A DNA stretch of 64,000 bases. Source: an uncultured Clostridia bacterium (GTDB lineage: Bacteria; Bacillota; Clostridia; Christensenellales; UBA1242). The translations under genes and the position numbers were made by a program. The DNA lies in NCBI GenBank assembly GCA_947624415.1, contig CANQKH010000002.1, positions 62,001-126,000 of the forward strand. The letters are read 5' to 3'. Shown here in pieces: positions 1 through 64,000 of this stretch (its first letter is position 1; each line of letters opens with the position of its first letter). The notes under the pieces were generated by a model. That model was not told the origin of the DNA. It made no database searches and worked only from the letters and a program-made list of their open reading frames with translations.

Positions 1-218
1 ATCTTGTATTTGGTGAAACTTCTCTTGAAGGTGTAGCATTAGACCTCGATGGCTCATTAAAATTAAATATGGGTGGTCTTGTAATGGAAGCCGGCATTAA
101 ACTTAACACAGAAATTGCAGTAACAACTGAAGAAGTTAAACTTCCTAGTGGACTTAACACAAAGAAATATCCACCACTTGACACTTCCAAATTTAATAAT
201 TTAATACCTCAAGCTTAA
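1..218 (+). CDS. C-terminal end of an unidentified protein (5' truncated)
   Basis: An open frame runs from the window edge (first full codon at base 3) to a TAA at 216-218 and gives 71 residues. The visible part alternates hydrophobic and polar residues (GVALDLDGSLKLNMGG, then EAGIKLNTEIAVTTEE), which suggests beta strands, and it ends in a Pro- and Asn-containing tail. I do not recognise a family. A hairpin with a T-run follows 29 bases after the stop, so this gene ends its transcription unit here. Codon choice matches the neighbouring genes. Function cannot be assigned from this fragment. Confidence 0.6.
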   Translation, partial: LVFGETSLEGVALDLDGSLKLNMGGLVMEAGIKLNTEIAVTTEEVKLPSGLNTKKYPPLDTSKFNNLIPQA

Positions 219-246
219 TTGAAAACTAAAATTTAAATAAATAAAA

Positions 247-273
247 TGGGCTCGATAACGGGCTCGTTTTTTT
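247..273 (+). terminator. Rho-independent terminator of the upstream partial gene
   Basis: GGGCTC (248-253), a GATAAC loop and a second GGGCTC (260-265) form a 6-bp stem using two G-U wobbles, followed by G and T7. It looks like a direct repeat in DNA but folds in RNA. It lies just after the stop at 218. Confidence 0.6.
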
Positions 274-407
274 ATTTTTGCTTAAAATAATAAAAAAATT
301 TGCAATTTTTTAGCAAAATAACGTCATTTTTTATTAATTATCTTTTATTAGTAATATATATTTGTATTTTTTGGATTTTTAGGGTTACAATAAAAACGGA
401 GGTATTT

Positions 408-1661
408 ATGAGTTTAAATCCATTTTTAGAAAAGCCTAAAAAACTTGAAAACACTGTCATGAGTTTTAAAATGCTTGCACCAAAACCTTATGACAAAAAC
501 GATGTTGACCCATACACAAGAGTGCGTTGTATTCTTATGAACGGAACAGAATATGAGGCTGTTTGGTCAAAGCATCACCTAAACAGGCATTGTAATGACA
601 ATGACATTCGAAGAAGAGTTGCCTTTTTGAGACGAATTGAACAAGAGCAACAAAAAGTCATTTCTTCTCTTAAACCACCCGATGAAAACTTGTTGCAAAC
701 AACCATTGGCTATGAACAACTCGCCGTTGATCTTACTGCAATTTTGGCACAAAGACAAAAGGATAAGAATGTTAAAAATGCTTTAGATTTTGCACTGCTT
801 GAAGATTTTGACCACTTGTATAGATATGCCAACTTGCTTGAAACGGATATGGGAGAACACGCAGAAAGATATGTGGGAAATTACACCGAGATTATGCCAG
901 GAAGACCAACTGTGGCACACCCTCGCCATCCATTTGACTCGGTTAAAAATTTTATTAATAATAAAACTGCCGACCCCCTCGCCATGTGCGACGTGCAAAT
1001 TATTACCGCTGCCGAACAGCAAACTATGAATTATTATATGAATTTAGGTGCATTTTACACCCGCCAAAAGGGAAGAGAAATTTATAACGAAATTGCAATG
1101 GTTGAAGAACAACACGTTACACAATATGGTTCGCTTATTGACCCAAATGCGACTTTGCTTGAAGGGCTGCTGATGCATGAATATGTTGAAGCCTATCTTT
1201 ACTACTCCATGATAAATGATGAAGTTGATAAAAATATAAAGTCAATATGGGAACTTATGTTTGAACAAGAACTTGCCCATCTTCATGAAGCACTTGCACT
1301 TTTGAGAAAGTATGAAAAGAAAGACTGGCAAGAAGTTATTCCTCATGGCGAATTTCCACAACTTTTAAATTTTAAATCTCAAAAGGATTATGTTCGTGAA
1401 ATTTTAGCCAAAACGGTAAACAATACAGCCAACAGAGAAAGTTATATCAACATTTCAAAACTGGATGAAAAAGCTGATTTCTTCAATTACCAAGGAAAAT
1501 ATATAAAAAATGTTGAAAAAATGCCTTCTCATGTTGTAATTATTGACCATATTGATAAATTTGGCGAAGATTATAGAGTTCAAGACAAAGAACATCCTGT
1601 TAAAAATTTGAGATCAAGAAAGGAAGACAATGTAAACTTAGCACGAAAAAAGAGCAACTAA
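408..1661 (+). CDS. Ferritin-like (di-iron type) domain protein, 417 aa
   Basis: The start is ATG 408, preceded by GGAGG at about 399-403; a longer reading from a TTG at 300 has no ribosome site and crosses AT-rich intergenic DNA. Helical segments carry carboxylate/His pairs typical of the ferritin-like superfamily: E132xxxH136, E150-H151, E203, E233/E234 with H236, E258/E261 and E288xxH291. These could ligate a di-metal centre in a four-helix bundle at about residues 95-300. The N-terminal 90 residues and the C-terminal 110 residues (charged, Lys/Arg-rich end) lie outside that core. There is no signal peptide or membrane segment, so a cytosolic protein is expected. Family-level identity is inferred from motif spacing; substrate and metal are unknown. 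It is monocistronic, with a bidirectional terminator directly after the stop. Confidence 0.6.
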   Translation: MSLNPFLEKPKKLENTVMSFKMLAPKPYDKNDVDPYTRVRCILMNGTEYEAVWSKHHLNRHCNDNDIRRRVAFLRRIEQEQQKVISSLKPPDENLLQTTIGYEQLAVDLTAILAQRQKDKNVKNALDFALLEDFDHLYRYANLLETDMGEHAERYVGNYTEIMPGRPTVAHPRHPFDSVKNFINNKTADPLAMCDVQIITAAEQQTMNYYMNLGAFYTRQKGREIYNEIAMVEEQHVTQYGSLIDPNATLLEGLLMHEYVEAYLYYSMINDEVDKNIKSIWELMFEQELAHLHEALALLRKYEKKDWQEVIPHGEFPQLLNFKSQKDYVREILAKTVNNTANRESYINISKLDEKADFFNYQGKYIKNVEKMPSHVVIIDHIDKFGEDYRVQDKEHPVKNLRSRKEDNVNLARKKSN

Positions 1662-1677
1662 AATTGCTCTTTTTTTT
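1646..1677. terminator. Bidirectional terminator between the ferritin-like gene and cls
   Basis: A-run, then AAGAGCAA, a CTAAAA loop, TTGCTCTT and a T-run. It is flanked by A and T tracts on both sides, so it can serve both convergent genes. It overlaps the last codons of each. Confidence 0.85.
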
Positions 1678-3133
1678 AAAATAATGGTGATAGCAGACGC
1701 ATTACTGCCTGCAACATCTTTGTTATCCATTTTTTCTTTTGAAAATATTTTAATCCCACGCATTGAGAATTTTTCATATCTTCCTCAATGATTTTCTGAT
1801 GCTGAGCATTCAATTCTTTTGAATACATTATCACAGTATTTTCAAAATTTAACGAGAATGAACGATTGTCTGTGTTGCAAGTCCCAACCGACAACAAATC
1901 GTCATCAACGAGTATTACTTTACTATGAAGAAAGCCTTTATGCAAATATATCTTTACCCCAAGTTCCGACATCTCTTTAAGATAGGATAATGTCGCAAGA
2001 TATACCGTATGTTTGTCTGGCACGCTTGGAACAAGTATCCTTACATCAACACCACTATTGACCGCTATTCGCATTGCAGCCATAAATGTTTCATCAGGGA
2101 TAAAGTATGGGGTTTCAATATAAATCCTCTTTTTTGCCGTGGTTATCATTTTTACAAATGTTTCTTTTATCTTTGGAACTTGGCTGTCAGGCCCAGAAGA
2201 TACAACTTGTATTGTCGCATTTCCACAAATTCGCGGACTTGGAAAATATCCATTTTCGAGATATAGTCGCGGTGGCGTTGTGTCCTTTGTGCAATATCTC
2301 CAATCATCAAGGAAAATATTTTGCAAAGCATACACTCCGCTTCCCTCAACACGCAAATGTGTATCACGCCATGGGTGTAATTTTTTATCCAAACCCATAT
2401 GGTCATCGCGAATGTTTATTCCGCCAGTATAACCAATCTTTCCATCAATTACCACTATTTTTCTGTGATTTCGATAGTTTACCTTTAAATTTATCAATCT
2501 TATATGCATAAATGGAGGGAAAAACTCACCTATTTTACCACCCGCCTTCTCAAGTTGTCTAAAAAATCGTCTTGGTGCTTTTCGTGAGCCTATTGAATCG
2601 TAAATTAATTTTACCTCAACCCCCTCTCTAGCCTTCTGGCAAAGCAATTGCATAAACTCTTTCCCAGTTTTATCATTTCCAAAAATATAGTATTCTATAT
2701 TTATTGTCTTTTGCGCTGATAAAATATCATTTTTTAATGCTTCTATAGTAGAATTTCCGTCTGTGAAAAATTTTACATCATTTCCTGGAAGAGGATAAGA
2801 ACCATATGAATAACATAAGGTTACAAGCTCACTATTGCTGCCAACTACACTGTCAATTTTTGCTTCGTCCAGTGAAGATATGCCATCAATATTTCTTATA
2901 ATATCTCTCTCGCAAATGGACTTTTTCCTTATCATTCGTCTTGTTCTCAAACTTAATCCACTTCCGAAAATTATGTAAAGTATAAAGCCAATAATAGGTA
3001 AAAATGTCAAAACGGTAAGCCATGCAATTATATTTTCAGGTTTCTTTCTTTCTAGAAATACCATTCCTAGAAGAAGCAAAAAGTTTATAACGGAATTTAT
3101 AGTTATTATTAATTTAAGCCATTCGCCAAACAT
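1676..3133 (-). CDS. cls: Cardiolipin synthase (PLD superfamily), 485 aa
   Basis: Joins two phosphatidylglycerol molecules into cardiolipin plus glycerol at the cytoplasmic membrane. Two N-terminal transmembrane helices (about residues 9-27 and 37-58) precede two phospholipase D domains. HKD motif 1 is HRKIVVID (223-230) followed by GKIGYTGGIN; HKD motif 2 is HSKVILVD (403-410) followed by the characteristic NTDNRSF segment. Length and order match bacterial ClsA-type enzymes. The ATG at 3131-3133 has a strong GGAGGA site about 8 bases upstream. It starts only 25 bases after the stop of the giant surface-protein gene on the same strand with no terminator between them, so the two are probably co-transcribed. 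Confidence 0.93.
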   Translation of the reverse strand: MFGEWLKLIITINSVINFLLLLGMVFLERKKPENIIAWLTVLTFLPIIGFILYIIFGSGLSLRTRRMIRKKSICERDIIRNIDGISSLDEAKIDSVVGSNSELVTLCYSYGSYPLPGNDVKFFTDGNSTIEALKNDILSAQKTINIEYYIFGNDKTGKEFMQLLCQKAREGVEVKLIYDSIGSRKAPRRFFRQLEKAGGKIGEFFPPFMHIRLINLKVNYRNHRKIVVIDGKIGYTGGINIRDDHMGLDKKLHPWRDTHLRVEGSGVYALQNIFLDDWRYCTKDTTPPRLYLENGYFPSPRICGNATIQVVSSGPDSQVPKIKETFVKMITTAKKRIYIETPYFIPDETFMAAMRIAVNSGVDVRILVPSVPDKHTVYLATLSYLKEMSELGVKIYLHKGFLHSKVILVDDDLLSVGTCNTDNRSFSLNFENTVIMYSKELNAQHQKIIEEDMKNSQCVGLKYFQKKKWITKMLQAVMRLLSPLF

Positions 3134-3157
3134 TTGCTCCTCCTTGAATGTATTTTA

Positions 3158-6100
3158 TTATTTCTTTTTGCCCAGTTTTAAAGTGCCAAGTTCTTTTAGT
3201 CTATCAGTTGTTGCTTCTCCACTTCCTCTTCCTACTCCAGAGACTCTGAGACTTATAACAACGTTAATATACTGGTCATCTGTAAAGCCTTTGCCTAGTG
3301 TAATTTCACCTGATTTAGGGTCAATTGTCGCTTGACCAATACTTGAATCTGCGACATCTTCCGCAAGTTTGAATGAAAGGTGGTCTAGGATGTCATCATT
3401 AATTATAATAGAATTTCCTCGTCCAATTGCACCACCGCCTTTTTCTCCAGCAGTCGTTCCCTTATATAATGTAAATGCTTTTTGAGCCCAATTTTCTAAT
3501 GGAATTCTGTTGTCATTATTTTCATCGTCCATAGCAAATATAATTTCACCAACACTTATTGTAGGAACAAGTTCATATACTCGACCTGTTACAATGTAAT
3601 TTGCCGTTTGTCTATATGAGAATTTTTCCTTCTCCGCTTCTGTTTGCGGTTCTGGATCAACTTCACTAGTTTTATAGTAACCTTTTATAATATAGTATTT
3701 GCTAATCGAATAACAATTACCATTATTAAGCATTACCGCATTATCCACATAAGCCACATCTTGTTTTATTTCTGCAATTGTGAACGGCTTGTTAACCTCA
3801 ACCACATTGCTGATTCCTTCACCACTAATATAGAAGAATTGTATTGATGTAGATGAAGGGTCGCTAATTGTAACAGTATTTTCTGCTTCAACATTTTGAT
3901 TGAAATATCTCGATAATGGAATGTAATAAGTTCTTTGATAATTATTGCTGCTGTTTTGAACTCTAACTTGTGTCTTTTCGCCTATTATTTTTCCTTCTTT
4001 ATCTTTTAATTCAATATTAAATGAAATTGTCTCTCCGGCAGGTGCTAATACTTCAAGAGTATCATTTATAACTTTCTTTATTACAAATCCGCCTGCTTGA
4101 TTTTCGTTAAAGCCTGGTTGGTCAGAATTATCGTTAATTATTGCAAATGATTGACCATCTTCGATGACTTTATTATCATTTTGTTGAAGCGATGATTCTC
4201 TTATAACTGAAATAGGTGCTGCTACTTCACAATATTCTGTGATGCTTCTGGTTTTTTCCGCGTTATTTACCGTATAACTTGTAGTTCCTTCATATTTCAA
4301 TTTAACAACTATTCTTAAATTTGCAACATTGGAATCCTGATAAACATTGGCATTTTCAATTCTTGGTATTTGCCAAAGGTTTTTAGTATAATTTTCTTGT
4401 ATTGCATCTACTTTCTCAGGGTCTTTATATTTATCAAATGGGTTTCTTGGGTTAGACAATTCACGCTCATTTTTGATTTTTGTTTTTGTATTATAGAAAT
4501 ATCCTTCTCCAGTTGCAAAAGGTCTTTCCGCCAGCGTTTCTGAATATTTTTCTTCTTTACCTTCCTCTTTAGGGCCAACCCAATTTGCGTTATTTGAACC
4601 TGTTGCTCCACCTACCGTTGTTAGCGTTGCTAAAGGTGTCCTTCCAGATAATTCATACAAACTAACCGAATCTATTTCTATACTTTCAATATCAGGTGCT
4701 GCAAGTAGTTTCTTGTCTTCGTCAGAGAAGACTATATTATTTGCAGATGGGTCATATCCCCAACCAGAAACACTGTTTTTAAGAAGTGTTTTGTCTTCTC
4801 CCGCTACATTTACATTGTCTTTTACATAATCCTTATCAAATTGCCATGCTGTTATCCCATTAAATACCAACAGTGATACACCTGATGCCTCATTAGGTGT
4901 CTCCATAGAAGAATTTATTACACAGTTAATATTATTTGTAGCATTATCTTTAGTTGCAGAAATTGAAAGTTGTTGATATGTTACACCAAAATCAAGCAAT
5001 CCATTTTCGACAATGTCTATTCTATTTGATATTGATGGTGTTTGTTTTGTTGCAACTAATACAAAATATACTCTGTATTTAAAGCCATAGTTATCTTTTG
5101 CCTCAATCATATAGTATTGATTTCCAAAAATAACGTGTTCTACTTCTGAGAATTCGATTGCTTCCTTGCCTATATATTCTGGAGCTTCTGTTATAGGTGT
5201 ATTTGGCTCATTGACCTTTTCTTCTCTTGTAATTTTCCAAGGCCCGACATCGTCATCGCCATATAGATTTTTCTTATCATAATTATGGAATATCTTTACT
5301 CCTAAATTATTTGAATCGTTATAATTTATAGAATCTATTGATGTATTTAATGGCATTTTTATTGTAAATGCACTAACTGAACGTTCAACATATGTATATG
5401 TCCCAAATTTATGTTTAACTGATAGATAACCCTCAGTGCCATCTGATGTCAATTTAAAGTTCCCATAAGAATTTTTTTCTGATTCTGTCGAAACTACTTC
5501 ATATATGTCATCACGGTTTGAAACTACACCATCTTCTTCGATTGTCGCATTGCTTGCATTTCCTGCAAACTTAACATCATAATCTGGCATGATTTTCAAA
5601 ATTACAAAGAATGTTGCCTTATGTGTCTCATCAATAGAATATTGAACTTTACACAATACAAAGTCTCCTAAATTCTTTGCTCCATAAGGAATAAAACGAT
5701 AGTCATATGTATTCTTATTTGCATTTTGTATCGCTGATGCAAATAAATAAATATTATCATTTGTTGCACCATCATCGTTTGCATTCTTTTGGTCAACAAA
5801 CTTCCTGAACTTGTCAATCTCTTTATGACTATTCATAAACTCTTTAATAGCATTAAATTGTTTGTCGGTCATACCGTCAAGCTTTTCTTTTCCATCATAA
5901 TACAAAGTTTCAAATAAAAGATTTGAATTTGAAGCAGTAAAGTCTGAAGCAGTTATCGCTTTTCCTGTAATTTCATGATGTATGCCTAAGAATGAAACTA
6001 GACTATCATATTCAAATGACACATTCACTTCTTTAAAGTTGTTTACTTCTGTAATTTCTTGTTCTACTTTAACATCAATTGCAAGTTTGTAATTGTAGCC

Positions 6101-9100
6101 CAAACTGAATGTTTTGAGTTTACCATTATTATTAGTTGAACCATTGTTTAAAGGTAATTGAACAGCCGTCAAAATATTGTTATTCTCTGTAATTTCACCC
6201 AACTCATCTTTAATAACAATGCCAGTATTAATTAAGCTTGCATAACGGCTATAATTAACACGGAATGGAACTCTGTTCTCATCTTCACCATACTGAAGTT
6301 GAACTCTGCTTGTTGTGTAAATTTTTGGGATCCCTGCTTCATATTTGAATAATTTATCTGCTGCATTTGTATAAGCAGAAAGGTCGGTTAACACTTCGCC
6401 TTCTTTATAAAGTTTTCTACCTTCTTTAGGTATAATCTTTTCGCTTTCAAATTTTGAAGTAAGATATGCACCTACGAAAGTCATTTCTCCCATGCCCATT
6501 CCAAGATCAAAATCTAATGTTTTTGTTTCCATATCGACTTTGATGTAGATAGGATAAGAAGCATAATAATTCTCTCCGTTCTTAAATACAAAGTAATAAT
6601 CACCCTCTCTTCCACTCAAACTGTCATACATTTCAGCGTGCAATATTCTGCCATTTGCAAATAGGTCTGATTTTGGAGTCTTGTCAAGATAAATATTTTC
6701 ATAAGTTATAGTTCTATCACCTTGTTGCTCTGTCGATGTGGTTGTTGTAGGCAATACCCTTGCAACTTTTATCGCATCTGTTTGCAATCTTATCTCATAC
6801 TCAATGCTTACATTATTATAGGTTATATTCAAAACTAATTTTGATGGTATTCCAACGCCTGCACCAACATAGAATTTGACCTCTCCACTAAGTGGAATAA
6901 TACTGCTTACTGCTAAGTTACTGCTATTGCACATTACAATAGCATTTTCCAGTTTAACTATTGTTACTATAAGGTCAGATGTCTCCCCTTTTAAAATATC
7001 TTTCAAATCTTTTGTTATATATTTATCGTTATATGTTACTTTCTTTTCTTCAGTGCCTGCTACAGGAGCAATTGCTTGATAAATATTAAGTCTTGTTGAA
7101 TTTAGGTTATATGCAAAGGTTGGTGAAGAAACCAAGAAGTCTACAATGCTGTCAAAAGTTACTGGCAATGTATCACCCATCTCATCAGCCCTCTTAATTG
7201 TTTCTAAGATTTCATAATGCATCTCAGTGCCTGTTGACTTTTTCTCCATAAGACCTTCAATTGGAGATTTGTTGTCTTGGACTTGAATTGGGTCTGGATA
7301 AGTTATGTCAAGTTTAACACTAGGAGCAATTGAGATTGTATAATTTACATAGTAAACTTGTTCCCCAAAACCTTCTTGTATTGCTGTTACTTCTAGTACT
7401 AAAGTCAATGGAGTTACTGGTTGAACTGAAGAAACATATTGAGTATATATGAAATTGCCTTCCAACTTTTTAAATGCAGGGTCAGTGGTTGACGTTTTAA
7501 TTTTAAGATTTTTAAAGTTATCGCCAATGCCATACTCGTCGCCAGTTGGAATAACGCTGCTAAGTTCGTCAATATTTATTTCATGTCTTTCTCCTGCGAC
7601 AACCTCAACATCTTTTGTGATTGCTTCAGGTGTTGTAATACTTTTCTTCACGTTATAAGTTTGAGAGAATACAAATGTATTGCCCTCTGTCTCAAAACTT
7701 CTGCCTGTGCCTGTTTTTGTGAATGTTATAGTATAGTCAACTTTAAATGTCTTATCTTCCAACAAGTTTGCAATTATTAATTTTTTATTTTCTATTTTAA
7801 CAAATTTTTTTGTTTCATCAGAAATTTTTGCTTCTGTTATATTATAAAGCTCATTTTCTTCTCCAAATTTCTCTGTTGTTCCATTTGCGTTTACAAGCGA
7901 AATCAAATCAACTAAGTCATAAGATAATCCTGCTTTCAATTCTGGAATGTCAACTTCTTTTCCATTGTCGCTCTTCTTTGGACTTTGTGCTTTGTATACA
8001 ACATTCGCTTCAAGGTCTAAAATTATTTTAGCCAAATAGCCTTGTTTTGTAAATAATGTAAAGATTACTTGTTTGTCTTGTTCAATATAATCTAGTAGAT
8101 AAATAACCATTGTGCCATTTTTATTATCATAATCAAAGCCTTTTGGATGATCGCCTGTAGTGTCAAGATTGTCTATACCAGACGTGCACTCTATTTGAAG
8201 AACATCTGGAACAATTGTTCCCGAACTACTTCCTGAAGAACCTGAAACGCTCAACAAATCGACTGTGAGTTCAATATTTTTTAAATTATCTCCCTCTTTT
8301 GTTCCATTTTTGAAGGTTTTAACAAATTCTTCTGTTTGTTGTGTCTTTGTGCCATCCTTAAATCGAACAGCATATGTTTGTTGTTTCTCATTAAGAACAA
8401 ATGTGTAAGTCCTGTCGCCATTTATTACACCCAATTGTCCATTTGAACCATCAACGTAACTATGGCTTATAACTATTGTTATTGTTTCATCTTTACGAGG
8501 ATAAATTCTCATTGTTTTGCTATCTTCACTAAATGAAATTGAAACATAATCATTCCATTGCTCTGGAGTTTGATATGCAGTTTCAACTGTTGAAGGTTGA
8601 ACTGATACGACTTTGTTTACTGCTTTTAGTGTTGATAATTCAAGCACATCATTATAGTAAATTTCAACATCTCCTTCAATAATGCTTACAGATACAATCT
8701 GACCATCTGCAATAGTAGAAGGATTTAATATACTCTTCACATTTACATCTTGAAGTTTTGGTGTTTGTTCATCTGATTCTATATGCTCAAATTTAAGGTC
8801 AACAATTTTTGAAAGTTGTGTGGTTGTTTCAACATCATGGCTATCTTTTGTTGTTATCTCCATTGTTAGTCTAATTGTCGCACCATTTTCTGATTTTACT
8901 AATGCTTTCAATGTGGAGTTTTCCACTGATTCAAGTGCAATATCTTTGCTATACATGAATCTCTTTAAGCCTGAATTTAAGGTTGTGTCTGCAAATTTAT
9001 CTTCAAGATTAATCTCAAGAGTTTCATTTAAAGCACCATTTATATATTCTGCATCCCCGTTGTATGCGTATAGTGGGTCTTCAACTATTATGTCTGGAGT

Positions 9101-12100
9101 TACCTTCATTAGATAATAGAATACTTGTGGATCGCTGTATGAACTGCCAGTAAGTTTTCTAACTCTGTATTCTAATGCAATGTATACATCTTCTGTGGTG
9201 GATGTTGCAAGGTGATTTAATAATATTGTGCCATCCAATGTCTCGTTGCCAATCTTCTTAATTAAACTTGAATAATTGTTTGTTTTGTTTGTTGAAATTG
9301 AATAAACTGTCAAGGTTGGGCTTAAATCTTCCAAATAATATAGCCCTGGCATTGATGGTTTTTCACCTTTTTTATAACTTGTCAATATCTTTGTAAGTTG
9401 ACCTGCCTTAATTTCATTATATATGCCCTTTTCTATAAGTTCCTCAGGTTTTAATATAGAACTTTCAAGCGACCTTGTTTCATCTTCGAGATTATCATAA
9501 ATTACATTATTATATCCAACCCCAGAAAGTATTAAAGGAATATACATCCATGCAAGTTCTCCACCCGATCCTGACGTATCGTCGCTTGTTGATGATTTAA
9601 GGAATCGAATTGCCAACAAAACTTGATCATCGTTTAATCCATATGTAAGATTAATTGGTTTCAAGAAATTTATTATAGAACCCTTAGAGTTTGATGTTGT
9701 CTTGTATACATGATCCCTAATAAATGAGCCACCTTCCATTCTTGAAGGAACTGGATTTATTGGCCATCCCTCGCCTATTCCATTATCTGTATTGTATTTA
9801 TCATCGTTTGCATCTTCATAGAATTGCCAGTATGTGCCTTCCGTTAAATCAACTACAATATAATCTACTTGTTCCTCGCCTTCTCCAATACTTTGGAATT
9901 GAGCGGTTGGCATTGGTAAATCAGGTTGTTCTTTCTCTTCAACTGACCTCTGTTTTCTTAATTTTGAAGCAATTAATTGATATATATCCTGTTCACCAGA
10001 ATTATATAATTCAATATATACAGTTATTTCACCAAGTTGTGTCCTCTCTCCATTTGCTTCATAAATTATATTTAATGTTGTTTCAATTGTCTTTACATTA
10101 TAGTCAAATAATATAACTTGTGAGTTTTGAACAACATACCCTGCGTTATTTAACTCAAGATATTCGCTAAATTCATAGGTGAGTGTTAACGATTGAATTG
10201 GTTTGTTGTCGATATGTCTCGTAATGCTTACATATGCTGTTATGAAATTTTTTTGATTGTTTAACACATAGAATTTATTTTCCAAGTCTGTTATCAAAAT
10301 ATCTTTTGTTACAATAAACGATATTTGAATGTTTACTGCAAAACTATTCTTGCCTTCTGGTCTGAAATATACATCAAATCTTCTGGTTTCATCTTTATCC
10401 CAGAAATCATAGAAGTAAATATGACCGACTTGTATTTGACCGTCTTCTCCTGCTGGGTTAAACACACCAATAGCATTTGCTGGTTTTTGACCATATTCTA
10501 TAAGTTCATAATTGCCATTTTGATTTAAAATATAATATGTCTTTTTATCATCAAACAATGAATAGAAATAACCGTTTGAACCTTCATTTTTGTTTTCAAA
10601 TGTATCTTCCATTACAAATTCATTCTCTTTGCCAGCATACAGAACGTCATCATCTGTATCTCCCATTCCATAATTTTGATAATTTACAGTAATGTTTGGA
10701 TTAAGAACTAGGTTGAATGTTGTATTAACAGCACCTATTGTATCAAAAATTATAAACTGTAATGTATGTGATACATAGAAATTCTTATTTATAACTATCT
10801 TTGTTATATCAATTAACGATGAAAGTGTATTACGTATGTTAATTGCCGTATTTAAGCCAAAATCAACTTTTGTGCTGGCAGGATATCCTGTATATAACGT
10901 AAGCATACCATCTTCGCCAAACAAATTTAATAAAACACTATCTTCAACAAGTGGTGAATAATATTGTGGGTTGAATCTAAATGAATAGTATTCGTATGGT
11001 TGATCTTCACCTTCTGCGCTGGTTGTATAGAACATTATTAATTTTTTGAGGTCAATCTCATTAATGGTTGTTCCTTGAGCGTCTACCCCTTTAGCACCAA
11101 ACTTATGAACATCTGCCTGACTAATATTTGTAGTCTTCTCTCCCATTGTATTTTGATATGTTTTCTCATTTTTATCGTAAGCAATTTTTGTTATACCTTG
11201 GGATCTTACTTCAAATACTATTTCTAAACGTCTGCCTTGATAAGTTAAATCTGCTTTTCCATCAACGCTTTGTATGTATAATATAACTTTTGAACCATTT
11301 GTGTTTTTAAATGAGAATGATTTGCCATCTGCTGAAATACTTATAACACCATTATCTATTGTTGGGTCATTATTCTCATTAGGCACAGGTTGAAATCTCC
11401 ATTGACCGGCAAGAGTGTCTGTTTTCCCCTTCTGGTCAGTAATCTTAATCCATGCCCCATTATTGCCAACCAATGCTGCTATGAAAGAATCGATCGTTTC
11501 AAATGATTCTTGCCCGTCAACAGTTATTCTCGTTTCAAATTTGCCAAAAGTGTTTAAAATTTGTGAAACATCTACACCATTCAATGCTTGCTTTAATACT
11601 TCATCATCACCTGCTGGAACGTCTATGATTACAGTCTCTGCCTCTGGACTATATAAAACTACTGTTTTGTCTGGATTGAATTCCCATTCAATTTCATCCT
11701 CGGTGTTGTCATATCTAAGTTTAAACCAATAAACAATAATTCCTTCCTTCTTATCTATTTGTATAGAAGAGCGTGCGCCTACCCTATATTCTAATTTACC
11801 GCTCTTATCTTCAGCAGTAGTTAAGCTTTCGTCGTTGATTACAAAATAATTTGATATATCATTGCCTTCATTATCTATTAATACAAGGCTTAAATATCCT
11901 TTTTGATATTCATCTTTAAATACAGGAAGTGATTCTGGACTAATAGTAAAACTTATTATAATTGATGAGTTGCCGCCTTGGTTTATGCTAACCTCTCCAC
12001 CAATTTCTTGTATTGCACCTGTATCCATAATACCACTAGTTACCGAATCGATATATAGTGCCTCTTCGCAAACTATTTGCTTGTATGTCGAACACATTGT

Positions 12101-13960
12101 TTGTATTTTGTATAGTCCGCTCTCTTCGTCTTCACCATTTTGAATCGCATAATATATAGTGAATTCACTTGTTTGCGAAAGTGTTAGGTTTGCACCATCA
12201 ATAGCAAATAGATATCTGTTACCACTTAATGTTGAATAAGTTCCAGTATATTTTTCAATATATCCTGTCTCCCCAATAATAGCATTTGCTGTCTCTTTTA
12301 ATACCACTGCATCTCCATCACCAAAATATGCAAAGTATACAGCATCTCTATAAATATTATTTTCAGGATTTATTACATATTGAGAAAGGTTTATAGTTTC
12401 TCTTATAATTTCACCATCTGCATCATGCTTTAATAAAACTGTTATATCTTCTGTGTCTTTCCAATCTATTGGCTGTTCAATATGCTCCTTAGCATTTAAG
12501 GTCAAATGTTTTACTTGTGGCTCGCCATTTGCTGGTGCAAATAATTGCGACCTATCTTTTACAAGCAAATAAACGTTTACTGTTATGTTTTGAATATCCC
12601 TTGAAGTTATTTCCCAATATGAGAATTTTACATTTTCTTCTGATGGCAATTTTGGCCTGTAATAATCTACACCATCTATTGTTATTTTTTCTCCATATTC
12701 CAATAATAATGAGCCATTTTTTACAGGGTCTGTTCCATCTACATCAAATTTTATTGCAATGTCTTTTAATAAATTATCCAAAACCTCGCCTGAAGTTGAA
12801 TAAACATTGGCATTTAAATATGGGCTGTGTTCTCTGTCCCCTTGAACAAACAACTGATAAGTTACGCCTGCATCAATATCAATTTCTGTTCCATCTCTTC
12901 CAACACTGAAATGGTCAATACTTGCTTCCCCTATTGTTAATTTTAATTCCGACTCCTTGTGTTTTGGTAAGGTGCTTAAAAGACCAAGTGATGTTTGGTA
13001 GTATGTTTCTGGCAAATCTATTGCACCATCTGGGGATGATAAGAAATCTAGTTGTGCTTTCGCGTCAGTGAAAGTATAACCATTTATTATAACATTCTCG
13101 GCCATTCTATCCCCTGCGGTGAATGAAATTTTATTTTTATCTGCTGCTGACGATGCAAAATTTTCTGTGATAAACTCGCTTTTACTTTCATAAAAACTCA
13201 TTTTCTTTCTTCTATCCGTCTCACTTATATTTTTCTTATCATCGCTGTAAAGATATTTGCTTTCTCTTGGATAGAATTCGGTCATAACATAAAATTCTTC
13301 TTCTTTTATGACTGTCGAAACAATATTGCCACCCTCATCAACTATTTTTTCGCCCTGAGCATTGGCAAGATATGTAAATGTTTTGTAAACAGGAACATCA
13401 ACGGCTATTACTATATCAAATGTTGACTGAGAAATGTCTTCATATGCAACTCTTATTGTGCTTATTCCACCAGCAATCCACGAATAGTCTTCGCCATTTT
13501 CATCCTGATATGTTTTGTTTAACAGTTTAACTTCAAATGGAATACCTAAGGTTACCACTTCAGGAACTGCAATCGAGCCATTTCCAACCCAGCCTTCATC
13601 CAGCCCTTCGCTACTTCCTCGGCTTCCAACGAAAGATAATCCAACATCCAGTCTTGTCGCATCGGAATCTGTCCTTGGAATTGTTATTTTAAAGTTATCT
13701 TCAACTTCAATTTGGTTGGTTTGCGTGTTTAAAAGACTTTCATCCTCTAATTGGTATGAAATGCCTTGCTGATAAATAACTTTATCCTCAAATCCGCCCG
13801 ACAAGAAAACACCAAGCACAACTGCACCTGATATTAATAAAACTCCTGCAATAACAGAAACCACGGTCATCCATGTTTTCCATTTTGTTTTTAATTTTGA
13901 CTTGTCTTTCTTTTTATTCTTTTTCTTTTTGGTATCTTTTTTCATTTTCGACACTCCCAT
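3158..13960 (-). CDS. Giant membrane-anchored surface protein, 3,600 aa
   Basis: The first 30 residues contain 15 lysines, followed by one hydrophobic helix (about 31-54), giving a type II signal-anchor with about 3,545 residues outside the cell. The rest is low in Cys, rich in Asp, Glu, Asn, Thr and Ile/Val, and reads as serial short beta strands such as DKTFKVDYTITFTKTG and EVVTLGIPFEVKLLNK, suggesting many Ig- or cadherin-like sandwich modules. I could not assign a named domain with confidence. The last part (SIGQATIDPKSGEITLGKG) resembles Big/cadherin-like repeats. No LPXTG or other sortase motif is seen; the C-terminus is KLGKKK. ATG 13960 has GAGGTGG 7 bases upstream; an internal ATG at 13945 also has a GGGAGTG, so the start could be 5 codons later. 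Adhesion or envelope scaffold is inference. Confidence 0.75.
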   Translation of the reverse strand: MGVSKMKKDTKKKKNKKKDKSKLKTKWKTWMTVVSVIAGVLLISGAVVLGVFLSGGFEDKVIYQQGISYQLEDESLLNTQTNQIEVEDNFKITIPRTDSDATRLDVGLSFVGSRGSSEGLDEGWVGNGSIAVPEVVTLGIPFEVKLLNKTYQDENGEDYSWIAGGISTIRVAYEDISQSTFDIVIAVDVPVYKTFTYLANAQGEKIVDEGGNIVSTVIKEEEFYVMTEFYPRESKYLYSDDKKNISETDRRKKMSFYESKSEFITENFASSAADKNKISFTAGDRMAENVIINGYTFTDAKAQLDFLSSPDGAIDLPETYYQTSLGLLSTLPKHKESELKLTIGEASIDHFSVGRDGTEIDIDAGVTYQLFVQGDREHSPYLNANVYSTSGEVLDNLLKDIAIKFDVDGTDPVKNGSLLLEYGEKITIDGVDYYRPKLPSEENVKFSYWEITSRDIQNITVNVYLLVKDRSQLFAPANGEPQVKHLTLNAKEHIEQPIDWKDTEDITVLLKHDADGEIIRETINLSQYVINPENNIYRDAVYFAYFGDGDAVVLKETANAIIGETGYIEKYTGTYSTLSGNRYLFAIDGANLTLSQTSEFTIYYAIQNGEDEESGLYKIQTMCSTYKQIVCEEALYIDSVTSGIMDTGAIQEIGGEVSINQGGNSSIIISFTISPESLPVFKDEYQKGYLSLVLIDNEGNDISNYFVINDESLTTAEDKSGKLEYRVGARSSIQIDKKEGIIVYWFKLRYDNTEDEIEWEFNPDKTVVLYSPEAETVIIDVPAGDDEVLKQALNGVDVSQILNTFGKFETRITVDGQESFETIDSFIAALVGNNGAWIKITDQKGKTDTLAGQWRFQPVPNENNDPTIDNGVISISADGKSFSFKNTNGSKVILYIQSVDGKADLTYQGRRLEIVFEVRSQGITKIAYDKNEKTYQNTMGEKTTNISQADVHKFGAKGVDAQGTTINEIDLKKLIMFYTTSAEGEDQPYEYYSFRFNPQYYSPLVEDSVLLNLFGEDGMLTLYTGYPASTKVDFGLNTAINIRNTLSSLIDITKIVINKNFYVSHTLQFIIFDTIGAVNTTFNLVLNPNITVNYQNYGMGDTDDDVLYAGKENEFVMEDTFENKNEGSNGYFYSLFDDKKTYYILNQNGNYELIEYGQKPANAIGVFNPAGEDGQIQVGHIYFYDFWDKDETRRFDVYFRPEGKNSFAVNIQISFIVTKDILITDLENKFYVLNNQKNFITAYVSITRHIDNKPIQSLTLTYEFSEYLELNNAGYVVQNSQVILFDYNVKTIETTLNIIYEANGERTQLGEITVYIELYNSGEQDIYQLIASKLRKQRSVEEKEQPDLPMPTAQFQSIGEGEEQVDYIVVDLTEGTYWQFYEDANDDKYNTDNGIGEGWPINPVPSRMEGGSFIRDHVYKTTSNSKGSIINFLKPINLTYGLNDDQVLLAIRFLKSSTSDDTSGSGGELAWMYIPLILSGVGYNNVIYDNLEDETRSLESSILKPEELIEKGIYNEIKAGQLTKILTSYKKGEKPSMPGLYYLEDLSPTLTVYSISTNKTNNYSSLIKKIGNETLDGTILLNHLATSTTEDVYIALEYRVRKLTGSSYSDPQVFYYLMKVTPDIIVEDPLYAYNGDAEYINGALNETLEINLEDKFADTTLNSGLKRFMYSKDIALESVENSTLKALVKSENGATIRLTMEITTKDSHDVETTTQLSKIVDLKFEHIESDEQTPKLQDVNVKSILNPSTIADGQIVSVSIIEGDVEIYYNDVLELSTLKAVNKVVSVQPSTVETAYQTPEQWNDYVSISFSEDSKTMRIYPRKDETITIVISHSYVDGSNGQLGVINGDRTYTFVLNEKQQTYAVRFKDGTKTQQTEEFVKTFKNGTKEGDNLKNIELTVDLLSVSGSSGSSSGTIVPDVLQIECTSGIDNLDTTGDHPKGFDYDNKNGTMVIYLLDYIEQDKQVIFTLFTKQGYLAKIILDLEANVVYKAQSPKKSDNGKEVDIPELKAGLSYDLVDLISLVNANGTTEKFGEENELYNITEAKISDETKKFVKIENKKLIIANLLEDKTFKVDYTITFTKTGTGRSFETEGNTFVFSQTYNVKKSITTPEAITKDVEVVAGERHEINIDELSSVIPTGDEYGIGDNFKNLKIKTSTTDPAFKKLEGNFIYTQYVSSVQPVTPLTLVLEVTAIQEGFGEQVYYVNYTISIAPSVKLDITYPDPIQVQDNKSPIEGLMEKKSTGTEMHYEILETIKRADEMGDTLPVTFDSIVDFLVSSPTFAYNLNSTRLNIYQAIAPVAGTEEKKVTYNDKYITKDLKDILKGETSDLIVTIVKLENAIVMCNSSNLAVSSIIPLSGEVKFYVGAGVGIPSKLVLNITYNNVSIEYEIRLQTDAIKVARVLPTTTTSTEQQGDRTITYENIYLDKTPKSDLFANGRILHAEMYDSLSGREGDYYFVFKNGENYYASYPIYIKVDMETKTLDFDLGMGMGEMTFVGAYLTSKFESEKIIPKEGRKLYKEGEVLTDLSAYTNAADKLFKYEAGIPKIYTTSRVQLQYGEDENRVPFRVNYSRYASLINTGIVIKDELGEITENNNILTAVQLPLNNGSTNNNGKLKTFSLGYNYKLAIDVKVEQEITEVNNFKEVNVSFEYDSLVSFLGIHHEITGKAITASDFTASNSNLLFETLYYDGKEKLDGMTDKQFNAIKEFMNSHKEIDKFRKFVDQKNANDDGATNDNIYLFASAIQNANKNTYDYRFIPYGAKNLGDFVLCKVQYSIDETHKATFFVILKIMPDYDVKFAGNASNATIEEDGVVSNRDDIYEVVSTESEKNSYGNFKLTSDGTEGYLSVKHKFGTYTYVERSVSAFTIKMPLNTSIDSINYNDSNNLGVKIFHNYDKKNLYGDDDVGPWKITREEKVNEPNTPITEAPEYIGKEAIEFSEVEHVIFGNQYYMIEAKDNYGFKYRVYFVLVATKQTPSISNRIDIVENGLLDFGVTYQQLSISATKDNATNNINCVINSSMETPNEASGVSLLVFNGITAWQFDKDYVKDNVNVAGEDKTLLKNSVSGWGYDPSANNIVFSDEDKKLLAAPDIESIEIDSVSLYELSGRTPLATLTTVGGATGSNNANWVGPKEEGKEEKYSETLAERPFATGEGYFYNTKTKIKNERELSNPRNPFDKYKDPEKVDAIQENYTKNLWQIPRIENANVYQDSNVANLRIVVKLKYEGTTSYTVNNAEKTRSITEYCEVAAPISVIRESSLQQNDNKVIEDGQSFAIINDNSDQPGFNENQAGGFVIKKVINDTLEVLAPAGETISFNIELKDKEGKIIGEKTQVRVQNSSNNYQRTYYIPLSRYFNQNVEAENTVTISDPSSTSIQFFYISGEGISNVVEVNKPFTIAEIKQDVAYVDNAVMLNNGNCYSISKYYIIKGYYKTSEVDPEPQTEAEKEKFSYRQTANYIVTGRVYELVPTISVGEIIFAMDDENNDNRIPLENWAQKAFTLYKGTTAGEKGGGAIGRGNSIIINDDILDHLSFKLAEDVADSSIGQATIDPKSGEITLGKGFTDDQYINVVISLRVSGVGRGSGEATTDRLKELGTLKLGKKK

Positions 13961-13991
13961 TCTTTAGCCACCTCAAATCATGCTTATTTTT

Positions 13992-14020
13992 ATTATAAAA
14001 TTTATTAAATAAAAAAGCAA
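13992..14020 (-). promoter_or_regulatory. Promoter of the 3,600-aa protein / cls unit
   Basis: On the minus strand TTGCTT (14015-14020), a 17-base spacer and TATAAT (13992-13997). The predicted transcription start is near 13985, giving a leader of about 25 bases that contains the GAGGTGG ribosome site. Confidence 0.7.
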
Positions 14021-14054
14021 ACAATTTTAACCCCTTTTATTAAGTTTGTTAATT

Positions 14055-14068
14055 TATTTACGTAAATA
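14055..14068. repeat. 14-bp perfect palindrome between divergent promoters
   Basis: TATTTACGTAAATA lies between the promoters of the giant surface-protein gene and the ABC-F gene. It could be an operator for either gene; this is only inferred from position and symmetry. Confidence 0.35.
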
Positions 14069-14111
14069 TATTTATTATAGTAATATTGTTCAAAAATATT
14101 TAAGGTATTGA

Positions 14112-14140
14112 TTGACAATTTATATTATTTTCTTTATACT
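14112..14140 (+). promoter_or_regulatory. Promoter of the ABC-F gene
   Basis: TTGACA (14112-14117), a 17-base spacer and TATACT (14135-14140): near-consensus sigma-A type. The start of transcription is expected near 14147, immediately before the AGGAAAGGAG ribosome site. Confidence 0.85.
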
Positions 14141-14159
14141 TAATAGGAAAGGAGTGAAA

Positions 14160-15740
14160 ATGCTGCAAGTAAATGATGTTTCTCTTGCTTTTGGAGGAAG
14201 AGTTTTATATAAAGAAGTTAACCTAAAATTCACAAAAGGTAATTGTTATGGCATAATCGGTGCTAATGGTGCCGGCAAATCAACATTCTTAAAAATATTA
14301 ACTGGTGAAATTGAACCAAATACTGGTGAAATCATAATTACACCCGGCGAAAGAATGAGCGTTTTGGCTCAAAATCAAAATGAATACGACAATGAAACAG
14401 TCTTAGACACCGTTCTTCTAGGTCATAAAAGATTAATGGAGGTTCAAAAAGAAAAAGATGAACTTTACATGAAACCTGATTTTTCTGAAGAAGATGGTAT
14501 ACGAGCAGGCGAACTTGAAACTGAATTCGCCGAACTTGGAGGCTGGGAGGCCGAGGGCGAAGCAAAAACATTATTACAGAGCCTGGGAATTGAAGAAGAA
14601 CTTTTTTACTCGCAAATGGCAAGTCTTGATGCAAAATTAAAAGTTAAAGTTTTATTAGCACAAGCCCTGTTTGGCAATCCCGACATTCTTATTCTTGACG
14701 AACCAACCAACAACCTTGACTTTAAGACCGCACGCTGGCTTGAAGATTTTTTGCTTGATTTTGAAAATATTGTCATAATCGTATCCCACAACCGTCATTT
14801 TTTAAATAAAGTTTGCACCCATATTTGCGATGTTGACTATGGAAAAATCAATATGTTTATTGGAAACTATGACTTCTGGTATGAGTCAAGTCAATTAATC
14901 CTTAAACAAATGAAAGATCAAAACAAAAAAGCCGAACAACGTGCAAAGGAATTAAAAGAATTTATTGCAAGATTCTCGGCAAACGCATCTAAGTCTAAAC
15001 AAGCAACAAGCAGAAAACGTGAACTTGAAAAACTTACAATAGAAGATATAAAACCTTCTTCTCGAAAATATCCTTACATCAATTTTGAATACACGCAAGA
15101 GATTGGAAAAGAAATATTAAAGGTAGAACACTTGACAAAGGCTGGAATGTTCAAAAATTTAAGTTTTAATATAGAAAAAGGGCAAAAAGTCGCTTTTTTT
15201 GCGAAAAATAGCCAAATTTTAACCACTTTATTCAATATTATCTTAGGAAATGAAAAGCCAGACCATGGACAAGTATTCATTGGAAAAACAATAAAAATTA
15301 CAAATTTACCTCAAAATAACAATGTGTATTTTGAAGGAAACACCAGCTCAATTGTTGACTGGTTACGACAATTTTCAAAAGACCAAAATGAAACTTTCAT
15401 AAGAAGTTGGCTTGGAAGAATGCTGTTTACTGGTGAAGAAAATCTTAAACCTGCAAATGTTTTATCGGGTGGAGAAAGAGTTCGTTGTATGCTCGCTAAA
15501 ATAATGCTTGAACAAGGCAATGTTATAATTCTTGATGAGCCAACAAACCATCTTGACCTTGAGTCAATCACTGCACTTAATAAAGGTATGTTGAATTTTA
15601 GAGGCAATCTCTTATTTGCCACACACGACCAAGAAATTATTGAAACTGTAGCAAACAGAATTATTGATATTGTAGACGAAGATAAAATAATAGATTTTAC
15701 TGGAACATATCAAGAGTATATAGAAAAATATCATAAATAA
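14160..15740 (+). CDS. ykpA: ABC-F family ATPase, YkpA/YbiT-like, 526 aa
   Basis: Soluble protein with two fused ABC domains and no membrane segment; ABC-F proteins act on the ribosome. Domain 1: Walker A GANGAGKST (34-42), signature position degenerate (ASLDAKL, 154-160), Walker B ILILDEPTNNLD (D180/E181). A charged linker follows at about 245-300 (KQMKDQNKKAEQRAKELKE). Domain 2: Walker A position degenerate (AKNSQILT, 348-355), intact signature LSGGE (435-439), Walker B VIILDEPTNHLD (D459/E460). The intact Walker A therefore pairs with the intact signature, and the two degenerate halves form the second site. As I recall, the same pattern marks the YkpA/YbiT subfamily. The start is ATG 14160 with AAAGGAG 6 bases upstream; an upstream TTG at 14112 lies in the promoter and is rejected. 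The exact ribosomal role is unknown. Confidence 0.9.
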   Translation: MLQVNDVSLAFGGRVLYKEVNLKFTKGNCYGIIGANGAGKSTFLKILTGEIEPNTGEIIITPGERMSVLAQNQNEYDNETVLDTVLLGHKRLMEVQKEKDELYMKPDFSEEDGIRAGELETEFAELGGWEAEGEAKTLLQSLGIEEELFYSQMASLDAKLKVKVLLAQALFGNPDILILDEPTNNLDFKTARWLEDFLLDFENIVIIVSHNRHFLNKVCTHICDVDYGKINMFIGNYDFWYESSQLILKQMKDQNKKAEQRAKELKEFIARFSANASKSKQATSRKRELEKLTIEDIKPSSRKYPYINFEYTQEIGKEILKVEHLTKAGMFKNLSFNIEKGQKVAFFAKNSQILTTLFNIILGNEKPDHGQVFIGKTIKITNLPQNNNVYFEGNTSSIVDWLRQFSKDQNETFIRSWLGRMLFTGEENLKPANVLSGGERVRCMLAKIMLEQGNVIILDEPTNHLDLESITALNKGMLNFRGNLLFATHDQEIIETVANRIIDIVDEDKIIDFTGTYQEYIEKYHK

Positions 15741-15791
15741 ATCGTTTAAATAATTGAACGGGCAAATAAAACGTTTTCACACTATAATATT

Positions 15792-15822
15792 AAAAAAACT
15801 GCAAATTTTTGCAGTTTTTTTG
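15792..15822. terminator. Bidirectional terminator after the ABC-F gene
   Basis: A-run, ACTGCAAA, a short T loop, TTGCAGT and a T-run. It sits between convergent genes (stops at 15740 and 15853) and has A and T tracts on both sides. Confidence 0.85.
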
Positions 15823-15852
15823 TGTTTTTATGCAAATTTATATAAATTATCG

Positions 15853-16461
15853 TTATTTTGCATCAATTTTTGTTTTGTTTTTCACAAAATCTTCTAATTT
15901 CATTTTCCCATTTTGTTCAACAAATAGTGAACGATAGGTTGTGTTTGTTACAACAAAAAATTCTCTTGTATCATAATTTTCAACACATAGCATTGAACCA
16001 CGCGGAGCAAATACTATTTCACCCCAAGGAGATTTAAAATATACATTCTTGGTAACTCTCGTCCACATCTTTGGTGTATCTTTCGGTTTATATAAGTCCC
16101 TATATTTATCAACAGTTTCATAAAGTTCAGTCAACCTTTCGTTTTTCAAAAGATATGTCTCCCCATCTTCTTGAATAACCTTCCAAACTTTATTTTGAAT
16201 ATCTATATTGTTTATCTTTTTTATATTTGAACCAAATGCATATATTTTGTTTTTTACAGAACATCTTTTTCTTAAATCAACCACCTCTCCCAAAATTGCA
16301 GGCTCGATTGTTACGTTTTTCTCCATTAAAGCAGTTACCACTTCTCCATTTGTAAAAGATTTGAGTTTTTCAAGGATATTATCGCAATTTATTAACTCCA
16401 CCTTTTTAAATGCTACTTCTATGTCGCTATAATTCCCGGTCGCATATAGTTTTATTATCAT
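15853..16461 (-). CDS. Hypothetical protein, partner of the nucleotidase/nucleoside hydrolase, 202 aa
   Basis: I do not recognise this protein. It is soluble and mixed alpha/beta, with no signal peptide. The C-terminal half (about 130-190) contains short aromatic strands such as RVTKNVYFKSPWGEIVFAPR and NYDTREFFVVTNTTYRSLF that look like a small beta-barrel or ligand-binding fold. Its ATG overlaps the stop of the upstream nucleotidase-hydrolase gene by 4 bases (ATGA), which indicates translational coupling and a related job. It may supply a nucleotide- or base-related activity to that enzyme, but this rests on gene order only. Confidence 0.7.
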   Translation of the reverse strand: MIIKLYATGNYSDIEVAFKKVELINCDNILEKLKSFTNGEVVTALMEKNVTIEPAILGEVVDLRKRCSVKNKIYAFGSNIKKINNIDIQNKVWKVIQEDGETYLLKNERLTELYETVDKYRDLYKPKDTPKMWTRVTKNVYFKSPWGEIVFAPRGSMLCVENYDTREFFVVTNTTYRSLFVEQNGKMKLEDFVKNKTKIDAK

Positions 16462-17900
16462 TCGTTCACCTCCCCTTTAAAGTTTTCAAGTCTTGTCAGT
16501 AAATCCTTAAGAGGATTGTCGGGACGAATTGAACAAACTATATTTGCCCCTCTTCCCTTTTTAAACAAAATATGGGTCTCGTTGGTTTTTATTTTACATT
16601 CATATTCATTAAATTCTATCGGGCAAATCAAATAATAAATCAAAATAAAGTCAAATATTGATTTATAACGACAACCAAGTTTAATCTCAGTTATTTCTAC
16701 AAAATCTTCATAAAGTAAATTCATTAATTTATTATCTTTTTTAAGATGTAATTTAATTTCATCTTTTGTAAGAACCAAACCTGAAAAGCCTGTCATTGGG
16801 AAAATTGTAATATCTTTTACTTTTGATACAACTAATTTGGTCGCAGGAAAATCACCAGACATATTAAATTCTGGAGAAAGATTGAGTGGAGTGAGGTCTC
16901 CTATTAGAGAATATAATTTTATTTTATCCGCTATTTCTGGAGCAAGAGTTAAAGCATGAGCCAAGTTTGTCAAACAACCAAGTCCAATAAAAACCACTTT
17001 ATCATATTTTTTGCATACTTCAATTATCCTTCTTACCCCTGCAGAAATCTCCAATTCCCCAAAATTTACAACACCTTCAGCACCTTTATAAATTTTATCT
17101 TTTAGGGCTGGTTTTGTTAAATTTACAATTTCTAAGGCTTTTTTATATGATTTTTCAATGTTTTTTGCAAAATTAACGTCATTTTCATACATTTGAAAGT
17201 GTGGTGCTATCGTAATTGCCTCTACATTTACATTCCTTAAAGTTAAAAGATAAGCAAGAGCAAACTCGTCATCTATTTCATTTGTTACATCTGTGTCAAT
17301 TATAATTGGATAACTTTCTATTACGCTTTTCCTATTTCTCTTTTCAAGCAACATTTGATATATTTCTTTCCAAGTAGCAAATATATGAAATTTTTCCTTC
17401 CATGGCATATCTGTTTGTGGCTGAACAGCAAAAGCACCGGCGTTTTCAGCCATTTCGCAACAAGATTTACGATCATCAACCAAGACATCAATTTTATTAG
17501 CCTTTAACGCCTGAGTTTTGTCCTGCTTCCCTGCAATTAACTTCTCATACGGAATGCCATGTTCTTTAAGCCATTTTTTTGTTTGACTTATTCTTGAATA
17601 GCCATCATATCCCCTCGCCGAAACAAAATAAACCTCTTCTCCCTCTTTTTTTAACTCCTTGATTAACCCAATTGCTGGGATTATTGGACGTAACAAAGGA
17701 ATTGACTTGTATATTCCTTTTGCCAGAAATATTTCCTTCTCTTCTTCTGTCCAATCATACATTCCCTGGGTTATGAATTTCTCAAAGTCAATTATCCCCT
17801 TCTTTGTTTTTGATTCCTGCTTGTCAAAAATCTGTGCATATTGCATCATCTTATCTGTAAATTTTGCTATGGTGTCGTCTATGTCAAATGCTATCCTCAT
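16458..17900 (-). CDS. HAD-type 5'-nucleotidase fused to inosine/uridine-type nucleoside hydrolase, 480 aa
   Basis: Two catalytic domains in one chain. Residues 1-185 match the HAD 5'(3')-deoxyribonucleotidase group: nucleophile motif DIDDT (6-10), motif II Ser at 94 (FVSARGYDGYS), motif III region around K125-K128, and acidic motif VDDRKS (141-146). Residues 197-480 match the nucleoside hydrolase (IUNH) group: the calcium-binding DTDVTNEIDDEFA (202-214) with D202, D204, D210 and D211, and a later NMSGDFPATKL segment that fits the Asn-containing nucleoside site. A plausible reaction sequence is nucleoside monophosphate to nucleoside to free base plus sugar. The length equals the sum of the two families. 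ATG 17900 has only a weak site (GGAA). It is first in a two-gene unit with the 202-aa protein. Substrate specificity is not visible. Confidence 0.8.
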   Translation of the reverse strand: MRIAFDIDDTIAKFTDKMMQYAQIFDKQESKTKKGIIDFEKFITQGMYDWTEEEKEIFLAKGIYKSIPLLRPIIPAIGLIKELKKEGEEVYFVSARGYDGYSRISQTKKWLKEHGIPYEKLIAGKQDKTQALKANKIDVLVDDRKSCCEMAENAGAFAVQPQTDMPWKEKFHIFATWKEIYQMLLEKRNRKSVIESYPIIIDTDVTNEIDDEFALAYLLTLRNVNVEAITIAPHFQMYENDVNFAKNIEKSYKKALEIVNLTKPALKDKIYKGAEGVVNFGELEISAGVRRIIEVCKKYDKVVFIGLGCLTNLAHALTLAPEIADKIKLYSLIGDLTPLNLSPEFNMSGDFPATKLVVSKVKDITIFPMTGFSGLVLTKDEIKLHLKKDNKLMNLLYEDFVEITEIKLGCRYKSIFDFILIYYLICPIEFNEYECKIKTNETHILFKKGRGANIVCSIRPDNPLKDLLTRLENFKGEVNE

Positions 17901-17917
17901 AAAATTCCTTTTCTATT

Positions 17918-17946
17918 ATTTTATCATAAAAGTCGAAATATGTAAA
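17918..17946 (-). promoter_or_regulatory. Promoter of the nucleotidase/hydrolase unit
   Basis: Minus strand TTTACA (17941-17946), 17-base spacer, TAAAAT (17918-17923). The predicted start near 17911 leaves an untranslated leader of about 11 bases. Confidence 0.6.
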
Positions 17947-17979
17947 GTCTTAAATCAATCTTATTTAAAAAATTAAATA

Positions 17980-18008
17980 TTGACTTTTTTATTAAATGAT
18001 GATATCAT
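17980..18008 (+). promoter_or_regulatory. Promoter of the three-paralogue membrane gene cluster
   Basis: TTGACT (17980-17985), a 17-base spacer, TATCAT (18003-18008). A perfect inverted repeat AAATGAT-GAT-ATCATTT (17994-18010) covers the -10 element and could be an operator site. Confidence 0.6.
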
Positions 18009-18028
18009 TTATATAGGAGCATTTACTT

Positions 18029-18511
18029 ATGGCTAAAAATTCAGGGACATTGAAAAAAATTCAATCTTTACGCAAAGCAACTATCGGAGGTGCTGTGCTT
18101 TCTCTTTTGGTGGGAGCCGGTTTTTCGATTGGTTTTGGCATACAAAATTCAAAAGCCTATTCAATAATTAACGATGAGCTGGAATATCCAAAATATCAAA
18201 TTACTCAGTCGACAGAACTCGATAATCAGTTAAAGAATGGCCAGATTTCCAGCGAAGAATATTATGACGCAACGGAATTGGTAAACGATAAGAAAGCATT
18301 CTTAAAGCAATATGGAAGCGAAGAGCAGAATGAAAGATTTAATACGCAAATTAATAAATGTAAGCCTTTATTTTATTGCACGGCTGCCACTGCCGCCATT
18401 TTTGGTGCTTTGGGTATAACAGGTTGTATAACGGGAGTTGTTGAAGTTTTTTACGAAGATAAATTAAAAAAGGCAGAAGACAACCTTTTAGATGAAAAAA
18501 CGCCAATTTAG
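18029..18511 (+). CDS. Two-helix membrane protein, paralogue A of a tandem triplet, 160 aa
   Basis: Unrecognised family. Layout: short basic N-terminus (KKIQSLRK), transmembrane helix at about 18-38, an outward-facing or loop region of about 75 residues, a second helix at about 112-137, and a short charged tail. The loop contains LKNGQISSEEYYDATELVND followed by KAFLKQYGSEEQ, shared in pattern with the next two genes. ATG 18029 has AGGAG about 9 bases upstream and ends at TAG. All three proteins are 160-161 residues, which argues for tandem duplication. If the N-terminus is inside, both ends lie in the cytoplasm. Function unknown. Confidence 0.75.
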   Translation: MAKNSGTLKKIQSLRKATIGGAVLSLLVGAGFSIGFGIQNSKAYSIINDELEYPKYQITQSTELDNQLKNGQISSEEYYDATELVNDKKAFLKQYGSEEQNERFNTQINKCKPLFYCTAATAAIFGALGITGCITGVVEVFYEDKLKKAEDNLLDEKTPI

Positions 18512-18648
18512 TAAAAACATTCTAATTTTGTTCATTACTTTTTAATTTCTGTGCCCTTGCCTTGATTTGTGAATAACAAGGATTTATATCGCCATTCTTT
18601 AATAATTAACTTTTTTTAATGAAAAATTAGCGAAATTTGAGGATAATT

Positions 18649-19131
18649 ATGATAAAAACAGGAAAACACTATAAATTAGTTTCAAATATAGGGAAATGTT
18701 TAGGGATTGGCGCACTTGTTGCAGTATGCTCGGCCCTTTATCATCTTCCAAACGCACTAGTAAATGAAAAACATAAAAATGACATTCTTAAGGCGACAGA
18801 ATATTCTAACTATGTAACAGAACAAACACAAATTTATGATTATCGTTTGCAAAACAATGAAATTTCAAAAGAAGAATATTCCAACTTGTGCAAAGCACTC
18901 GAGGATGAAGACGCTTTTATTAAACAAAATGGCACTCCCCTACAAATCGAATATTATAATCTCTCGAAAAGCAATGAAAATAAACATTTCACCTCTTGTG
19001 GTATAGCACTTGGCATTTCTCTCGGCCTTGCTGTAACAAGTGGAGTTTTTATAGAGATTGCTGATGAAATGGAAAAAAAATATCAAAAATATATGAAAAA
19101 TTATAAAAATTTAACCAATGTTCATATTTAG
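18649..19131 (+). CDS. Two-helix membrane protein, paralogue B, 160 aa
   Basis: Same layout as its neighbours: N-terminal helix at about 18-38, loop with QIYDYRLQNNEISKEEYSNL then EDAFIKQNGTPLQ, and a second helix at about 115-135 (GIALGISLGLAVTSGVF). The ATG at 18649 follows GAGGA by 5 bases; a TTG four codons earlier lies inside the ribosome site and is rejected. The 137 bases before it contain no clear strong promoter, only a weak CCTTG/CAAGG hairpin, so it may be read from the upstream promoter. Function unknown. Confidence 0.75.
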   Translation: MIKTGKHYKLVSNIGKCLGIGALVAVCSALYHLPNALVNEKHKNDILKATEYSNYVTEQTQIYDYRLQNNEISKEEYSNLCKALEDEDAFIKQNGTPLQIEYYNLSKSNENKHFTSCGIALGISLGLAVTSGVFIEIADEMEKKYQKYMKNYKNLTNVHI

Positions 19132-19142
19132 AGGAGCAAATT

Positions 19143-19628
19143 ATGTTAAAAACAAGAGAACAATACAAAAAGGCAATTATAAAGCATCGTGTTTTGACAG
19201 GGCTTATTGGTTTGGCATTTATAGGTGGAATTACAGCATCAGTTGTCAGCATCAAAAAAATTGACAAAAATTTTTCTTCATTGATTGAAAATTCACAAGG
19301 ATATAAGGATTATTACAATCAAACTCAAAAAAACCTTTTAGACAACGGAGAGATAACTGAAGAACAATACCAGGAAAACATTAAAAAAGGACCTGACGAC
19401 ACAAATTATAATTTATATATTAATAAAGATGGAACTAAAAAAGAAATTGACAATTACTATAAACTGGAAAGAAATCGCATACTTTCCCTTGTTTGTGTCG
19501 CAATTTGTGCAGCGTATTTGCCAATACATTTTTGCCTCTCCTCACTAAAAACACAAGCAATAAAGCGTGATTATAAAGAAAATCAAGAAAAAATTGAACT
19601 AATCGATAATGATAAAAATCAACTATAA
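19143..19628 (+). CDS. Two-helix membrane protein, paralogue C, 161 aa
   Basis: Third member of the tandem set, 11 bases after the stop of paralogue B with a GAGGAG site in the gap. It starts MLKTREQYKK, close to the MIKTGKHYKL of paralogue B. N-terminal helix at about 17-36, loop with QKNLLDNGEITEEQYQENI, second helix at about 114-135 and a charged tail. The loop lacks the AFLKQxG segment found in A and B and has instead a short Asp/Asn/Tyr-rich insert, so it is the most diverged copy. The next unit (T-box promoter) starts 8 bases after the stop. Function unknown. Confidence 0.75.
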   Translation: MLKTREQYKKAIIKHRVLTGLIGLAFIGGITASVVSIKKIDKNFSSLIENSQGYKDYYNQTQKNLLDNGEITEEQYQENIKKGPDDTNYNLYINKDGTKKEIDNYYKLERNRILSLVCVAICAAYLPIHFCLSSLKTQAIKRDYKENQEKIELIDNDKNQL

Positions 19629-19636
19629 CAAAATGC

Positions 19637-19665
19637 TTGACAAACCCATATTTTTATTATACAAT
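19637..19665 (+). promoter_or_regulatory. Promoter of the glyS T-box transcript
   Basis: TTGACA (19637-19642), a 17-base spacer, TACAAT (19660-19665). Predicted start of the leader RNA is near 19672. Confidence 0.75.
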
Positions 19666-19671
19666 TACTAT

Positions 19672-19825
19672 TGGAACTTAAATGTTGATGGAATTGGCAA
19701 CTCCGGAGTTTAACGCAAATGTCTGCGAAAGGCATAATTAAGGTGCTTAAAAAGCATAAATTAGGGTGGAACAGCGTTCAATCAAACGCCCCTACTATTA
19801 CAAAAATAGTGGGGACTTTTTTATT
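19672..19825 (+). promoter_or_regulatory. Glycyl T-box riboswitch leader
   Basis: Contains the conserved T-box segment AGGGTGGAACAGCG (19763-19776), a stem III hairpin GTGCTT/AAGCAT just upstream (about 19744-19757), and a terminator CCCC-T-ACTATT/AATAGTGGGG with a T-run (19789-19824). A GGC triplet at 19731-19733 on the 3' side of the presumed stem I fits a glycine specifier; another GGC at 19696-19698 is less well placed. At about 150 bases the leader is compact. Uncharged tRNA-Gly should stabilise the antiterminator and turn on glyS. The downstream gene, glycyl-tRNA synthetase, agrees with the specifier. Confidence 0.88.
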
Positions 19826-19944
19826 TTTAAGGCATTTTTAGTTAAAAACACAGATTTTATGCAAATTTTCCTCAATTTTTAAGGTTTTTTACATTATTAT
19901 CATTTTAGATAATATTTTAAAATTTTTATTTAAAGGAGTTTATT

Positions 19945-21327
19945 ATGAAAGAAATGAAAGCAACCATGGACAAAATTGTTAATTTATGTAAATCGCGTGG
20001 GTTTATTTTTCAAGGTAGCGAAATTTATGGCGGTTTTGCAAATACCTGGGATTTTGGTCCAATTGGAGTTGAACTTAAAAATAACATTAAAAGGGCTTGG
20101 TGGAAAAGGTTTGTTCAAGAAGACCCTTCCACCTATGGCATAGATGCCGCTATATTAATGAACCCTACTGTTTGGCAAGCATCAGGGCATATAGAAAGTT
20201 TTGGCGACCCTAAAATGGATTGCAAAAATTGCAAAACTCGTCATAGAGCAGACACATTAATAGAAAACCACAGCAAGGGTAAAGTCTCGGCAGAAGGAAT
20301 GAGCAACGAAGAAATGGAAAAATATATAGAAGAACATGATGTCCGCTGCCCTGTTTGCGGAAAAAGAGATTTCACCCCTATCCGTAAATTTAACCCAATG
20401 TTTACAACTTCAAGAGATATGACTGGTGAGGCAAGCAATGAAGTTGTTTATCTTCGTCCAGAAACTTGCCAAGGTGAATACGTGAACTTCCTAAATGTTC
20501 AACGCTCAACTCGTGCAAAAGTTCCATTCGCAATCGCTCAGATTGGAAAATCTTTTAGAAATGAAATTACTCCTGGTAACTTCCTCTTTAGAACAATCGA
20601 ATTTGAACAAATGGAATTACAAAAATTTTGTAAAGATGAAGATAGCATGAATTATTATAACGAATATAAAGAAAAAGCATTGCAATTTGTCAAAGATTTA
20701 GGCCTGGATTGCGAGCATTTAAGATTCCACGACCACGACAAACTCGCTCACTATGCTAAAGCGGCTTGCGACATTCAATTTCTCTTTCCAATTGGTTGGC
20801 AAGAACTTAATGGAATACACCACAGAGGAACATGGGATTTGTCAAGGCATCAAGAATTTTCTGGCAAAAATATGAATTATCTTGACCCCGTTACTAACGA
20901 AAAATTTATCCCTACTGTCATTGAATATTCAATTGGTGCAGATAGACTCACTCTTGCTCTTCTTTGTGAAGCATATGATGAAGAAGTCCTTGACAATGGT
21001 GAAACAAGAGTTGTAATGCATTTAAACCCTTCAATAGCCCCTTACAAAGTTGCAGTTTTGCCTCTCCAAAAGAATCTTTCTGACAAGGCAAAAGATGTTC
21101 TAAACATTTTAAATAAAGAATTTATGTGCGACTATGATGAAGCGGGGTCAATTGGAAAAAGATATCGTAGGCAAGACGAAATTGGAACTCCTTTCGCTGT
21201 AACAATTGACTTTGATACTCTTGAAAATAATACCGTTACTATCCGCGACAGAGATAGCATGGAACAAATTCGTCTTGGAATCGACGAACTTGTAGATTAC
21301 ATTCAAAAAAGAATAAAATTTAATTAA
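19945..21327 (+). CDS. glyS: Glycyl-tRNA synthetase, dimeric single-chain type, 460 aa
   Basis: Charges tRNA-Gly with glycine using ATP. It is the class II homodimeric type, not the alpha2beta2 form. Visible signatures: N-terminal GSEIYGGFANTWDFGPIGVE, a zinc-type set CKNC...CPVC (about residues 94-97 and 136-139), motif 2 FRNEITPGNFLFRTIEFEQM, and motif 3 with EYSIGADRLTLALL, followed by an anticodon-binding domain (PYKVAVLPLQK onward). Length is normal for bacterial members. ATG 19945 has AAAGGAG 7 bases upstream. The T-box leader upstream gives control by tRNA-Gly charging. Confidence 0.96.
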   Translation: MKEMKATMDKIVNLCKSRGFIFQGSEIYGGFANTWDFGPIGVELKNNIKRAWWKRFVQEDPSTYGIDAAILMNPTVWQASGHIESFGDPKMDCKNCKTRHRADTLIENHSKGKVSAEGMSNEEMEKYIEEHDVRCPVCGKRDFTPIRKFNPMFTTSRDMTGEASNEVVYLRPETCQGEYVNFLNVQRSTRAKVPFAIAQIGKSFRNEITPGNFLFRTIEFEQMELQKFCKDEDSMNYYNEYKEKALQFVKDLGLDCEHLRFHDHDKLAHYAKAACDIQFLFPIGWQELNGIHHRGTWDLSRHQEFSGKNMNYLDPVTNEKFIPTVIEYSIGADRLTLALLCEAYDEEVLDNGETRVVMHLNPSIAPYKVAVLPLQKNLSDKAKDVLNILNKEFMCDYDEAGSIGKRYRRQDEIGTPFAVTIDFDTLENNTVTIRDRDSMEQIRLGIDELVDYIQKRIKFN

Positions 21328-21421
21328 TTTTAAGTTTTTTAACGAAAATTTGTTGATTTTTTACAAAAAATTCCATTTTTTACTTAATTTTACAGATTTT
21401 TAATGTTAAAATCTACAAATA

Positions 21422-21456
21422 AAAAATATATTGAGTTTCAAATTCAATATATTTTT
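21422..21456. terminator. Bidirectional terminator between glyS and the radical SAM operon
   Basis: A-run, AATATATTGA, a loop, TCAATATATT and T-run, located between the convergent stops at 21327 and 21457. Confidence 0.75.
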
Positions 21457-22728
21457 TTACTTGTCAAAATCATTTGTATAAGAAGGATAAAACATAGATA
21501 AAATTGCCCCATAATGCACAAATCCCTTCTTTGTAAAAAATATGAAATTATCTTTAATATAAATTAACTTTTTAGATAATAAAAATTCAAATTGCTCTTT
21601 ATATACATCGAGAGGATTTTCTCCTAAAATATCCTCCATTATCATTAAGTTAAATCGACCACAATATCCACTTATGGCAATATATTTAGCAAGCATCTCC
21701 TCTTTTGGCAAAATATAACTATCTTCAAAATCAAAACTTCCTTTTTCAATACATTCTTCCAATGTTTTGCCACTCTTACCTATATTATATGTTACTCCCT
21801 CTCTAGATTTACTTTGAGCAGATATCCCAAATCCTTTATATGAAATATTATTTATCATTCGATTTCGTATATATGATGACAAACCTAGGTCATCATATAT
21901 TGAAAAAGTGTTTTGTCCAAAAATACCTTTGTATCCTAATTTCAACAAACTCTTGTATAAATAATAATATTCATTAAAAAGTTGCTTTTTTGACTTAAAT
22001 TCATTTATATTTAATATATTTGTGCGAAATTCGTATAATGTAACCTGTTGAGGCTTCAAAATTGCTATTGTTTTTATGGCAGAAATTAAGTCTTTTTTAT
22101 TCTGTTTTTCCAATCCATACATTAAATCAATATTTACTTTTGCTATGCCATTTTTCTTGCACATCGATAATACATCCTTCATTCTTTCGAGAGTTGGATT
22201 TGGTCGCGAATTTCTTTTTAAAAATTTTTTGTTGACGGTTTGCAAGCCAAATGAAATTCTTTTTATTCCGCTGTTTACTATTAATTTTATTTTTTCCTCA
22301 TCTATAGTAAAAAATGTGGATTCTATTGAAGGCTCAAAATCCTCTGCTGTTGTAGTTTTTGAAATAAAATCCTTTAAAAAATTAAGCAATCGCTCTAAAT
22401 TTCCATATTCAAGACAGGTTGGAGTTCCCCCTCCAATATCAAGACCTTTTAATACAATATTTTTGTGTGTTTCACTAAATCTTTTTATGTCTTTAATCAA
22501 TATATCGACATATTTGTCTTCTAGACTTTTTTCTGGTTTAAGATATTTGACATATTCACAAAATTTACACTTTGATTTACAAAAAGGGATATGTATATAA
22601 TAACATATCTCTTTTTCATCAAATTTTATATCCCTTTCACTCTTAAATTTTAGCCAATCCTCCCTTCGAATTGGATAAGAAGTGTTTAATTTGTCGCTTT
22701 TTATTAATTTTTTATATGTTTTTTGCAT
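21457..22728 (-). CDS. HemN/HemW-like radical SAM enzyme of the peptide locus, 423 aa
   Basis: The radical SAM cluster motif CX3CX2C is at C50, C54, C57 within YIHIPFCKSKCKFCEY, the HIPFC context being typical of the HemN/HemW group. SAM-binding GGGTPT is at 99-104, and later segments (ISFGLQTVNKKFLKRNSR, NIDLMYGLEKQ) match the group. The C-terminal 70 residues resemble the winged-helix end of HemN-type enzymes. True HemN/HemW housekeeping is possible, but this gene lies 13 bases behind the second radical SAM gene in a unit headed by a Ser/Cys-rich precursor; HemN-like class C radical SAM methyltransferases are known tailoring enzymes in RiPP pathways. A peptide-modifying role is therefore the better reading, by context. 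The ribosome site is weak (GAGAAAAAA). Confidence 0.8.
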   Translation of the reverse strand: MQKTYKKLIKSDKLNTSYPIRREDWLKFKSERDIKFDEKEICYYIHIPFCKSKCKFCEYVKYLKPEKSLEDKYVDILIKDIKRFSETHKNIVLKGLDIGGGTPTCLEYGNLERLLNFLKDFISKTTTAEDFEPSIESTFFTIDEEKIKLIVNSGIKRISFGLQTVNKKFLKRNSRPNPTLERMKDVLSMCKKNGIAKVNIDLMYGLEKQNKKDLISAIKTIAILKPQQVTLYEFRTNILNINEFKSKKQLFNEYYYLYKSLLKLGYKGIFGQNTFSIYDDLGLSSYIRNRMINNISYKGFGISAQSKSREGVTYNIGKSGKTLEECIEKGSFDFEDSYILPKEEMLAKYIAISGYCGRFNLMIMEDILGENPLDVYKEQFEFLLSKKLIYIKDNFIFFTKKGFVHYGAILSMFYPSYTNDFDK

Positions 22729-22741
22729 TTTTTTCTCATAT

Positions 22742-23656
22742 TTAATATATTATATTGCCAAATCCTGCACAAAGATTGTTCTCAACAGTATAACTAAATT
22801 GACCAGCCGCCTGTGGATTTAAATCTCTAACCACACGTGAGTAAAATTCAACTAATGTCCCATCTTTTGATATATACATTCCATTTGCACAATCACAAAT
22901 GTTGGCATTCTTCAAGTTGGAAACAATTGCACAGTCAGGGCTTAAATTTTTAAAAATTTCCTTATATTCGACATAATTTTGCTTTGAAAATTCATTTAAT
23001 GGCATGAGTCCAACAAACCCTACTCTAAAAATTCCCAAATTCGCCGCCATTTCAAGATAATTTTCTACATTCTCTGCACTATCTATATAATTTTTTATCA
23101 AAAGACTATTTAATCTTAACAAATGTTTATTTTCTAGTTTGTTTTGCAAACTTTTAATTTCATCTAAGTGGATGGTTTTAAATCCAAACAATTGGTCATT
23201 CTTTTCATCTAAATAGTGATGTCTTGATATGTGAATTCCTGCTATATTCTTATAATTATCAAGTTCCAATACCTTATCAAGATTAAACCCATTGGTGTTT
23301 ATAGTAAGATATTGCCTATAACCTAAAACCTCGAAAATTGCATTTACAACTTTATTAAGCAACTCTACATTTAAAAATGGTTCGCCACCAGTTATCGACA
23401 CCCTATTTAATAAATTCTTCTCTTTTAGTTCTTCTAATACAAATTTTAACTTTTCTACATTAAATTTTTTATCGGTGAAGGTTTGTTTCTTCTTTGTATT
23501 GTTATTGCAAAAAGGACAACTTGCAAGGCAAACATCGGTTATACTTATATATAAATTATACGTCCTATACTTATCCTCTCTATTTAAGTCGTCCTTTGAA
23601 CAAATATTATTTCTTAAAATGACTTTTTTGCCAAACAATTCTACTTCTTTTGGCAT
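22742..23656 (-). CDS. Radical SAM peptide-maturase candidate, 304 aa
   Basis: The CX3CX2C motif is at C43, C47, C50 (ITDVCLASCPFCNN), with SAM-binding ITGGEPFLN (88-96) and a conserved INTNGFN strand (119-125). The C-terminal part has four more cysteines, C242, C254, C256 and C296, some of which could bind an auxiliary cluster, although the region is shorter than a full SPASM domain. The start is ATG 23656, one base after the TAA of the precursor gene, so translation is coupled. A frame extension upstream to 23788 only reads the Ser/Cys codons of the precursor in another frame (repeated Val, Gln, Arg) and is rejected. I infer that it modifies the Ser/Cys tail of the adjacent peptide, for instance by thioether formation, but the chemistry is not visible. 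Confidence 0.8.
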   Translation of the reverse strand: MPKEVELFGKKVILRNNICSKDDLNREDKYRTYNLYISITDVCLASCPFCNNNTKKKQTFTDKKFNVEKLKFVLEELKEKNLLNRVSITGGEPFLNVELLNKVVNAIFEVLGYRQYLTINTNGFNLDKVLELDNYKNIAGIHISRHHYLDEKNDQLFGFKTIHLDEIKSLQNKLENKHLLRLNSLLIKNYIDSAENVENYLEMAANLGIFRVGFVGLMPLNEFSKQNYVEYKEIFKNLSPDCAIVSNLKNANICDCANGMYISKDGTLVEFYSRVVRDLNPQAAGQFSYTVENNLCAGFGNIIY

Positions 23657-23657
23657 T

Positions 23658-24092
23658 TTAACATCCCGATGAAGACTGGCATGAACTTCTTGCCGTTGAG
23701 GAACAACTCGAAGAACTTGAGCCACTCGAATGGCAACTTGATGAACTTGAGCTGCTTGTCGAATGACAACTTGATGAGCTTGAACCACATTTTGACAAAC
23801 TGCTTGAATGACAACCTGCAGAATTAATTTGTGTTGCCTTATATTGATTGTTTAAATCTAACTTATTTAAATCTGCTTTTGATATTGCATTATATGCTTC
23901 TAGGAATGTGCTTTTACCGTCTAAAATAATCGCTAAAACATTTGAGTCAAACAACTTTTTAAATTGGTCGCTTGTTTGATCATATACCTCTGCATATTTT
24001 AAATATTTTACATAAGTCTCTACCTTATCTAAAACATCACCACCACGTTTTAACATTCTATCTAAAAATTCTATATGTTCTAAATCTGTCAT
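23658..24092 (-). CDS. Ser/Cys-rich peptide precursor (RiPP-like), 144 aa
   Basis: Residues 1-93 form a Cys-free helical leader-like domain (MTDLEHIEFLDRMLKRGGD onward). Residues 94-144 are a tail of 51 residues with 31 Ser, 7 Cys (94, 102, 109, 120, 130, 138, 144), 3 His, 3 Gly and little else. Three of the cysteines are followed by His-Ser, and the last residue is Cys. Gaps between cysteines are 8, 7, 11, 10, 8 and 6. The gene has a near-consensus promoter and a GGGGG ribosome site ahead of ATG 24092, and heads a unit with two radical SAM genes. This is the layout of a ribosomally made, post-translationally modified peptide. It is longer than SCIFF-type precursors, and I do not recognise a named family. 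Function of the product is unknown. Confidence 0.75.
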   Translation of the reverse strand: MTDLEHIEFLDRMLKRGGDVLDKVETYVKYLKYAEVYDQTSDQFKKLFDSNVLAIILDGKSTFLEAYNAISKADLNKLDLNNQYKATQINSAGCHSSSLSKCGSSSSSCHSTSSSSSSSCHSSGSSSSSCSSTARSSCQSSSGC

Positions 24093-24109
24093 TTTGCCCC
24101 CTTGTAATT

Positions 24110-24138
24110 ATTTTATCACATTACTCAATTTTTGTCAA
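24110..24138 (-). promoter_or_regulatory. Promoter of the Ser/Cys peptide / radical SAM unit
   Basis: Minus strand TTGACA (24133-24138), a 17-base spacer, TAAAAT (24110-24115). It is one of the strongest-looking promoters in the window; the predicted start is near 24103, with the GGGGG ribosome site right behind it. Confidence 0.8.
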
Positions 24139-24193
24139 TCTTAATATGGAATATAAATATTATAATCTCACATAATATAGCGAGGAGGTTTTT

Positions 24194-24424
24194 ATGTCGA
24201 ATAATTCTATCAATAAGGGTATATCCTGTAATGTTTCGGGTTGCGTCTACAACGAAAGAGGTTGTAATTGCAATCTCGAAAGAGTCTCAATTTCAAAAGG
24301 AAGCGGAAGTCATCATTTCTGCAAAAGTTATATTTCTCTTAATGACGAAGTCGACTCGACAAGAAAATATAACGTAGAAAGTGCCGATGATGAATTTTTC
24401 GGTTTAGATGATTTTGAAGACTAA
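24194..24424 (+). CDS. DUF1540-like small Cys-rich protein, 76 aa
   Basis: Cysteines at 12, 17, 24, 26 and 43 in the pattern ISCNVSGCVYNERGCNC...FCKSY resemble the DUF1540 domain, a short presumed metal-binding unit common in Clostridia. The C-terminal third is acidic (ESADDEFFGLDDFED). ATG 24194 follows a strong GAGGAGG. A TATAAT at 24161-24166 may be its -10, with no clear -35. It is divergent from the Ser/Cys peptide gene, sharing a 100-base region. Whether it takes part in that pathway is unknown; DUF1540 genes occur widely elsewhere. Confidence 0.75.
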   Translation: MSNNSINKGISCNVSGCVYNERGCNCNLERVSISKGSGSHHFCKSYISLNDEVDSTRKYNVESADDEFFGLDDFED

Positions 24425-24468
24425 AAAAAAGACTAATATGGGTCAAACTTCCCAATTAGTCTTTTTTA
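24424..24468. terminator. Bidirectional terminator between the DUF1540-like gene and the envelope operon
   Basis: A-run, AGACTAAT, then TGGG/CCCA closing an 8-base loop, ATTAGTCT and T-run. It lies between convergent stops at 24424 and 24466. Confidence 0.85.
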
Positions 24469-25179
24469 ATTTCTCCTACTCATAAACAGCAACATAAGAA
24501 TTCTAAACAAATATGCAACCGACACTAAAAGTGATGCAACATATGTTAGGGCTGCTGAATTTAATAACTCGTCAGTTGCCACAATCTCTTCTTGGCTTGA
24601 TGCTCCCATATCTAAAAGTATTTTTTTTGCTCTTCGCGAAGCATCATATTCAACAGGCAAAGTTACTAAACTTACTAAAACTGAAAATGTATAAAGTCCC
24701 ACATATGCATAAATAATTATATTCCCAACACCTGTAAAAAGAAGTATTTCCAGTAAAAATCCTATAAAAATTACAGGAAGCAATAATCTTGAAATAAAAT
24801 TGCTTATTTTTATTGTCAGCATTCTTATTTTTAGTGGTGCATATCCTTGGGCATCTTGTAATGCGTGTCCAAACTCATGTGCAACAATGGCTTGAGATGC
24901 TATTGACTTTGAGTGATAATTACCTTGTGATATCACCAGCATTTTTGCTGATGGGTCATAGTGGTCAGTTAGACTTCCACTGCATTCACCAACAGATATG
25001 TTTACTCCTTGTTCGCCCGCCAATCTTAATGCCAGTTCTTCGCCTGTTAAGTCTAGAGATGAAGCGACTTTGCTGTATTTTGAAAACGCTCCTTGAACTT
25101 TCGTTTCGGCAAGTATTGCAATAAGAATTGTAAACACTATTAAACATGAACAAATAATATATCCAGTATAAATTCCCAT
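24466..25179 (-). CDS. YugP-type neutral zinc metallopeptidase, 237 aa
   Basis: Membrane protease of the Zn_peptidase_2 (YugP) family. N-terminal helix at about 5-24; conserved DHYDPSAKMLVISQGNYHS (72-90); catalytic HEFGH (101-105, with H101, E102 and H105); then several C-terminal helices (about 125-165 and 205-232). It has the full set of family features. It lies 8 bases behind a second paralogue, with GGAGGGAG as ribosome site. It is last in the probable six-gene operon beginning at 31966, and a terminator follows directly. Substrate is unknown. Confidence 0.88.
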   Translation of the reverse strand: MGIYTGYIICSCLIVFTILIAILAETKVQGAFSKYSKVASSLDLTGEELALRLAGEQGVNISVGECSGSLTDHYDPSAKMLVISQGNYHSKSIASQAIVAHEFGHALQDAQGYAPLKIRMLTIKISNFISRLLLPVIFIGFLLEILLFTGVGNIIIYAYVGLYTFSVLVSLVTLPVEYDASRRAKKILLDMGASSQEEIVATDELLNSAALTYVASLLVSVAYLFRILMLLFMSRRN

Positions 25180-25187
25180 TCTCCCTC

Positions 25188-25910
25188 CTAATTAAACAAT
25201 GTTCCCTTCTTTGACGCACCTGTCCAGAATAGAATAATTTTAAGAAATTCTGCCCAATACGTTAAAGCAGCACTCTTTAAGAATTTTTTACATAATTTAA
25301 GTTGTCTTTCGTCAAAAATTTCCTTCAAAAACACCATTGCTTTACGCGAAGCATCTTTTTCGATTGAAATGGTCATCAACTTTACAACAAGTGATAAAAT
25401 AAATATTAAAACACCAACGCCTATAAGTGCAAGCCCAATGTAAAACTTTGTGCCACCAAAGGCAAGCAATATTATTCCTGCCAGTAAACTTGGCATAAAT
25501 ATTCTGCCAACTATCCTTCCAAATTTCCTCAAGAAATTCAAGCGTTTCAACTTGTTTCCGCTGCTGTCTTGTAATGCATGGCCAAGTTCGTGCGATATAA
25601 TCGTGTAAGAGGCAAGGGTTTTTAAGTTTATTGTGTTTGATGACAAAAATAGTCTTTGAGCACCATATGCATCGCCTGCAATACGTGAAATCTGTATAAC
25701 TTCTAGATTGAAATTCTTAAAATATTTCTTCTGCAAATAATAAATATACTGCAATGGTGTTAATTGCGTATCTGCTTCAATGCTATTCATTTTTTGATAT
25801 TTTTCTTCAAAGCGGTCCCCTGCAAAATTTGCCACTGCAAGTAAAAAACATATTAAAAACGCAAATGCTATTACGCCGCCTATAATTATCCAAATTGTTG
25901 TATTGCTCAT
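25188..25910 (-). CDS. YugP-type zinc metallopeptidase paralogue, diverged, 240 aa
   Basis: Same architecture as the following gene: N-terminal helix at about 5-29, zinc motif HELGH (107-111), a double hydrophobic region at about 128-172 and a C-terminal helical part. The usual DHYDP segment upstream of the zinc site is replaced by GDAYGAQRLFLSSN, so one conserved His/Asp feature of the family is lost while the zinc site is kept. Tandem position next to the intact copy indicates duplication followed by divergence. It may have a different substrate, or act as a partner of the other copy (inference). Confidence 0.83.
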   Translation of the reverse strand: MSNTTIWIIIGGVIAFAFLICFLLAVANFAGDRFEEKYQKMNSIEADTQLTPLQYIYYLQKKYFKNFNLEVIQISRIAGDAYGAQRLFLSSNTINLKTLASYTIISHELGHALQDSSGNKLKRLNFLRKFGRIVGRIFMPSLLAGIILLAFGGTKFYIGLALIGVGVLIFILSLVVKLMTISIEKDASRKAMVFLKEIFDERQLKLCKKFLKSAALTYWAEFLKIILFWTGASKKGTLFN

Positions 25911-25967
25911 ATTTATATTTTAATCTATTTTTATTGATTTTACAAATGTTTTTAGTGATTTTATCAA

Positions 25968-27836
25968 TTAATTTGTAACTAGAAGTATTGTTGTGCCTTT
26001 TTGCAACCTCGTGCCTACCGGCGGAAGTTGACGAATTATATATTCACCATCTCCATCTAACTCAAAACTTAAATCAAGTTTTTTCAATATCGAAATGCAT
26101 TCTGTTATGCTTTTGTCAATTAAATCTGGCATTTCTACATACTCAACCTGAACGCTTTTATCCTGTTTTTCTTCGCCCATATAGTCAAATAATTGAGAAA
26201 ATATCTCTTTCCCATATGGCGCTGCCACAATGCTTCCATAATAGGCTCCAGCACTCGCCTCATCAACCATTATAAACAGCACATATCTTGGGTCATTCGC
26301 AGGATATGTTCCCACAAAACTTGAAATATACTTTCCTCTATCTATCCCTCCTCCCTCTAAATATTTTTGTGCCGTTCCTGTTTTACCTCCAACATTGTAA
26401 CCCTCAACAAATGTATATTTCCCCGTCTTATTTTCTGCAAATTCCAAAAGAGTATTTACAGTTTGTGAAGTTTTTGCACTTATTATTGATGTCTTTTTCT
26501 TTGTTTTTGCGTCAATTAAAAGATGAGGTGAATTGAATGTCCCTCCATTTACAATACTTGCCACAGCACTTACAAGTTGGATTGGAGTTAGTGCAATAGC
26601 GTGCCCAAACCCCATTCTGGCAAGGTCGACATTTTTTACAAGTTTTTTATCCATCAATATGCCACCAGCCTCTCCGCTTACATCAAGACCTGTTTTTTGT
26701 CCAAGCCCAAATTTGTTCATATAGGAATAAAATCTTTCAACACCCAATCTTAATGCTAAATCCATAAAACAACAATTGCATGAATTAGCAAATGCCTCTG
26801 TCAAAGTTTGAGAACCATGTCCTATCGTTCTCCAACATTTTATTTTCACACCATCAATCACCCTAAATCCTGGGCAATAAAACCTATCTTCAAGACTCGT
26901 TACTCCCGCTTCGAGTGCGGCGGCCACCGTCAATATTTTAAAGGTCGATCCTGGCTCATACACATCTGTTGCAACTTTAACCTTTGATTGCTCAAACAGT
27001 GCTTGAAGATTATCTCTTGGAACATTATTTAAATCAAAACTTGGTTTTGACGACATTGATAAAACTTGACCACTCTTGGCATCAAGCAAAATTCCATTAA
27101 CCGCTTTTGCTTTTTGTTCGGTCATTATTTTTTGAAGAGTTTGTTCAAGAATTAGTTGCATCTTGCTTTCTATCGTTAAAGTTATATCCTCGCCGGGAGT
27201 TGCCGGCAAATAATATCTTAACGAACCACCAATTTCCTTGCCCTGAAGATCACTTTGAACATAACTGCAACCATCCTCACCTTTTAACTTATCATTATAA
27301 TATGCCTCTATTCCCGTCTGCCCCTCATTATCAACACTAATAAACCCAAGCACCTGAGTTAATAAATCGCCATAATTATAATATCTGTTTGAATTTTCCG
27401 CCAAATATACACCCGGCATTCTTAAATTGTATATTTTTTCGGCAATTTCTCCTTCAACTTGCATTTTAATGAGAACTTCGCTCGCCTTATTATTTCTAAT
27501 CTTATCGTAAACTTTTTCAAATGAAAGATCCAAAATATTTGCCAGATTCATTGCCGTTTGCGACATTTCTCCAACTTCTCTTGCCCTCACATATATATTA
27601 TACGTTGTGTAACTCTCTGCAAGTGGAGAACCCGTCCTATCATAAATTGTTCCGCGTGGTGCTATTATCGATAAATCCCTTGTCCATTGGTCAGTCGCTC
27701 GCACCTGTAATTGTTTTCCCTTTATAACCTGCAAAATAAATAGCCTTACAACAAGAGAACAAAAAATAAAGGATATAACCAACATTATGGCTATTATCCT
27801 TTTTTTTAATGAAAATAATGTAAAGGACTTTTGCAA
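25968..27836 (-). CDS. Class B penicillin-binding protein, FtsI/SpoVD type, 622 aa
   Basis: Septal peptidoglycan transpeptidase. N-terminal transmembrane helix at about 14-36; dimerisation domain with APRGTIYDRTGSPLA (59-73); transpeptidase motifs S297-x-x-K300 (EPGSTFK), S352-C-N354 and K485-T-G-T488; one PASTA-like domain at about 568-622 (MPDLIDKSITECISIL onward). The PASTA end makes it similar to SpoVD/PBP2x-type proteins. The start is TTG at 27836, supported by GGAGG 6 bases upstream; that site is formed by the last Gly-Gly codons of the previous gene. It stands in the rsmH-ftsL-ftsI order of the division cluster. Whether it is vegetative FtsI or sporulation SpoVD cannot be decided here. 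Confidence 0.92.
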   Translation of the reverse strand: MQKSFTLFSLKKRIIAIMLVISFIFCSLVVRLFILQVIKGKQLQVRATDQWTRDLSIIAPRGTIYDRTGSPLAESYTTYNIYVRAREVGEMSQTAMNLANILDLSFEKVYDKIRNNKASEVLIKMQVEGEIAEKIYNLRMPGVYLAENSNRYYNYGDLLTQVLGFISVDNEGQTGIEAYYNDKLKGEDGCSYVQSDLQGKEIGGSLRYYLPATPGEDITLTIESKMQLILEQTLQKIMTEQKAKAVNGILLDAKSGQVLSMSSKPSFDLNNVPRDNLQALFEQSKVKVATDVYEPGSTFKILTVAAALEAGVTSLEDRFYCPGFRVIDGVKIKCWRTIGHGSQTLTEAFANSCNCCFMDLALRLGVERFYSYMNKFGLGQKTGLDVSGEAGGILMDKKLVKNVDLARMGFGHAIALTPIQLVSAVASIVNGGTFNSPHLLIDAKTKKKTSIISAKTSQTVNTLLEFAENKTGKYTFVEGYNVGGKTGTAQKYLEGGGIDRGKYISSFVGTYPANDPRYVLFIMVDEASAGAYYGSIVAAPYGKEIFSQLFDYMGEEKQDKSVQVEYVEMPDLIDKSITECISILKKLDLSFELDGDGEYIIRQLPPVGTRLQKGTTILLVTN

Positions 27837-27838
27837 GT

Positions 27839-28462
27839 TTAACCTCCAAATAAGCCCCCTATGAAATTACAAAAACGATCAAACCAATTGGATTGTTCAC
27901 CTATATTAGTTGGCGGAACTTCATTTTCGGGAATCGTTTCAAAGAGATTTCGCATATTTTCAGAATTTGTTGCATCAAGCATCATAAGATTCTTTAAATA
28001 ATTGAATAGGTTTATGTTATATTGTGTTGTTACCCCTGCAACTTGACTTGCAACATTGTCTATTTGAGCTACATTAATTATTCCCCAAACTCCAAAAATT
28101 GCAAACAATATTGATATTAAAATACATTTAAATTTATTTGTCTTCTTCTTGGATTTGTTCTCTTCCTTTTCAATAACAAAAACCTTTTTATGCTCTTCCT
28201 CTGTTAATGTTTCTGTTAAATCATAGTTTGGCGTTTCTATTACTGAGGAAACTTTACTTTCTATTTTATTTATTTCCTTTTCTTCCTCCTCACGCATCTC
28301 TTTATGAGGGAATGAAGCGGCAGAAAAAATATTTATTGTTTTTTCCTGTTTCTTCTCTTTTGGTGGCTCTTTTTTTTCTTTTTCTTGAGGCTTTTTCTCT
28401 TCTTGTGCTTTCTCCACCTCTTTTTCTTTCTTTAATTGTTCAAGTAAAGTCTTCTCTCCCAT
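27839..28462 (-). CDS. Single-pass membrane protein at the FtsL position, 207 aa
   Basis: It lies between rsmH and the PBP gene, where ftsL normally is. The first 110 residues are a very charged Lys/Glu/Pro-rich cytoplasmic region (EEKKPQEKEKKEPPKEKKQE), followed by one helix at about 111-131 and an outer part of about 75 residues. FtsL usually has a short inner tail and a leucine-zipper coiled coil outside; here the inner tail is long and the outer part lacks a clear heptad pattern, ending in a hydrophobic Gly-rich FCNFIGGLFGG. Functional FtsL is inferred from position only. Good ribosome site GGGAGGTG. Confidence 0.7.
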   Translation of the reverse strand: MGEKTLLEQLKKEKEVEKAQEEKKPQEKEKKEPPKEKKQEKTINIFSAASFPHKEMREEEEKEINKIESKVSSVIETPNYDLTETLTEEEHKKVFVIEKEENKSKKKTNKFKCILISILFAIFGVWGIINVAQIDNVASQVAGVTTQYNINLFNYLKNLMMLDATNSENMRNLFETIPENEVPPTNIGEQSNWFDRFCNFIGGLFGG

Positions 28463-28492
28463 AATATATTCACCTCCCTTTACCTTTATTCT

Positions 28493-29422
28493 TTAAATTC
28501 TTTCTATAATTCTCAACTTAGCACTACTGCTTCTTGAATTCTCGTTAAGTTCTTTTTCTCCTGCAACAATTGGCTTTTTATTTACAAGTTTAACTTGTGC
28601 CTTATGACCACAAATGCAAACGGGAGTTCTTGGCGGACAAATGCAGTCGGTGGCTAATTCCTTAAATGTGTTTTTTATTATTCTATCTTCAAGGCTATGA
28701 AATGTTATTACAGCACCGCGTCCACCCTTTTTTAACATAAGCGACAATTCCTCTACAACTTTATCAAGACCAGAAAGTTCTCCGTTTACCTCTATCCTTA
28801 TCGCCTGAAAAGTTTTTTTGGAGACACCGCCTTTCCCATAAATTACCTTTTTGGGAAATGCTGCTTCTATTAAATCTCTTAACTCAAAAGTTGTTTCAAT
28901 AGGTTTTATTTTTCTTCTTTCAACAATGTTTTCTACAATTTTTTTCGCATTGCTTTCTTCACCATATTTATATAGCACATTTATTAGTTTTTCTTTTGAA
29001 TAATTATTTACAACCTGAAAGGCATCAAGGCTTGAAGTTTTATCCATTCGCATATCCAATCTTCCATCATGTAGGAAACTAAACCCTCTCTCTCCGTTAT
29101 CTATTTGATAAGAACTTACTCCAAGGTCGATGAGATATCCATCAATCTCATTTATCCCCATCTCTTGTAATTTTGCGGGTGCGTCTTTAAAATTTGAATG
29201 AATTAATGTTAAATTTGAAAAATCTTTAAACTTTTCTCTGCAAACATTTATCGCCTCTTCATCTCTGTCAAAACCTATGAGTTTTCCACCCTCTAAATAA
29301 GACAAAATGTGGCGGGAATGTCCTCCGCCACCTATTGTGCAATCTACATAAATACCCTTTTTGTTTATTGAAAGTCCATCTATGACTTCATTCAATAATA
29401 CGGGTGTATGTTTAAATTCCAT
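28493..29422 (-). CDS. rsmH: 16S rRNA m4C1402 methyltransferase RsmH, 309 aa
   Basis: N4-methylates C1402 of 16S rRNA with SAM. N-terminal HTPVLLNEVIDGL (5-17), SAM site DCTIGGGGHSRHIL (27-40), DGYLIDLGVSSYQID, LDMRMD and the C-terminal ITFHSLEDRIIK with RSSSAKLRIIERI are hallmark segments. Length is normal. The usual neighbour mraZ is not upstream; instead the 844-aa membrane protein gene ends 9 bases before it. Ribosome site is GAGG. Confidence 0.97.
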   Translation of the reverse strand: MEFKHTPVLLNEVIDGLSINKKGIYVDCTIGGGGHSRHILSYLEGGKLIGFDRDEEAINVCREKFKDFSNLTLIHSNFKDAPAKLQEMGINEIDGYLIDLGVSSYQIDNGERGFSFLHDGRLDMRMDKTSSLDAFQVVNNYSKEKLINVLYKYGEESNAKKIVENIVERRKIKPIETTFELRDLIEAAFPKKVIYGKGGVSKKTFQAIRIEVNGELSGLDKVVEELSLMLKKGGRGAVITFHSLEDRIIKNTFKELATDCICPPRTPVCICGHKAQVKLVNKKPIVAGEKELNENSRSSSAKLRIIERI

Positions 29423-29431
29423 TATGCCTCA

Positions 29432-31966
29432 TTAACCTAATGTTGTCTCTACTTGAGTAATTAATTCGAACAAGGTTGAATAGTTAATTTTATGATAATT
29501 CTCTTCATCAAAGTTTGCCACACCTAATCTTTCCATTAAATCAGGTTGAGCTTGAATTGCTGCAAGTTCTGTTGCATAATCAGTTTTAATCTTTTCAACA
29601 AAGTTTTTAAATGTGTCTTTGAATATACCTTGCTCTTCTTTTTCGCTCAATTCAACTCTGTATGCATTTTGCTTCATTGTTTCGAGAGCATTTGCAACAG
29701 TTGTTTTATCCATATCTTTTATAGTTGAACCTTCGCTTGATAGTTTATTTATAGCAAGGAAACTCTTTATAACTTCAACTATTTCATCTGTTTGGCCATC
29801 TTCGCCTGCAAATGTAACATCTTCAGTTGAAATTGTTTGAGATGTTCCTAAAACATCACCTATTTGAGTTCCAAGATTTTCAAACAATGTTTGCCTTAAT
29901 GGACTTGTTGAAACTGCATTTAAAATTGGAGCAACAATTTTTTCAACATCAGTTTCCTTCATGTTATCTAATACTACATCTAGGCTTCCATCAAGAACAA
30001 GTTGTAAGCAAGTGTCTTCTTGGCCTTCAAATTTAAGTGTTCCTGTTTCTTTTAACAGGCTTGATATAAGTTTTAAATCACTATCCCACATATCATAATT
30101 TGTAAGCAATGATAAGTCTAACTGTCCGCTTGGAACTTTTCCTATAAGTTCGTCAAACACCATATCCTTTGTTAACTCTATTTGATAAAGTGGTAATAAA
30201 ATTTCATTTAAAAGATTGCTTTTGCCTTCTTGTGAAATTATATTTGAAAGTTTTACTAAAAGGTTTCCATCTTGTGATATAAGGTCATAAATTCCCTCAT
30301 CTCTAATCGCTACGAGTGGTTCACTTAAAAATTCAAGAAGCCCTTTGTAGTCTGCAATTGTAACGCTTTCACCTTTTCCATTCTTTACTGCTTGTTCAGG
30401 TAAAACTACTTTGTATTTTTCAAGATATGAGTTAAACACCGATTTACCTTCTTGGTTTTGTAATAATTTAACGCCTGTAACTGTGTCAAGCAAATCACCC
30501 AAAGAACTTGCTATTGTTTTAATATTGTAATTTGCTTCTTTATCTAGCAATATTGTAGGATCTTGCAATGTTTGGAAGACATCAATTTCTTTCTCTAATG
30601 CACCAAAGTCTTTTACTATTGTAACTACTGCGTTAGATAAATTTTGCCAATCAGTCTCTGCATAGTTATCTGTTGAAGAGCCAATGTCGTCAACATCTTC
30701 AATAACTTTGCTTATAACCATTTGTGCAATAGGCTTAATTCCTGCCCTAACAAGATTCATATTTAAAACATTTTCAACCGCATCTTCAAAAGGTTCAAAA
30801 TTGTTTACACTTGTCAAAGTTACTGCAATAGATTTAACATCTTTCTTCTCAAGATTAAGAACTTCATTTATTGTTCCGTTTGCACCTAATTCTTTAACTG
30901 TCTTCACTGCTGAAATTATATCATTTTTGAAATAATCTCCAACATCATTGTTTTGCTTATACGCATTCAAATGTGCACCAATAGCATCATAAACATCATT
31001 ATATTCTTCTGGGAAGAAAGAATATTGTGAATAATTGATTATAACATCTGCAAGTGTTGGCGAAAGAACTTTTTTAAATAACGCAGAATCTGTCATTTTC
31101 TCAACAGGTGTAATTAAATCATCATATTTGATTTTTTCATAATCTACTTCTTTAACACCCTGTTGACTTAATTGATATCCAAAGTCAACAACATCATAAA
31201 TGTTTTCAACATCACGTCTTATATACACCTTCTCGTCGTCAACCTTTATTGCACTTAAATAATCAAATAGTGCATTATCAAGTCCAAACATACTGCAACA
31301 TTTAGTATAGAAATTATTTTCAAGACCTTTAACTATTGGTTCTCCTGCCGAAAATTTATCTTTCAAGAGATTTGGTCTTTCTGTGGTTGTTGTCGCATTA
31401 ACAGTTTGAATTGAATAATCTGTTGTTTTATATAATTTCGAGCCAAGTCCTATAAGTCCTGCTAAAGGCATGAATGCAAATACTGCAACTATGAAAGTCT
31501 TTACAAGACCTACAACTCCTCCTAAAAGTTTTCTCTTTTTCTGTCCCTCGTGATATTTTAGGAATATGCAAGCAAAAATCTTATATATAATATAGATTAA
31601 GCATTCAAACAAAATTGTAATTACTAAGAATACCACTGCTGAGAAAATTGCTTTTGGCAATCCCCCAAAAAAGACTTCTAAGTTAGGGTTTCCATCAACT
31701 AAATTCGCTATTGTTTCATTTTCGTAAAGCATTTTTAAAATAATATCGTTGATTGGAGTCTTTGACCCATTGTAGACAATCCCAATATTCAACAATTTTG
31801 CTGTAATTGGGCCTGCTATAAATAGAGCAAGTAACACGCCAGCAACTGAAAGGATAAGATTGAAAGAAGATCTTTTAAGTCCTCTCCAAAATCCAACTAG
31901 GAACCCGCTTAACAATATGACGATGAAAAGCAATGTTACCAACCATCCTATTAAACTTGACGACAT
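29432..31966 (-). CDS. CvpA-like membrane domain with large C-terminal extension, 844 aa
   Basis: The N-terminal 175 residues have four hydrophobic helices (about 5-25, 33-55, 105-130, 150-172) and a GFLVGFWRGLKRSSFN motif typical of CvpA/colicin V production-type proteins. The remaining about 670 residues are soluble, acidic and helical, with repeated short units such as LLDTVTGVKLLQNQ and LNLEKKDVKSIAVTL, and are not recognisable to me. CvpA proteins are normally about 160-200 residues, so this is an unusually extended member. It is first in the operon with rsmH, the FtsL-position protein and the PBP, which suggests a role in division or envelope assembly (inference). ATG 31966 has GGAG upstream. 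Confidence 0.75.
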   Translation of the reverse strand: MSSSLIGWLVTLLFIVILLSGFLVGFWRGLKRSSFNLILSVAGVLLALFIAGPITAKLLNIGIVYNGSKTPINDIILKMLYENETIANLVDGNPNLEVFFGGLPKAIFSAVVFLVITILFECLIYIIYKIFACIFLKYHEGQKKRKLLGGVVGLVKTFIVAVFAFMPLAGLIGLGSKLYKTTDYSIQTVNATTTTERPNLLKDKFSAGEPIVKGLENNFYTKCCSMFGLDNALFDYLSAIKVDDEKVYIRRDVENIYDVVDFGYQLSQQGVKEVDYEKIKYDDLITPVEKMTDSALFKKVLSPTLADVIINYSQYSFFPEEYNDVYDAIGAHLNAYKQNNDVGDYFKNDIISAVKTVKELGANGTINEVLNLEKKDVKSIAVTLTSVNNFEPFEDAVENVLNMNLVRAGIKPIAQMVISKVIEDVDDIGSSTDNYAETDWQNLSNAVVTIVKDFGALEKEIDVFQTLQDPTILLDKEANYNIKTIASSLGDLLDTVTGVKLLQNQEGKSVFNSYLEKYKVVLPEQAVKNGKGESVTIADYKGLLEFLSEPLVAIRDEGIYDLISQDGNLLVKLSNIISQEGKSNLLNEILLPLYQIELTKDMVFDELIGKVPSGQLDLSLLTNYDMWDSDLKLISSLLKETGTLKFEGQEDTCLQLVLDGSLDVVLDNMKETDVEKIVAPILNAVSTSPLRQTLFENLGTQIGDVLGTSQTISTEDVTFAGEDGQTDEIVEVIKSFLAINKLSSEGSTIKDMDKTTVANALETMKQNAYRVELSEKEEQGIFKDTFKNFVEKIKTDYATELAAIQAQPDLMERLGVANFDEENYHKINYSTLFELITQVETTLG

Positions 31967-32000
31967 AATATTTCTCCTTTTAAATTTATATTACAATTTT

Positions 32001-32029
32001 ATTTTAGCATATATTAGGACAACAATCAA
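32001..32029 (-). promoter_or_regulatory. Promoter of the envelope/division operon
   Basis: Minus strand TTGATT (32024-32029), a 17-base spacer, TAAAAT (32001-32006), with a TATGC extended -10. No other strong promoter is seen before 25911, so it may drive all six genes to 24466. Confidence 0.7.
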
Positions 32030-32183
32030 CAATTTTTAATAAAATTTCTAAAATATTTTTTATCAATTTTTCCTCTTTTTAAACAAAAAAAATTTTTAAT
32101 CTTATTCATCCGATAAGAAAAAAGTCAATGTTATTTTTATATAACAAAGGTCCTTTTTCGGCAAAAATTTTTGTCAAAAATTA

Positions 32184-32212
32184 TTGACTTTTAATTTTAA
32201 AAGGATTACTAT
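32184..32212 (+). promoter_or_regulatory. Promoter of nrdDG
   Basis: TTGACT (32184-32189), a 17-base spacer, TACTAT (32207-32212) within an AT alternation. The rest of the 325-base gap 31967-32291 holds the operon promoter on the other strand, the NrdR-like sites, and AT-rich DNA in which I see nothing else. Confidence 0.55.
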
Positions 32213-32225
32213 ATATAACGTTCAC

Positions 32226-32271
32226 AACACAAAATGTGCTAACACTTTTATGCAAAAACACTATATGTTGT
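32226..32271 (+). promoter_or_regulatory. Pair of NrdR-box-like sites upstream of nrdD
   Basis: AACACAAAATGTG (32226-32238, symmetric CACA-AAA-TGTG) and ACACTATATGTTGT (32258-32271). The second is close to the known NrdR box (ACAC-AT-rich-GTGT type). Their centres are about 31-32 bp apart, three helical turns, as in known NrdR pairs. They lie downstream of the predicted promoter, where a repressor could block transcription when ATP/dATP is high. No nrdR gene is in the window. Confidence 0.55.
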
Positions 32272-32291
32272 AATTTAAAAAGGAGATATTT

Positions 32292-34622
32292 ATGGTTAAA
32301 AACATTATGAAAAGAGATGGCAGACAAGCCGAATTCAACCTTGACAAGATTGAAAATGCCATTTCTAAGGCTATGAACGCTGTGGGTGATAAAGAATTTA
32401 AACTCTCTCACAAACTCGCACTTGCCGTTGAAGAAGAAATTGATAAGGCTTTCCCACAAGATAAGGTGCCTTCCGTTGAAGAAATTCAAGACATCGTTGA
32501 AAAGGTTCTTATGAAAAAAGGTCATAGTGATGTTGCAAAAGCCTATATCCTTTATAGAAATAAAAGAAACCAAGTAAGAGAACTAAACACTTCCTTAATG
32601 AGAACTTTTGACAAAATTAATAACAGTGATGCAAAAGATTCTGATTTAAAAAGGGAAAATGCAAACATTGATGGCGACACACCAATGGGTATAATGCTAA
32701 AATTTGGCTCAGAAAGTGCTAAAAATTATTTCACAAAGGCTATTGTAGACCCTGCACAATCAAAGGCGCACGTTGAAGGCGACATACATATTCACGATTT
32801 CGATTTCTACACCCTCACCGAGACTTGTTGTCAAATTGACGTTCTAAAACTTTTTAAAGGTGGTTTCCATACTGGTCATGGCTATGTCCGCGAACCAAAC
32901 GATATACGAACATATGCCGCTCTTGTTTGCATAGCAATTCAATCCAACCAAAATGACCAACATGGCGGACAAAGTGTTCCAAACTTTGACTACGGATGTG
33001 CTCCTGGAGTTATGAAAACTTACAAGAAAATTTACCGCACAAACTTTGCTAAAGCCTATGTTTTAAAAGAGGCAGGCCCTCTAAATGAAGATGAAGTTAT
33101 AAATAAAATCAAAAATATTGAAACAGAACAATCACTCTTCCCTACCCTTGCTCAAAATGAAAAATATGACAAGGCTGAAAAAGAAGCATTTAAAGACGTA
33201 GATGAAAAAATGTTTGAAAAAATTAAAACTTATGCAACAAACAAATCTTTTCAAGAAACTGATGAGGCAACTCACCAAGCAATGGAAGCACTTATTCACA
33301 ATCTTAACACTATGCATTCGCGTGCAGGTGCTCAAGTCCCATTCTCTTCTTTAAACTTTGGAACTGACACATCGCCAGAAGGACGAATGGTTATGAAAAA
33401 CTTTTTGAAGGCAACCGAAGAAGGCCTTGGTAATGGCGAAACTCCAATTTTCCCTATTTCAATATTTAAGGTTAAAGAAGGAGTAAACTACAATCCTGGC
33501 GACCCTAACTATGACATATTTAAACTCGCCATTGAATGCTCTGCAAAAAGAATGTTCCCAAATTTCTCATTTATTGACGCACCATACAATATTCAATATT
33601 ATAAAGAAGGTCATCCTGAAACAGAAGTTGCTTATATGGGCTGCAGAACTAGAGTTATGGGAAATGTTTATGATCCTTCTAGGGAAATTACTTACGGTCG
33701 AGGAAATCTGTCCTTCACCTCAATCAACCTTCCTCGTATAGCAATAGAGGCAAAGGGCGACCTCAAAGCATTCTATGCTCGTCTTGATGAAATGATGGAA
33801 CTTGTAACACAACAACTTCTTGATAGATTTAAAATTCAACAATCTAAACATGTTTACAACTATCCATTCCTTATGGGACAGGGAATTTGGATGGACTCTG
33901 ATAAACTTGGCCCAACTGACTGCATAAGCGAAGTTTTGAAACATGGAACTTTAACTTATGGTTTTATCGGCCTTGCAGAAGCACTTGTCGCTTTGACTGG
34001 AAAACATCATGGCGAAAGTGAAAAATCTTGGCAAATAGGATATGACATTATTAAACATATGAGAGAATTTGCCGATAAAAAGGCTAATGAATACAAACTT
34101 AACTTCTCTCTAATTGCTACTCCTGCCGAAGGATTAAGCGGTAGATTTGTTCGCATTGACAAAGAAAAATATGGAATTATCGACAAAGTTACTGACCGTG
34201 ATTATTACACAAACTCATTCCATATCCCTGTTTATTTCCCTATTAGTGCTGAAAAGAAAATTGACCTTGAAGCACCTTTCCACGCATTATGTAATGGCGG
34301 ACACATTTCTTACATAGAACTAGACGGAGACACAACAAACAACCTTGATGCCTTTGAAAGCATTATTAGACATATGAAAGAAAAGGGAATCGGCTATGGT
34401 GCAATCAATCACCCAATTGACCGCGACCCTGTTTGTGGCTACAATGGAATTATTGGTGATGTTTGTCCTCATTGTGGTCGAAGCGAACATGATGGAAATG
34501 GCAACTTTGAAAGAATTAGAAGAATAACCGGCTATCTTGTGGGAACTCTTGACAGATTTAACAATGGCAAACGAGCCGAAGAACACGACAGAGTAAAACA
34601 TGGTTTAAATAATGAAAATTAA
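32292..34622 (+). CDS. nrdD: Anaerobic (class III) ribonucleoside-triphosphate reductase, 776 aa
   Basis: Makes dNTPs from NTPs in the absence of oxygen with a glycyl radical. N-terminal ATP-cone (KRDGRQAEFNLDKIENAI, residues about 7-24, running to about 95) for allosteric control. The catalytic domain includes HIHDFDFY and QVPFSSLNFGTD. Near the C-terminus there is a zinc-type segment with C715, C725 and C728 (DPVCGYNG...CPHCGR), and then the radical loop RRITGYLVGTLDRFN with the candidate radical glycine G747. Strong AAAGGAG site. It is followed at once by its activase nrdG; no aerobic reductase is seen nearby. Confidence 0.96.
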   Translation: MVKNIMKRDGRQAEFNLDKIENAISKAMNAVGDKEFKLSHKLALAVEEEIDKAFPQDKVPSVEEIQDIVEKVLMKKGHSDVAKAYILYRNKRNQVRELNTSLMRTFDKINNSDAKDSDLKRENANIDGDTPMGIMLKFGSESAKNYFTKAIVDPAQSKAHVEGDIHIHDFDFYTLTETCCQIDVLKLFKGGFHTGHGYVREPNDIRTYAALVCIAIQSNQNDQHGGQSVPNFDYGCAPGVMKTYKKIYRTNFAKAYVLKEAGPLNEDEVINKIKNIETEQSLFPTLAQNEKYDKAEKEAFKDVDEKMFEKIKTYATNKSFQETDEATHQAMEALIHNLNTMHSRAGAQVPFSSLNFGTDTSPEGRMVMKNFLKATEEGLGNGETPIFPISIFKVKEGVNYNPGDPNYDIFKLAIECSAKRMFPNFSFIDAPYNIQYYKEGHPETEVAYMGCRTRVMGNVYDPSREITYGRGNLSFTSINLPRIAIEAKGDLKAFYARLDEMMELVTQQLLDRFKIQQSKHVYNYPFLMGQGIWMDSDKLGPTDCISEVLKHGTLTYGFIGLAEALVALTGKHHGESEKSWQIGYDIIKHMREFADKKANEYKLNFSLIATPAEGLSGRFVRIDKEKYGIIDKVTDRDYYTNSFHIPVYFPISAEKKIDLEAPFHALCNGGHISYIELDGDTTNNLDAFESIIRHMKEKGIGYGAINHPIDRDPVCGYNGIIGDVCPHCGRSEHDGNGNFERIRRITGYLVGTLDRFNNGKRAEEHDRVKHGLNNEN

Positions 34623-34627
34623 TTACT

Positions 34628-34650
34628 GGGGGTTATCCCCCTTTAATTTT
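34628..34650 (+). other. Short hairpin between nrdD and nrdG
   Basis: GGGGG-TTAT-CCCCC followed by a weak T-rich TTTAATTTT. It may partly terminate transcription or protect the nrdD mRNA end, lowering nrdG relative to nrdD. Confidence 0.45.
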
Positions 34651-34670
34651 CAAATATAAAAGGACATATT

Positions 34671-35183
34671 ATGAAAAAATTAAGAATAGCCGGCATAGTA
34701 AATGATTCAATAGTTGACGGCCCCGGTCTTAGATATACAATTTTCACCCAGGGCTGTCCCCATCACTGCGAGGGTTGTCATAATCCACAAACCCATTCTT
34801 TTAAGGGTGGCAAAAAAGTTAGGCAAAAGAAAATTTGTGATGAAATACAAAGTAATCCCCTTCTCTATGGAGTAACTTTTTCTGGAGGCGACCCTATGTC
34901 GCAAGCAAAACAACTCTTGCCCATTGCTAAATTTGTAAAGGAAAAAGGACTTGAACTTGCCTGTTACACAGGATATGTATTTGAACAACTTATAGGAGAA
35001 AGTGTTCCTTTTGCAAAAGAACTTTTAAATTATATTGATGTCTTAATTGATGGTAAATTTGTTATCAGTCAAAAAAGTCTCGACCTTAAATTTAAAGGTT
35101 CAAAAAATCAAAGAACAATTGACGTCCAATCATCATTAAAAGAAGGCAAGACAATCCTTTCAACAAATGAAAAGTGGACTTAA
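34671..35183 (+). CDS. nrdG: Anaerobic ribonucleotide reductase activating protein, 170 aa
   Basis: Radical SAM activase that places the glycyl radical on NrdD. The CX3CX2C motif is at C29, C33, C36 (FTQGCPHHCEGCHNPQTH), preceded by the typical VDGPGLRYTIF and followed by VTFSGGDPM as SAM-binding GGxP strand. Length is normal for the family. AAAGGA lies ahead of ATG 34671. It is co-transcribed with nrdD. Confidence 0.96.
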   Translation: MKKLRIAGIVNDSIVDGPGLRYTIFTQGCPHHCEGCHNPQTHSFKGGKKVRQKKICDEIQSNPLLYGVTFSGGDPMSQAKQLLPIAKFVKEKGLELACYTGYVFEQLIGESVPFAKELLNYIDVLIDGKFVISQKSLDLKFKGSKNQRTIDVQSSLKEGKTILSTNEKWT

Positions 35184-35213
35184 AAAATTCCGTGAATAAA
35201 TCACGGATTTTTT
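35182..35213. terminator. Bidirectional terminator after nrdG
   Basis: A-run, TCCGTGA, an ATAAA loop, TCACGGA and T-run. It sits between convergent stops at 35183 and 35212. Confidence 0.85.
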
Positions 35214-36867
35214 ATTCTTCCTCTGTTTCTTGAAAATTGGCATTTGCCAGTAAAAGAACTTTTTGATAAATATCATCATTTTGTTTTACTCCTTTTTGTT
35301 TTAAAATATATGCCCAATTTATACCATTTATTTCTTTTATTTTTTCATTATTTATTAAAAAATTAAAATATTTTTTTTGCTGTAATAAATCATTATTTTT
35401 ATTTTCATCGAAAATATTTATTGCCCCCTCAAATAGGAGAGAATTCGCCTGTTCACTATTTAATGAAAAACCATTTAATTTAAATACCTTTTCAAGCAAT
35501 TTTTTATTAAATCCATATCGACAATTATTTTCAATTATTCCCCATACAACTTGTTGCATAGATTCCTTATTTAAATTAATATTTTTATTTAACAAAAAAT
35601 ACCATTTTCCGCCACCTACCAATGCATCTCCAACAACTTTACCACTAAATTTACCATAATTGTTAGTTAATGTATAAAGGCTAAACTTAAAATTTTGCAG
35701 ACCCCTTTTCCAATCATCCCTTGTCTTCTCCACTTCATCAAGGCAACCCACTAAATATTCACCATCTAGGTTTGAAAGTTTTTCCTGTCTTGCAAATATT
35801 AATAAGTTGTCTGCTAAGCGACTGATTTTTTCATCACCTAAAACTTCTAGCCTCTTAATTAAGCCATTTAGCCCTTGCACTATATCCTTATTATAATCAT
35901 TCAAGTTTACTTTTAATTTATTGCTTATTAAACTTGCTTTTGAAAAATCCCCTCGTTCAAAAATCAATTTAACCGTCTTGTTGCTAATAGTAAAGTTGTC
36001 GCTTGCAAAAGATAGAATATTGATGTTTCGACTTGTTTCTTTTACTTTTCCTTCCAAAAACTTTTCAATAAGTTTATTGCAAGCACCACTTGTTTTTAAT
36101 AAGGGAAAAAGAGTTTCCCTTGTTTGAGTTGTTGATATTTTAACTAGCCCATTATAAAATTCTTGATATTCCTCATCACCGACCTGTGCATTGTCGCAAA
36201 TGATTTTAAGTTTTTCAATGTCTTGTTCAATCTTCTCTTCCCCTTTAAATTTGTCGTTTTCTAAATTTTTTAATGCAATAGTTATTAACCCACTTTGGTG
36301 ATTATCAAAATTAAAATTTTGCTTATCTTTCTTTAATAGATTTTCTAAAATGTCAGGGCTTGCACTGCTGCTTAAAGCATTTTCTAAATGTGCCTTATCA
36401 AACTTGTTAACAACCTCAATCACATCATGTGCAAATAAATCATTCTTCTTTATTAAATCATTCAATATCCCCCTGCCCAAATTATTGTCAACTTCAATAA
36501 TTTTAAGGAAAAATTTTCTATCATCTTCAAAAATTTTCTGCACGAGAGATTCTGTTATTCTCAATTTTCCCTTTTCAAAGGCATAAAAAAATATTTCTCT
36601 ATCTCTTTTATATAGATAATTAAAGATGAAATTCTCATTAAATCTTGCATCAATATAAATGGACGGTATGTCAACTATCCTTTTTAAAACATCTCCATTG
36701 TAATTTTTTGAGTTAATGTAACCTTGCAAAAATGAAGATTCTAAATATTCTTTGTCATATGTTTGATTTTCTTCATTTAAAAGAGCATTTAATTTTTTAA
36801 GGTTGCCACATTGTGCATACTTGTAAAACTTTTTCCTAAACTTTTCATTCTCTAATAACTTTGCCAT
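35212..36867 (-). CDS. Orphan helical protein, 551 aa
   Basis: I do not recognise this protein. It is soluble, Lys/Asn/Leu/Phe-rich and nearly all helical. The N-terminus (FYKYAQCGNLKKLNALLN) and several later segments have an ankyrin-like helix rhythm (LQGYINSKNY, LVQKIFEDDRKFFLKIIEV), but no canonical ankyrin consensus. There is no signal or membrane segment. The predicted promoter is TTCCAC-17-TATAAT (36903-36908 and 36880-36885); the ATG lies 12 bases after the -10, so the leader is very short, with only GGAAG as ribosome site. It is a single-gene unit. Solenoid scaffold is the best guess. Confidence 0.7.
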   Translation of the reverse strand: MAKLLENEKFRKKFYKYAQCGNLKKLNALLNEENQTYDKEYLESSFLQGYINSKNYNGDVLKRIVDIPSIYIDARFNENFIFNYLYKRDREIFFYAFEKGKLRITESLVQKIFEDDRKFFLKIIEVDNNLGRGILNDLIKKNDLFAHDVIEVVNKFDKAHLENALSSSASPDILENLLKKDKQNFNFDNHQSGLITIALKNLENDKFKGEEKIEQDIEKLKIICDNAQVGDEEYQEFYNGLVKISTTQTRETLFPLLKTSGACNKLIEKFLEGKVKETSRNINILSFASDNFTISNKTVKLIFERGDFSKASLISNKLKVNLNDYNKDIVQGLNGLIKRLEVLGDEKISRLADNLLIFARQEKLSNLDGEYLVGCLDEVEKTRDDWKRGLQNFKFSLYTLTNNYGKFSGKVVGDALVGGGKWYFLLNKNINLNKESMQQVVWGIIENNCRYGFNKKLLEKVFKLNGFSLNSEQANSLLFEGAINIFDENKNNDLLQQKKYFNFLINNEKIKEINGINWAYILKQKGVKQNDDIYQKVLLLANANFQETEEE

Positions 36868-36879
36868 ATTTTTACTTCC

Positions 36880-36908
36880 ATTATATTATATTAGTTCTCT
36901 ATGTGGAA
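36880..36908 (-). promoter_or_regulatory. Promoter of the 551-aa orphan gene
   Basis: Minus strand TTCCAC (36903-36908), a 17-base spacer, TATAAT (36880-36885); an overlapping second TATAAT at 36885-36890 could be used instead. Predicted leader is only about 5-11 bases. Confidence 0.45.
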
Positions 36909-36913
36909 GTTTA

Positions 36914-36941
36914 AAAAAATAGGGAACAACCCCTATTTCTT
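36914..36941 (-). terminator. Terminator of metG
   Basis: On the minus strand AAATAGGG-GTTGTT-CCCTATTT then a T-run, starting directly after the metG stop at 36942. Confidence 0.8.
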
Positions 36942-38513
36942 TTAACAATATTGTTGTAATTTTTCAAGTTCTGCCTTCACATCAAGTCTAGGGAATAGTA
37001 TTGCCAGTTCCCCTATCTTATTTCCAACTTTTAAACCCTCAAAATTGTCTAAGTCTTCAAATAAATCTGTATTAACTCCCAGTGCGTTTAACACCTTCTC
37101 TCCACTTTCAGTCAAAAATGGCTGAACCAAACTGCTTCCTATTCTTATAGTTTCAAGTAAATATTTCATAATTGTTTGAAGTCTTGGTCTTCCATTTTCC
37201 TCCTTTGCGACTGCAAATGGTTGAACTTTTTGAATATATGCATTTGCAAGAGAGAAAATTTCAAATATTGACGTAACCGCCTTTGTTAAATCAAGTTCCT
37301 CCATATATTGCAAAACATTTTTTACTTCACTTAAAACATTTGACTTAAAGTCCTCATCATCTTGTGTAACTTCGTCTGCTTGTTTTATTTCTCCCTCAAA
37401 ATACTTTCTTACCATACTGAAAGTGCGTGAGACAAGGTTTCCAAAATTATTTGAAAGATCAGCATTGATTCTTGTTAAAAATGCCTCAGATGTGTAATTT
37501 CCATCACTGCCAAATGGTATTTCCCTACATAACATATATCGAACCGCGTCAGCGGAGTATAATGGAACAAGAACGCGTGGGTCTACACACTCCTTTACGT
37601 CGCTCGCCTTACTTTTTGAAAGTTTATCCCCGCCGAACATTATCCATCCATGTGCAAAAATCCTCTTTGGCAATGGCAAGTCAAGTGCCATTAAAATTGC
37701 TGGCCATATTATTGAATGAAAACGAACAATTTCCTTCCCTATTAGGTGAACATCGGCTGGCCAATATTTCTTATACAACTGATAATTCTCTGAGCCATAT
37801 CCAAGTGCCGAAATATAATTTGAAAGTGCATCAATCCACACATAAATTGTATGCTTTGGGTCAAATTCAACAGGTATCCCCCATTTTACAGATGTTCTTG
37901 ACACGCAAAGATCACTTAGCCCTGGCTTTATAAAGTTGTTTACCATTTCATTGACTCTACTTTGAGGTTGTAAAAATTCTTTATTCTTTGTGTATAAGTC
38001 TATAAGTTTGTCTCCAAACTGAGAAAGTTTGAAAAAGTATGCCTCCTCTTCTTGAAACTCAACCTCCCTTCCACAATCAGGGCATTTCCCATCAACAAGT
38101 TGGCTCTCTGTCCAAAATGATTCGCAAGGAAGGCAATACCATCCTTTATATGAACCTTTATAAATATATCCTCTATTATAAAGTTCTGTGAAAACTTTTT
38201 GTGCTGTCCTTTCATGAAAATCATCAGTCGTTCTTATAAATTTGTCATATTCTATATGAAGCATTTTCCACAATGACTGAGTATCCTCAATTATTTCATC
38301 AAGATATTCTTTCTCGCTTTTTCCTACTTGGCGTGCCGCCTTTGAAATTTTGGAACCATGTTCGTCTGTTCCCGTCAAATAAAAAACATCCTTCCCTAAT
38401 TTCTTATTAAATCTCGCAATCACGTCGCCGGCAATCGTTGTGTAAGCATTGCCTAGTGTCATTTTACTACTTGGATAATATATAGGTGTTGTAATATAAA
38501 ACTTTTCTTTCAT
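36942..38513 (-). CDS. metG: Methionyl-tRNA synthetase, 523 aa
   Basis: Class I enzyme that charges tRNA-Met. N-terminal TTPIYYPSSKMTLGNAYTT carries the signature, but the usual HIGH tetrapeptide reads TLGN (residues 19-22). There is a zinc knuckle CLPCESF...KCPDCGRE, a KLSKSKAS catalytic loop matching KMSKS, and the helical anticodon domain. Length matches the short form without the C-terminal EMAP-like tRNA-binding domain. TTGACA-18-TATAAT promoter and GGAG ribosome site are present. A single-gene unit with its own terminator. I see no riboswitch in the short leader. Confidence 0.94.
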   Translation of the reverse strand: MKEKFYITTPIYYPSSKMTLGNAYTTIAGDVIARFNKKLGKDVFYLTGTDEHGSKISKAARQVGKSEKEYLDEIIEDTQSLWKMLHIEYDKFIRTTDDFHERTAQKVFTELYNRGYIYKGSYKGWYCLPCESFWTESQLVDGKCPDCGREVEFQEEEAYFFKLSQFGDKLIDLYTKNKEFLQPQSRVNEMVNNFIKPGLSDLCVSRTSVKWGIPVEFDPKHTIYVWIDALSNYISALGYGSENYQLYKKYWPADVHLIGKEIVRFHSIIWPAILMALDLPLPKRIFAHGWIMFGGDKLSKSKASDVKECVDPRVLVPLYSADAVRYMLCREIPFGSDGNYTSEAFLTRINADLSNNFGNLVSRTFSMVRKYFEGEIKQADEVTQDDEDFKSNVLSEVKNVLQYMEELDLTKAVTSIFEIFSLANAYIQKVQPFAVAKEENGRPRLQTIMKYLLETIRIGSSLVQPFLTESGEKVLNALGVNTDLFEDLDNFEGLKVGNKIGELAILFPRLDVKAELEKLQQYC

Positions 38514-38532
38514 AAATTCTCCTTACCGCAAA

Positions 38533-38562
38533 ATTATACCAAACTTGTTGTTTGCTTGTCAA
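38533..38562 (-). promoter_or_regulatory. Promoter of metG
   Basis: Minus strand TTGACA (38557-38562), an 18-base spacer, TATAAT (38533-38538). The leader is about 15 bases. Confidence 0.8.
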
Positions 38563-38669
38563 CCTTTTTAATTTCCATTTATAATTGTTACACCATAATT
38601 TTACAAAACTCGACATTATTTCTTATATTACCCTTTTGCCCCCTTAAATAAAGGTGATAAAATCTTTTT

Positions 38670-38852
38670 GTGAAGAATAAAATCTTTTTTATTATTGGAC
38701 TTATTCTGCTTATAGGCGTTATTTGGGCCACCACTATGCTTGGAATTAAAGAATCTAAAAAATTTCAAGATGAAAAGGAGGGGCAAGCCTTTATATTTGT
38801 TATAACTAAAAACAAACAAAATTCTTGCAAAAAAGACAACTTTATGCTATAA
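38670..38852 (+). CDS. Possible small single-pass membrane protein, 60 aa
   Basis: GTG start at 38670 with AAGGTG at 38651-38656, a rather long spacing. Encodes MKNK then a clean hydrophobic helix (about 5-24, FFIIGLILLIGVIWATTML) and a charged tail. Its last codons overlap the promoter of the next gene, and no other evidence of expression is visible. The basic N-terminus plus helix is what a real small membrane protein would look like, but chance is possible in AT-rich DNA. Confidence 0.35.
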   Translation: MKNKIFFIIGLILLIGVIWATTMLGIKESKKFQDEKEGQAFIFVITKNKQNSCKKDNFML

Positions 38853-38853
38853 T
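38825..38853 (+). promoter_or_regulatory. Promoter of the MBL hydrolase, placing transcription start at the ATG
   Basis: TTGCAA (38825-38830), a 17-base spacer, TATAAT (38848-38853) with an extended TATGC. The expected start of transcription, 6-7 bases after the -10, falls on the ATG at 38860. Confidence 0.65.
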
Positions 38854-38859
38854 TTTTTC

Positions 38860-39642
38860 ATGCGAGTAATTAATTTAGCCTCAGGTAGTGATGGAAATAT
38901 TACATATATCGAAATGGGCGATAAAAAAGTTTTATTGGATTTGGGCTTAACCTGTGCACGTGCAATCGAAAAACTTCAAAAAATTGGAATTAAGCCAAAT
39001 GAAATAAACGCAATTATTATTAGTCATGAACACAGCGACCATATTAAAGGTGTGGATGTTTTTTCGTCAAAATTTAATATCCCTGTTTATGCCCATCAAA
39101 GTGTATGGCTGGGACTTGACGAAAAACTTAAAAAGGTTTCAAATAATAATAGAATTTCCTTTGATGATGACTTTTCATTGGGTGGCGGATCTGTTTGTCC
39201 ATTTGAAGTTCCACATGACGTAAAGTGCTTCGGTTTTAAATTTCAAGAAAATAACAGCAAACTTGGTGTAGTAACCGACCTTGGCCATCTTAACGATTCT
39301 ATTCTTTCTTCAATAAGAGGCTGTCAACTTGTTTATATTGAAGCAAACTATGATAAAAAAATGCTTATGCAGGGAACTAAATATCCCCTTTCCTTAAAAT
39401 TGAGAATTGATGGCCCTAATGGTCATCTCTCAAACATTGATAGTGCTGAAGCGGTTAAATTTTTGTCCCTTACTGGAACAAGGCAAATTGTCCTATCCCA
39501 CCTAAGTCAAGAAAATAACTCCCCTTTGCTTGCATATAATACTATATGTGATGAAATCAAAAAGGAAGGATTACAAGAGGGCGAAGATTTAAAAATTGAC
39601 GTCGCCACTCAAAATATCGGTGCTTTCTTCAAATTAAAGTAA
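38860..39642 (+). CDS. MBL-fold metallo-hydrolase, YycJ/WalJ-like, 260 aa
   Basis: Metallo-beta-lactamase-fold enzyme of the YycJ group, related to 5'-3' exonuclease-type proteins. N-terminal LASGSDGNITYIE is the typical opening strand of the group, and the metal motif HEHSDH is at 56-61. Further conserved points are DLGHLN and the C-terminal SHLSQENNSP. Length fits. No ribosome site precedes the ATG, and the -10 ends 6 bases before it, so the mRNA is probably leaderless. In Bacillus the homologue accompanies the WalKR genes, but no such genes are here. Confidence 0.85.
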   Translation: MRVINLASGSDGNITYIEMGDKKVLLDLGLTCARAIEKLQKIGIKPNEINAIIISHEHSDHIKGVDVFSSKFNIPVYAHQSVWLGLDEKLKKVSNNNRISFDDDFSLGGGSVCPFEVPHDVKCFGFKFQENNSKLGVVTDLGHLNDSILSSIRGCQLVYIEANYDKKMLMQGTKYPLSLKLRIDGPNGHLSNIDSAEAVKFLSLTGTRQIVLSHLSQENNSPLLAYNTICDEIKKEGLQEGEDLKIDVATQNIGAFFKLK

Positions 39643-39672
39643 AAAAAATATAAAGTTTTTTGTAAATAGGTA

Positions 39673-39701
39673 TTGATATTTTATATTAAATATGCTAAAA
39701 T
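39673..39701 (+). promoter_or_regulatory. Promoter of the 592-aa orphan gene
   Basis: TTGATA (39673-39678), a 17-base spacer, TAAAAT (39696-39701) with extended TATGC; followed by GGAGGA and ATG 39725. Confidence 0.7.
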
Positions 39702-39724
39702 ATATGTAAACATGGAGGAATAAT

Positions 39725-41503
39725 ATGGAAAAACTTATTAACATATTGCCTAATTTAATAACAGACAAAAATAGCAAATGGTTGAAAGACGCAACACCAA
39801 ACCCAGATTCTTTAACTAAGGATTTGCTTGAAAATTACAACAAGGACATCAACATACTTTCTACTATGCACGCATCAGAGAAGTTTGAAGACTTGCCTTA
39901 TCCTATCAGCGAAGATGCTTCTTACAGAGGAATTATTTCTGCTGTTGCTGCTTCTTCTATGCCTGACAAAGACAAGTTGGTTGAACTTTTCTCTACAGTG
40001 GGCAAAAACTATGATACAGATGGGTTGAGTGCATTTGCAACTATTTGGATTACAGCAATGCTTAACAATCTTAACAATATGGAAGGCAATCAAAACAGTT
40101 TAAGACACTTATTTTTGGCAGCAGGCAATACATTGCAAAATTATGATTTAAAAATAAGCGATGTTCACAATGAGGTTTTGCATTTTATGGAAAAGAATCC
40201 TGAAGTTGCCAGTGCTTTCTCAGATTTTATTGCCTGTGCATATATGCTTAACCCACAAGTTCAAGATTCATCAAATTGGTTTAACTTCTCAACTCTTCAA
40301 CCTATTGAAACTACACCTGATATGCAAGTTAACTCAGATGAAAATCTTTTTGAAGCGTTAAAATCTGCACGAAACTACCTCGCTTGCATTGACTACATTA
40401 AAAACACCTATCTTAATGATAAAAACACAGAAAGTGATGGCTACTGCGAAAATGAAATGGAAAGAGACTATAAAGCGCATCTTATAATTGCAAAATTGGC
40501 AAGTGAACTTTATGGCGGCGATCCTGAATTTGATTATGACAACACTATTGGATATAATATTGTTTCTCAAGTCATCACCCTTCAAGAACAAATGAAAAAT
40601 GACGAACATATGCTTGCTATATTGTCAAATCATGTAAATATGCTTGAAGATGCTGCCGGAAGAATAGAAGATAAAATTATGGGAAGAAGCGATGAAACAA
40701 CTTCTGCTAGATTTGGAGACATGAAAAAATATATCGCTAATAACTTTAATGCATTTAATCTTCTTGCTAAAAGTGGCTCTGCTAAATATAATTCAAACAT
40801 TCTTGTGCTTGCAAGACTTAGAGATACTGTCGAAAATGCTTCAAGACGTGCAACCGCTCGCGAAATTGACAGACTTCAAGAATTAGCAGATGATGTTAAC
40901 GTAAAACTTACACCAATTGATAGAAAATTACATGTTGCAGAGTTCAATGCTCAAGTTTTGAGTGAAATTGACAAAGTTACATTAGAAACTTACAAAAAAT
41001 ACAACCATACTCAACAACTTATTAAACTTCTTGCCTCTATAAAGAGAAAACAAGGTTCATCTCTTGATATTGATGGTTTAGATTTAAAATCAACTGCTAA
41101 AAAATCTGCACTTGTTACACCTTGGCAAGAATCTGTTATGAGACAATTCTATGATACAGTTAAAACAGACCCTATTCTTAAACCTACTGCTGGAATTTAT
41201 CGTTTGAAGCCACCTTCAGTAATACTAGACGATATAAGACAAAGACTTGCTTTAGATCCAGACAAATATCCAGAACTTGCTTCACTTTTTGATGTGTTAA
41301 GACAACCTTCTAAGAACTTAATGTTAAGAGATAAGGCAGAAGATTTATACTATGGTGATTATGGCGAAACCAAGCCAGAAAACAAAGAACTTTATACTAC
41401 TTTAACTGATAGAGGAGCAACTAGAGAAGAAAAGGCAAAAGCAGTAAATGAAGCAAACACAATTACTCAAACAGAAAAAGATTCAATTAATGATTTATTA
41501 TAG
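39725..41503 (+). CDS. Orphan helical protein, 592 aa
   Basis: Unrecognised. Soluble, acidic and predominantly helical with no signal peptide. Repeated Ala/Ser/Leu helices occur in the first 300 residues (GIISAVAASSMPDKDKLV, LNNLNNMEGNQNSLRHLF), a charged coiled-coil-like region at about 360-470 (RRATAREIDRLQELADDVNV, VLSEIDKVTLETYKKYNH), and a Pro-containing end. Good promoter and GGAGGA ribosome site indicate real, probably substantial expression. It is a single-gene unit with its own terminator. It has no obvious enzyme motif. Confidence 0.72.
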   Translation: MEKLINILPNLITDKNSKWLKDATPNPDSLTKDLLENYNKDINILSTMHASEKFEDLPYPISEDASYRGIISAVAASSMPDKDKLVELFSTVGKNYDTDGLSAFATIWITAMLNNLNNMEGNQNSLRHLFLAAGNTLQNYDLKISDVHNEVLHFMEKNPEVASAFSDFIACAYMLNPQVQDSSNWFNFSTLQPIETTPDMQVNSDENLFEALKSARNYLACIDYIKNTYLNDKNTESDGYCENEMERDYKAHLIIAKLASELYGGDPEFDYDNTIGYNIVSQVITLQEQMKNDEHMLAILSNHVNMLEDAAGRIEDKIMGRSDETTSARFGDMKKYIANNFNAFNLLAKSGSAKYNSNILVLARLRDTVENASRRATAREIDRLQELADDVNVKLTPIDRKLHVAEFNAQVLSEIDKVTLETYKKYNHTQQLIKLLASIKRKQGSSLDIDGLDLKSTAKKSALVTPWQESVMRQFYDTVKTDPILKPTAGIYRLKPPSVILDDIRQRLALDPDKYPELASLFDVLRQPSKNLMLRDKAEDLYYGDYGETKPENKELYTTLTDRGATREEKAKAVNEANTITQTEKDSINDLL

Positions 41504-41535
41504 AAACTATATCGCATATTAATTCTTGTGCGGAT

Positions 41536-41585
41536 AAAAAAGGCTTCCTTTATTGGGATAAAAACCATAAAGGAAGTCTTTTTTT
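41536..41585 (+). terminator. Terminator of the 592-aa gene
   Basis: A-run, GGCTTCCTTTATTGG, loop, CCATAAAGGAAGTC and T-run. It lies in the 133-base gap before the convergent uvrA stop. Confidence 0.85.
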
Positions 41586-41636
41586 ATATATTTCAATTAT
41601 TAAACCTATATTAAAAGAGATTTTTTAAAGATATAT

Positions 41637-44471
41637 TCAATTATTTAATACCTTCTTTAAATATTTGCCAGTATATGAATTGGCACATTTGGCAACTTCC
41701 TCTGGAGTTCCCTGTGCCACTATATTTCCTCCTGCATTTCCACCTTCAGGCCCTAAGTCTATAATATTGTCTGCACTTTTTATAACATCAAGATTGTGTT
41801 CGATTACCACTACTGTATTGCCATTTTCAACCAATCTATTTAGTATATCTATAAGTTTTCTAACGTCGTATAAATGCAGCCCCGTTGTTGGTTCATCGAG
41901 AAGATATATTGTTTTTCCAGTTGATTTTTTAGAAAGTTCTGTGGCAAGCTTAACCCTTTGTGCCTCACCTCCTGATAGTGTTGTCGCAGGCTGACCAAGC
42001 TTAATGTAATCTAGCCCCACATCGTGCAATGCCTTAACCTTGTTGTATATAGATGGAATATTTTCAAAGAATTTAAGTGCTTCTTCAACTGTCATGTCCA
42101 ATATGTCCGCAATTGATTTGCCCTTGTATTTTACTTCCAATGTTTCTCTGTTGTATCTCTTTCCCTTGCATACTTCACATGGAACTACAATATCTGGCAA
42201 AAAATACATCTCAATTTCCTTAACTCCTGCACCTTCACAAGCATCACATCTTCCACCTTTAACATTAAAACTAAATCGTCCAGAAGTGTATCCCCTTGCC
42301 TTTGCATCCTGTGTTGAGGCAAATAAATCTCTTATATATGAAAATAATCCAACATAAGTTGCAGGGTTTGAACGTGGTGTTCGTCCTATTGGAGATTGGT
42401 CTATATTTATAACCTTATCAAGCAAATTTATATTTTCTATTTTATCAAAGTTTCCAAGCTCCAATCTGCTGTTATTTAACTCGTTCGACAATTTTGGATA
42501 AATAATTTCATTCAAAAGTGATGATTTTCCACTTCCTGAAACTCCTGTGATGCAATTAAATACACCCAGCGGAATCTTTACATCAATGGATTTTAAATTA
42601 TTTTCACGTGCTCCCTTTACAATAAGATATTTGTCGCTCTTCCTCCTCTCTTTTGGAACTTCTATCTTTTCCTCTCCACGTAAAAATTTTGCAGTTATAG
42701 AATTTGATTTTTCAACTATGTCCTCCAGCGTCCCATTGCCAACAATTTCACCTCCGTGAACTCCCGCAAATGGTCCTACATCAACAATCCAATCCGCCGT
42801 TCTTATAGTGTCTTCATCATGCTCAACAACAATTAAGGTGTTCCCCAAATCCCTAAGATGTTGTAATGTCTTTATAAGCCTGTCATTATCACGTTGATGA
42901 AGTCCTATTGAAGGTTCATCTAATATATAAATTACTCCTGAAAGACCACTGCCAATTTGTGTTGCAAGTCTTATCCTTTGCGCTTCTCCTCCAGAAAGCG
43001 TTTCTGCCGAGCGAGAAAGTGATAAATATTCAAGCCCTACATCTTGAAGAAATTGAAGTCTTGCTTTTATTTCTTTCAAAATACTCTCAGCAATCTCACC
43101 CTTTTCCTTTGACAGTTTTAATTTATCAAAATATAAATTTAACTCCCCAACCGACATCTCGCATATTTCTGCTATGTTTTTCTCATTGATTTTTACAGAC
43201 AATGCACTTTCGTTTAATCTTTGCCCTTTGCACTTTGGACAGGTCATTTCATGGACAAATTTTCCTATTTCAAATCTAACAAATTCACTCTTTGCTTCCG
43301 CCAATCTTCTTTTTAAATTATTTATTATTCCCTCAAAAGATAATGCCCTTTTGCCATTAAAATGCTCAAAAGTTTTATTTTTTGCATCATTTTCATATAA
43401 ATCTAACCTTTCCCCGTCATTTCCATATAATAAAATATTAATTTTCTTTTTTGGTAAATCTTTTAATGGAGTGTCCAAATCAATATCATATTTCTTGGCA
43501 ACTGCACGCAAATATCTTTCAGCAAGACCACCATTGTCCATTCTCCAGCCCGTTAAATTAAAAGCCCCTTGACTGATTGACAAATGTTTATCTCTTAAAA
43601 CTAAATCCTCATCTATATCTTCATATATTCCAAGCCCACTACACATAGGACACGCACCATATGGTGCATTGAAAGAAAAAAGTCTTGGAGTCATCTCTTC
43701 CAAAGTCCAGCCACATGTTGGACAAGCATAGTTTGTGCTAAATAAGTTTTCCACATCATCGCACTCAACAACCACTAATCCCTCTGCTAGTTTAACTGCC
43801 GTTTCTATTGAGTCCGTTAATCTTGAAGTTATTCCTTCTTTTAAAATAATCCTATCAATAACAACACTTATATTATGTTTTAAATTCTTGTCTAAATTTA
43901 TTTCCTCATCAAGCGAATAGATGCTCCCGTCGACCTTAACTCTTACAAATCCTGATTTCTTATAACCCTCAAGATTTTTTACAAATGCACCCTTTTGACC
44001 ACGTATGGTTGGGGCTAATATTGTAAGTTTGCTGCCTTGCTTATATGCCTCAACAGCGTCAACTATTTGATCAACCGTTTGCTGCTGGATAGGCTTATTA
44101 CAATGTGGACAATATGGCGTGCCAACCCTGGCAAACAACAACCTTAAATAATCATAGATTTCTGTAACTGTTCCAACGGTGGAACGTGGATTGTGGTTCG
44201 TGGTTTTTTGATCGATAGAAATTGCCGGACTTAATCCATCAATTGATTCGACCTCGGGCTTTTGGGCTTGTCCTAAAAATTGTCTTGCATACGAAGAGAG
44301 GCTTTCTATATATCTCCTCTGTCCCTCAGCAAAAATTGTGCCAAATGCTAAACTTGATTTTCCAGAACCGCTTACACCAGTAAATACAACAAGTTTATTC
44401 TTTGGAATTTCCAAATTAACTGACTTTAAATTGTTTTCTTTTGCACCTTTTATTATAATTGAATTTTTCAT
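41637..44471 (-). CDS. uvrA: Excinuclease ABC subunit A, 944 aa
   Basis: Damage-recognition ATPase of nucleotide excision repair. Two ABC halves: Walker A GVSGSGKSS near the N-terminus and again GVSGSGKSSLLNE in the second half; two LSGGEAQR signatures with DEPSIGLHQRD and DEPTTGLHLYD. Zinc modules include CPTCGWTL...CPMCSGLG and CDACEGAG...CEVCKGKRYN. The start is ATG 44471 (MKNSIIIKGAKENNLK); a longer frame to 44516 reads through the promoter and is rejected. There is no ribosome site, and TATAAT lies 6 bases before the ATG, so the mRNA appears leaderless. uvrB lies 1.9 kb upstream on the same strand but has its own promoter. Confidence 0.97.
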   Translation of the reverse strand: MKNSIIIKGAKENNLKSVNLEIPKNKLVVFTGVSGSGKSSLAFGTIFAEGQRRYIESLSSYARQFLGQAQKPEVESIDGLSPAISIDQKTTNHNPRSTVGTVTEIYDYLRLLFARVGTPYCPHCNKPIQQQTVDQIVDAVEAYKQGSKLTILAPTIRGQKGAFVKNLEGYKKSGFVRVKVDGSIYSLDEEINLDKNLKHNISVVIDRIILKEGITSRLTDSIETAVKLAEGLVVVECDDVENLFSTNYACPTCGWTLEEMTPRLFSFNAPYGACPMCSGLGIYEDIDEDLVLRDKHLSISQGAFNLTGWRMDNGGLAERYLRAVAKKYDIDLDTPLKDLPKKKINILLYGNDGERLDLYENDAKNKTFEHFNGKRALSFEGIINNLKRRLAEAKSEFVRFEIGKFVHEMTCPKCKGQRLNESALSVKINEKNIAEICEMSVGELNLYFDKLKLSKEKGEIAESILKEIKARLQFLQDVGLEYLSLSRSAETLSGGEAQRIRLATQIGSGLSGVIYILDEPSIGLHQRDNDRLIKTLQHLRDLGNTLIVVEHDEDTIRTADWIVDVGPFAGVHGGEIVGNGTLEDIVEKSNSITAKFLRGEEKIEVPKERRKSDKYLIVKGARENNLKSIDVKIPLGVFNCITGVSGSGKSSLLNEIIYPKLSNELNNSRLELGNFDKIENINLLDKVINIDQSPIGRTPRSNPATYVGLFSYIRDLFASTQDAKARGYTSGRFSFNVKGGRCDACEGAGVKEIEMYFLPDIVVPCEVCKGKRYNRETLEVKYKGKSIADILDMTVEEALKFFENIPSIYNKVKALHDVGLDYIKLGQPATTLSGGEAQRVKLATELSKKSTGKTIYLLDEPTTGLHLYDVRKLIDILNRLVENGNTVVVIEHNLDVIKSADNIIDLGPEGGNAGGNIVAQGTPEEVAKCANSYTGKYLKKVLNN

Positions 44472-44477
44472 GCAAGT

Positions 44478-44506
44478 ATTATAACACTCACAAATAAAAT
44501 TAGCAA
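44478..44506 (-). promoter_or_regulatory. Promoter of uvrA, transcription start at the ATG
   Basis: Minus strand TTGCTA (44501-44506), a 17-base spacer, TATAAT (44478-44483). Six bases separate the -10 from ATG 44471. Confidence 0.65.
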
Positions 44507-44597
44507 TAATTTTCAAAAATTAATTGAAATTTTTATATTTTTTCCTATTTTTTTGTAAAAAATCAAATTTTAATTCTTTTTCTATTTATTTTTTATG

Positions 44598-44626
44598 TTG
44601 ACTAAATCTGTTTAATATGATATAAT
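44598..44626 (+). promoter_or_regulatory. Promoter of the 117-aa hypothetical gene
   Basis: TTGACT (44598-44603), a 17-base spacer, TATAAT (44621-44626), divergent from the uvrA promoter. Confidence 0.8.
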
Positions 44627-44651
44627 ATTGCCATAAAACAAGAGAGAAAAT

Positions 44652-45005
44652 ATGAAAAACATTAAGAATTTAACACCTATTGATATAGTTAATAAATATA
44701 ACCGATACGGAATTGTGCTTACAGGATATGATAAAAATAGTCTTAAAAAATTTTATAACAATGCAAGACAACAAGGCATTGCCAACAGATTTTTTGATTC
44801 AAATGTAATTGAATGCGAAGAATTTATATGCAACGCTATAAACTTTGGAAAAGTATTCCTATGTTTTTGTGATGAGGTCAATAATGTCAATATTTATGTT
44901 TTTGACAATATTAATTTAGCCAAGGAATTTGTTGCAAACTCACAAGTAAATATGCAAGATGATGTGCATGATGATATGTATGATGGCAATATCAACTCTT
45001 TATAA
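44652..45005 (+). CDS. Hypothetical protein, 117 aa
   Basis: No family recognised. Small soluble alpha/beta protein: LTPIDIVNKYNRYGIVLTGY, a helix with YNNARQQGIANRFF, a strand KVFLCFCDEVNNVNIYVF, and an acidic Asp/His/Met-rich tail (QDDVHDDMYDGN). The tail could bind metal, but this is a guess. Strong promoter, AGAGAG as ribosome site, and a terminator right after the stop support a real single-gene unit. Confidence 0.7.
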   Translation: MKNIKNLTPIDIVNKYNRYGIVLTGYDKNSLKKFYNNARQQGIANRFFDSNVIECEEFICNAINFGKVFLCFCDEVNNVNIYVFDNINLAKEFVANSQVNMQDDVHDDMYDGNINSL

Positions 45006-45012
45006 CTTTTAC

Positions 45013-45048
45013 TAAAAAAGACGGTTTATTTTAAAACCGTCCTTTTTT
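45013..45048. terminator. Bidirectional terminator
   Basis: A-run, GACGGTTT, an ATTTT loop, AAAACCGTC and T-run between convergent stops at 45005 and 45047. Confidence 0.88.
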
Positions 45049-45514
45049 ATAAATCCTCAGCATCATATTCTACATTGTGATAAACAACTTTTTGCTTTTT
45101 TATTTCATCAGGCACTTTTTCTCCATCTGCTAACCCATAAACATTTGTTCTTGATATTTGATATTGATTATTAAATGTATTTCCTGCAAATTCAGTTTCA
45201 AAAGCAACTGCATTTTCTAGAATTTCCGGTGAAAGGTTTTTTAAAAGATAATCTAATACCTCCTCGCTGCTTGGATTGAATCCAGATATATATCCTGAAT
45301 GAAATACCGAAGTGTGGCGCGTTACTACTTGTGCAATTATTTTAAACTCAGGTGCTTTGCAAGCAAAGTTAGGCTCTTTTAAATAACTTTCCCACAAATC
45401 TTTTGGTTGTATATATGACAAAGTCTCAACATATCTTCCATCTTCATCTTTAATTTTCATTTTTACAACTGGTTTTATAGTTTTTGCCAATTTTAATATC
45501 GCTTTCTCGTCCAT
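45047..45514 (-). CDS. Hypothetical protein, 155 aa
   Basis: Unrecognised soluble protein. The start is taken as ATG 45514 because GAGG lies 6 bases before it; an ATG two codons earlier touches the ribosome site. Visible segments: LKLAKTIKPVVKMKIKDEDG, a strand region FKIIAQVVTRHTSVFHSGYI, helix EEVLDYLLKNLSPEILENAV, and strand NNQYQISRTNVYGL. No membrane helix and no cysteine-rich motif. Single-gene unit. Function unknown. Confidence 0.65.
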   Translation of the reverse strand: MDEKAILKLAKTIKPVVKMKIKDEDGRYVETLSYIQPKDLWESYLKEPNFACKAPEFKIIAQVVTRHTSVFHSGYISGFNPSSEEVLDYLLKNLSPEILENAVAFETEFAGNTFNNQYQISRTNVYGLADGEKVPDEIKKQKVVYHNVEYDAEDL

Positions 45515-45563
45515 AAACATCCTCTTTCTTATATTTTATCATAAAAAAAATCTTTTGTCAATA

Positions 45564-45592
45564 TTGATTTATTATTATGTTTATGTTATAAT
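45564..45592 (+). promoter_or_regulatory. Promoter of the metallophosphoesterase gene
   Basis: TTGATT (45564-45569), a 17-base spacer, TATAAT (45587-45592); GAGG then ATG 45617. Confidence 0.7.
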
Positions 45593-45616
45593 TATTTTGT
45601 TTTTATAGAGGTTATT

Positions 45617-46174
45617 ATGATATTTTTTACATCTGACACACATTTCGGCTCGGAAAGAACTTTAAAGTTTAGTTGCAGGCCTTTTGCCAATACAAAAGAA
45701 ATGGATGAAACAATTATAAACAACTGGAATAAAGTAATAAAAAAGGATGACATTGTATATCATTTGGGTGATTTTGGAAACTATGAAATGACGAAAAAAT
45801 TAAATGGTAAAATAACATTAATTTTAGGAAATTATGAGCAAAATGACTTAAAAATCAATTTTAATGGCGATTTTTCTGCTTTTTCAGCCTATTTGAAAAA
45901 ATTTGGCTTTAATGATGTAATTGAAAAGAATTTAATACTCCCATTACCAAATGAAAATCCGTTATTTTTAACGCATGAACCTCTTAATTGCTCTACAAAA
46001 TATTTTAATTTATTTGGACACGTTCACGAAAAATGTAAATGCAAGCGCTTTGGATTAAATGTTGGAACTGATTGTTTTAATTTTAAACCTGCAACTCTTG
46101 CCGAGGTTGAATTTTATAAAGATGCAATCTTGAATCACTATGATGAAAATGTATTTGTTGAAGAATTAGAATAA
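45617..46174 (+). CDS. Calcineurin-like metallophosphoesterase, 185 aa
   Basis: Small metal-dependent phosphoesterase. Conserved metal-binding blocks in order: SDTHFGSERT (D7, H9), YHLGDFGNYE (D52), ILGNYEQND (N72, with Tyr in place of the usual His of GNH), LTHEPLN and FGHVHEK. Length is that of the compact, often phage- or plasmid-associated phosphoesterase group, but no phage genes are near. Substrate unknown. GAGG ribosome site; single-gene unit. Confidence 0.88.
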   Translation: MIFFTSDTHFGSERTLKFSCRPFANTKEMDETIINNWNKVIKKDDIVYHLGDFGNYEMTKKLNGKITLILGNYEQNDLKINFNGDFSAFSAYLKKFGFNDVIEKNLILPLPNENPLFLTHEPLNCSTKYFNLFGHVHEKCKCKRFGLNVGTDCFNFKPATLAEVEFYKDAILNHYDENVFVEELE

Positions 46175-46332
46175 TTTTTATACTTTTTTAAATTGGAAAA
46201 TCAATATAGTTTTGTTTTATAAATAAATTGATTTTGATAAAAATATTAAATAATTTTATTAAAAATTGTTTTTTTTAATGAAATTTTACTTAAAAATCGC
46301 ATTTTTAATCAAAATTACTAAAAACATCTATT

Positions 46333-46366
46333 AAAAAAGAATAACGTTTTAGTTATTCTTTTTTCC
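46333..46366. terminator. Bidirectional terminator between the phosphoesterase gene and uvrB
   Basis: A-run, AGAATAAC, a GTTTTA-type loop, GTTATTCT and T-run. The rest of the gap 46175-46332 is AT-rich, and I see nothing else in it. Confidence 0.85.
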
Positions 46367-48310
46367 TTCCAATCTCTTTCTTAACTTTTGAATCTGGTTT
46401 CTTAATTCTATCGCTCTTTCAAAATCAAGTGCACCTGATGCGACTTTCATCATTGCCGTTAATTTCTCTATCTCCGCTGGTATTTCCTCTTTTTTGAGTT
46501 TCCCATCTGTTATCTTTTTGGTGATTTCCAATGTATTTTTAATCTCTTTAATTATAGTTTTTGGAGTTATTCCATTATCCTTATTGTATTTTTCCTGCAA
46601 TGACCTTCTCTCATTTGTTATATCTATGGCACGTTTCATTGAATCCGTTATTACATCGGCAAACATTATTACTCTACCATTTGCATTTCTAGCCGCCCTC
46701 CCAATCGTCTGTATCAACGCCCCTTCGCTTCGTAAAAATCCCTCTTTATCCGCATCTAAAATACAAACTAACTCTACTTCTGGCATATCTAATCCCTCTC
46801 TCAAAAGATTTATTCCAACAAGGACATCAAATTCTCCAGATCTTAGGCCATTAACAATCTCAACTCGTTCCATAGTGTCCACCTCAGAATGCATATATTT
46901 TGTTTTAAAATTATGCTCCTGCAAATATGTCGTTAAACTTTCTGCCATTTTCTTTGTAAGCGTTGTTACCAAAACCCTTGCATTCCTACTTATGGTTAGT
47001 TTTATTTCCTTCATAAGTTCTTCTATCTGATTTTTTATTGGCCTTACCTCTATAATTGGATCCAACAAACCGGTGGGACGTATAAATTGATTTACAACTG
47101 CTCCCGCTTTTGATAATTCATAATCTGCTGGCGTTGCAGAAACATACATAACTTGACCAAGTTTTGAATTAAACTCGTCAAATGTAAGGGGTCGATTATC
47201 TCGTGCCGCTGGTAACCGAAATCCATATTCTACAAGAGATTGTTTCCTTGCTTTATCTCCATTATACATGGCTCTTATTTGAGGTAAAGTCATATGGCTT
47301 TCATCAATTATCGTCAAAAACCCCTTTGGAAAATAATCTATAAGAGTGTAAGGTGGCTCACCCGGTTGTCTTCCATCAAAATATCGCGAATAATTTTCTA
47401 TACCACTACAATATCCAACCTCTCGCATCATCTCCTCATCATATGCAACCCGTTGACCTATCCTTTCGGCCTCAATTAATTTGCCTTCCTTTTCAAATTG
47501 CTCTATTGCTTTAAGCCTGTCCTCTTCAATTTGATTTAGTGCTTCTTCCATTCTTCCTTTGCCAACTGCATAGTGTGTGGCAGGATATATTGATACCGTT
47601 TTTAATTCATTTATTAGATTTCCGCTTGTAGGGTCAAAATTATATATTTTCTCTATTTCATCACCAAAAAATTGAACTTTTACCGCAAGTTCTGACTGGT
47701 TCGCGGGAAAAATGTCCAAGGTGTCGCCCTTGACACGAAATGTTGAACGTTTAAAATCTATATCATTTCTTGTATATTGAATGTCTATTAACCGCATAAT
47801 TACTTCATCACGATCAATCAAGTCGCCTTCATGAAGAGATATATGCAAGTTGTAATATTCATTTGGATTTCCAAGTCCATATATGCAAGACACGGATGCC
47901 ACTATTATAACATCATCTCTTTCCAAAATTGATGAAGTGGCACTTGAACGAAGTTTATCAATTTCATCATTTATCGCCATATCTTTTTCAATATATGTAT
48001 CCGACGAGACTATATAGGCCTCTGGCTGATAATAATCATAATATGATACAAAATATTCAACTCTATTATGTGGAAAAAATTCTCTAAATTCATTGCATAA
48101 TTGGGCCGCAAGTGTTTTATTATGTGCGATAACAAGCGTTGGCTTATTTAATTTTTGAATTATATTTGCCATTGTAAATGTTTTGCCACTACCAGTAACT
48201 CCATGTAAAACCTGTTCCTTTAAACCATCTCGAAAACCCTCTACTAAACTCTCAATCGCCTCGGGTTGGTCTCCCGCAGGAGAATATTTTGAAACCAAAT
48301 CAAAAGCCAT
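46349..48310 (-). CDS. uvrB: Excinuclease ABC subunit B, 653 aa
   Basis: Helicase-like damage-verification subunit of nucleotide excision repair. Start ATG 48310 ([19 protein letters not shown]), with AAAGGAG 6 bases upstream; a TTG at 48328 lies in front of that site and is rejected. Walker [10 protein letters not shown], beta-hairpin region [25 protein letters not shown], helicase motifs [19 protein letters not shown] and [12 protein letters not shown], and a C-terminal UVR domain ([20 protein letters not shown]) for UvrC/UvrA contact. Full length. Confidence 0.97.
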
Positions 48311-48333
48311 AATTTGCTCCTTTCCCAAATATA

Positions 48334-48361
48334 ATTATACTCAATTTATTTTTTAAATCAA
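48334..48361 (-). promoter_or_regulatory. Promoter of uvrB
   Basis: Minus strand TTGATT (48356-48361), a 16-base spacer, TATAAT (48334-48339); leader of about 17 bases with AAAGGAG. Confidence 0.6.
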
Positions 48362-48721
48362 TCATTTAAAAATGGCTTTTAAAATTAATCCAAATACAAA
48401 ACTCACTGTCGCCAAAAACATTGAACGTAAAACTAACATCATAAGGGCTTTTTTCTGCTTTTTTGCATCTAAAAGATATGTCTGCCCCTTCTTTTTGAGT
48501 TTTACACAATAATAATATCCCTCCTTGCTGTCCGATACAACAAAATCAATATAATTTTGCATGGATAAACTTGTCATAATCTCATCTATCTCACTTATCG
48601 ACAAAATTATTTTGTTGCAAATCTCCTTTGCAATGTCGTGCGGCGAAATAAGATACGTCTTCTTTCCAACGCATACCTTACAAAGATAAACTAAAACTAA
48701 TTTCTCCTTCCTTTCTTGCAT
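48362..48721 (-). CDS. Small protein with winged-helix-like start and C-terminal membrane helix, 119 aa
   Basis: Unrecognised. ATG 48721 (MQERKEKLVLVYLCKV) is chosen; a TTG at 48742 would add seven residues; neither has a ribosome site. Residues 1-85 read like a small helix-turn-helix/wing domain (SPHDIAKEICNKIILSISEI, then QNYIDFVVSDSKEGYYYCVK), with one helix at the C-terminus (about 96-115). The pattern KLVLxxLxK, then xxDI, then L-Q-YI, then EGxYxxxL is shared with the divergent neighbour at 48786, so the two are paralogues arranged head to head. Membrane-tethered DNA-binding or dimerisation roles are guesses. Confidence 0.6.
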   Translation of the reverse strand: MQERKEKLVLVYLCKVCVGKKTYLISPHDIAKEICNKIILSISEIDEIMTSLSMQNYIDFVVSDSKEGYYYCVKLKKKGQTYLLDAKKQKKALMMLVLRSMFLATVSFVFGLILKAIFK

Positions 48722-48785
48722 AGATAAATATAATATTGCCAAAAACTACATTTTTTATTAATTTTGACGTGCTTTTATACCTTTT

Positions 48786-49196
48786 ATGATGAATAATCAT
48801 ATTTTAATGGCAAAAAATATATTAATGCTTGATTTAAAATCAAAATTAGTTTTAAAAATTTTGCAAAAAGAATGTCCTAATGGTGCTTATAAAATTGTTG
48901 AGGCAAAGGACATTATTTCTTCTATGCCTGCTAGATACCGCGTAGACCTCGATGGGCTTGACAACATATTAATTTATCTAGAAAGACAAGAATATATTTC
49001 TATAAAATATGACGATGAAGGAGTATACTGCCTCTGCGTTCTACCTTTCGGAAATGAAATCCTGGAAACTGACAATTCAAAAAAAAGAGATGGGGGCATC
49101 CCTCATCTCTGGATTTTAATCATTATTGTATTTTGTTGTTGTCTTGCGTCATCATTGCTAAGTCTATTGCTTGCCTATATTTTAATTCTCCATTAA
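48786..49196 (+). CDS. Small membrane-tailed paralogue of the divergent neighbour, 136 aa
   Basis: Unrecognised. Start ATG 48786, or the next codon 48789, or ATG 48807; none has a ribosome site. Domain order: KLVLKILQKECPNGAYKIVE, a helix with LDGLDNILIYLERQEYI, strand EGVYCLCVLPFGNEIL, a charged spacer, and a C-terminal helix rich in Cys, Ser and Leu (about 108-135). The shared pattern with the 119-aa protein supports a real gene. Its last 74 bases overlap the 3' end of radC on the other strand, and the radC terminator hairpin lies within its coding sequence. Confidence 0.6.
   Translation: MMNNHILMAKNILMLDLKSKLVLKILQKECPNGAYKIVEAKDIISSMPARYRVDLDGLDNILIYLERQEYISIKYDDEGVYCLCVLPFGNEILETDNSKKRDGGIPHLWILIIIVFCCCLASSLLSLLLAYILILH
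49081..49112 (-). terminator. Terminator of radC, inside the opposing gene
   Basis: On the minus strand AGAGATG-A-GGG, an ATG loop, CCC-C-CATCTCT and T8, starting about 10 bases after the radC stop. The same bases encode the KKRDGGIPHLW stretch of the plus-strand protein. Confidence 0.8.
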
Positions 49197-49899
49197 ACAA
49201 TCTTCTATAACAATTTTGCTCCATACTAAATATGCCATCTTTGCCAACAATTATACAATCCATCAATTTTGCATTTGCGTGTGCAATGCTTTCTTTGAGT
49301 CCTATGAAAGAATTTCTATCTAATTCCGATGGCTCACAACATCCATCAGGATGATTATGAACAATTATTAGACGTGAAACTTTGTTTGTTGAAAGATATA
49401 ACAATATGTCTTTCATGTTTATCCCAACTACATTAGTGTCGCCTCTTGAGAAACGTCTCCCTCTTGTTATTGCTCCGCTACTATCTACTCCAAATACAAA
49501 AACATTCTCCTCATCTCGCAATCTTAACAATGTCTCAAGATAATCGTAAAAATCTGTCGTGTTCTTAATTCGGCTTTGATTTATTTTATCCATTGCATAA
49601 TAAAAGAACATCTCTGATAATGCGTGAATCTTCTTGGCTGTTGTTTCTCCTATTCCGCTAACCTCCATTAAATCTTCCACTGATGCATCTATTACCGATG
49701 ATACATCATTAAATCTATCTAATAGTCTGTGCGATAATGGATTTACATCGCCCCTTGGAAAAATAAAACACAGGAAAAATTCCATTGCTTGATAACGACT
49801 GAGTGGCTCAAGCCCTACTTTATCGACTGTATCTAATAATCTTTTTCTATGTCCATCATGAATACATTTTTTATTCTTTGTTTGTTTTTTCTCTTTCAT
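49123..49899 (-). CDS. radC: RadC/JAMM-domain protein, 258 aa
   Basis: N-terminal helix-hairpin-helix (DLMEVSGIGETTAKKIHAL) and a C-terminal JAMM/MPN-type domain with the metal motif IVHNHPDGCCEPSELD. Overall RadC-like, named for a supposed DNA repair role that is poorly established. Typical RadC proteins are about 225 residues; here there is a Lys-rich N-terminal extension (MKEKKQTKNKKC). Weak ribosome site (AAGTGAG). I could not find a clear promoter; the upstream 290 bases carry repeats and hairpins listed separately. Confidence 0.88.
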   Translation of the reverse strand: MKEKKQTKNKKCIHDGHRKRLLDTVDKVGLEPLSRYQAMEFFLCFIFPRGDVNPLSHRLLDRFNDVSSVIDASVEDLMEVSGIGETTAKKIHALSEMFFYYAMDKINQSRIKNTTDFYDYLETLLRLRDEENVFVFGVDSSGAITRGRRFSRGDTNVVGINMKDILLYLSTNKVSRLIIVHNHPDGCCEPSELDRNSFIGLKESIAHANAKLMDCIIVGKDGIFSMEQNCYRRLFNGELKYRQAIDLAMMTQDNNKIQ

Positions 49900-49932
49900 A
49901 TTTTCTCACTTACCAATTTTTAAAATTTCTTT

Positions 49933-50055
49933 TGTAAATCTTTTGACTTACGTTTTGTAAATCACATGAATTTTCCCTTTTCCTTTTTTTTAACATGGAT
50001 TTACAAATTAAAAGTTAAATGCCATGGATTTACAGCATTCTATTGTAAATCCATG
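49933..50055. repeat. Cluster of five TGTAAATC-core repeats upstream of radC
   Basis: CATGGATTTACA occurs at 49994-50005 and 50023-50034, and its exact reverse complement TGTAAATCCATG at 50044-50055; the last two form a 12-bp perfect inverted repeat with a 9-base loop. Shorter copies are TGTAAATC at 49933-49940 and TGTAAATCACATG at 49956-49968. This is too irregular in spacing for a CRISPR array. A binding-site cluster or iteron-like array is possible. Confidence 0.7.
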
Positions 50056-50085
50056 ATTTAACCCTCACACTGCATTCGACTATGC

Positions 50086-50124
50086 AAGTGTAATAGCATA
50101 CACTTTACTTTTTAACTAGTAAAG
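50086..50124. repeat. Two overlapping-range inverted repeats
   Basis: AAGTGTA-ATAGCA-TACACTT (50086-50105), perfect 7-bp arms, and CTTTACT-TTTTAACT-AGTAAAG (50103-50124), 7-bp arms. They share the CTT at 50103-50105, so the two hairpins cannot fully form together. Confidence 0.55.
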
Positions 50125-50148
50125 GAATGCTTGAATTTTTGTAATTTT

Positions 50149-50176
50149 GGATACACCTTTTTTTGTATCCTTTTTT
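50149..50176 (+). terminator. Hairpin with T-run facing the end of the giant gene
   Basis: GGATACA, an 8-base loop, TGTATCC and T6, so it would terminate plus-strand transcription just before it enters the 3' end of the minus-strand giant gene. On the minus strand it lacks a T-run, so it is a poor terminator for that gene. Confidence 0.5.
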
Positions 50177-50190
50177 CTTAATCACCAGAT

Positions 50191-53100
50191 TTAGCTTGGT
50201 GGAATGAAGTCTGATTCATGCCCAGCCAAATTATAAATGTTTCCAAGTATTCTATTTATAATATCAAAACTTTCCCCAGGATAACGATTATCATTTAGCT
50301 GATCTGATAATAAAATATTTGTTTTTGCAGTTACAGTATTTGTTGTTGTATCATAACTATCTCTATACTTCTCTGTTTGGTTAGCAAGATCTAGAGCTGG
50401 GTTTTTTAATGGTTGATAACTTATCTGAGGAGGTTGCTGTAATTGATATCCGCATGGAATAATCAAATCAAGCCATTGCTCAGAAACTACTGCAGTATTT
50501 TTTATCTCCTGTGCTAATCTATGGTAACTATCATTTAAAGCCAGTCGACCAACTGCACCGCTCATAGAGTCTTGTTGTGTTCCTATACTGAAGGCTTGAC
50601 CTCCTTCATTTGTATAACCATCAATTTTCCCAGGGTCTCCTTTTTTTCCTCGTGTTGCCTGCTCAGGCAGATCATTTGTGTCTGCAACATCATTTGGTGT
50701 GCTTCCGCCAGCGCCACCATTACCCCCAAGACCCAATTTGATAATTCCTGAATTGGTTAGAGCATTATGTCCTGATGGTTGCTTTGAAGAAAATTTTAAC
50801 GACATTCCATTAGCACCATTCTTGCCCTGACGTTCGGCTTTAGAGCCACTACCATCGGCACCGTTTTCTCCGTGCTCTCCGTCTTCCAAATCAATAACAC
50901 CTTTATTTTTAACTGTATCGAGTTTTCCATAAGTTCCAAATAAAGCCATGGTATTTTTATCATTTCTTGCCGTTGTTAAAATTTTAAGTGTGTTTATAGA
51001 AACATAACTTTCAAAATTTACAAACTCAATATTTCGTCGTGCTTTTTGCTGAGTAAATACAGGCTTAGCTCCATCCTTATCTATGGTATTATTTATGAAT
51101 GAACCATAAATTTTAGAATCTACTATTTTTACATTATATGCATTAGCCGCAACGTCAGCAGTGCTTGTAAGTAATAGGGACTTGCCATTTACACTTTCGT
51201 TATTCTCTCCCAAGAAATTAACCTCTCTTATCCATGTATCAGATTTAGAGTTGCTTTGCAAGTCTGTAAATAGCGAGGTGTCGAAGTAAGATATAAAGTA
51301 ATTGTTCCCAATTATATTGATATTTTCATCCTTTGTTATTGTTTTGTCAAAAGCTAAATTAGAGAATGAAATGTCTTTTGTTATAATTATATCACGTGCT
51401 GCAGGAGTAGAAAGTGCTATAATTTTGTTTTCATCATCTTTTTTAATGGTTCTTGTAATTTGTCGATTAATCTGAGCGGTTGCAAATGCTTTATACTCTG
51501 AGCCATAACCCTTTAAGAAAACATTCCATAATCCTTCCTCATTTTGAACAATTCGAGCTGAACTCTTTGAGGTATCTGAAGTATTTTGATACAAAACCAA
51601 CTCTCCCTTGGCTCTTTCAAGCGATACATTTAAAGAGAAATTGATTGGTTCCTGCTTATATATAGGCACCTCAAATTTATCATATGTAAACTTTGGAATT
51701 CTCACTTCCGAATCAAGCGATTGATTGTCTCCCTGTTTTATTTGTTTTACCATCGTATATTCAGTGCTATCTAAATAAATATAATACGCTGCGACTTCTG
51801 AATAACTTTGTCTGGCAATTTTAAATATGCCGTCAAACTTAGTTAAATTTAAATCAGCAAGATATAGATTGTAATCTTCTCTTTCTGTATCTGCTTTGAA
51901 TGTGAGTCCTCCAGGGCCATACATAACCCACTTATTATTAAATACGTCTTTTTTGCTCTCTTTTGCAAGATCAATCGTAGGCGATGCTTTCAACATAAAA
52001 TCACGTGATCCACCTCCCGTCTTAACATTTTCTTGGCGTCCATCATTAAATTGAACGTAATAAGTTCCATAATAAGTCTCTTTCCCTTCATCACTTCCAG
52101 GCACTTTAATATTACTACTTTTAATCATTAAATCTCCAACGTACTCTCCATTCTCATCAACTACTCGTGTTTGAACACGAATTTCTGCCCCCTCGTCAGA
52201 AGTAAGGGTAAGAAGATTATCTGGGTTATCGTCCATACGATATTTTCCATTAAATCCATCATTCTCAAATACCAAGAAACCTGCACTATCTGTTAGAGGT
52301 GGACCAGAAGTTCCTCCAGTAGCAGCAACCCAATAATCTCCTACCTCCTCCTTTCCATTCTTTTTAACATACCTTACTTTTTGACATTTTGCTGTAGTTT
52401 TGATAGGACCATTTTCATCAAAATATATGGTTGCAGAATAAGGAATTAGTTCGTCGCCAGAATCCGCAAGTATAAAACTATAAATCATTTGATCAGCCTC
52501 ACCTTCATTCATAAAATTAACATAATAATTAACCATGATGCGATATCCCTCGTCGTATTCATTACTCTGATAAGTCCTTGTATACTCCGCTTTAAGATAG
52601 TGAGTAATCTGGCCATTATCAATATAATATCTGGTAATACTTTCTATATTATCTTCGTTAAGTAATAATGGCTTATCACCCTCAGTAATATTGTTTTCTG
52701 GAAGATCTTCAATTTCATTCAATGCAACTTGATATATACCATTTGCATCTTTTATCAGGAATTTATATGCATAACTTTCCTCTTTGGAAACTGCACCCAG
52801 TCGGTAAGTAGGGTAAGCATTTAATGTCATTATAAGAGATTGGATTTTTGGATTAGTTTCGCTTATTTTTGCAGAGAACGTTACCGAACCACTGCTATTT
52901 TGAGTAACCCCACGATTTAATCCTTCTACTTTCTTTCCGTTATATTCTACTGATGGAGAATAAACAAAATCAATACGTTCTTTTGTTTCGATTTCATCGT
53001 TTACTAACATTGAAGAATCTGATTTGATTAATCCTATGCTTATATTTCCATCTGCATTATATTGGAAATAATTATCCCATGTAATTTTATCTCTTCCGTG

Positions 53101-56100
53101 ATATACAGTTACACCGTCAAGGGTATACTTTTCTACTGTTTCATTAACATTATTGATTTTTATGCCTGCATACATATATGCTTTATAATTTTCTTTATCA
53201 CCCAAATATAACTTCTTTTGATAGGTTATTTCTTCGCCATTTATATTAACAATATCTTCATCTGTTTCAGTTAAATATTCTTTTACTTTCTGATACTTAT
53301 CTTTTGTTGCGTCTTTTGGTGAAGCGTAATATTTTAAATTCTCAAAATAATTTTTTATATTATTTAGACCACCTTCAAGTGGATATGAAATTAATAACCT
53401 GTTGCCGTCTGCTGATAAAGTAACATTTTGCCTATTTATTTGAACATTTTGGTTTATCTTTACATTGCCATTAAAATCAATAGCAAAAATCACATTTTTA
53501 CCATCAACTGCCACAAGATTTTCACCTGCAGTCCATGAAAGTTTTGATGATCGATAAAGTTTCTTGTTTTCATTATCTACTGTAATATCACCAAGAACAT
53601 CACCAAATTGTAATTCTTTGTTATAATCTATGTTCAATTCTGAAGAGAGTGTATCACTTGCATGATAAAGTTGTGTCATGTAATCAGACAATGAACGTGT
53701 AACCATTGCACCAGAATGCTTTCTTTCATAAAGATAGTAAATTTTATTACCCGCTTCTGGCTCGTCGAACTCGCAACCCTTCAATAATCCTTCAATTACC
53801 TTTTGAACGTTTGCTGCAAATGTTTCTTCGCCTTCATCACTAGGCTCCTCTTCTTTATAAGGATTAATAGGCAAGAATTCGTTAATGCCGCCACCACGAC
53901 TTACTATAAAGTTTTCATCAATATTCACCTGTTTTGTTTCTGCGGCTCCTGGTATAGTTAATACTGCGTTTGGAATATAAATGAAATCATTTTCGCCAGA
54001 ACCAAGGACATTTTTGAATGCTAAATAAATAAATTGATTTTCTGCTTCGTCAGAAGGTTCATATAGATACCTTCCATTTTCTAAACATTCATATTGTTTT
54101 TTGCTTACTTTTATTAAATTAGTATAACTTATTTCCGGATTTGCTTGACTTGTAAGCGTATAACCCCTAAGTTTGTAACCACGAATTGGAAGACGTAGCC
54201 CCACAGAATAATCGTCAACATAATAATATTTCAATTTCGACAAATCAAGCTGAACGGTTTCACTATAATCCAAATCTATGCTAACATCAAAATCACCATT
54301 TATTGGCTCTTTACTAAAGACCTTAAATGAAATGGTAGTATTCCCTTTTCCATCATTTGTAACGCCAGTTACACTAGCAGAATAAGTCTGAGGGTTTGAT
54401 GATTTATCCTTTACTGTAATCGAATAATATTTAGTATTTGGAACATAAGGCAAATCGTTGAAAGTTACACTACTGCTTGCAATATATGTCCCTGCGTTAA
54501 ATACTGCATTAAAGTTATCTCCGTCCGCCAAATAATAGGTTTTTCCATTAATACTTAGTTCGTGCGATGAATTAATAAATGTCGTTCCATCTTCATTTGA
54601 GCCCATTTCATCATCAAGAGTCTCTATGCTTCTAGTATATAATTTTAAGTCCTTAATATTAGTAGAATCTGGTGATTGCAACAAACTTTCAGATCCCATT
54701 TCCTTATCTTCTTTACACTGATATGCAACATATTTTTTGTTGCTTGTTGCTAAATTCATGTAATCTTTATCAATATTTTCCAGCTGTTGTGTTGTTTGAT
54801 AATAATCAAAATAAGTATAAGAATCCAAGCTGTCCTTGTAATTTACAAGCCATGATATATATGCTAAATCAAAGAAAATTTTATTTTGAATTGGAATAAC
54901 AACTTTTGTTGGAAGATCCAACGAAGACTTTTGCATATTATATATTCCTTTTTTAGCATTTTCACCTTGTATACCGCTGTAAGTATATTCTGACAATTCG
55001 TCTGATGTGTTAAGTTTTTGAATTTCTCTACCAACTAATATTCTGCTATCATGATTTTCAGTATGACAAATATATAAAGGAATAGCTACTATAAAAGGAA
55101 TGACAGGAATAAAGTAAACAATTGTATTGACGATGTGATCCCATTCTTTAGTTTCAATTTTTATCGATTGATAAAGTCCTGATACATCTTTAATTTTTTC
55201 ATCAAAGTCGCTTTCTAGAACAGGTAAATCACTAAATTTTGGAACATCATTATCGGTGCCAATTGGTTTTTCTCTTTCGTTACCTGTTACCGCTTTAACG
55301 TCTTTCCATGCAATGGTATCATTAATTATTGTGCCATTTTCTAATGCGGAACCATTATTATAAATTGTATCATATAAAGCAATTTGATCATTTGCGTTTG
55401 CAACAACTTTACAAGTATCAGCTATCTCTGCATTTTTCGCTTGTAAATATGCAAGCCCATACGCATAAACATTTCGATTTGACAATTGCTTTAACACAAA
55501 TTTATCATTTTCAAAATACCAACCAGTCTTTGGGTTTTCCCCTAATGCCTCTACTGCTCCCTCATTGTAGCAATAAGTTAGGCTTACAGGATTTCCACCT
55601 TCAATATAACTTGTAATTCCTCCAGCATAGGCTGCACAATTATAAGAATTACGATTTTCATCTTCTCTATTTAAAATATTGGATATCTGCCCAGTATTAC
55701 TCTTATTTCCTGCTTTAATCATGCCTGAGTTATAGCTGTATTTAATTGTTGTACTCGAAGAATAATTGCTTTTTCTATTGTTTGTAGCTTGAATATATCC
55801 TACAAGACCTCCAGCAAAGAATATACCCGTAGATTCATTTTTCCCAGTAGTTGACGCATAATCACAAAGAACAGAAGTTGAATTATAACTATAAGCAATT
55901 GTATTTCCAGTATTTCCAAGAAGTGCAATACCAACCAATCCTCCAGCCATTAATACTTTTGAGTTGTTACCTGTTGCAACATTGATAGGTCCATAGTTTG
56001 AACAATATTTCATTTCAGTGTCTTGGATTTTCCCAACAATACCACCTGCAACCGCACCATTTACAAATAAATGTATATCTGGATCTGCTCCAGGATAATA

Positions 56101-59100
56101 ATCTACAACTTGACTATCGCTTGCTTTGACATCCACTTGAATCATATTTTTTATTGCATAAAGTTTTGAACATCTAGCTATTGGTGTCAATGCACCAACA
56201 ACCTTGTCTGTTTCCTTATTGTCCTTATCTTTTTCATCATTAGAAGTTATATTATATTCACCAGAAAGAACGATATTGGAAATTTCAGCATATTCAATTT
56301 TTTCTTTTGCCAACGCAGAATCCCGTGTTGAATAGACATCTGTCAATCTTAGATTCATGACTTTTACAATATTGTTTTCATCTGCACCTATTATATTGGT
56401 AAACAACGATTCATGCCCCGTCGTATCTTTAGTTGCCTTTTTACCAAGATTTTTTATGGTTTTATTTTGTCCGTCAAAGATGCCCTTAAATTCTCTATCG
56501 CTAGATATTACATTAAAGTAATCTGACTGAGTCGAGTTCACTCCTGTTTGATATAGATCAATATCATATTTAAGAATGAAGTTCTTTGTCAAACCATCAT
56601 AATTTGGTGATTCTTCAGTCCCACTATTATGAACATAATTCATTTTTAACAAAAGTGAAACATTTGGAATCATGAAATAGTATTTATTCGCTGGCTCCTC
56701 AGTATATGGTTTAATGCCATTTCCAAGTCTTTCATAAGTATTTTCGTAAACATAGTTGTCATAGCTTTCTTTGCCTTCATCACCTTCACGCGTTATGCTA
56801 CTCGAGATTTGCAAAGTTTTTCCATCCAATGTTTCCGCTTTCTTTTTTGTCTCTGTTATCATTGCATACGATGAAGGATTTAAATATTGATATCTTAAAG
56901 TTGGATAGCCATAATTGAAATCATAATTATATGTCCATCTATCCTTAGCAAAATATGAATCTGAATCTTCTTTTTGTCCTTGCAAACTAGATAATGGTGT
57001 TTTGATTGCAGCCTCTGAAATGTTTTCATAATTTAGTCCATCACTATCAAAGCGTAGATTTACAGAACCTTCAGAATTTCCAAAAACAGAAACTGTGCCA
57101 GTTCTTTCATTATCTGATTCCTTTGTGTAATCTCTTAAATCAAGTTTTGGATATGCATAACAATTAGCTATACTTTTATCTCCATCTACATTTGCAAAAG
57201 CTGTTACATTTGCAGAAATAAGTGTTTGTATGCTTCCACCCGTATAACTATCCTCAATCCGTTTATATGATCCGGTATTAAGATGAGTAAGGCCATAAAT
57301 ATTTCCGTTTGCTCCAGCACGATATCTTATATCAAGGTCTGTAGAAACATCATAAATATGTCCATTATTCAATTTTCCAACAAGACCTGAAATGTTTGCA
57401 GCCCCTGTTCCGCCAACATCAAGACTTCCTCGAACATTAATTGCATATACAATTGACTGCTCATTCATGCTTCCAACTAGTATGCCATAGTCGCCTGTTC
57501 CTATATTATCATACGTTATATTTGCATCAATAGCAAACCCAGAAATTGAAGAATATCCTTTCATTGAATCAAATAATCCATGCGTGTTTACTCCAAAGTG
57601 AGTTGTAAGATTATTTGTAAATTCAACATTGGACCTATCGCCGAATATAGCGACATTTTTTAGTTCTGAAGTCGTCTCTGTGCCAGTATTTGCATTTTCA
57701 ATTCTTTGATTGAATGTTTCATCACCAACTAAATAATATGTCCTTCCGTTAAAATTATTATCAGTCTTTATTATTTTATAATTATTATCAACTGCAGCAA
57801 GTGCATAAGGATTTAATTTATGTCCCTGCTCAAAAGTTAAATATCCATTTAATGCATTGACAATCGCATCCTTTATATTGTTACCACTTGTTATGGTCCA
57901 CTGTGATTTATAACCTAATTCACCTTTATTGTTATTATATGATATATCAATTCCTCTTTCATCGGTTAACAATACAACTGCATGATTATAATATGCCATT
58001 GAGTAAAATTTAGTTTCGCCATTTATTGCTGAGTCTGTTCCTCCAAACAAAGCATTCGCAGACTTTGATGTTGACTGGTATTTTGTGTTAAATGAAGTCA
58101 TGATTGTGTAGACTTTTTCGATTTTATATTCAACCTTACCAGTGCCTGAATCTTGATTGCCAATATTTCCGGTAATACCACCAAAATTGTAGGTTGTTAA
58201 ATTTTGCAAACTATTATCATATTCAACATAAACATCACCATAATTATATATTTCTTTAAGGGTTATATCGAAAGTATTATTAGGAACAGTTGCATTTCCT
58301 ATAACTCCTCCTGTGGTAATATTGGCATTGTTAGAATTTGCACCATAAACTTTAACAACACCACCAAAAGATGTTCTGTAAACCTCTAACGAGTTGCCGC
58401 CAATAGAACCAGAATAACGTCCAACCACGCCACCAAACATTAAGTTTTTAATATTAGAATATACTGCACCATTGAATGCTATTATATCCTGATTTACATT
58501 TTGTTCGCCAAAAACAGATTTGGAATAAACTGTAGATGTAGAGTCGCTTGTGGTCTTACCGACCTGGCCATAAATATTACCAACCATACCTCCAATATTT
58601 GCTGTGCCCGAACTACCCTCAACCAAAAATTCCATAGTAGAAATAATAGCACCTGTTATTCTTAGTGAATTTGATGATGCTAACGCCTGTGTATAACCCA
58701 AAATTGAACCTGCATTGACAGATCCTGCACCATCCACTTTGAATCTTACAGATGGATAATACATATCTCGTTGTTCTAATGCTTGATTTTCTGTTAAAGC
58801 ATTAATTAATGTTGTTGTATCACAAGAATAACTAAATGCTGAATTAGCATAGCCTACAATACCGCCAGTATAAGCATTTTTAACTGATATGGCATTTGTT
58901 TTATTGTTATCTATAGAATTGAATTTATTTTTATCAATTTTATGAGCACTTTCATTCCCATCATCATTAAATACTTCAAATTTAATTTCTGCAATATTTG
59001 ATACTGACATAGCACCGCCAGTTAAATAACCGTCAAGACCTCCAGCATAAAGTGTTGAAACGGATGAATCCTTGGCAAATTTTAATCTTATATTTAAAGC

Positions 59101-62100
59101 AGAGTTGTTTGCATTAAATACAAACGCGTTCACGTCTGCATATGCTGTAACACCGCCGACATATAAAACTCCATAATTATTTTTTAATATAAAATCTATT
59201 TTAATATCAAGTTTTGCACTTTCTTTAGTGTTAATAGAATCGATTCCTGTTATTCCTGTCTCTGTATTTGCACTTGTTCCCGCATATGGAATCTTGCCAA
59301 CTACACCAATATAGCCTCCTATAAAGTAATTTGATTTTTCTGCTTTATTCTTTTGGGCTTCTCCAGAAACAGATAATTTCCTTTGACCATCATTGGTTGA
59401 CAATTTCATCTCAGATAATACCATATTAAATGGTTGGGCATCAACCGTACGCTGTGCAATACCCACATAGCCACCAACACTAAGAGTATTAAATGATTTT
59501 TGAATATTAAAGAATGAGCCATCAAAATTTATGTTTATATTTTCTATTGACATTATAGTTATTGTGCTGGTTTGCTTTGCCAAGCCTGCAATAAGTCCAA
59601 TGTTTAAATTTGAGAAGTTAAATTTTTCATCCTCTTGATCGCCAATATTTATCAAATTCATAGCGGCACCATTTGAACCTACAAAGTTTATATAAACACC
59701 TCGAACAGAAGTTGAAATTAATGAGCCCGCTATAAGACCAATATTTGTTGAAGCATTATCCCCTCCACCTCTTGGGAAGAAGAAGATTGGAGAATCTATA
59801 TTCATTGTAAGTGAAGAAATACTTGCATCGGCTACCGTTCCATTAATAAATAATCCTGTAGCTCTTTCCAAAATTGAATCTACACCTCCTAATTTACCAT
59901 TAACTTCACCCTCATAATCTATTATAAGGTCGGAAGTTGTAAATCCAGAGCCTACACTATCAATAAAGTTCCCTGCTGCTATAATTTTAATTGGATTGTG
60001 ATTAGCATCTGTATATTCTTTTCCGCGAATTAATTTTCCACTGAAGTTTGTAATTTTTACACCACTTTCTACAACTTGCCTTACATCAACATTGCCAAAA
60101 GTTTCAGAATCCTCTCCTGTGCGTCCACGAACAATAACAGTTGCGTTTGAATTGCTCATTTGTTGGAAAACTTCTTTTACGTTAAATTGATCTAGATACA
60201 ATACATTCAAAGATTGCTTAAATTTTATAGTAGGAACAAGGTCTACAATTTCATGATCCCAGTTATCTGGACTCCATACGCCCGAACTTATAAATCCGCT
60301 TTGGGTGTATGAATGACCTGTTGCCGAATCAGAAAAATCTGATGGTGAGTTTATAACATTGACAACTGGTAATGCACCTGTATCGCCATAGAATAATTTA
60401 TTTTCCCCTTTTATCGAGCCATCTATTCTTGCAAATACATTTAATGTATATAAAACATTTTGTGCTTTGTAATATCCTTCATAATAAGCAACCGAAGGCA
60501 AGTCTGATGTATTAATAGAACCTGAAGTAGAAGACGATACATATCTCAACAAATTCAAATGTTCTTTATAATTATTAAATTCAACTTTTTCATCTTCTTC
60601 AATTTGATTTGTCTCTAAATTCCTCTTTGCAAACTGTCCTACTAAACTGTTAACTTTTATGTAATTTGAAAGATTTGTTAAAGAGGTTGGAACTGGATCA
60701 TATTGATTATTTAAATAATTATAAGTAGTAATATAATTTAAAGCATTAACAGACAAGAATGCAACTTTTCCAACAGCCCTACCAATAATTCCACCTGCAT
60801 TTATACTTTCTGCTTGAGAATCTGCACGAACATCACCTGTCGCATAAACTTCATTTAAGAAATAATTTACCGATGCCGATTCGCGAGAATTATCATTTAA
60901 CGTATGAGTTTGATAAAGTCCAACACCCTCAACCTCTAAGCCACCAATTATACCACCGGCAAAATCTGCACTTGGAGCAGTTACATTTAATCTTGAATAT
61001 GAAATTTCAAGATTTCCACTTCCAGCATAACCAATCAAACCTCCAACATAGATTTGTCTATATTCAGAGTTTGGCAAATAGAATAAATCCAATATTCCTC
61101 TTTCTACGCCTTCATTTCCTGCATAGAAATTGGCCATATTATCTTCAATATCATTTTGAATTGTTTCTTCATGGACAGCAAATATTCTGTCAACAGAAGA
61201 GAATGATTGACCTATAACACCGCCTGCAAAATATTTTGTTGCCAATATTTTTGAGCCTCTACTTACAGTTACGCCAACATCACGAATATTTGTTTGATAA
61301 CTTGTCAATCCAAATGCTCCACCAACTACTTGGCCTTCAACATTAACAACACCATTTACTCTTATACTATTTATTGAATAAATGCCTGCTTGATATACGT
61401 CAAACATAACCACATCACTTGCATAGTTATCTACAAATCCAACAACACTTCCTGCATATGAATAATTTTCTATGCTTTTTATAAAGTCAGATGTAGGCAA
61501 TGTATTGTAATTCAAACTATTTGAAATATTGTTTCTAAATTTTTGTAATGAGCCTTCGCCTCTTTGTTCGTCTGTAATAAAGTAATGTTGAGTATTACCT
61601 TCATTAACATATTTTTCTGCCACAATTGTAGGGTCTGTAATATTAATATTCTTTATAATATTATTCCCTGAAGCAAGCCCGACTAGACCACCAACAAAGT
61701 TTAATCCATTAACACCTGTTGTTCCAGTGAATGTTATATCAATACTTACCAAAACTGAATTAATAGCATATCCCGCAAGTCCGCCAACCATTGATGTTTC
61801 ACCTGCAACAACTTGAGAAATCTCGAGATTTAAGTTTTTAATTATAGGATTTGCATTTTTACCCCTCTTTTCTATAGAAGAAAATAAACCAAATGCGACA
61901 CCCTTCTCTTGAGATGTAATTGAAATACCAGAAATTGTGAAACTGTTACCATATAATGTTCCACTGAATGACCTTGTAGATGATGGCAAAGACATTGCAC
62001 TATCCGAACTTAATAGTGTTGACAAATCAATGTTATCTACAAGTCTATATGTTCCCCATATAGATGTTTCATTGTAATATTGTTGAACAGATGTAGATAA

Positions 62101-64000
62101 ACTCTGTCCTGTTGCAGAAACAAAGTCTAACGCATTTGCAATAATAATTGGATTATAAGTGCTTCCTAATGTTGTATCTACCGTTCTAACGGCATTTGTG
62201 TAATTTAATGTAGAATAAGGAAGAATATATTTTCCATCTTCACTGTTTCCTGTAACTCCCCCATTATAATCTTCAGGAACATACAAAACATATCTGTTTG
62301 AAATAATTTCAATGTTTGCATCAATTAATGTAACGCCATCGTCATTTATCTTCCAAACACCATCACCTTCGCCATCGGCAACTGCAAATCCATAGAATAG
62401 AGCACTATTCGTTGGAGATGTAATTAACGAAACGCCCGTCTTGTAAAGAGATTCTTGAGATTCATCTCTTGAAAAATCTTCTGTATCTTCATATCGCCAA
62501 TTAAAGAAATAGCAATTTATATAAGTTCCTGTTGCACGCAAATCGCCCTTTTCATCAACACCAGAGAAGTTCATTTGTGTATATTTTGAATTGAGAATTT
62601 GTGATGCAGAGTAACCATTTTCTACAATTCCTTCATTTTCATATACAAATCCTGATGCAAGATATACTTTTGTATCAGAAATATCATTTGCGATCAATAT
62701 GTTTGTATAAGCATCATTAATGCGACCTGTAGAAGTATTTGAGTAAACAAATCCTACAATGTATCCCATCTCAGATTTTAACGAAGTGCCTTCATAAGCA
62801 TAAAGAGAATTATCTGTGCTTGAAGGAGCACCTTCTACATAACTTACACTAATAACTGAAGAGTTTGTTCCTACAAAGCCAGAAGTATATAAGCTTGTTG
62901 CTAAAGCATTATTCAACATATCTATATTTTTAACATAGCAAGCAGAAATATTGCCGTTTGCATTTGTATTTACAAAGCCTGCCATATTACCTTGGCCAAC
63001 CATATAGAATGTGTCAAGATCTAAATAAGAAGCATAGGTGAAACCAGTAGGCTCGCCAGCAACTTTTCTCTCTTCACCAAGGATTGTTATTGTATTTCCA
63101 CCAACACGTGAGTTTGTTATACTACCACCATTTGTTCCTACAAAGCCTGCAATATTGCTAATCATAGCATTGCCCTGGAGTTTGTAATCTGCCGAACCTT
63201 TTACAAATTTTATCATTATACCAGAGCGTTCTTTATCTTTTGAGCAAGCACCTATAGGCCTTTCTTTGTCATCACCATAGGCACTGTCAGCAGTATAGAA
63301 TGAAACAACTTCGCTGTTTGTAATTATACCTTCATTGTTTATAGCCATTCCAGCAAAATTAAATTCTGTTAATTTTTGAACATTTATTGTAAGGTCGCCA
63401 CCATCAAAAACATTTATTCGAACATTTTTGATTAATGTGCCTTCTACTATATTATTAAATAAAGCCAAATTTAATATTGTAGCATCTGGATCTATATTGA
63501 AAGATCTAATAAAGATTGTATGACCATTTCCATCAAAACTCCTTATAAGTGAAGTATCAAATGGAACATAGTTTTCAAGGACAATATCATTTGTTAAAAT
63601 GTAATCATTTGCCTTTATTTCTTGCCCATCTACAGGTGCTAGATTCTTAAAATCAGTTGCATTTGATATAAGAAGTGGAACATCTGGGTCAGAGTAAGTT
63701 TCAACATAAACAGTAAAGAAAGTATCATAAACCGATGTATATCCGCCTGCAGAAACATAAGTTTCAAGCACGCATTCAACACTCATGTTTGCCCTTATTC
63801 CCTTAAAGGAAATAGACTGGTTGCCATTTTCATCTGTGCTTAGTATAACCTCAAATGGTTTATTTGCTATATTTTCTGTAATTGGTGTTCTTTGGTTTCC
63901 TTGAACAAAGAACAATCTATCTAATAATTTAAATGGTTCTTGTTCAAGTTCCCCTTTATTATATTTATAATTAATATAATAATCCTTATCTTTAAGATCC
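50191..64000 (-). CDS. Giant GLUG-repeat surface protein, 5' end outside window, more than 4,600 aa
   Basis: The frame is open to the window edge at 64000, so the true start is not visible; a TTG at 63915 is internal. From about 63370 to 55560 the protein carries many GLUG-like beta-helix units (TSMVGGLAGYAINSV, NFVGGLVGLASGNN, IYVGGLIGYAGSGN, DFAGGIIGG), typical of bacterial surface proteins. A strongly hydrophobic Pro-containing stretch (IVYFIPVIPFIVAIPLYICH) lies at about 55064-55133, in the middle of the chain. The next 1,600 residues are beta-rich without a domain I recognise. Near the C-terminus (50620-50890) are Gly-rich collagen-like runs (GENGADGSG, GKNGANG, GLGGNGGAGG, GKKGDPGKIDG). 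No LPXTG motif; it ends FIPPS. Adhesin or envelope scaffold is inferred. Confidence 0.85.
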   Translation of the reverse strand, partial: DLKDKDYYINYKYNKGELEQEPFKLLDRLFFVQGNQRTPITENIANKPFEVILSTDENGNQSISFKGIRANMSVECVLETYVSAGGYTSVYDTFFTVYVETYSDPDVPLLISNATDFKNLAPVDGQEIKANDYILTNDIVLENYVPFDTSLIRSFDGNGHTIFIRSFNIDPDATILNLALFNNIVEGTLIKNVRINVFDGGDLTINVQKLTEFNFAGMAINNEGIITNSEVVSFYTADSAYGDDKERPIGACSKDKERSGIMIKFVKGSADYKLQGNAMISNIAGFVGTNGGSITNSRVGGNTITILGEERKVAGEPTGFTYASYLDLDTFYMVGQGNMAGFVNTNANGNISACYVKNIDMLNNALATSLYTSGFVGTNSSVISVSYVEGAPSSTDNSLYAYEGTSLKSEMGYIVGFVYSNTSTGRINDAYTNILIANDISDTKVYLASGFVYENEGIVENGYSASQILNSKYTQMNFSGVDEKGDLRATGTYINCYFFNWRYEDTEDFSRDESQESLYKTGVSLITSPTNSALFYGFAVADGEGDGVWKINDDGVTLIDANIEIISNRYVLYVPEDYNGGVTGNSEDGKYILPYSTLNYTNAVRTVDTTLGSTYNPIIIANALDFVSATGQSLSTSVQQYYNETSIWGTYRLVDNIDLSTLLSSDSAMSLPSSTRSFSGTLYGNSFTISGISITSQEKGVAFGLFSSIEKRGKNANPIIKNLNLEISQVVAGETSMVGGLAGYAINSVLVSIDITFTGTTGVNGLNFVGGLVGLASGNNIIKNINITDPTIVAEKYVNEGNTQHYFITDEQRGEGSLQKFRNNISNSLNYNTLPTSDFIKSIENYSYAGSVVGFVDNYASDVVMFDVYQAGIYSINSIRVNGVVNVEGQVVGGAFGLTSYQTNIRDVGVTVSRGSKILATKYFAGGVIGQSFSSVDRIFAVHEETIQNDIEDNMANFYAGNEGVERGILDLFYLPNSEYRQIYVGGLIGYAGSGNLEISYSRLNVTAPSADFAGGIIGGLEVEGVGLYQTHTLNDNSRESASVNYFLNEVYATGDVRADSQAESINAGGIIGRAVGKVAFLSVNALNYITTYNYLNNQYDPVPTSLTNLSNYIKVNSLVGQFAKRNLETNQIEEDEKVEFNNYKEHLNLLRYVSSSTSGSINTSDLPSVAYYEGYYKAQNVLYTLNVFARIDGSIKGENKLFYGDTGALPVVNVINSPSDFSDSATGHSYTQSGFISSGVWSPDNWDHEIVDLVPTIKFKQSLNVLYLDQFNVKEVFQQMSNSNATVIVRGRTGEDSETFGNVDVRQVVESGVKITNFSGKLIRGKEYTDANHNPIKIIAAGNFIDSVGSGFTTSDLIIDYEGEVNGKLGGVDSILERATGLFINGTVADASISSLTMNIDSPIFFFPRGGGDNASTNIGLIAGSLISTSVRGVYINFVGSNGAAMNLINIGDQEDEKFNFSNLNIGLIAGLAKQTSTITIMSIENININFDGSFFNIQKSFNTLSVGGYVGIAQRTVDAQPFNMVLSEMKLSTNDGQRKLSVSGEAQKNKAEKSNYFIGGYIGVVGKIPYAGTSANTETGITGIDSINTKESAKLDIKIDFILKNNYGVLYVGGVTAYADVNAFVFNANNSALNIRLKFAKDSSVSTLYAGGLDGYLTGGAMSVSNIAEIKFEVFNDDGNESAHKIDKNKFNSIDNNKTNAISVKNAYTGGIVGYANSAFSYSCDTTTLINALTENQALEQRDMYYPSVRFKVDGAGSVNAGSILGYTQALASSNSLRITGAIISTMEFLVEGSSGTANIGGMVGNIYGQVGKTTSDSTSTVYSKSVFGEQNVNQDIIAFNGAVYSNIKNLMFGGVVGRYSGSIGGNSLEVYRTSFGGVVKVYGANSNNANITTGGVIGNATVPNNTFDITLKEIYNYGDVYVEYDNSLQNLTTYNFGGITGNIGNQDSGTGKVEYKIEKVYTIMTSFNTKYQSTSKSANALFGGTDSAINGETKFYSMAYYNHAVVLLTDERGIDISYNNNKGELGYKSQWTITSGNNIKDAIVNALNGYLTFEQGHKLNPYALAAVDNNYKIIKTDNNFNGRTYYLVGDETFNQRIENANTGTETTSELKNVAIFGDRSNVEFTNNLTTHFGVNTHGLFDSMKGYSSISGFAIDANITYDNIGTGDYGILVGSMNEQSIVYAINVRGSLDVGGTGAANISGLVGKLNNGHIYDVSTDLDIRYRAGANGNIYGLTHLNTGSYKRIEDSYTGGSIQTLISANVTAFANVDGDKSIANCYAYPKLDLRDYTKESDNERTGTVSVFGNSEGSVNLRFDSDGLNYENISEAAIKTPLSSLQGQKEDSDSYFAKDRWTYNYDFNYGYPTLRYQYLNPSSYAMITETKKKAETLDGKTLQISSSITREGDEGKESYDNYVYENTYERLGNGIKPYTEEPANKYYFMIPNVSLLLKMNYVHNSGTEESPNYDGLTKNFILKYDIDLYQTGVNSTQSDYFNVISSDREFKGIFDGQNKTIKNLGKKATKDTTGHESLFTNIIGADENNIVKVMNLRLTDVYSTRDSALAKEKIEYAEISNIVLSGEYNITSNDEKDKDNKETDKVVGALTPIARCSKLYAIKNMIQVDVKASDSQVVDYYPGADPDIHLFVNGAVAGGIVGKIQDTEMKYCSNYGPINVATGNNSKVLMAGGLVGIALLGNTGNTIAYSYNSTSVLCDYASTTGKNESTGIFFAGGLVGYIQATNNRKSNYSSSTTIKYSYNSGMIKAGNKSNTGQISNILNREDENRNSYNCAAYAGGITSYIEGGNPVSLTYCYNEGAVEALGENPKTGWYFENDKFVLKQLSNRNVYAYGLAYLQAKNAEIADTCKVVANANDQIALYDTIYNNGSALENGTIINDTIAWKDVKAVTGNEREKPIGTDNDVPKFSDLPVLESDFDEKIKDVSGLYQSIKIETKEWDHIVNTIVYFIPVIPFIVAIPLYICHTENHDSRILVGREIQKLNTSDELSEYTYSGIQGENAKKGIYNMQKSSLDLPTKVVIPIQNKIFFDLAYISWLVNYKDSLDSYTYFDYYQTTQQLENIDKDYMNLATSNKKYVAYQCKEDKEMGSESLLQSPDSTNIKDLKLYTRSIETLDDEMGSNEDGTTFINSSHELSINGKTYYLADGDNFNAVFNAGTYIASSSVTFNDLPYVPNTKYYSITVKDKSSNPQTYSASVTGVTNDGKGNTTISFKVFSKEPINGDFDVSIDLDYSETVQLDLSKLKYYYVDDYSVGLRLPIRGYKLRGYTLTSQANPEISYTNLIKVSKKQYECLENGRYLYEPSDEAENQFIYLAFKNVLGSGENDFIYIPNAVLTIPGAAETKQVNIDENFIVSRGGGINEFLPINPYKEEEPSDEGEETFAANVQKVIEGLLKGCEFDEPEAGNKIYYLYERKHSGAMVTRSLSDYMTQLYHASDTLSSELNIDYNKELQFGDVLGDITVDNENKKLYRSSKLSWTAGENLVAVDGKNVIFAIDFNGNVKINQNVQINRQNVTLSADGNRLLISYPLEGGLNNIKNYFENLKYYASPKDATKDKYQKVKEYLTETDEDIVNINGEEITYQKKLYLGDKENYKAYMYAGIKINNVNETVEKYTLDGVTVYHGRDKITWDNYFQYNADGNISIGLIKSDSSMLVNDEIETKERIDFVYSPSVEYNGKKVEGLNRGVTQNSSGSVTFSAKISETNPKIQSLIMTLNAYPTYRLGAVSKEESYAYKFLIKDANGIYQVALNEIEDLPENNITEGDKPLLLNEDNIESITRYYIDNGQITHYLKAEYTRTYQSNEYDEGYRIMVNYYVNFMNEGEADQMIYSFILADSGDELIPYSATIYFDENGPIKTTAKCQKVRYVKKNGKEEVGDYWVAATGGTSGPPLTDSAGFLVFENDGFNGKYRMDDNPDNLLTLTSDEGAEIRVQTRVVDENGEYVGDLMIKSSNIKVPGSDEGKETYYGTYYVQFNDGRQENVKTGGGSRDFMLKASPTIDLAKESKKDVFNNKWVMYGPGGLTFKADTEREDYNLYLADLNLTKFDGIFKIARQSYSEVAAYYIYLDSTEYTMVKQIKQGDNQSLDSEVRIPKFTYDKFEVPIYKQEPINFSLNVSLERAKGELVLYQNTSDTSKSSARIVQNEEGLWNVFLKGYGSEYKAFATAQINRQITRTIKKDDENKIIALSTPAARDIIITKDISFSNLAFDKTITKDENINIIGNNYFISYFDTSLFTDLQSNSKSDTWIREVNFLGENNESVNGKSLLLTSTADVAANAYNVKIVDSKIYGSFINNTIDKDGAKPVFTQQKARRNIEFVNFESYVSINTLKILTTARNDKNTMALFGTYGKLDTVKNKGVIDLEDGEHGENGADGSGSKAERQGKNGANGMSLKFSSKQPSGHNALTNSGIIKLGLGGNGGAGGSTPNDVADTNDLPEQATRGKKGDPGKIDGYTNEGGQAFSIGTQQDSMSGAVGRLALNDSYHRLAQEIKNTAVVSEQWLDLIIPCGYQLQQPPQISYQPLKNPALDLANQTEKYRDSYDTTTNTVTAKTNILLSDQLNDNRYPGESFDIINRILGNIYNLAGHESDFIPPS

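Follow-up and report, generated by a model that had tools for sequence, protein, structure and literature searches.

A radical SAM enzyme encoded beside a cysteine-ending protein in an uncultured Clostridia bacterium, with relatives in huge phages

The stretch of DNA that was analysed (64,000 nucleotides, hereafter the window) was found to contain a compact unit made up of a promoter, a 144-aa protein (P0002), a 304-aa radical SAM enzyme (P0001) and a 423-aa HemN-like radical SAM protein (P0003), as listed in Table 1. The three open reading frames (ORFs) were found on the minus strand where the original prediction had placed them, and its 1-base spacing between the stop codon of the precursor gene and the start codon of the radical SAM gene was correct. 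The predicted promoter was retained as a good match to the consensus, yet it is weak by itself because the scan found 27 promoter-like matches in the region, where 19.3 (sd 3.8) would be expected. As for the predicted terminator, the terminator scan of the region found 0 G+C-rich terminators, and an AT-rich hairpin of -15.2 kcal/mol at the end of the HemN-like gene was retained as a possible one. Elsewhere in the window (assembly of about 1.45 Mb), two giant minus-strand ORFs of 3600 and 4574 aa were found at 3158-13960 and 50191-63915, respectively, and three adjacent plus-strand small ORFs of 160-164 aa with a similar layout, membrane-like by eye, were found at 18029-19628.

Table 1. Coordinates of the unit and its flanks in the window
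Feature	Coordinates	Strand	Basis
Promoter-like TTGACA-17-TAAAAT, 11/12 matches, TG before the second hexamer	24110..24138	-	consensus match only
Substrate (precursor) protein P0002, 144 aa, last residue Cys, probable substrate of P0001	23658..24092	-	ORF
Ser/Cys tail of P0002, 51 residues, 31 Ser, 7 Cys	23661..23813	-	composition count
Radical SAM enzyme P0001, 304 aa	22742..23656	-	ORF, Pfam, alignment
HemN-like radical SAM protein P0003, 423 aa, accessory	21457..22728	-	ORF, family matches
AT-rich hairpin, possible terminator, overlaps the end of the HemN-like gene	21415..21464 (about)	-	folding, z -4.7
glyS, flank of the presence/absence site	19945..21327	+	name from similarity by eye
Two Zn_peptidase_2 genes, opposite flank of the site	24466..25910	-	Pfam
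DUF1540 gene, between the unit and the Zn_peptidase_2 genes	24194-24424		

The first 93 residues of P0002 were found to contain 0 Cys, followed by the Ser- and Cys-rich tail, and a recount confirmed the composition given in the original prediction. The Ser plus Cys density of the tail was 38 of 51 residues, and of the 35 window ORFs that do not overlap and have 80 aa or more the runner-up reached 15, in the 4574-aa protein. All six Ser codons were in use within the last 55 residues, and switches between TCN and AGY Ser codons accounted for 11 of the 29 synonymous codon differences between the window and its relative L047. Because of these mixed codons and switches, the tail is taken to be under selection at the protein level and not to be a DNA repeat artefact. 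Three His-x-Ser triplets were present in the window tail, which recalls the His-Xaa-Ser system; CHSS/CHST was replaced by CGSS in the tails of L047 and a second relative, L048, and the repeats were rejected as a conserved feature.

P0001 was found to contain a radical SAM domain (Pfam, 3.8e-13) with an intact motif. Among the 25 aligned homologues, C19, C43, C47, C50, C254 and C256 were invariant in all 25, followed by GGEP, S144, H146, N221 and Y272 as further invariant positions. Three of the invariant Cys (C19, C254 and C256) lie besides the radical SAM motif, and their conservation makes it reasonably likely that they would be the ligands of a second iron-sulfur cluster. No NCBIfam model was matched at its cut-off among the best 25 of 50 families for P0001, the best of those listed being MoaA (65.2 bits; cut-off 284), nor among the best 25 of 28 families for P0003, which supports the original prediction in not having matched the enzyme pair to the known RiPP classes with radical SAM maturases. 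The nearest solved structures included MoaA, viperin and YydG, and only weak viperin matches were found with PADLOC. The likeness to prokaryotic viperin and MoaA, which act on nucleotides, lies in the radical SAM core, for which they are the nearest NCBIfam, PADLOC and solved-structure matches. Membership of the viperin family was rejected (NCBIfam, 31.1 of 180 bits for P0001 and 52.4 of 180 for its homologue L030), as was membership of HxsC of the His-Xaa-Ser system, to which P0001 is alike in the radical SAM core (33.2 of 267.9 bits, below the curated cut-off).

The SPASM domain carries a set of Cys in the C-terminal part of an enzyme. No SPASM-type domain was found in the Pfam matches of P0001 and its Cys do not form this set. 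Formylglycine-forming radical SAM enzymes carry the SPASM set, and formylglycine formation was set aside for lack of it in P0001. Glycyl-radical activation was also set aside, as no RVxGY-type motif, the mark of glycyl-radical proteins, was found. The sactipeptides and ranthipeptides resemble the present unit in having a Cys-bearing small precursor beside a radical SAM enzyme. P0001 differs from their radical SAM/SPASM enzymes in its length of about 300 aa and in having only C254 and C256 as invariant Cys after the core, and its substrate differs in ending in Cys, with no export genes among the families listed.

Distinct loci of the P0001 family numbered 32 and were found in Clostridia, other Bacillota, Bacteroidota and phages. 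Among the genomes searched, the genus gave 4 carriers in 112, the order 2 in 396, the class 2 in 391 and the phylum 1 in 348. Each count includes the window's own genome, the draws overlap, and the order was searched with alignment A3 and the others with A5. Same-genus matches of 25-41% identity over parts of P0001 look like ordinary radical SAM proteins and were rejected. In all four genus carriers (the window, L048 in genome G816, L130 in G812 and L047 in G863) the unit was found between Zn_peptidase_2 and glyS, the contig of L047 containing one, partial peptidase gene. The surroundings of the peptidase gene were compared in 20 same-genus stretches: 3 contained the enzyme, 12 contained glyS without an enzyme match and 5 ended before glyS. 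Because the carriers share the same flanks and 12 stretches show glyS without the enzyme, the chromosomal site is a fixed one at which the unit is either there or missing, and contamination is not its source. The genome contig scan recovered L047 and L048 (best-segment identity 73% and 62%, respectively) and nine loci of a Prevotella type, one of them labelled Bacteroidaceae. In the midpoint-rooted tree, which has several long branches, the Prevotella type (100/100) was placed among the phages and the Clostridia (100/99) grouped with the bacterial contigs G286 and G765 with a support of only 86/84. The distant radical SAM proteins L045, L046, L058, L059, L061 and L071-L074 were left out, and L001-L029 were other radical SAM proteins or the window itself. 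As a separate observation, two or three different tandem radical SAM genes, distant from P0001, were found at L045:4191-6917, L058 and L059, i.e. in one viral contig and two bacterial genomes.

The protein encoded before the enzyme was defined by a fixed rule as the longest ORF on the same strand that has 60 aa or more and ends at most 60 nt from the enzyme start. It ended in Cys in 25 of the 32 distinct loci, one of the 25 (L054, a 770-aa DUF1810 protein) being doubtful; in 6 loci it lacked the Cys end and in 1 no ORF was found. As a control, the other ORFs with a minimum of 80 aa were counted in 23 of these loci, and only 3 of 272 ended in Cys. Loci that were wholly or largely the same DNA had been merged (L040 and L042 with L039, L065 with L063, L076 with L128, L078 with L129, L089 and L102 with L048, L103 with L047, and L085 and L104 with L130), as had loci of the same protein type in different DNA (L080 with L066; L033, L049-L051, L053, L056 and L060 with L052), by eye and with DNA identity partly checked. 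L077 and L082, which are the window, and L105-L123, L126 and L127, which repeat contigs already in the set, were dropped before counting. With L040, L042, L065, L080 and seven Prevotella-type loci left unmerged, the Cys-ending partner was found in 28 of 43. Outside the rule, L062 contained a small Cys-ending ORF directly downstream of the enzyme, and L038 and L129 contained one nearby, further upstream. Two loci found after the rule was formed (L124 and L125) both contained the Cys-ending partner, as it predicted.

The number of Cys in the partner ranged from 1 to 9 (3 to 8 in the Clostridia tails) and the last residue was constant; all 30 partners compared end in Cys, several having been chosen for that, and this figure is not evidence. 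In 15 profile comparisons of the leaders between six groups (26 of the 30 proteins), one reached a probability of 78%, one 48% and the other 13 at most 14.1%. The phage partner tails shared patterns such as D-[PG]-C-G-x-G-G-x-x-R-x-S-C. The partner in phage locus L030 measures 86 aa, and two Cys lie within its final 25 residues. Because the partners mostly show no relation to one another in their first halves, the enzyme appears to be aimed at the tail, and it seems to read the tail end rather than the leader. The original prediction had proposed a look at the enzyme's neighbourhoods for co-occurring Ser/Cys tails. Co-occurrence with a partner was strong outside the Prevotella type, whereas the common trait was the Cys end: Ser/Cys richness was found mainly in Clostridia, most phage partners showed little or none of it, and it was rejected as the family signature, and the family-wide feature is the C-terminal Cys, sometimes the sole Cys of the protein. 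From this pairing P0002 is very probably the dedicated substrate of P0001.

P0001 also resembles the peptide epimerases YydG and EpeE, which act on a ribosomal peptide, in its size and in the sequence of its radical SAM core. It could be an epimerase of this kind, or another non-crosslinking tail modifier, with a conserved enzyme Cys as the hydrogen donor: YydG chains ranked with the better matches to solved structures (best 4.8e-12), the YydG NCBIfam model was matched weakly (4.8e-5; 23 of 300 bits, below the cut-off, so that membership was rejected), and two clusters as well as a critical Cys are described for EpeE in the available part of PMC8326336. This is judged improbable, as an invariant terminal Cys of the substrate would presumably be unneeded for epimerisation and the Gly-rich phage tails offer few epimerisable residues. 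Epipeptides are, in the same part of PMC8326336, secreted peptides whose leader is cleaved, and in this they differ from the P0001 system; neither phages nor a C-terminal cysteine were found to be mentioned there.

The main counter-evidence is the occurrence of Prevotella-type homologues without the Cys-ending partner. No small Cys-ending partner was found in L052, L055, L033, L049-L051, L056 and L060, and that of L054 is doubtful; the upstream neighbour was instead a protein that has about 290-300 aa and lacks a Cys end, or, for L054 and L055, a larger protein (770 and 465 aa, respectively). The type keeps the radical SAM/HemN-like pair, its HemN-like protein being 39-45% identical to P0003. 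No Cys-ending partner was found in the phage copies L066 and L080 either, nor in L057, which is probably frameshifted. A small partner gene beside a radical SAM enzyme, the RiPP-type arrangement in its broad sense, was found in 25 of 32 loci and is lacking in the Prevotella type. Either the Prevotella-type and L066/L080 enzymes work in trans, or substrates of another kind exist for the family. These partnerless enzymes would also suit a Cys-ending protein that is an accessory or regulator of the radical SAM enzyme, the true substrate lying elsewhere, which is considered quite unlikely: the leaders vary freely and the tail end is kept, as suits a reacting end over a binding protein, and several loci (L038, L064 and L076) contain two such proteins. 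The surroundings of the Prevotella-type pair (L033:1720-11023, a plasmid, L052, L054 and L055) contained ADP-ribosylglycohydrolase, NUDIX, DUF1810 and DUF6717 genes, and some neighbours contained a GSN..G.H.GGGAA stretch, macro-like by eye.

Matches to P0001 of 30-38% identity were found in the annotated phage records LR745206 (634,780 bases), LR756502 (642,428 bases), and LR756501 and LR756503 (both 735,411 bases), the 735-kb record containing a second copy of the gene. The four largest curated complete huge-phage genomes measure 634, 636, 642 and 735 kb in the available part of PMC7162821, so that the carriers, matched on length, are three of the four largest genomes of that 2020 survey; the 636-kb record was not among the phage matches of P0001. 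No mention of radical SAM or RiPP was found in that part of PMC7162821. Distinct viral loci numbered 22, including 19 from IMG/VR. Against the viral contigs P0001 as a single query gave no match, the alignments A1, A3 and A5 being required, and a single-sequence scan with L069 matched only itself. The partner in the 642-kb phage (L032:5362-5751) starts with MKKFNEFNRVNEG, and several neighbouring phage proteins (L030, L031 and L034) start with similar F..F.NE motifs. These starts look similar to the T4 capsid-targeting sequence, and the modified phage protein might be packaged and injected.

The HemN-like protein was found in the four Clostridia carriers and in the Prevotella type, and no HemN-like gene was found in the phage stretches around P0001 homologues or in the stretches around two distant Bacillota homologues. 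It is therefore not a core part of the system, although the original prediction had counted it in the closed unit. No close phage relative of P0003 was found: 32 records were matched at E 1e-10, all below 60% identity, with the best 15 of them at 22-34%. Its nearest NCBIfam family among those listed was STM4012, of which membership was rejected (143.5 bits, below the cut-off of 380), and at 1e-5 its PDB matches were solved HemN and NocN only. The likeness to HemN, STM4012 and class C methyltransferases such as NocN lies in the radical SAM core, and the distant, core-only match to NocN (2.2e-26) would make methylation, as by a class C methyltransferase, a candidate role. In 12 of the 22 viral loci an RlmN-like radical SAM protein was found (ten through sequence clustering and two by eye), and the three examined scored 70-78 bits against the RlmN cut-off of 290. 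Overall, the earlier reading of a radical SAM enzyme with a dedicated substrate was supported, whereas the Ser/Cys trait and the HemN-like core were not.

PnuC and NadR genes lay close to the pair in 4 viral loci, which belong to one clade, and in the bacterial contigs G286 and G765. In mycofactocin, a cofactor is built from the terminal residue by oxidation or decarboxylation. The partner could likewise serve as a scaffold, with a small molecule or cofactor assembled on its C-terminal Cys, for instance when the terminal residue is oxidised or decarboxylated: the last residue is the sole constant feature of the substrate, PnuC and NadR would fit a redox or nicotinamide link, and the Prevotella neighbours include the ADP-ribosylglycohydrolase and NUDIX genes. 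This too is held to be unlikely, as most loci lack PnuC/NadR, the two are established accessory genes of phages (PHROGs category) whose adjacency may be chance, and the 3 to 8 Cys of the Clostridia tails are left unexplained by a reaction at the terminal residue. At L030:2194-5710, L032:7045-10621, L039 and L043 a receptor-like gene (of TonB-dependent look by eye) formed a cassette with PnuC and NadR, as if for the uptake of nicotinamide riboside by the huge phages. At L129:4829-7444 (G765), two genes were found between the radical SAM gene and PnuC/NadR: one is AAA ATPase-like by eye, and the other may be the DUF2201-type metallopeptidase that was counted among the Pfam families of the neighbour proteins.

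No ABC transporter or C39 peptidase was found among the best 25 of 66 Pfam families of 119 neighbour proteins, which were chosen from 196 listed ORFs with mostly 4-6 kb examined on each side. This is taken as a hint that the product works within the cell, where it would probably serve as a modified protein and not be cut and exported; if so, the missing transporter, which the original prediction had left unexplained, requires no special explanation.

Taken from the conserved residues and the gene pairing, the unit is moderately likely to be a tail-directed protein modification system in which the terminal Cys would become a thioether; that a thioether is formed at that very Cys is put forward more tentatively. 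P0001 would largely ignore the first half of its substrate and act on the C-terminal tail, which is rich in small residues and ends in Cys. The second iron-sulfur cluster, held by C19, C254 and C256, would have an open site that binds the thiolate of the terminal Cys. The 5'-deoxyadenosyl radical would then abstract a hydrogen from a nearby residue, and a C-S thioether would close a small C-terminal ring. In the Clostridia tails this step may take place at more than one Cys. An optional second modification would come from the HemN-like enzyme in this unit and from the RlmN-like enzyme in many phages. With still less confidence, this could be one widespread leader-independent system that chemically finishes the C-terminal Cys of carrier proteins. 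Its greatest diversity would be in huge phages, where the modified protein would act inside the infected cell, and it would be shared by bacteria, some of which would have added HemN-like enzymes and Ser/Cys repeats.

The radical enzyme of this gut bacterium probably modifies the Ser/Cys tail of the small protein encoded beside it, and the pair points to a little-known route by which proteins are chemically altered; no description of a radical SAM enzyme paired with a Cys-ending protein was found in the titles and abstract openings returned by the literature search. A radical SAM enzyme of the P0001 profile beside a Cys-ending protein can serve as a search rule, and both later loci were correctly predicted by it. 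Should the terminal Cys prove to be the target, a new substrate rule for radical SAM enzymes would follow from the family, in which the C-terminal end of a protein is recognised and not a leader. As the family occurs in the largest known phage genomes, the question arises of what a virus gains from a radical-modified protein.
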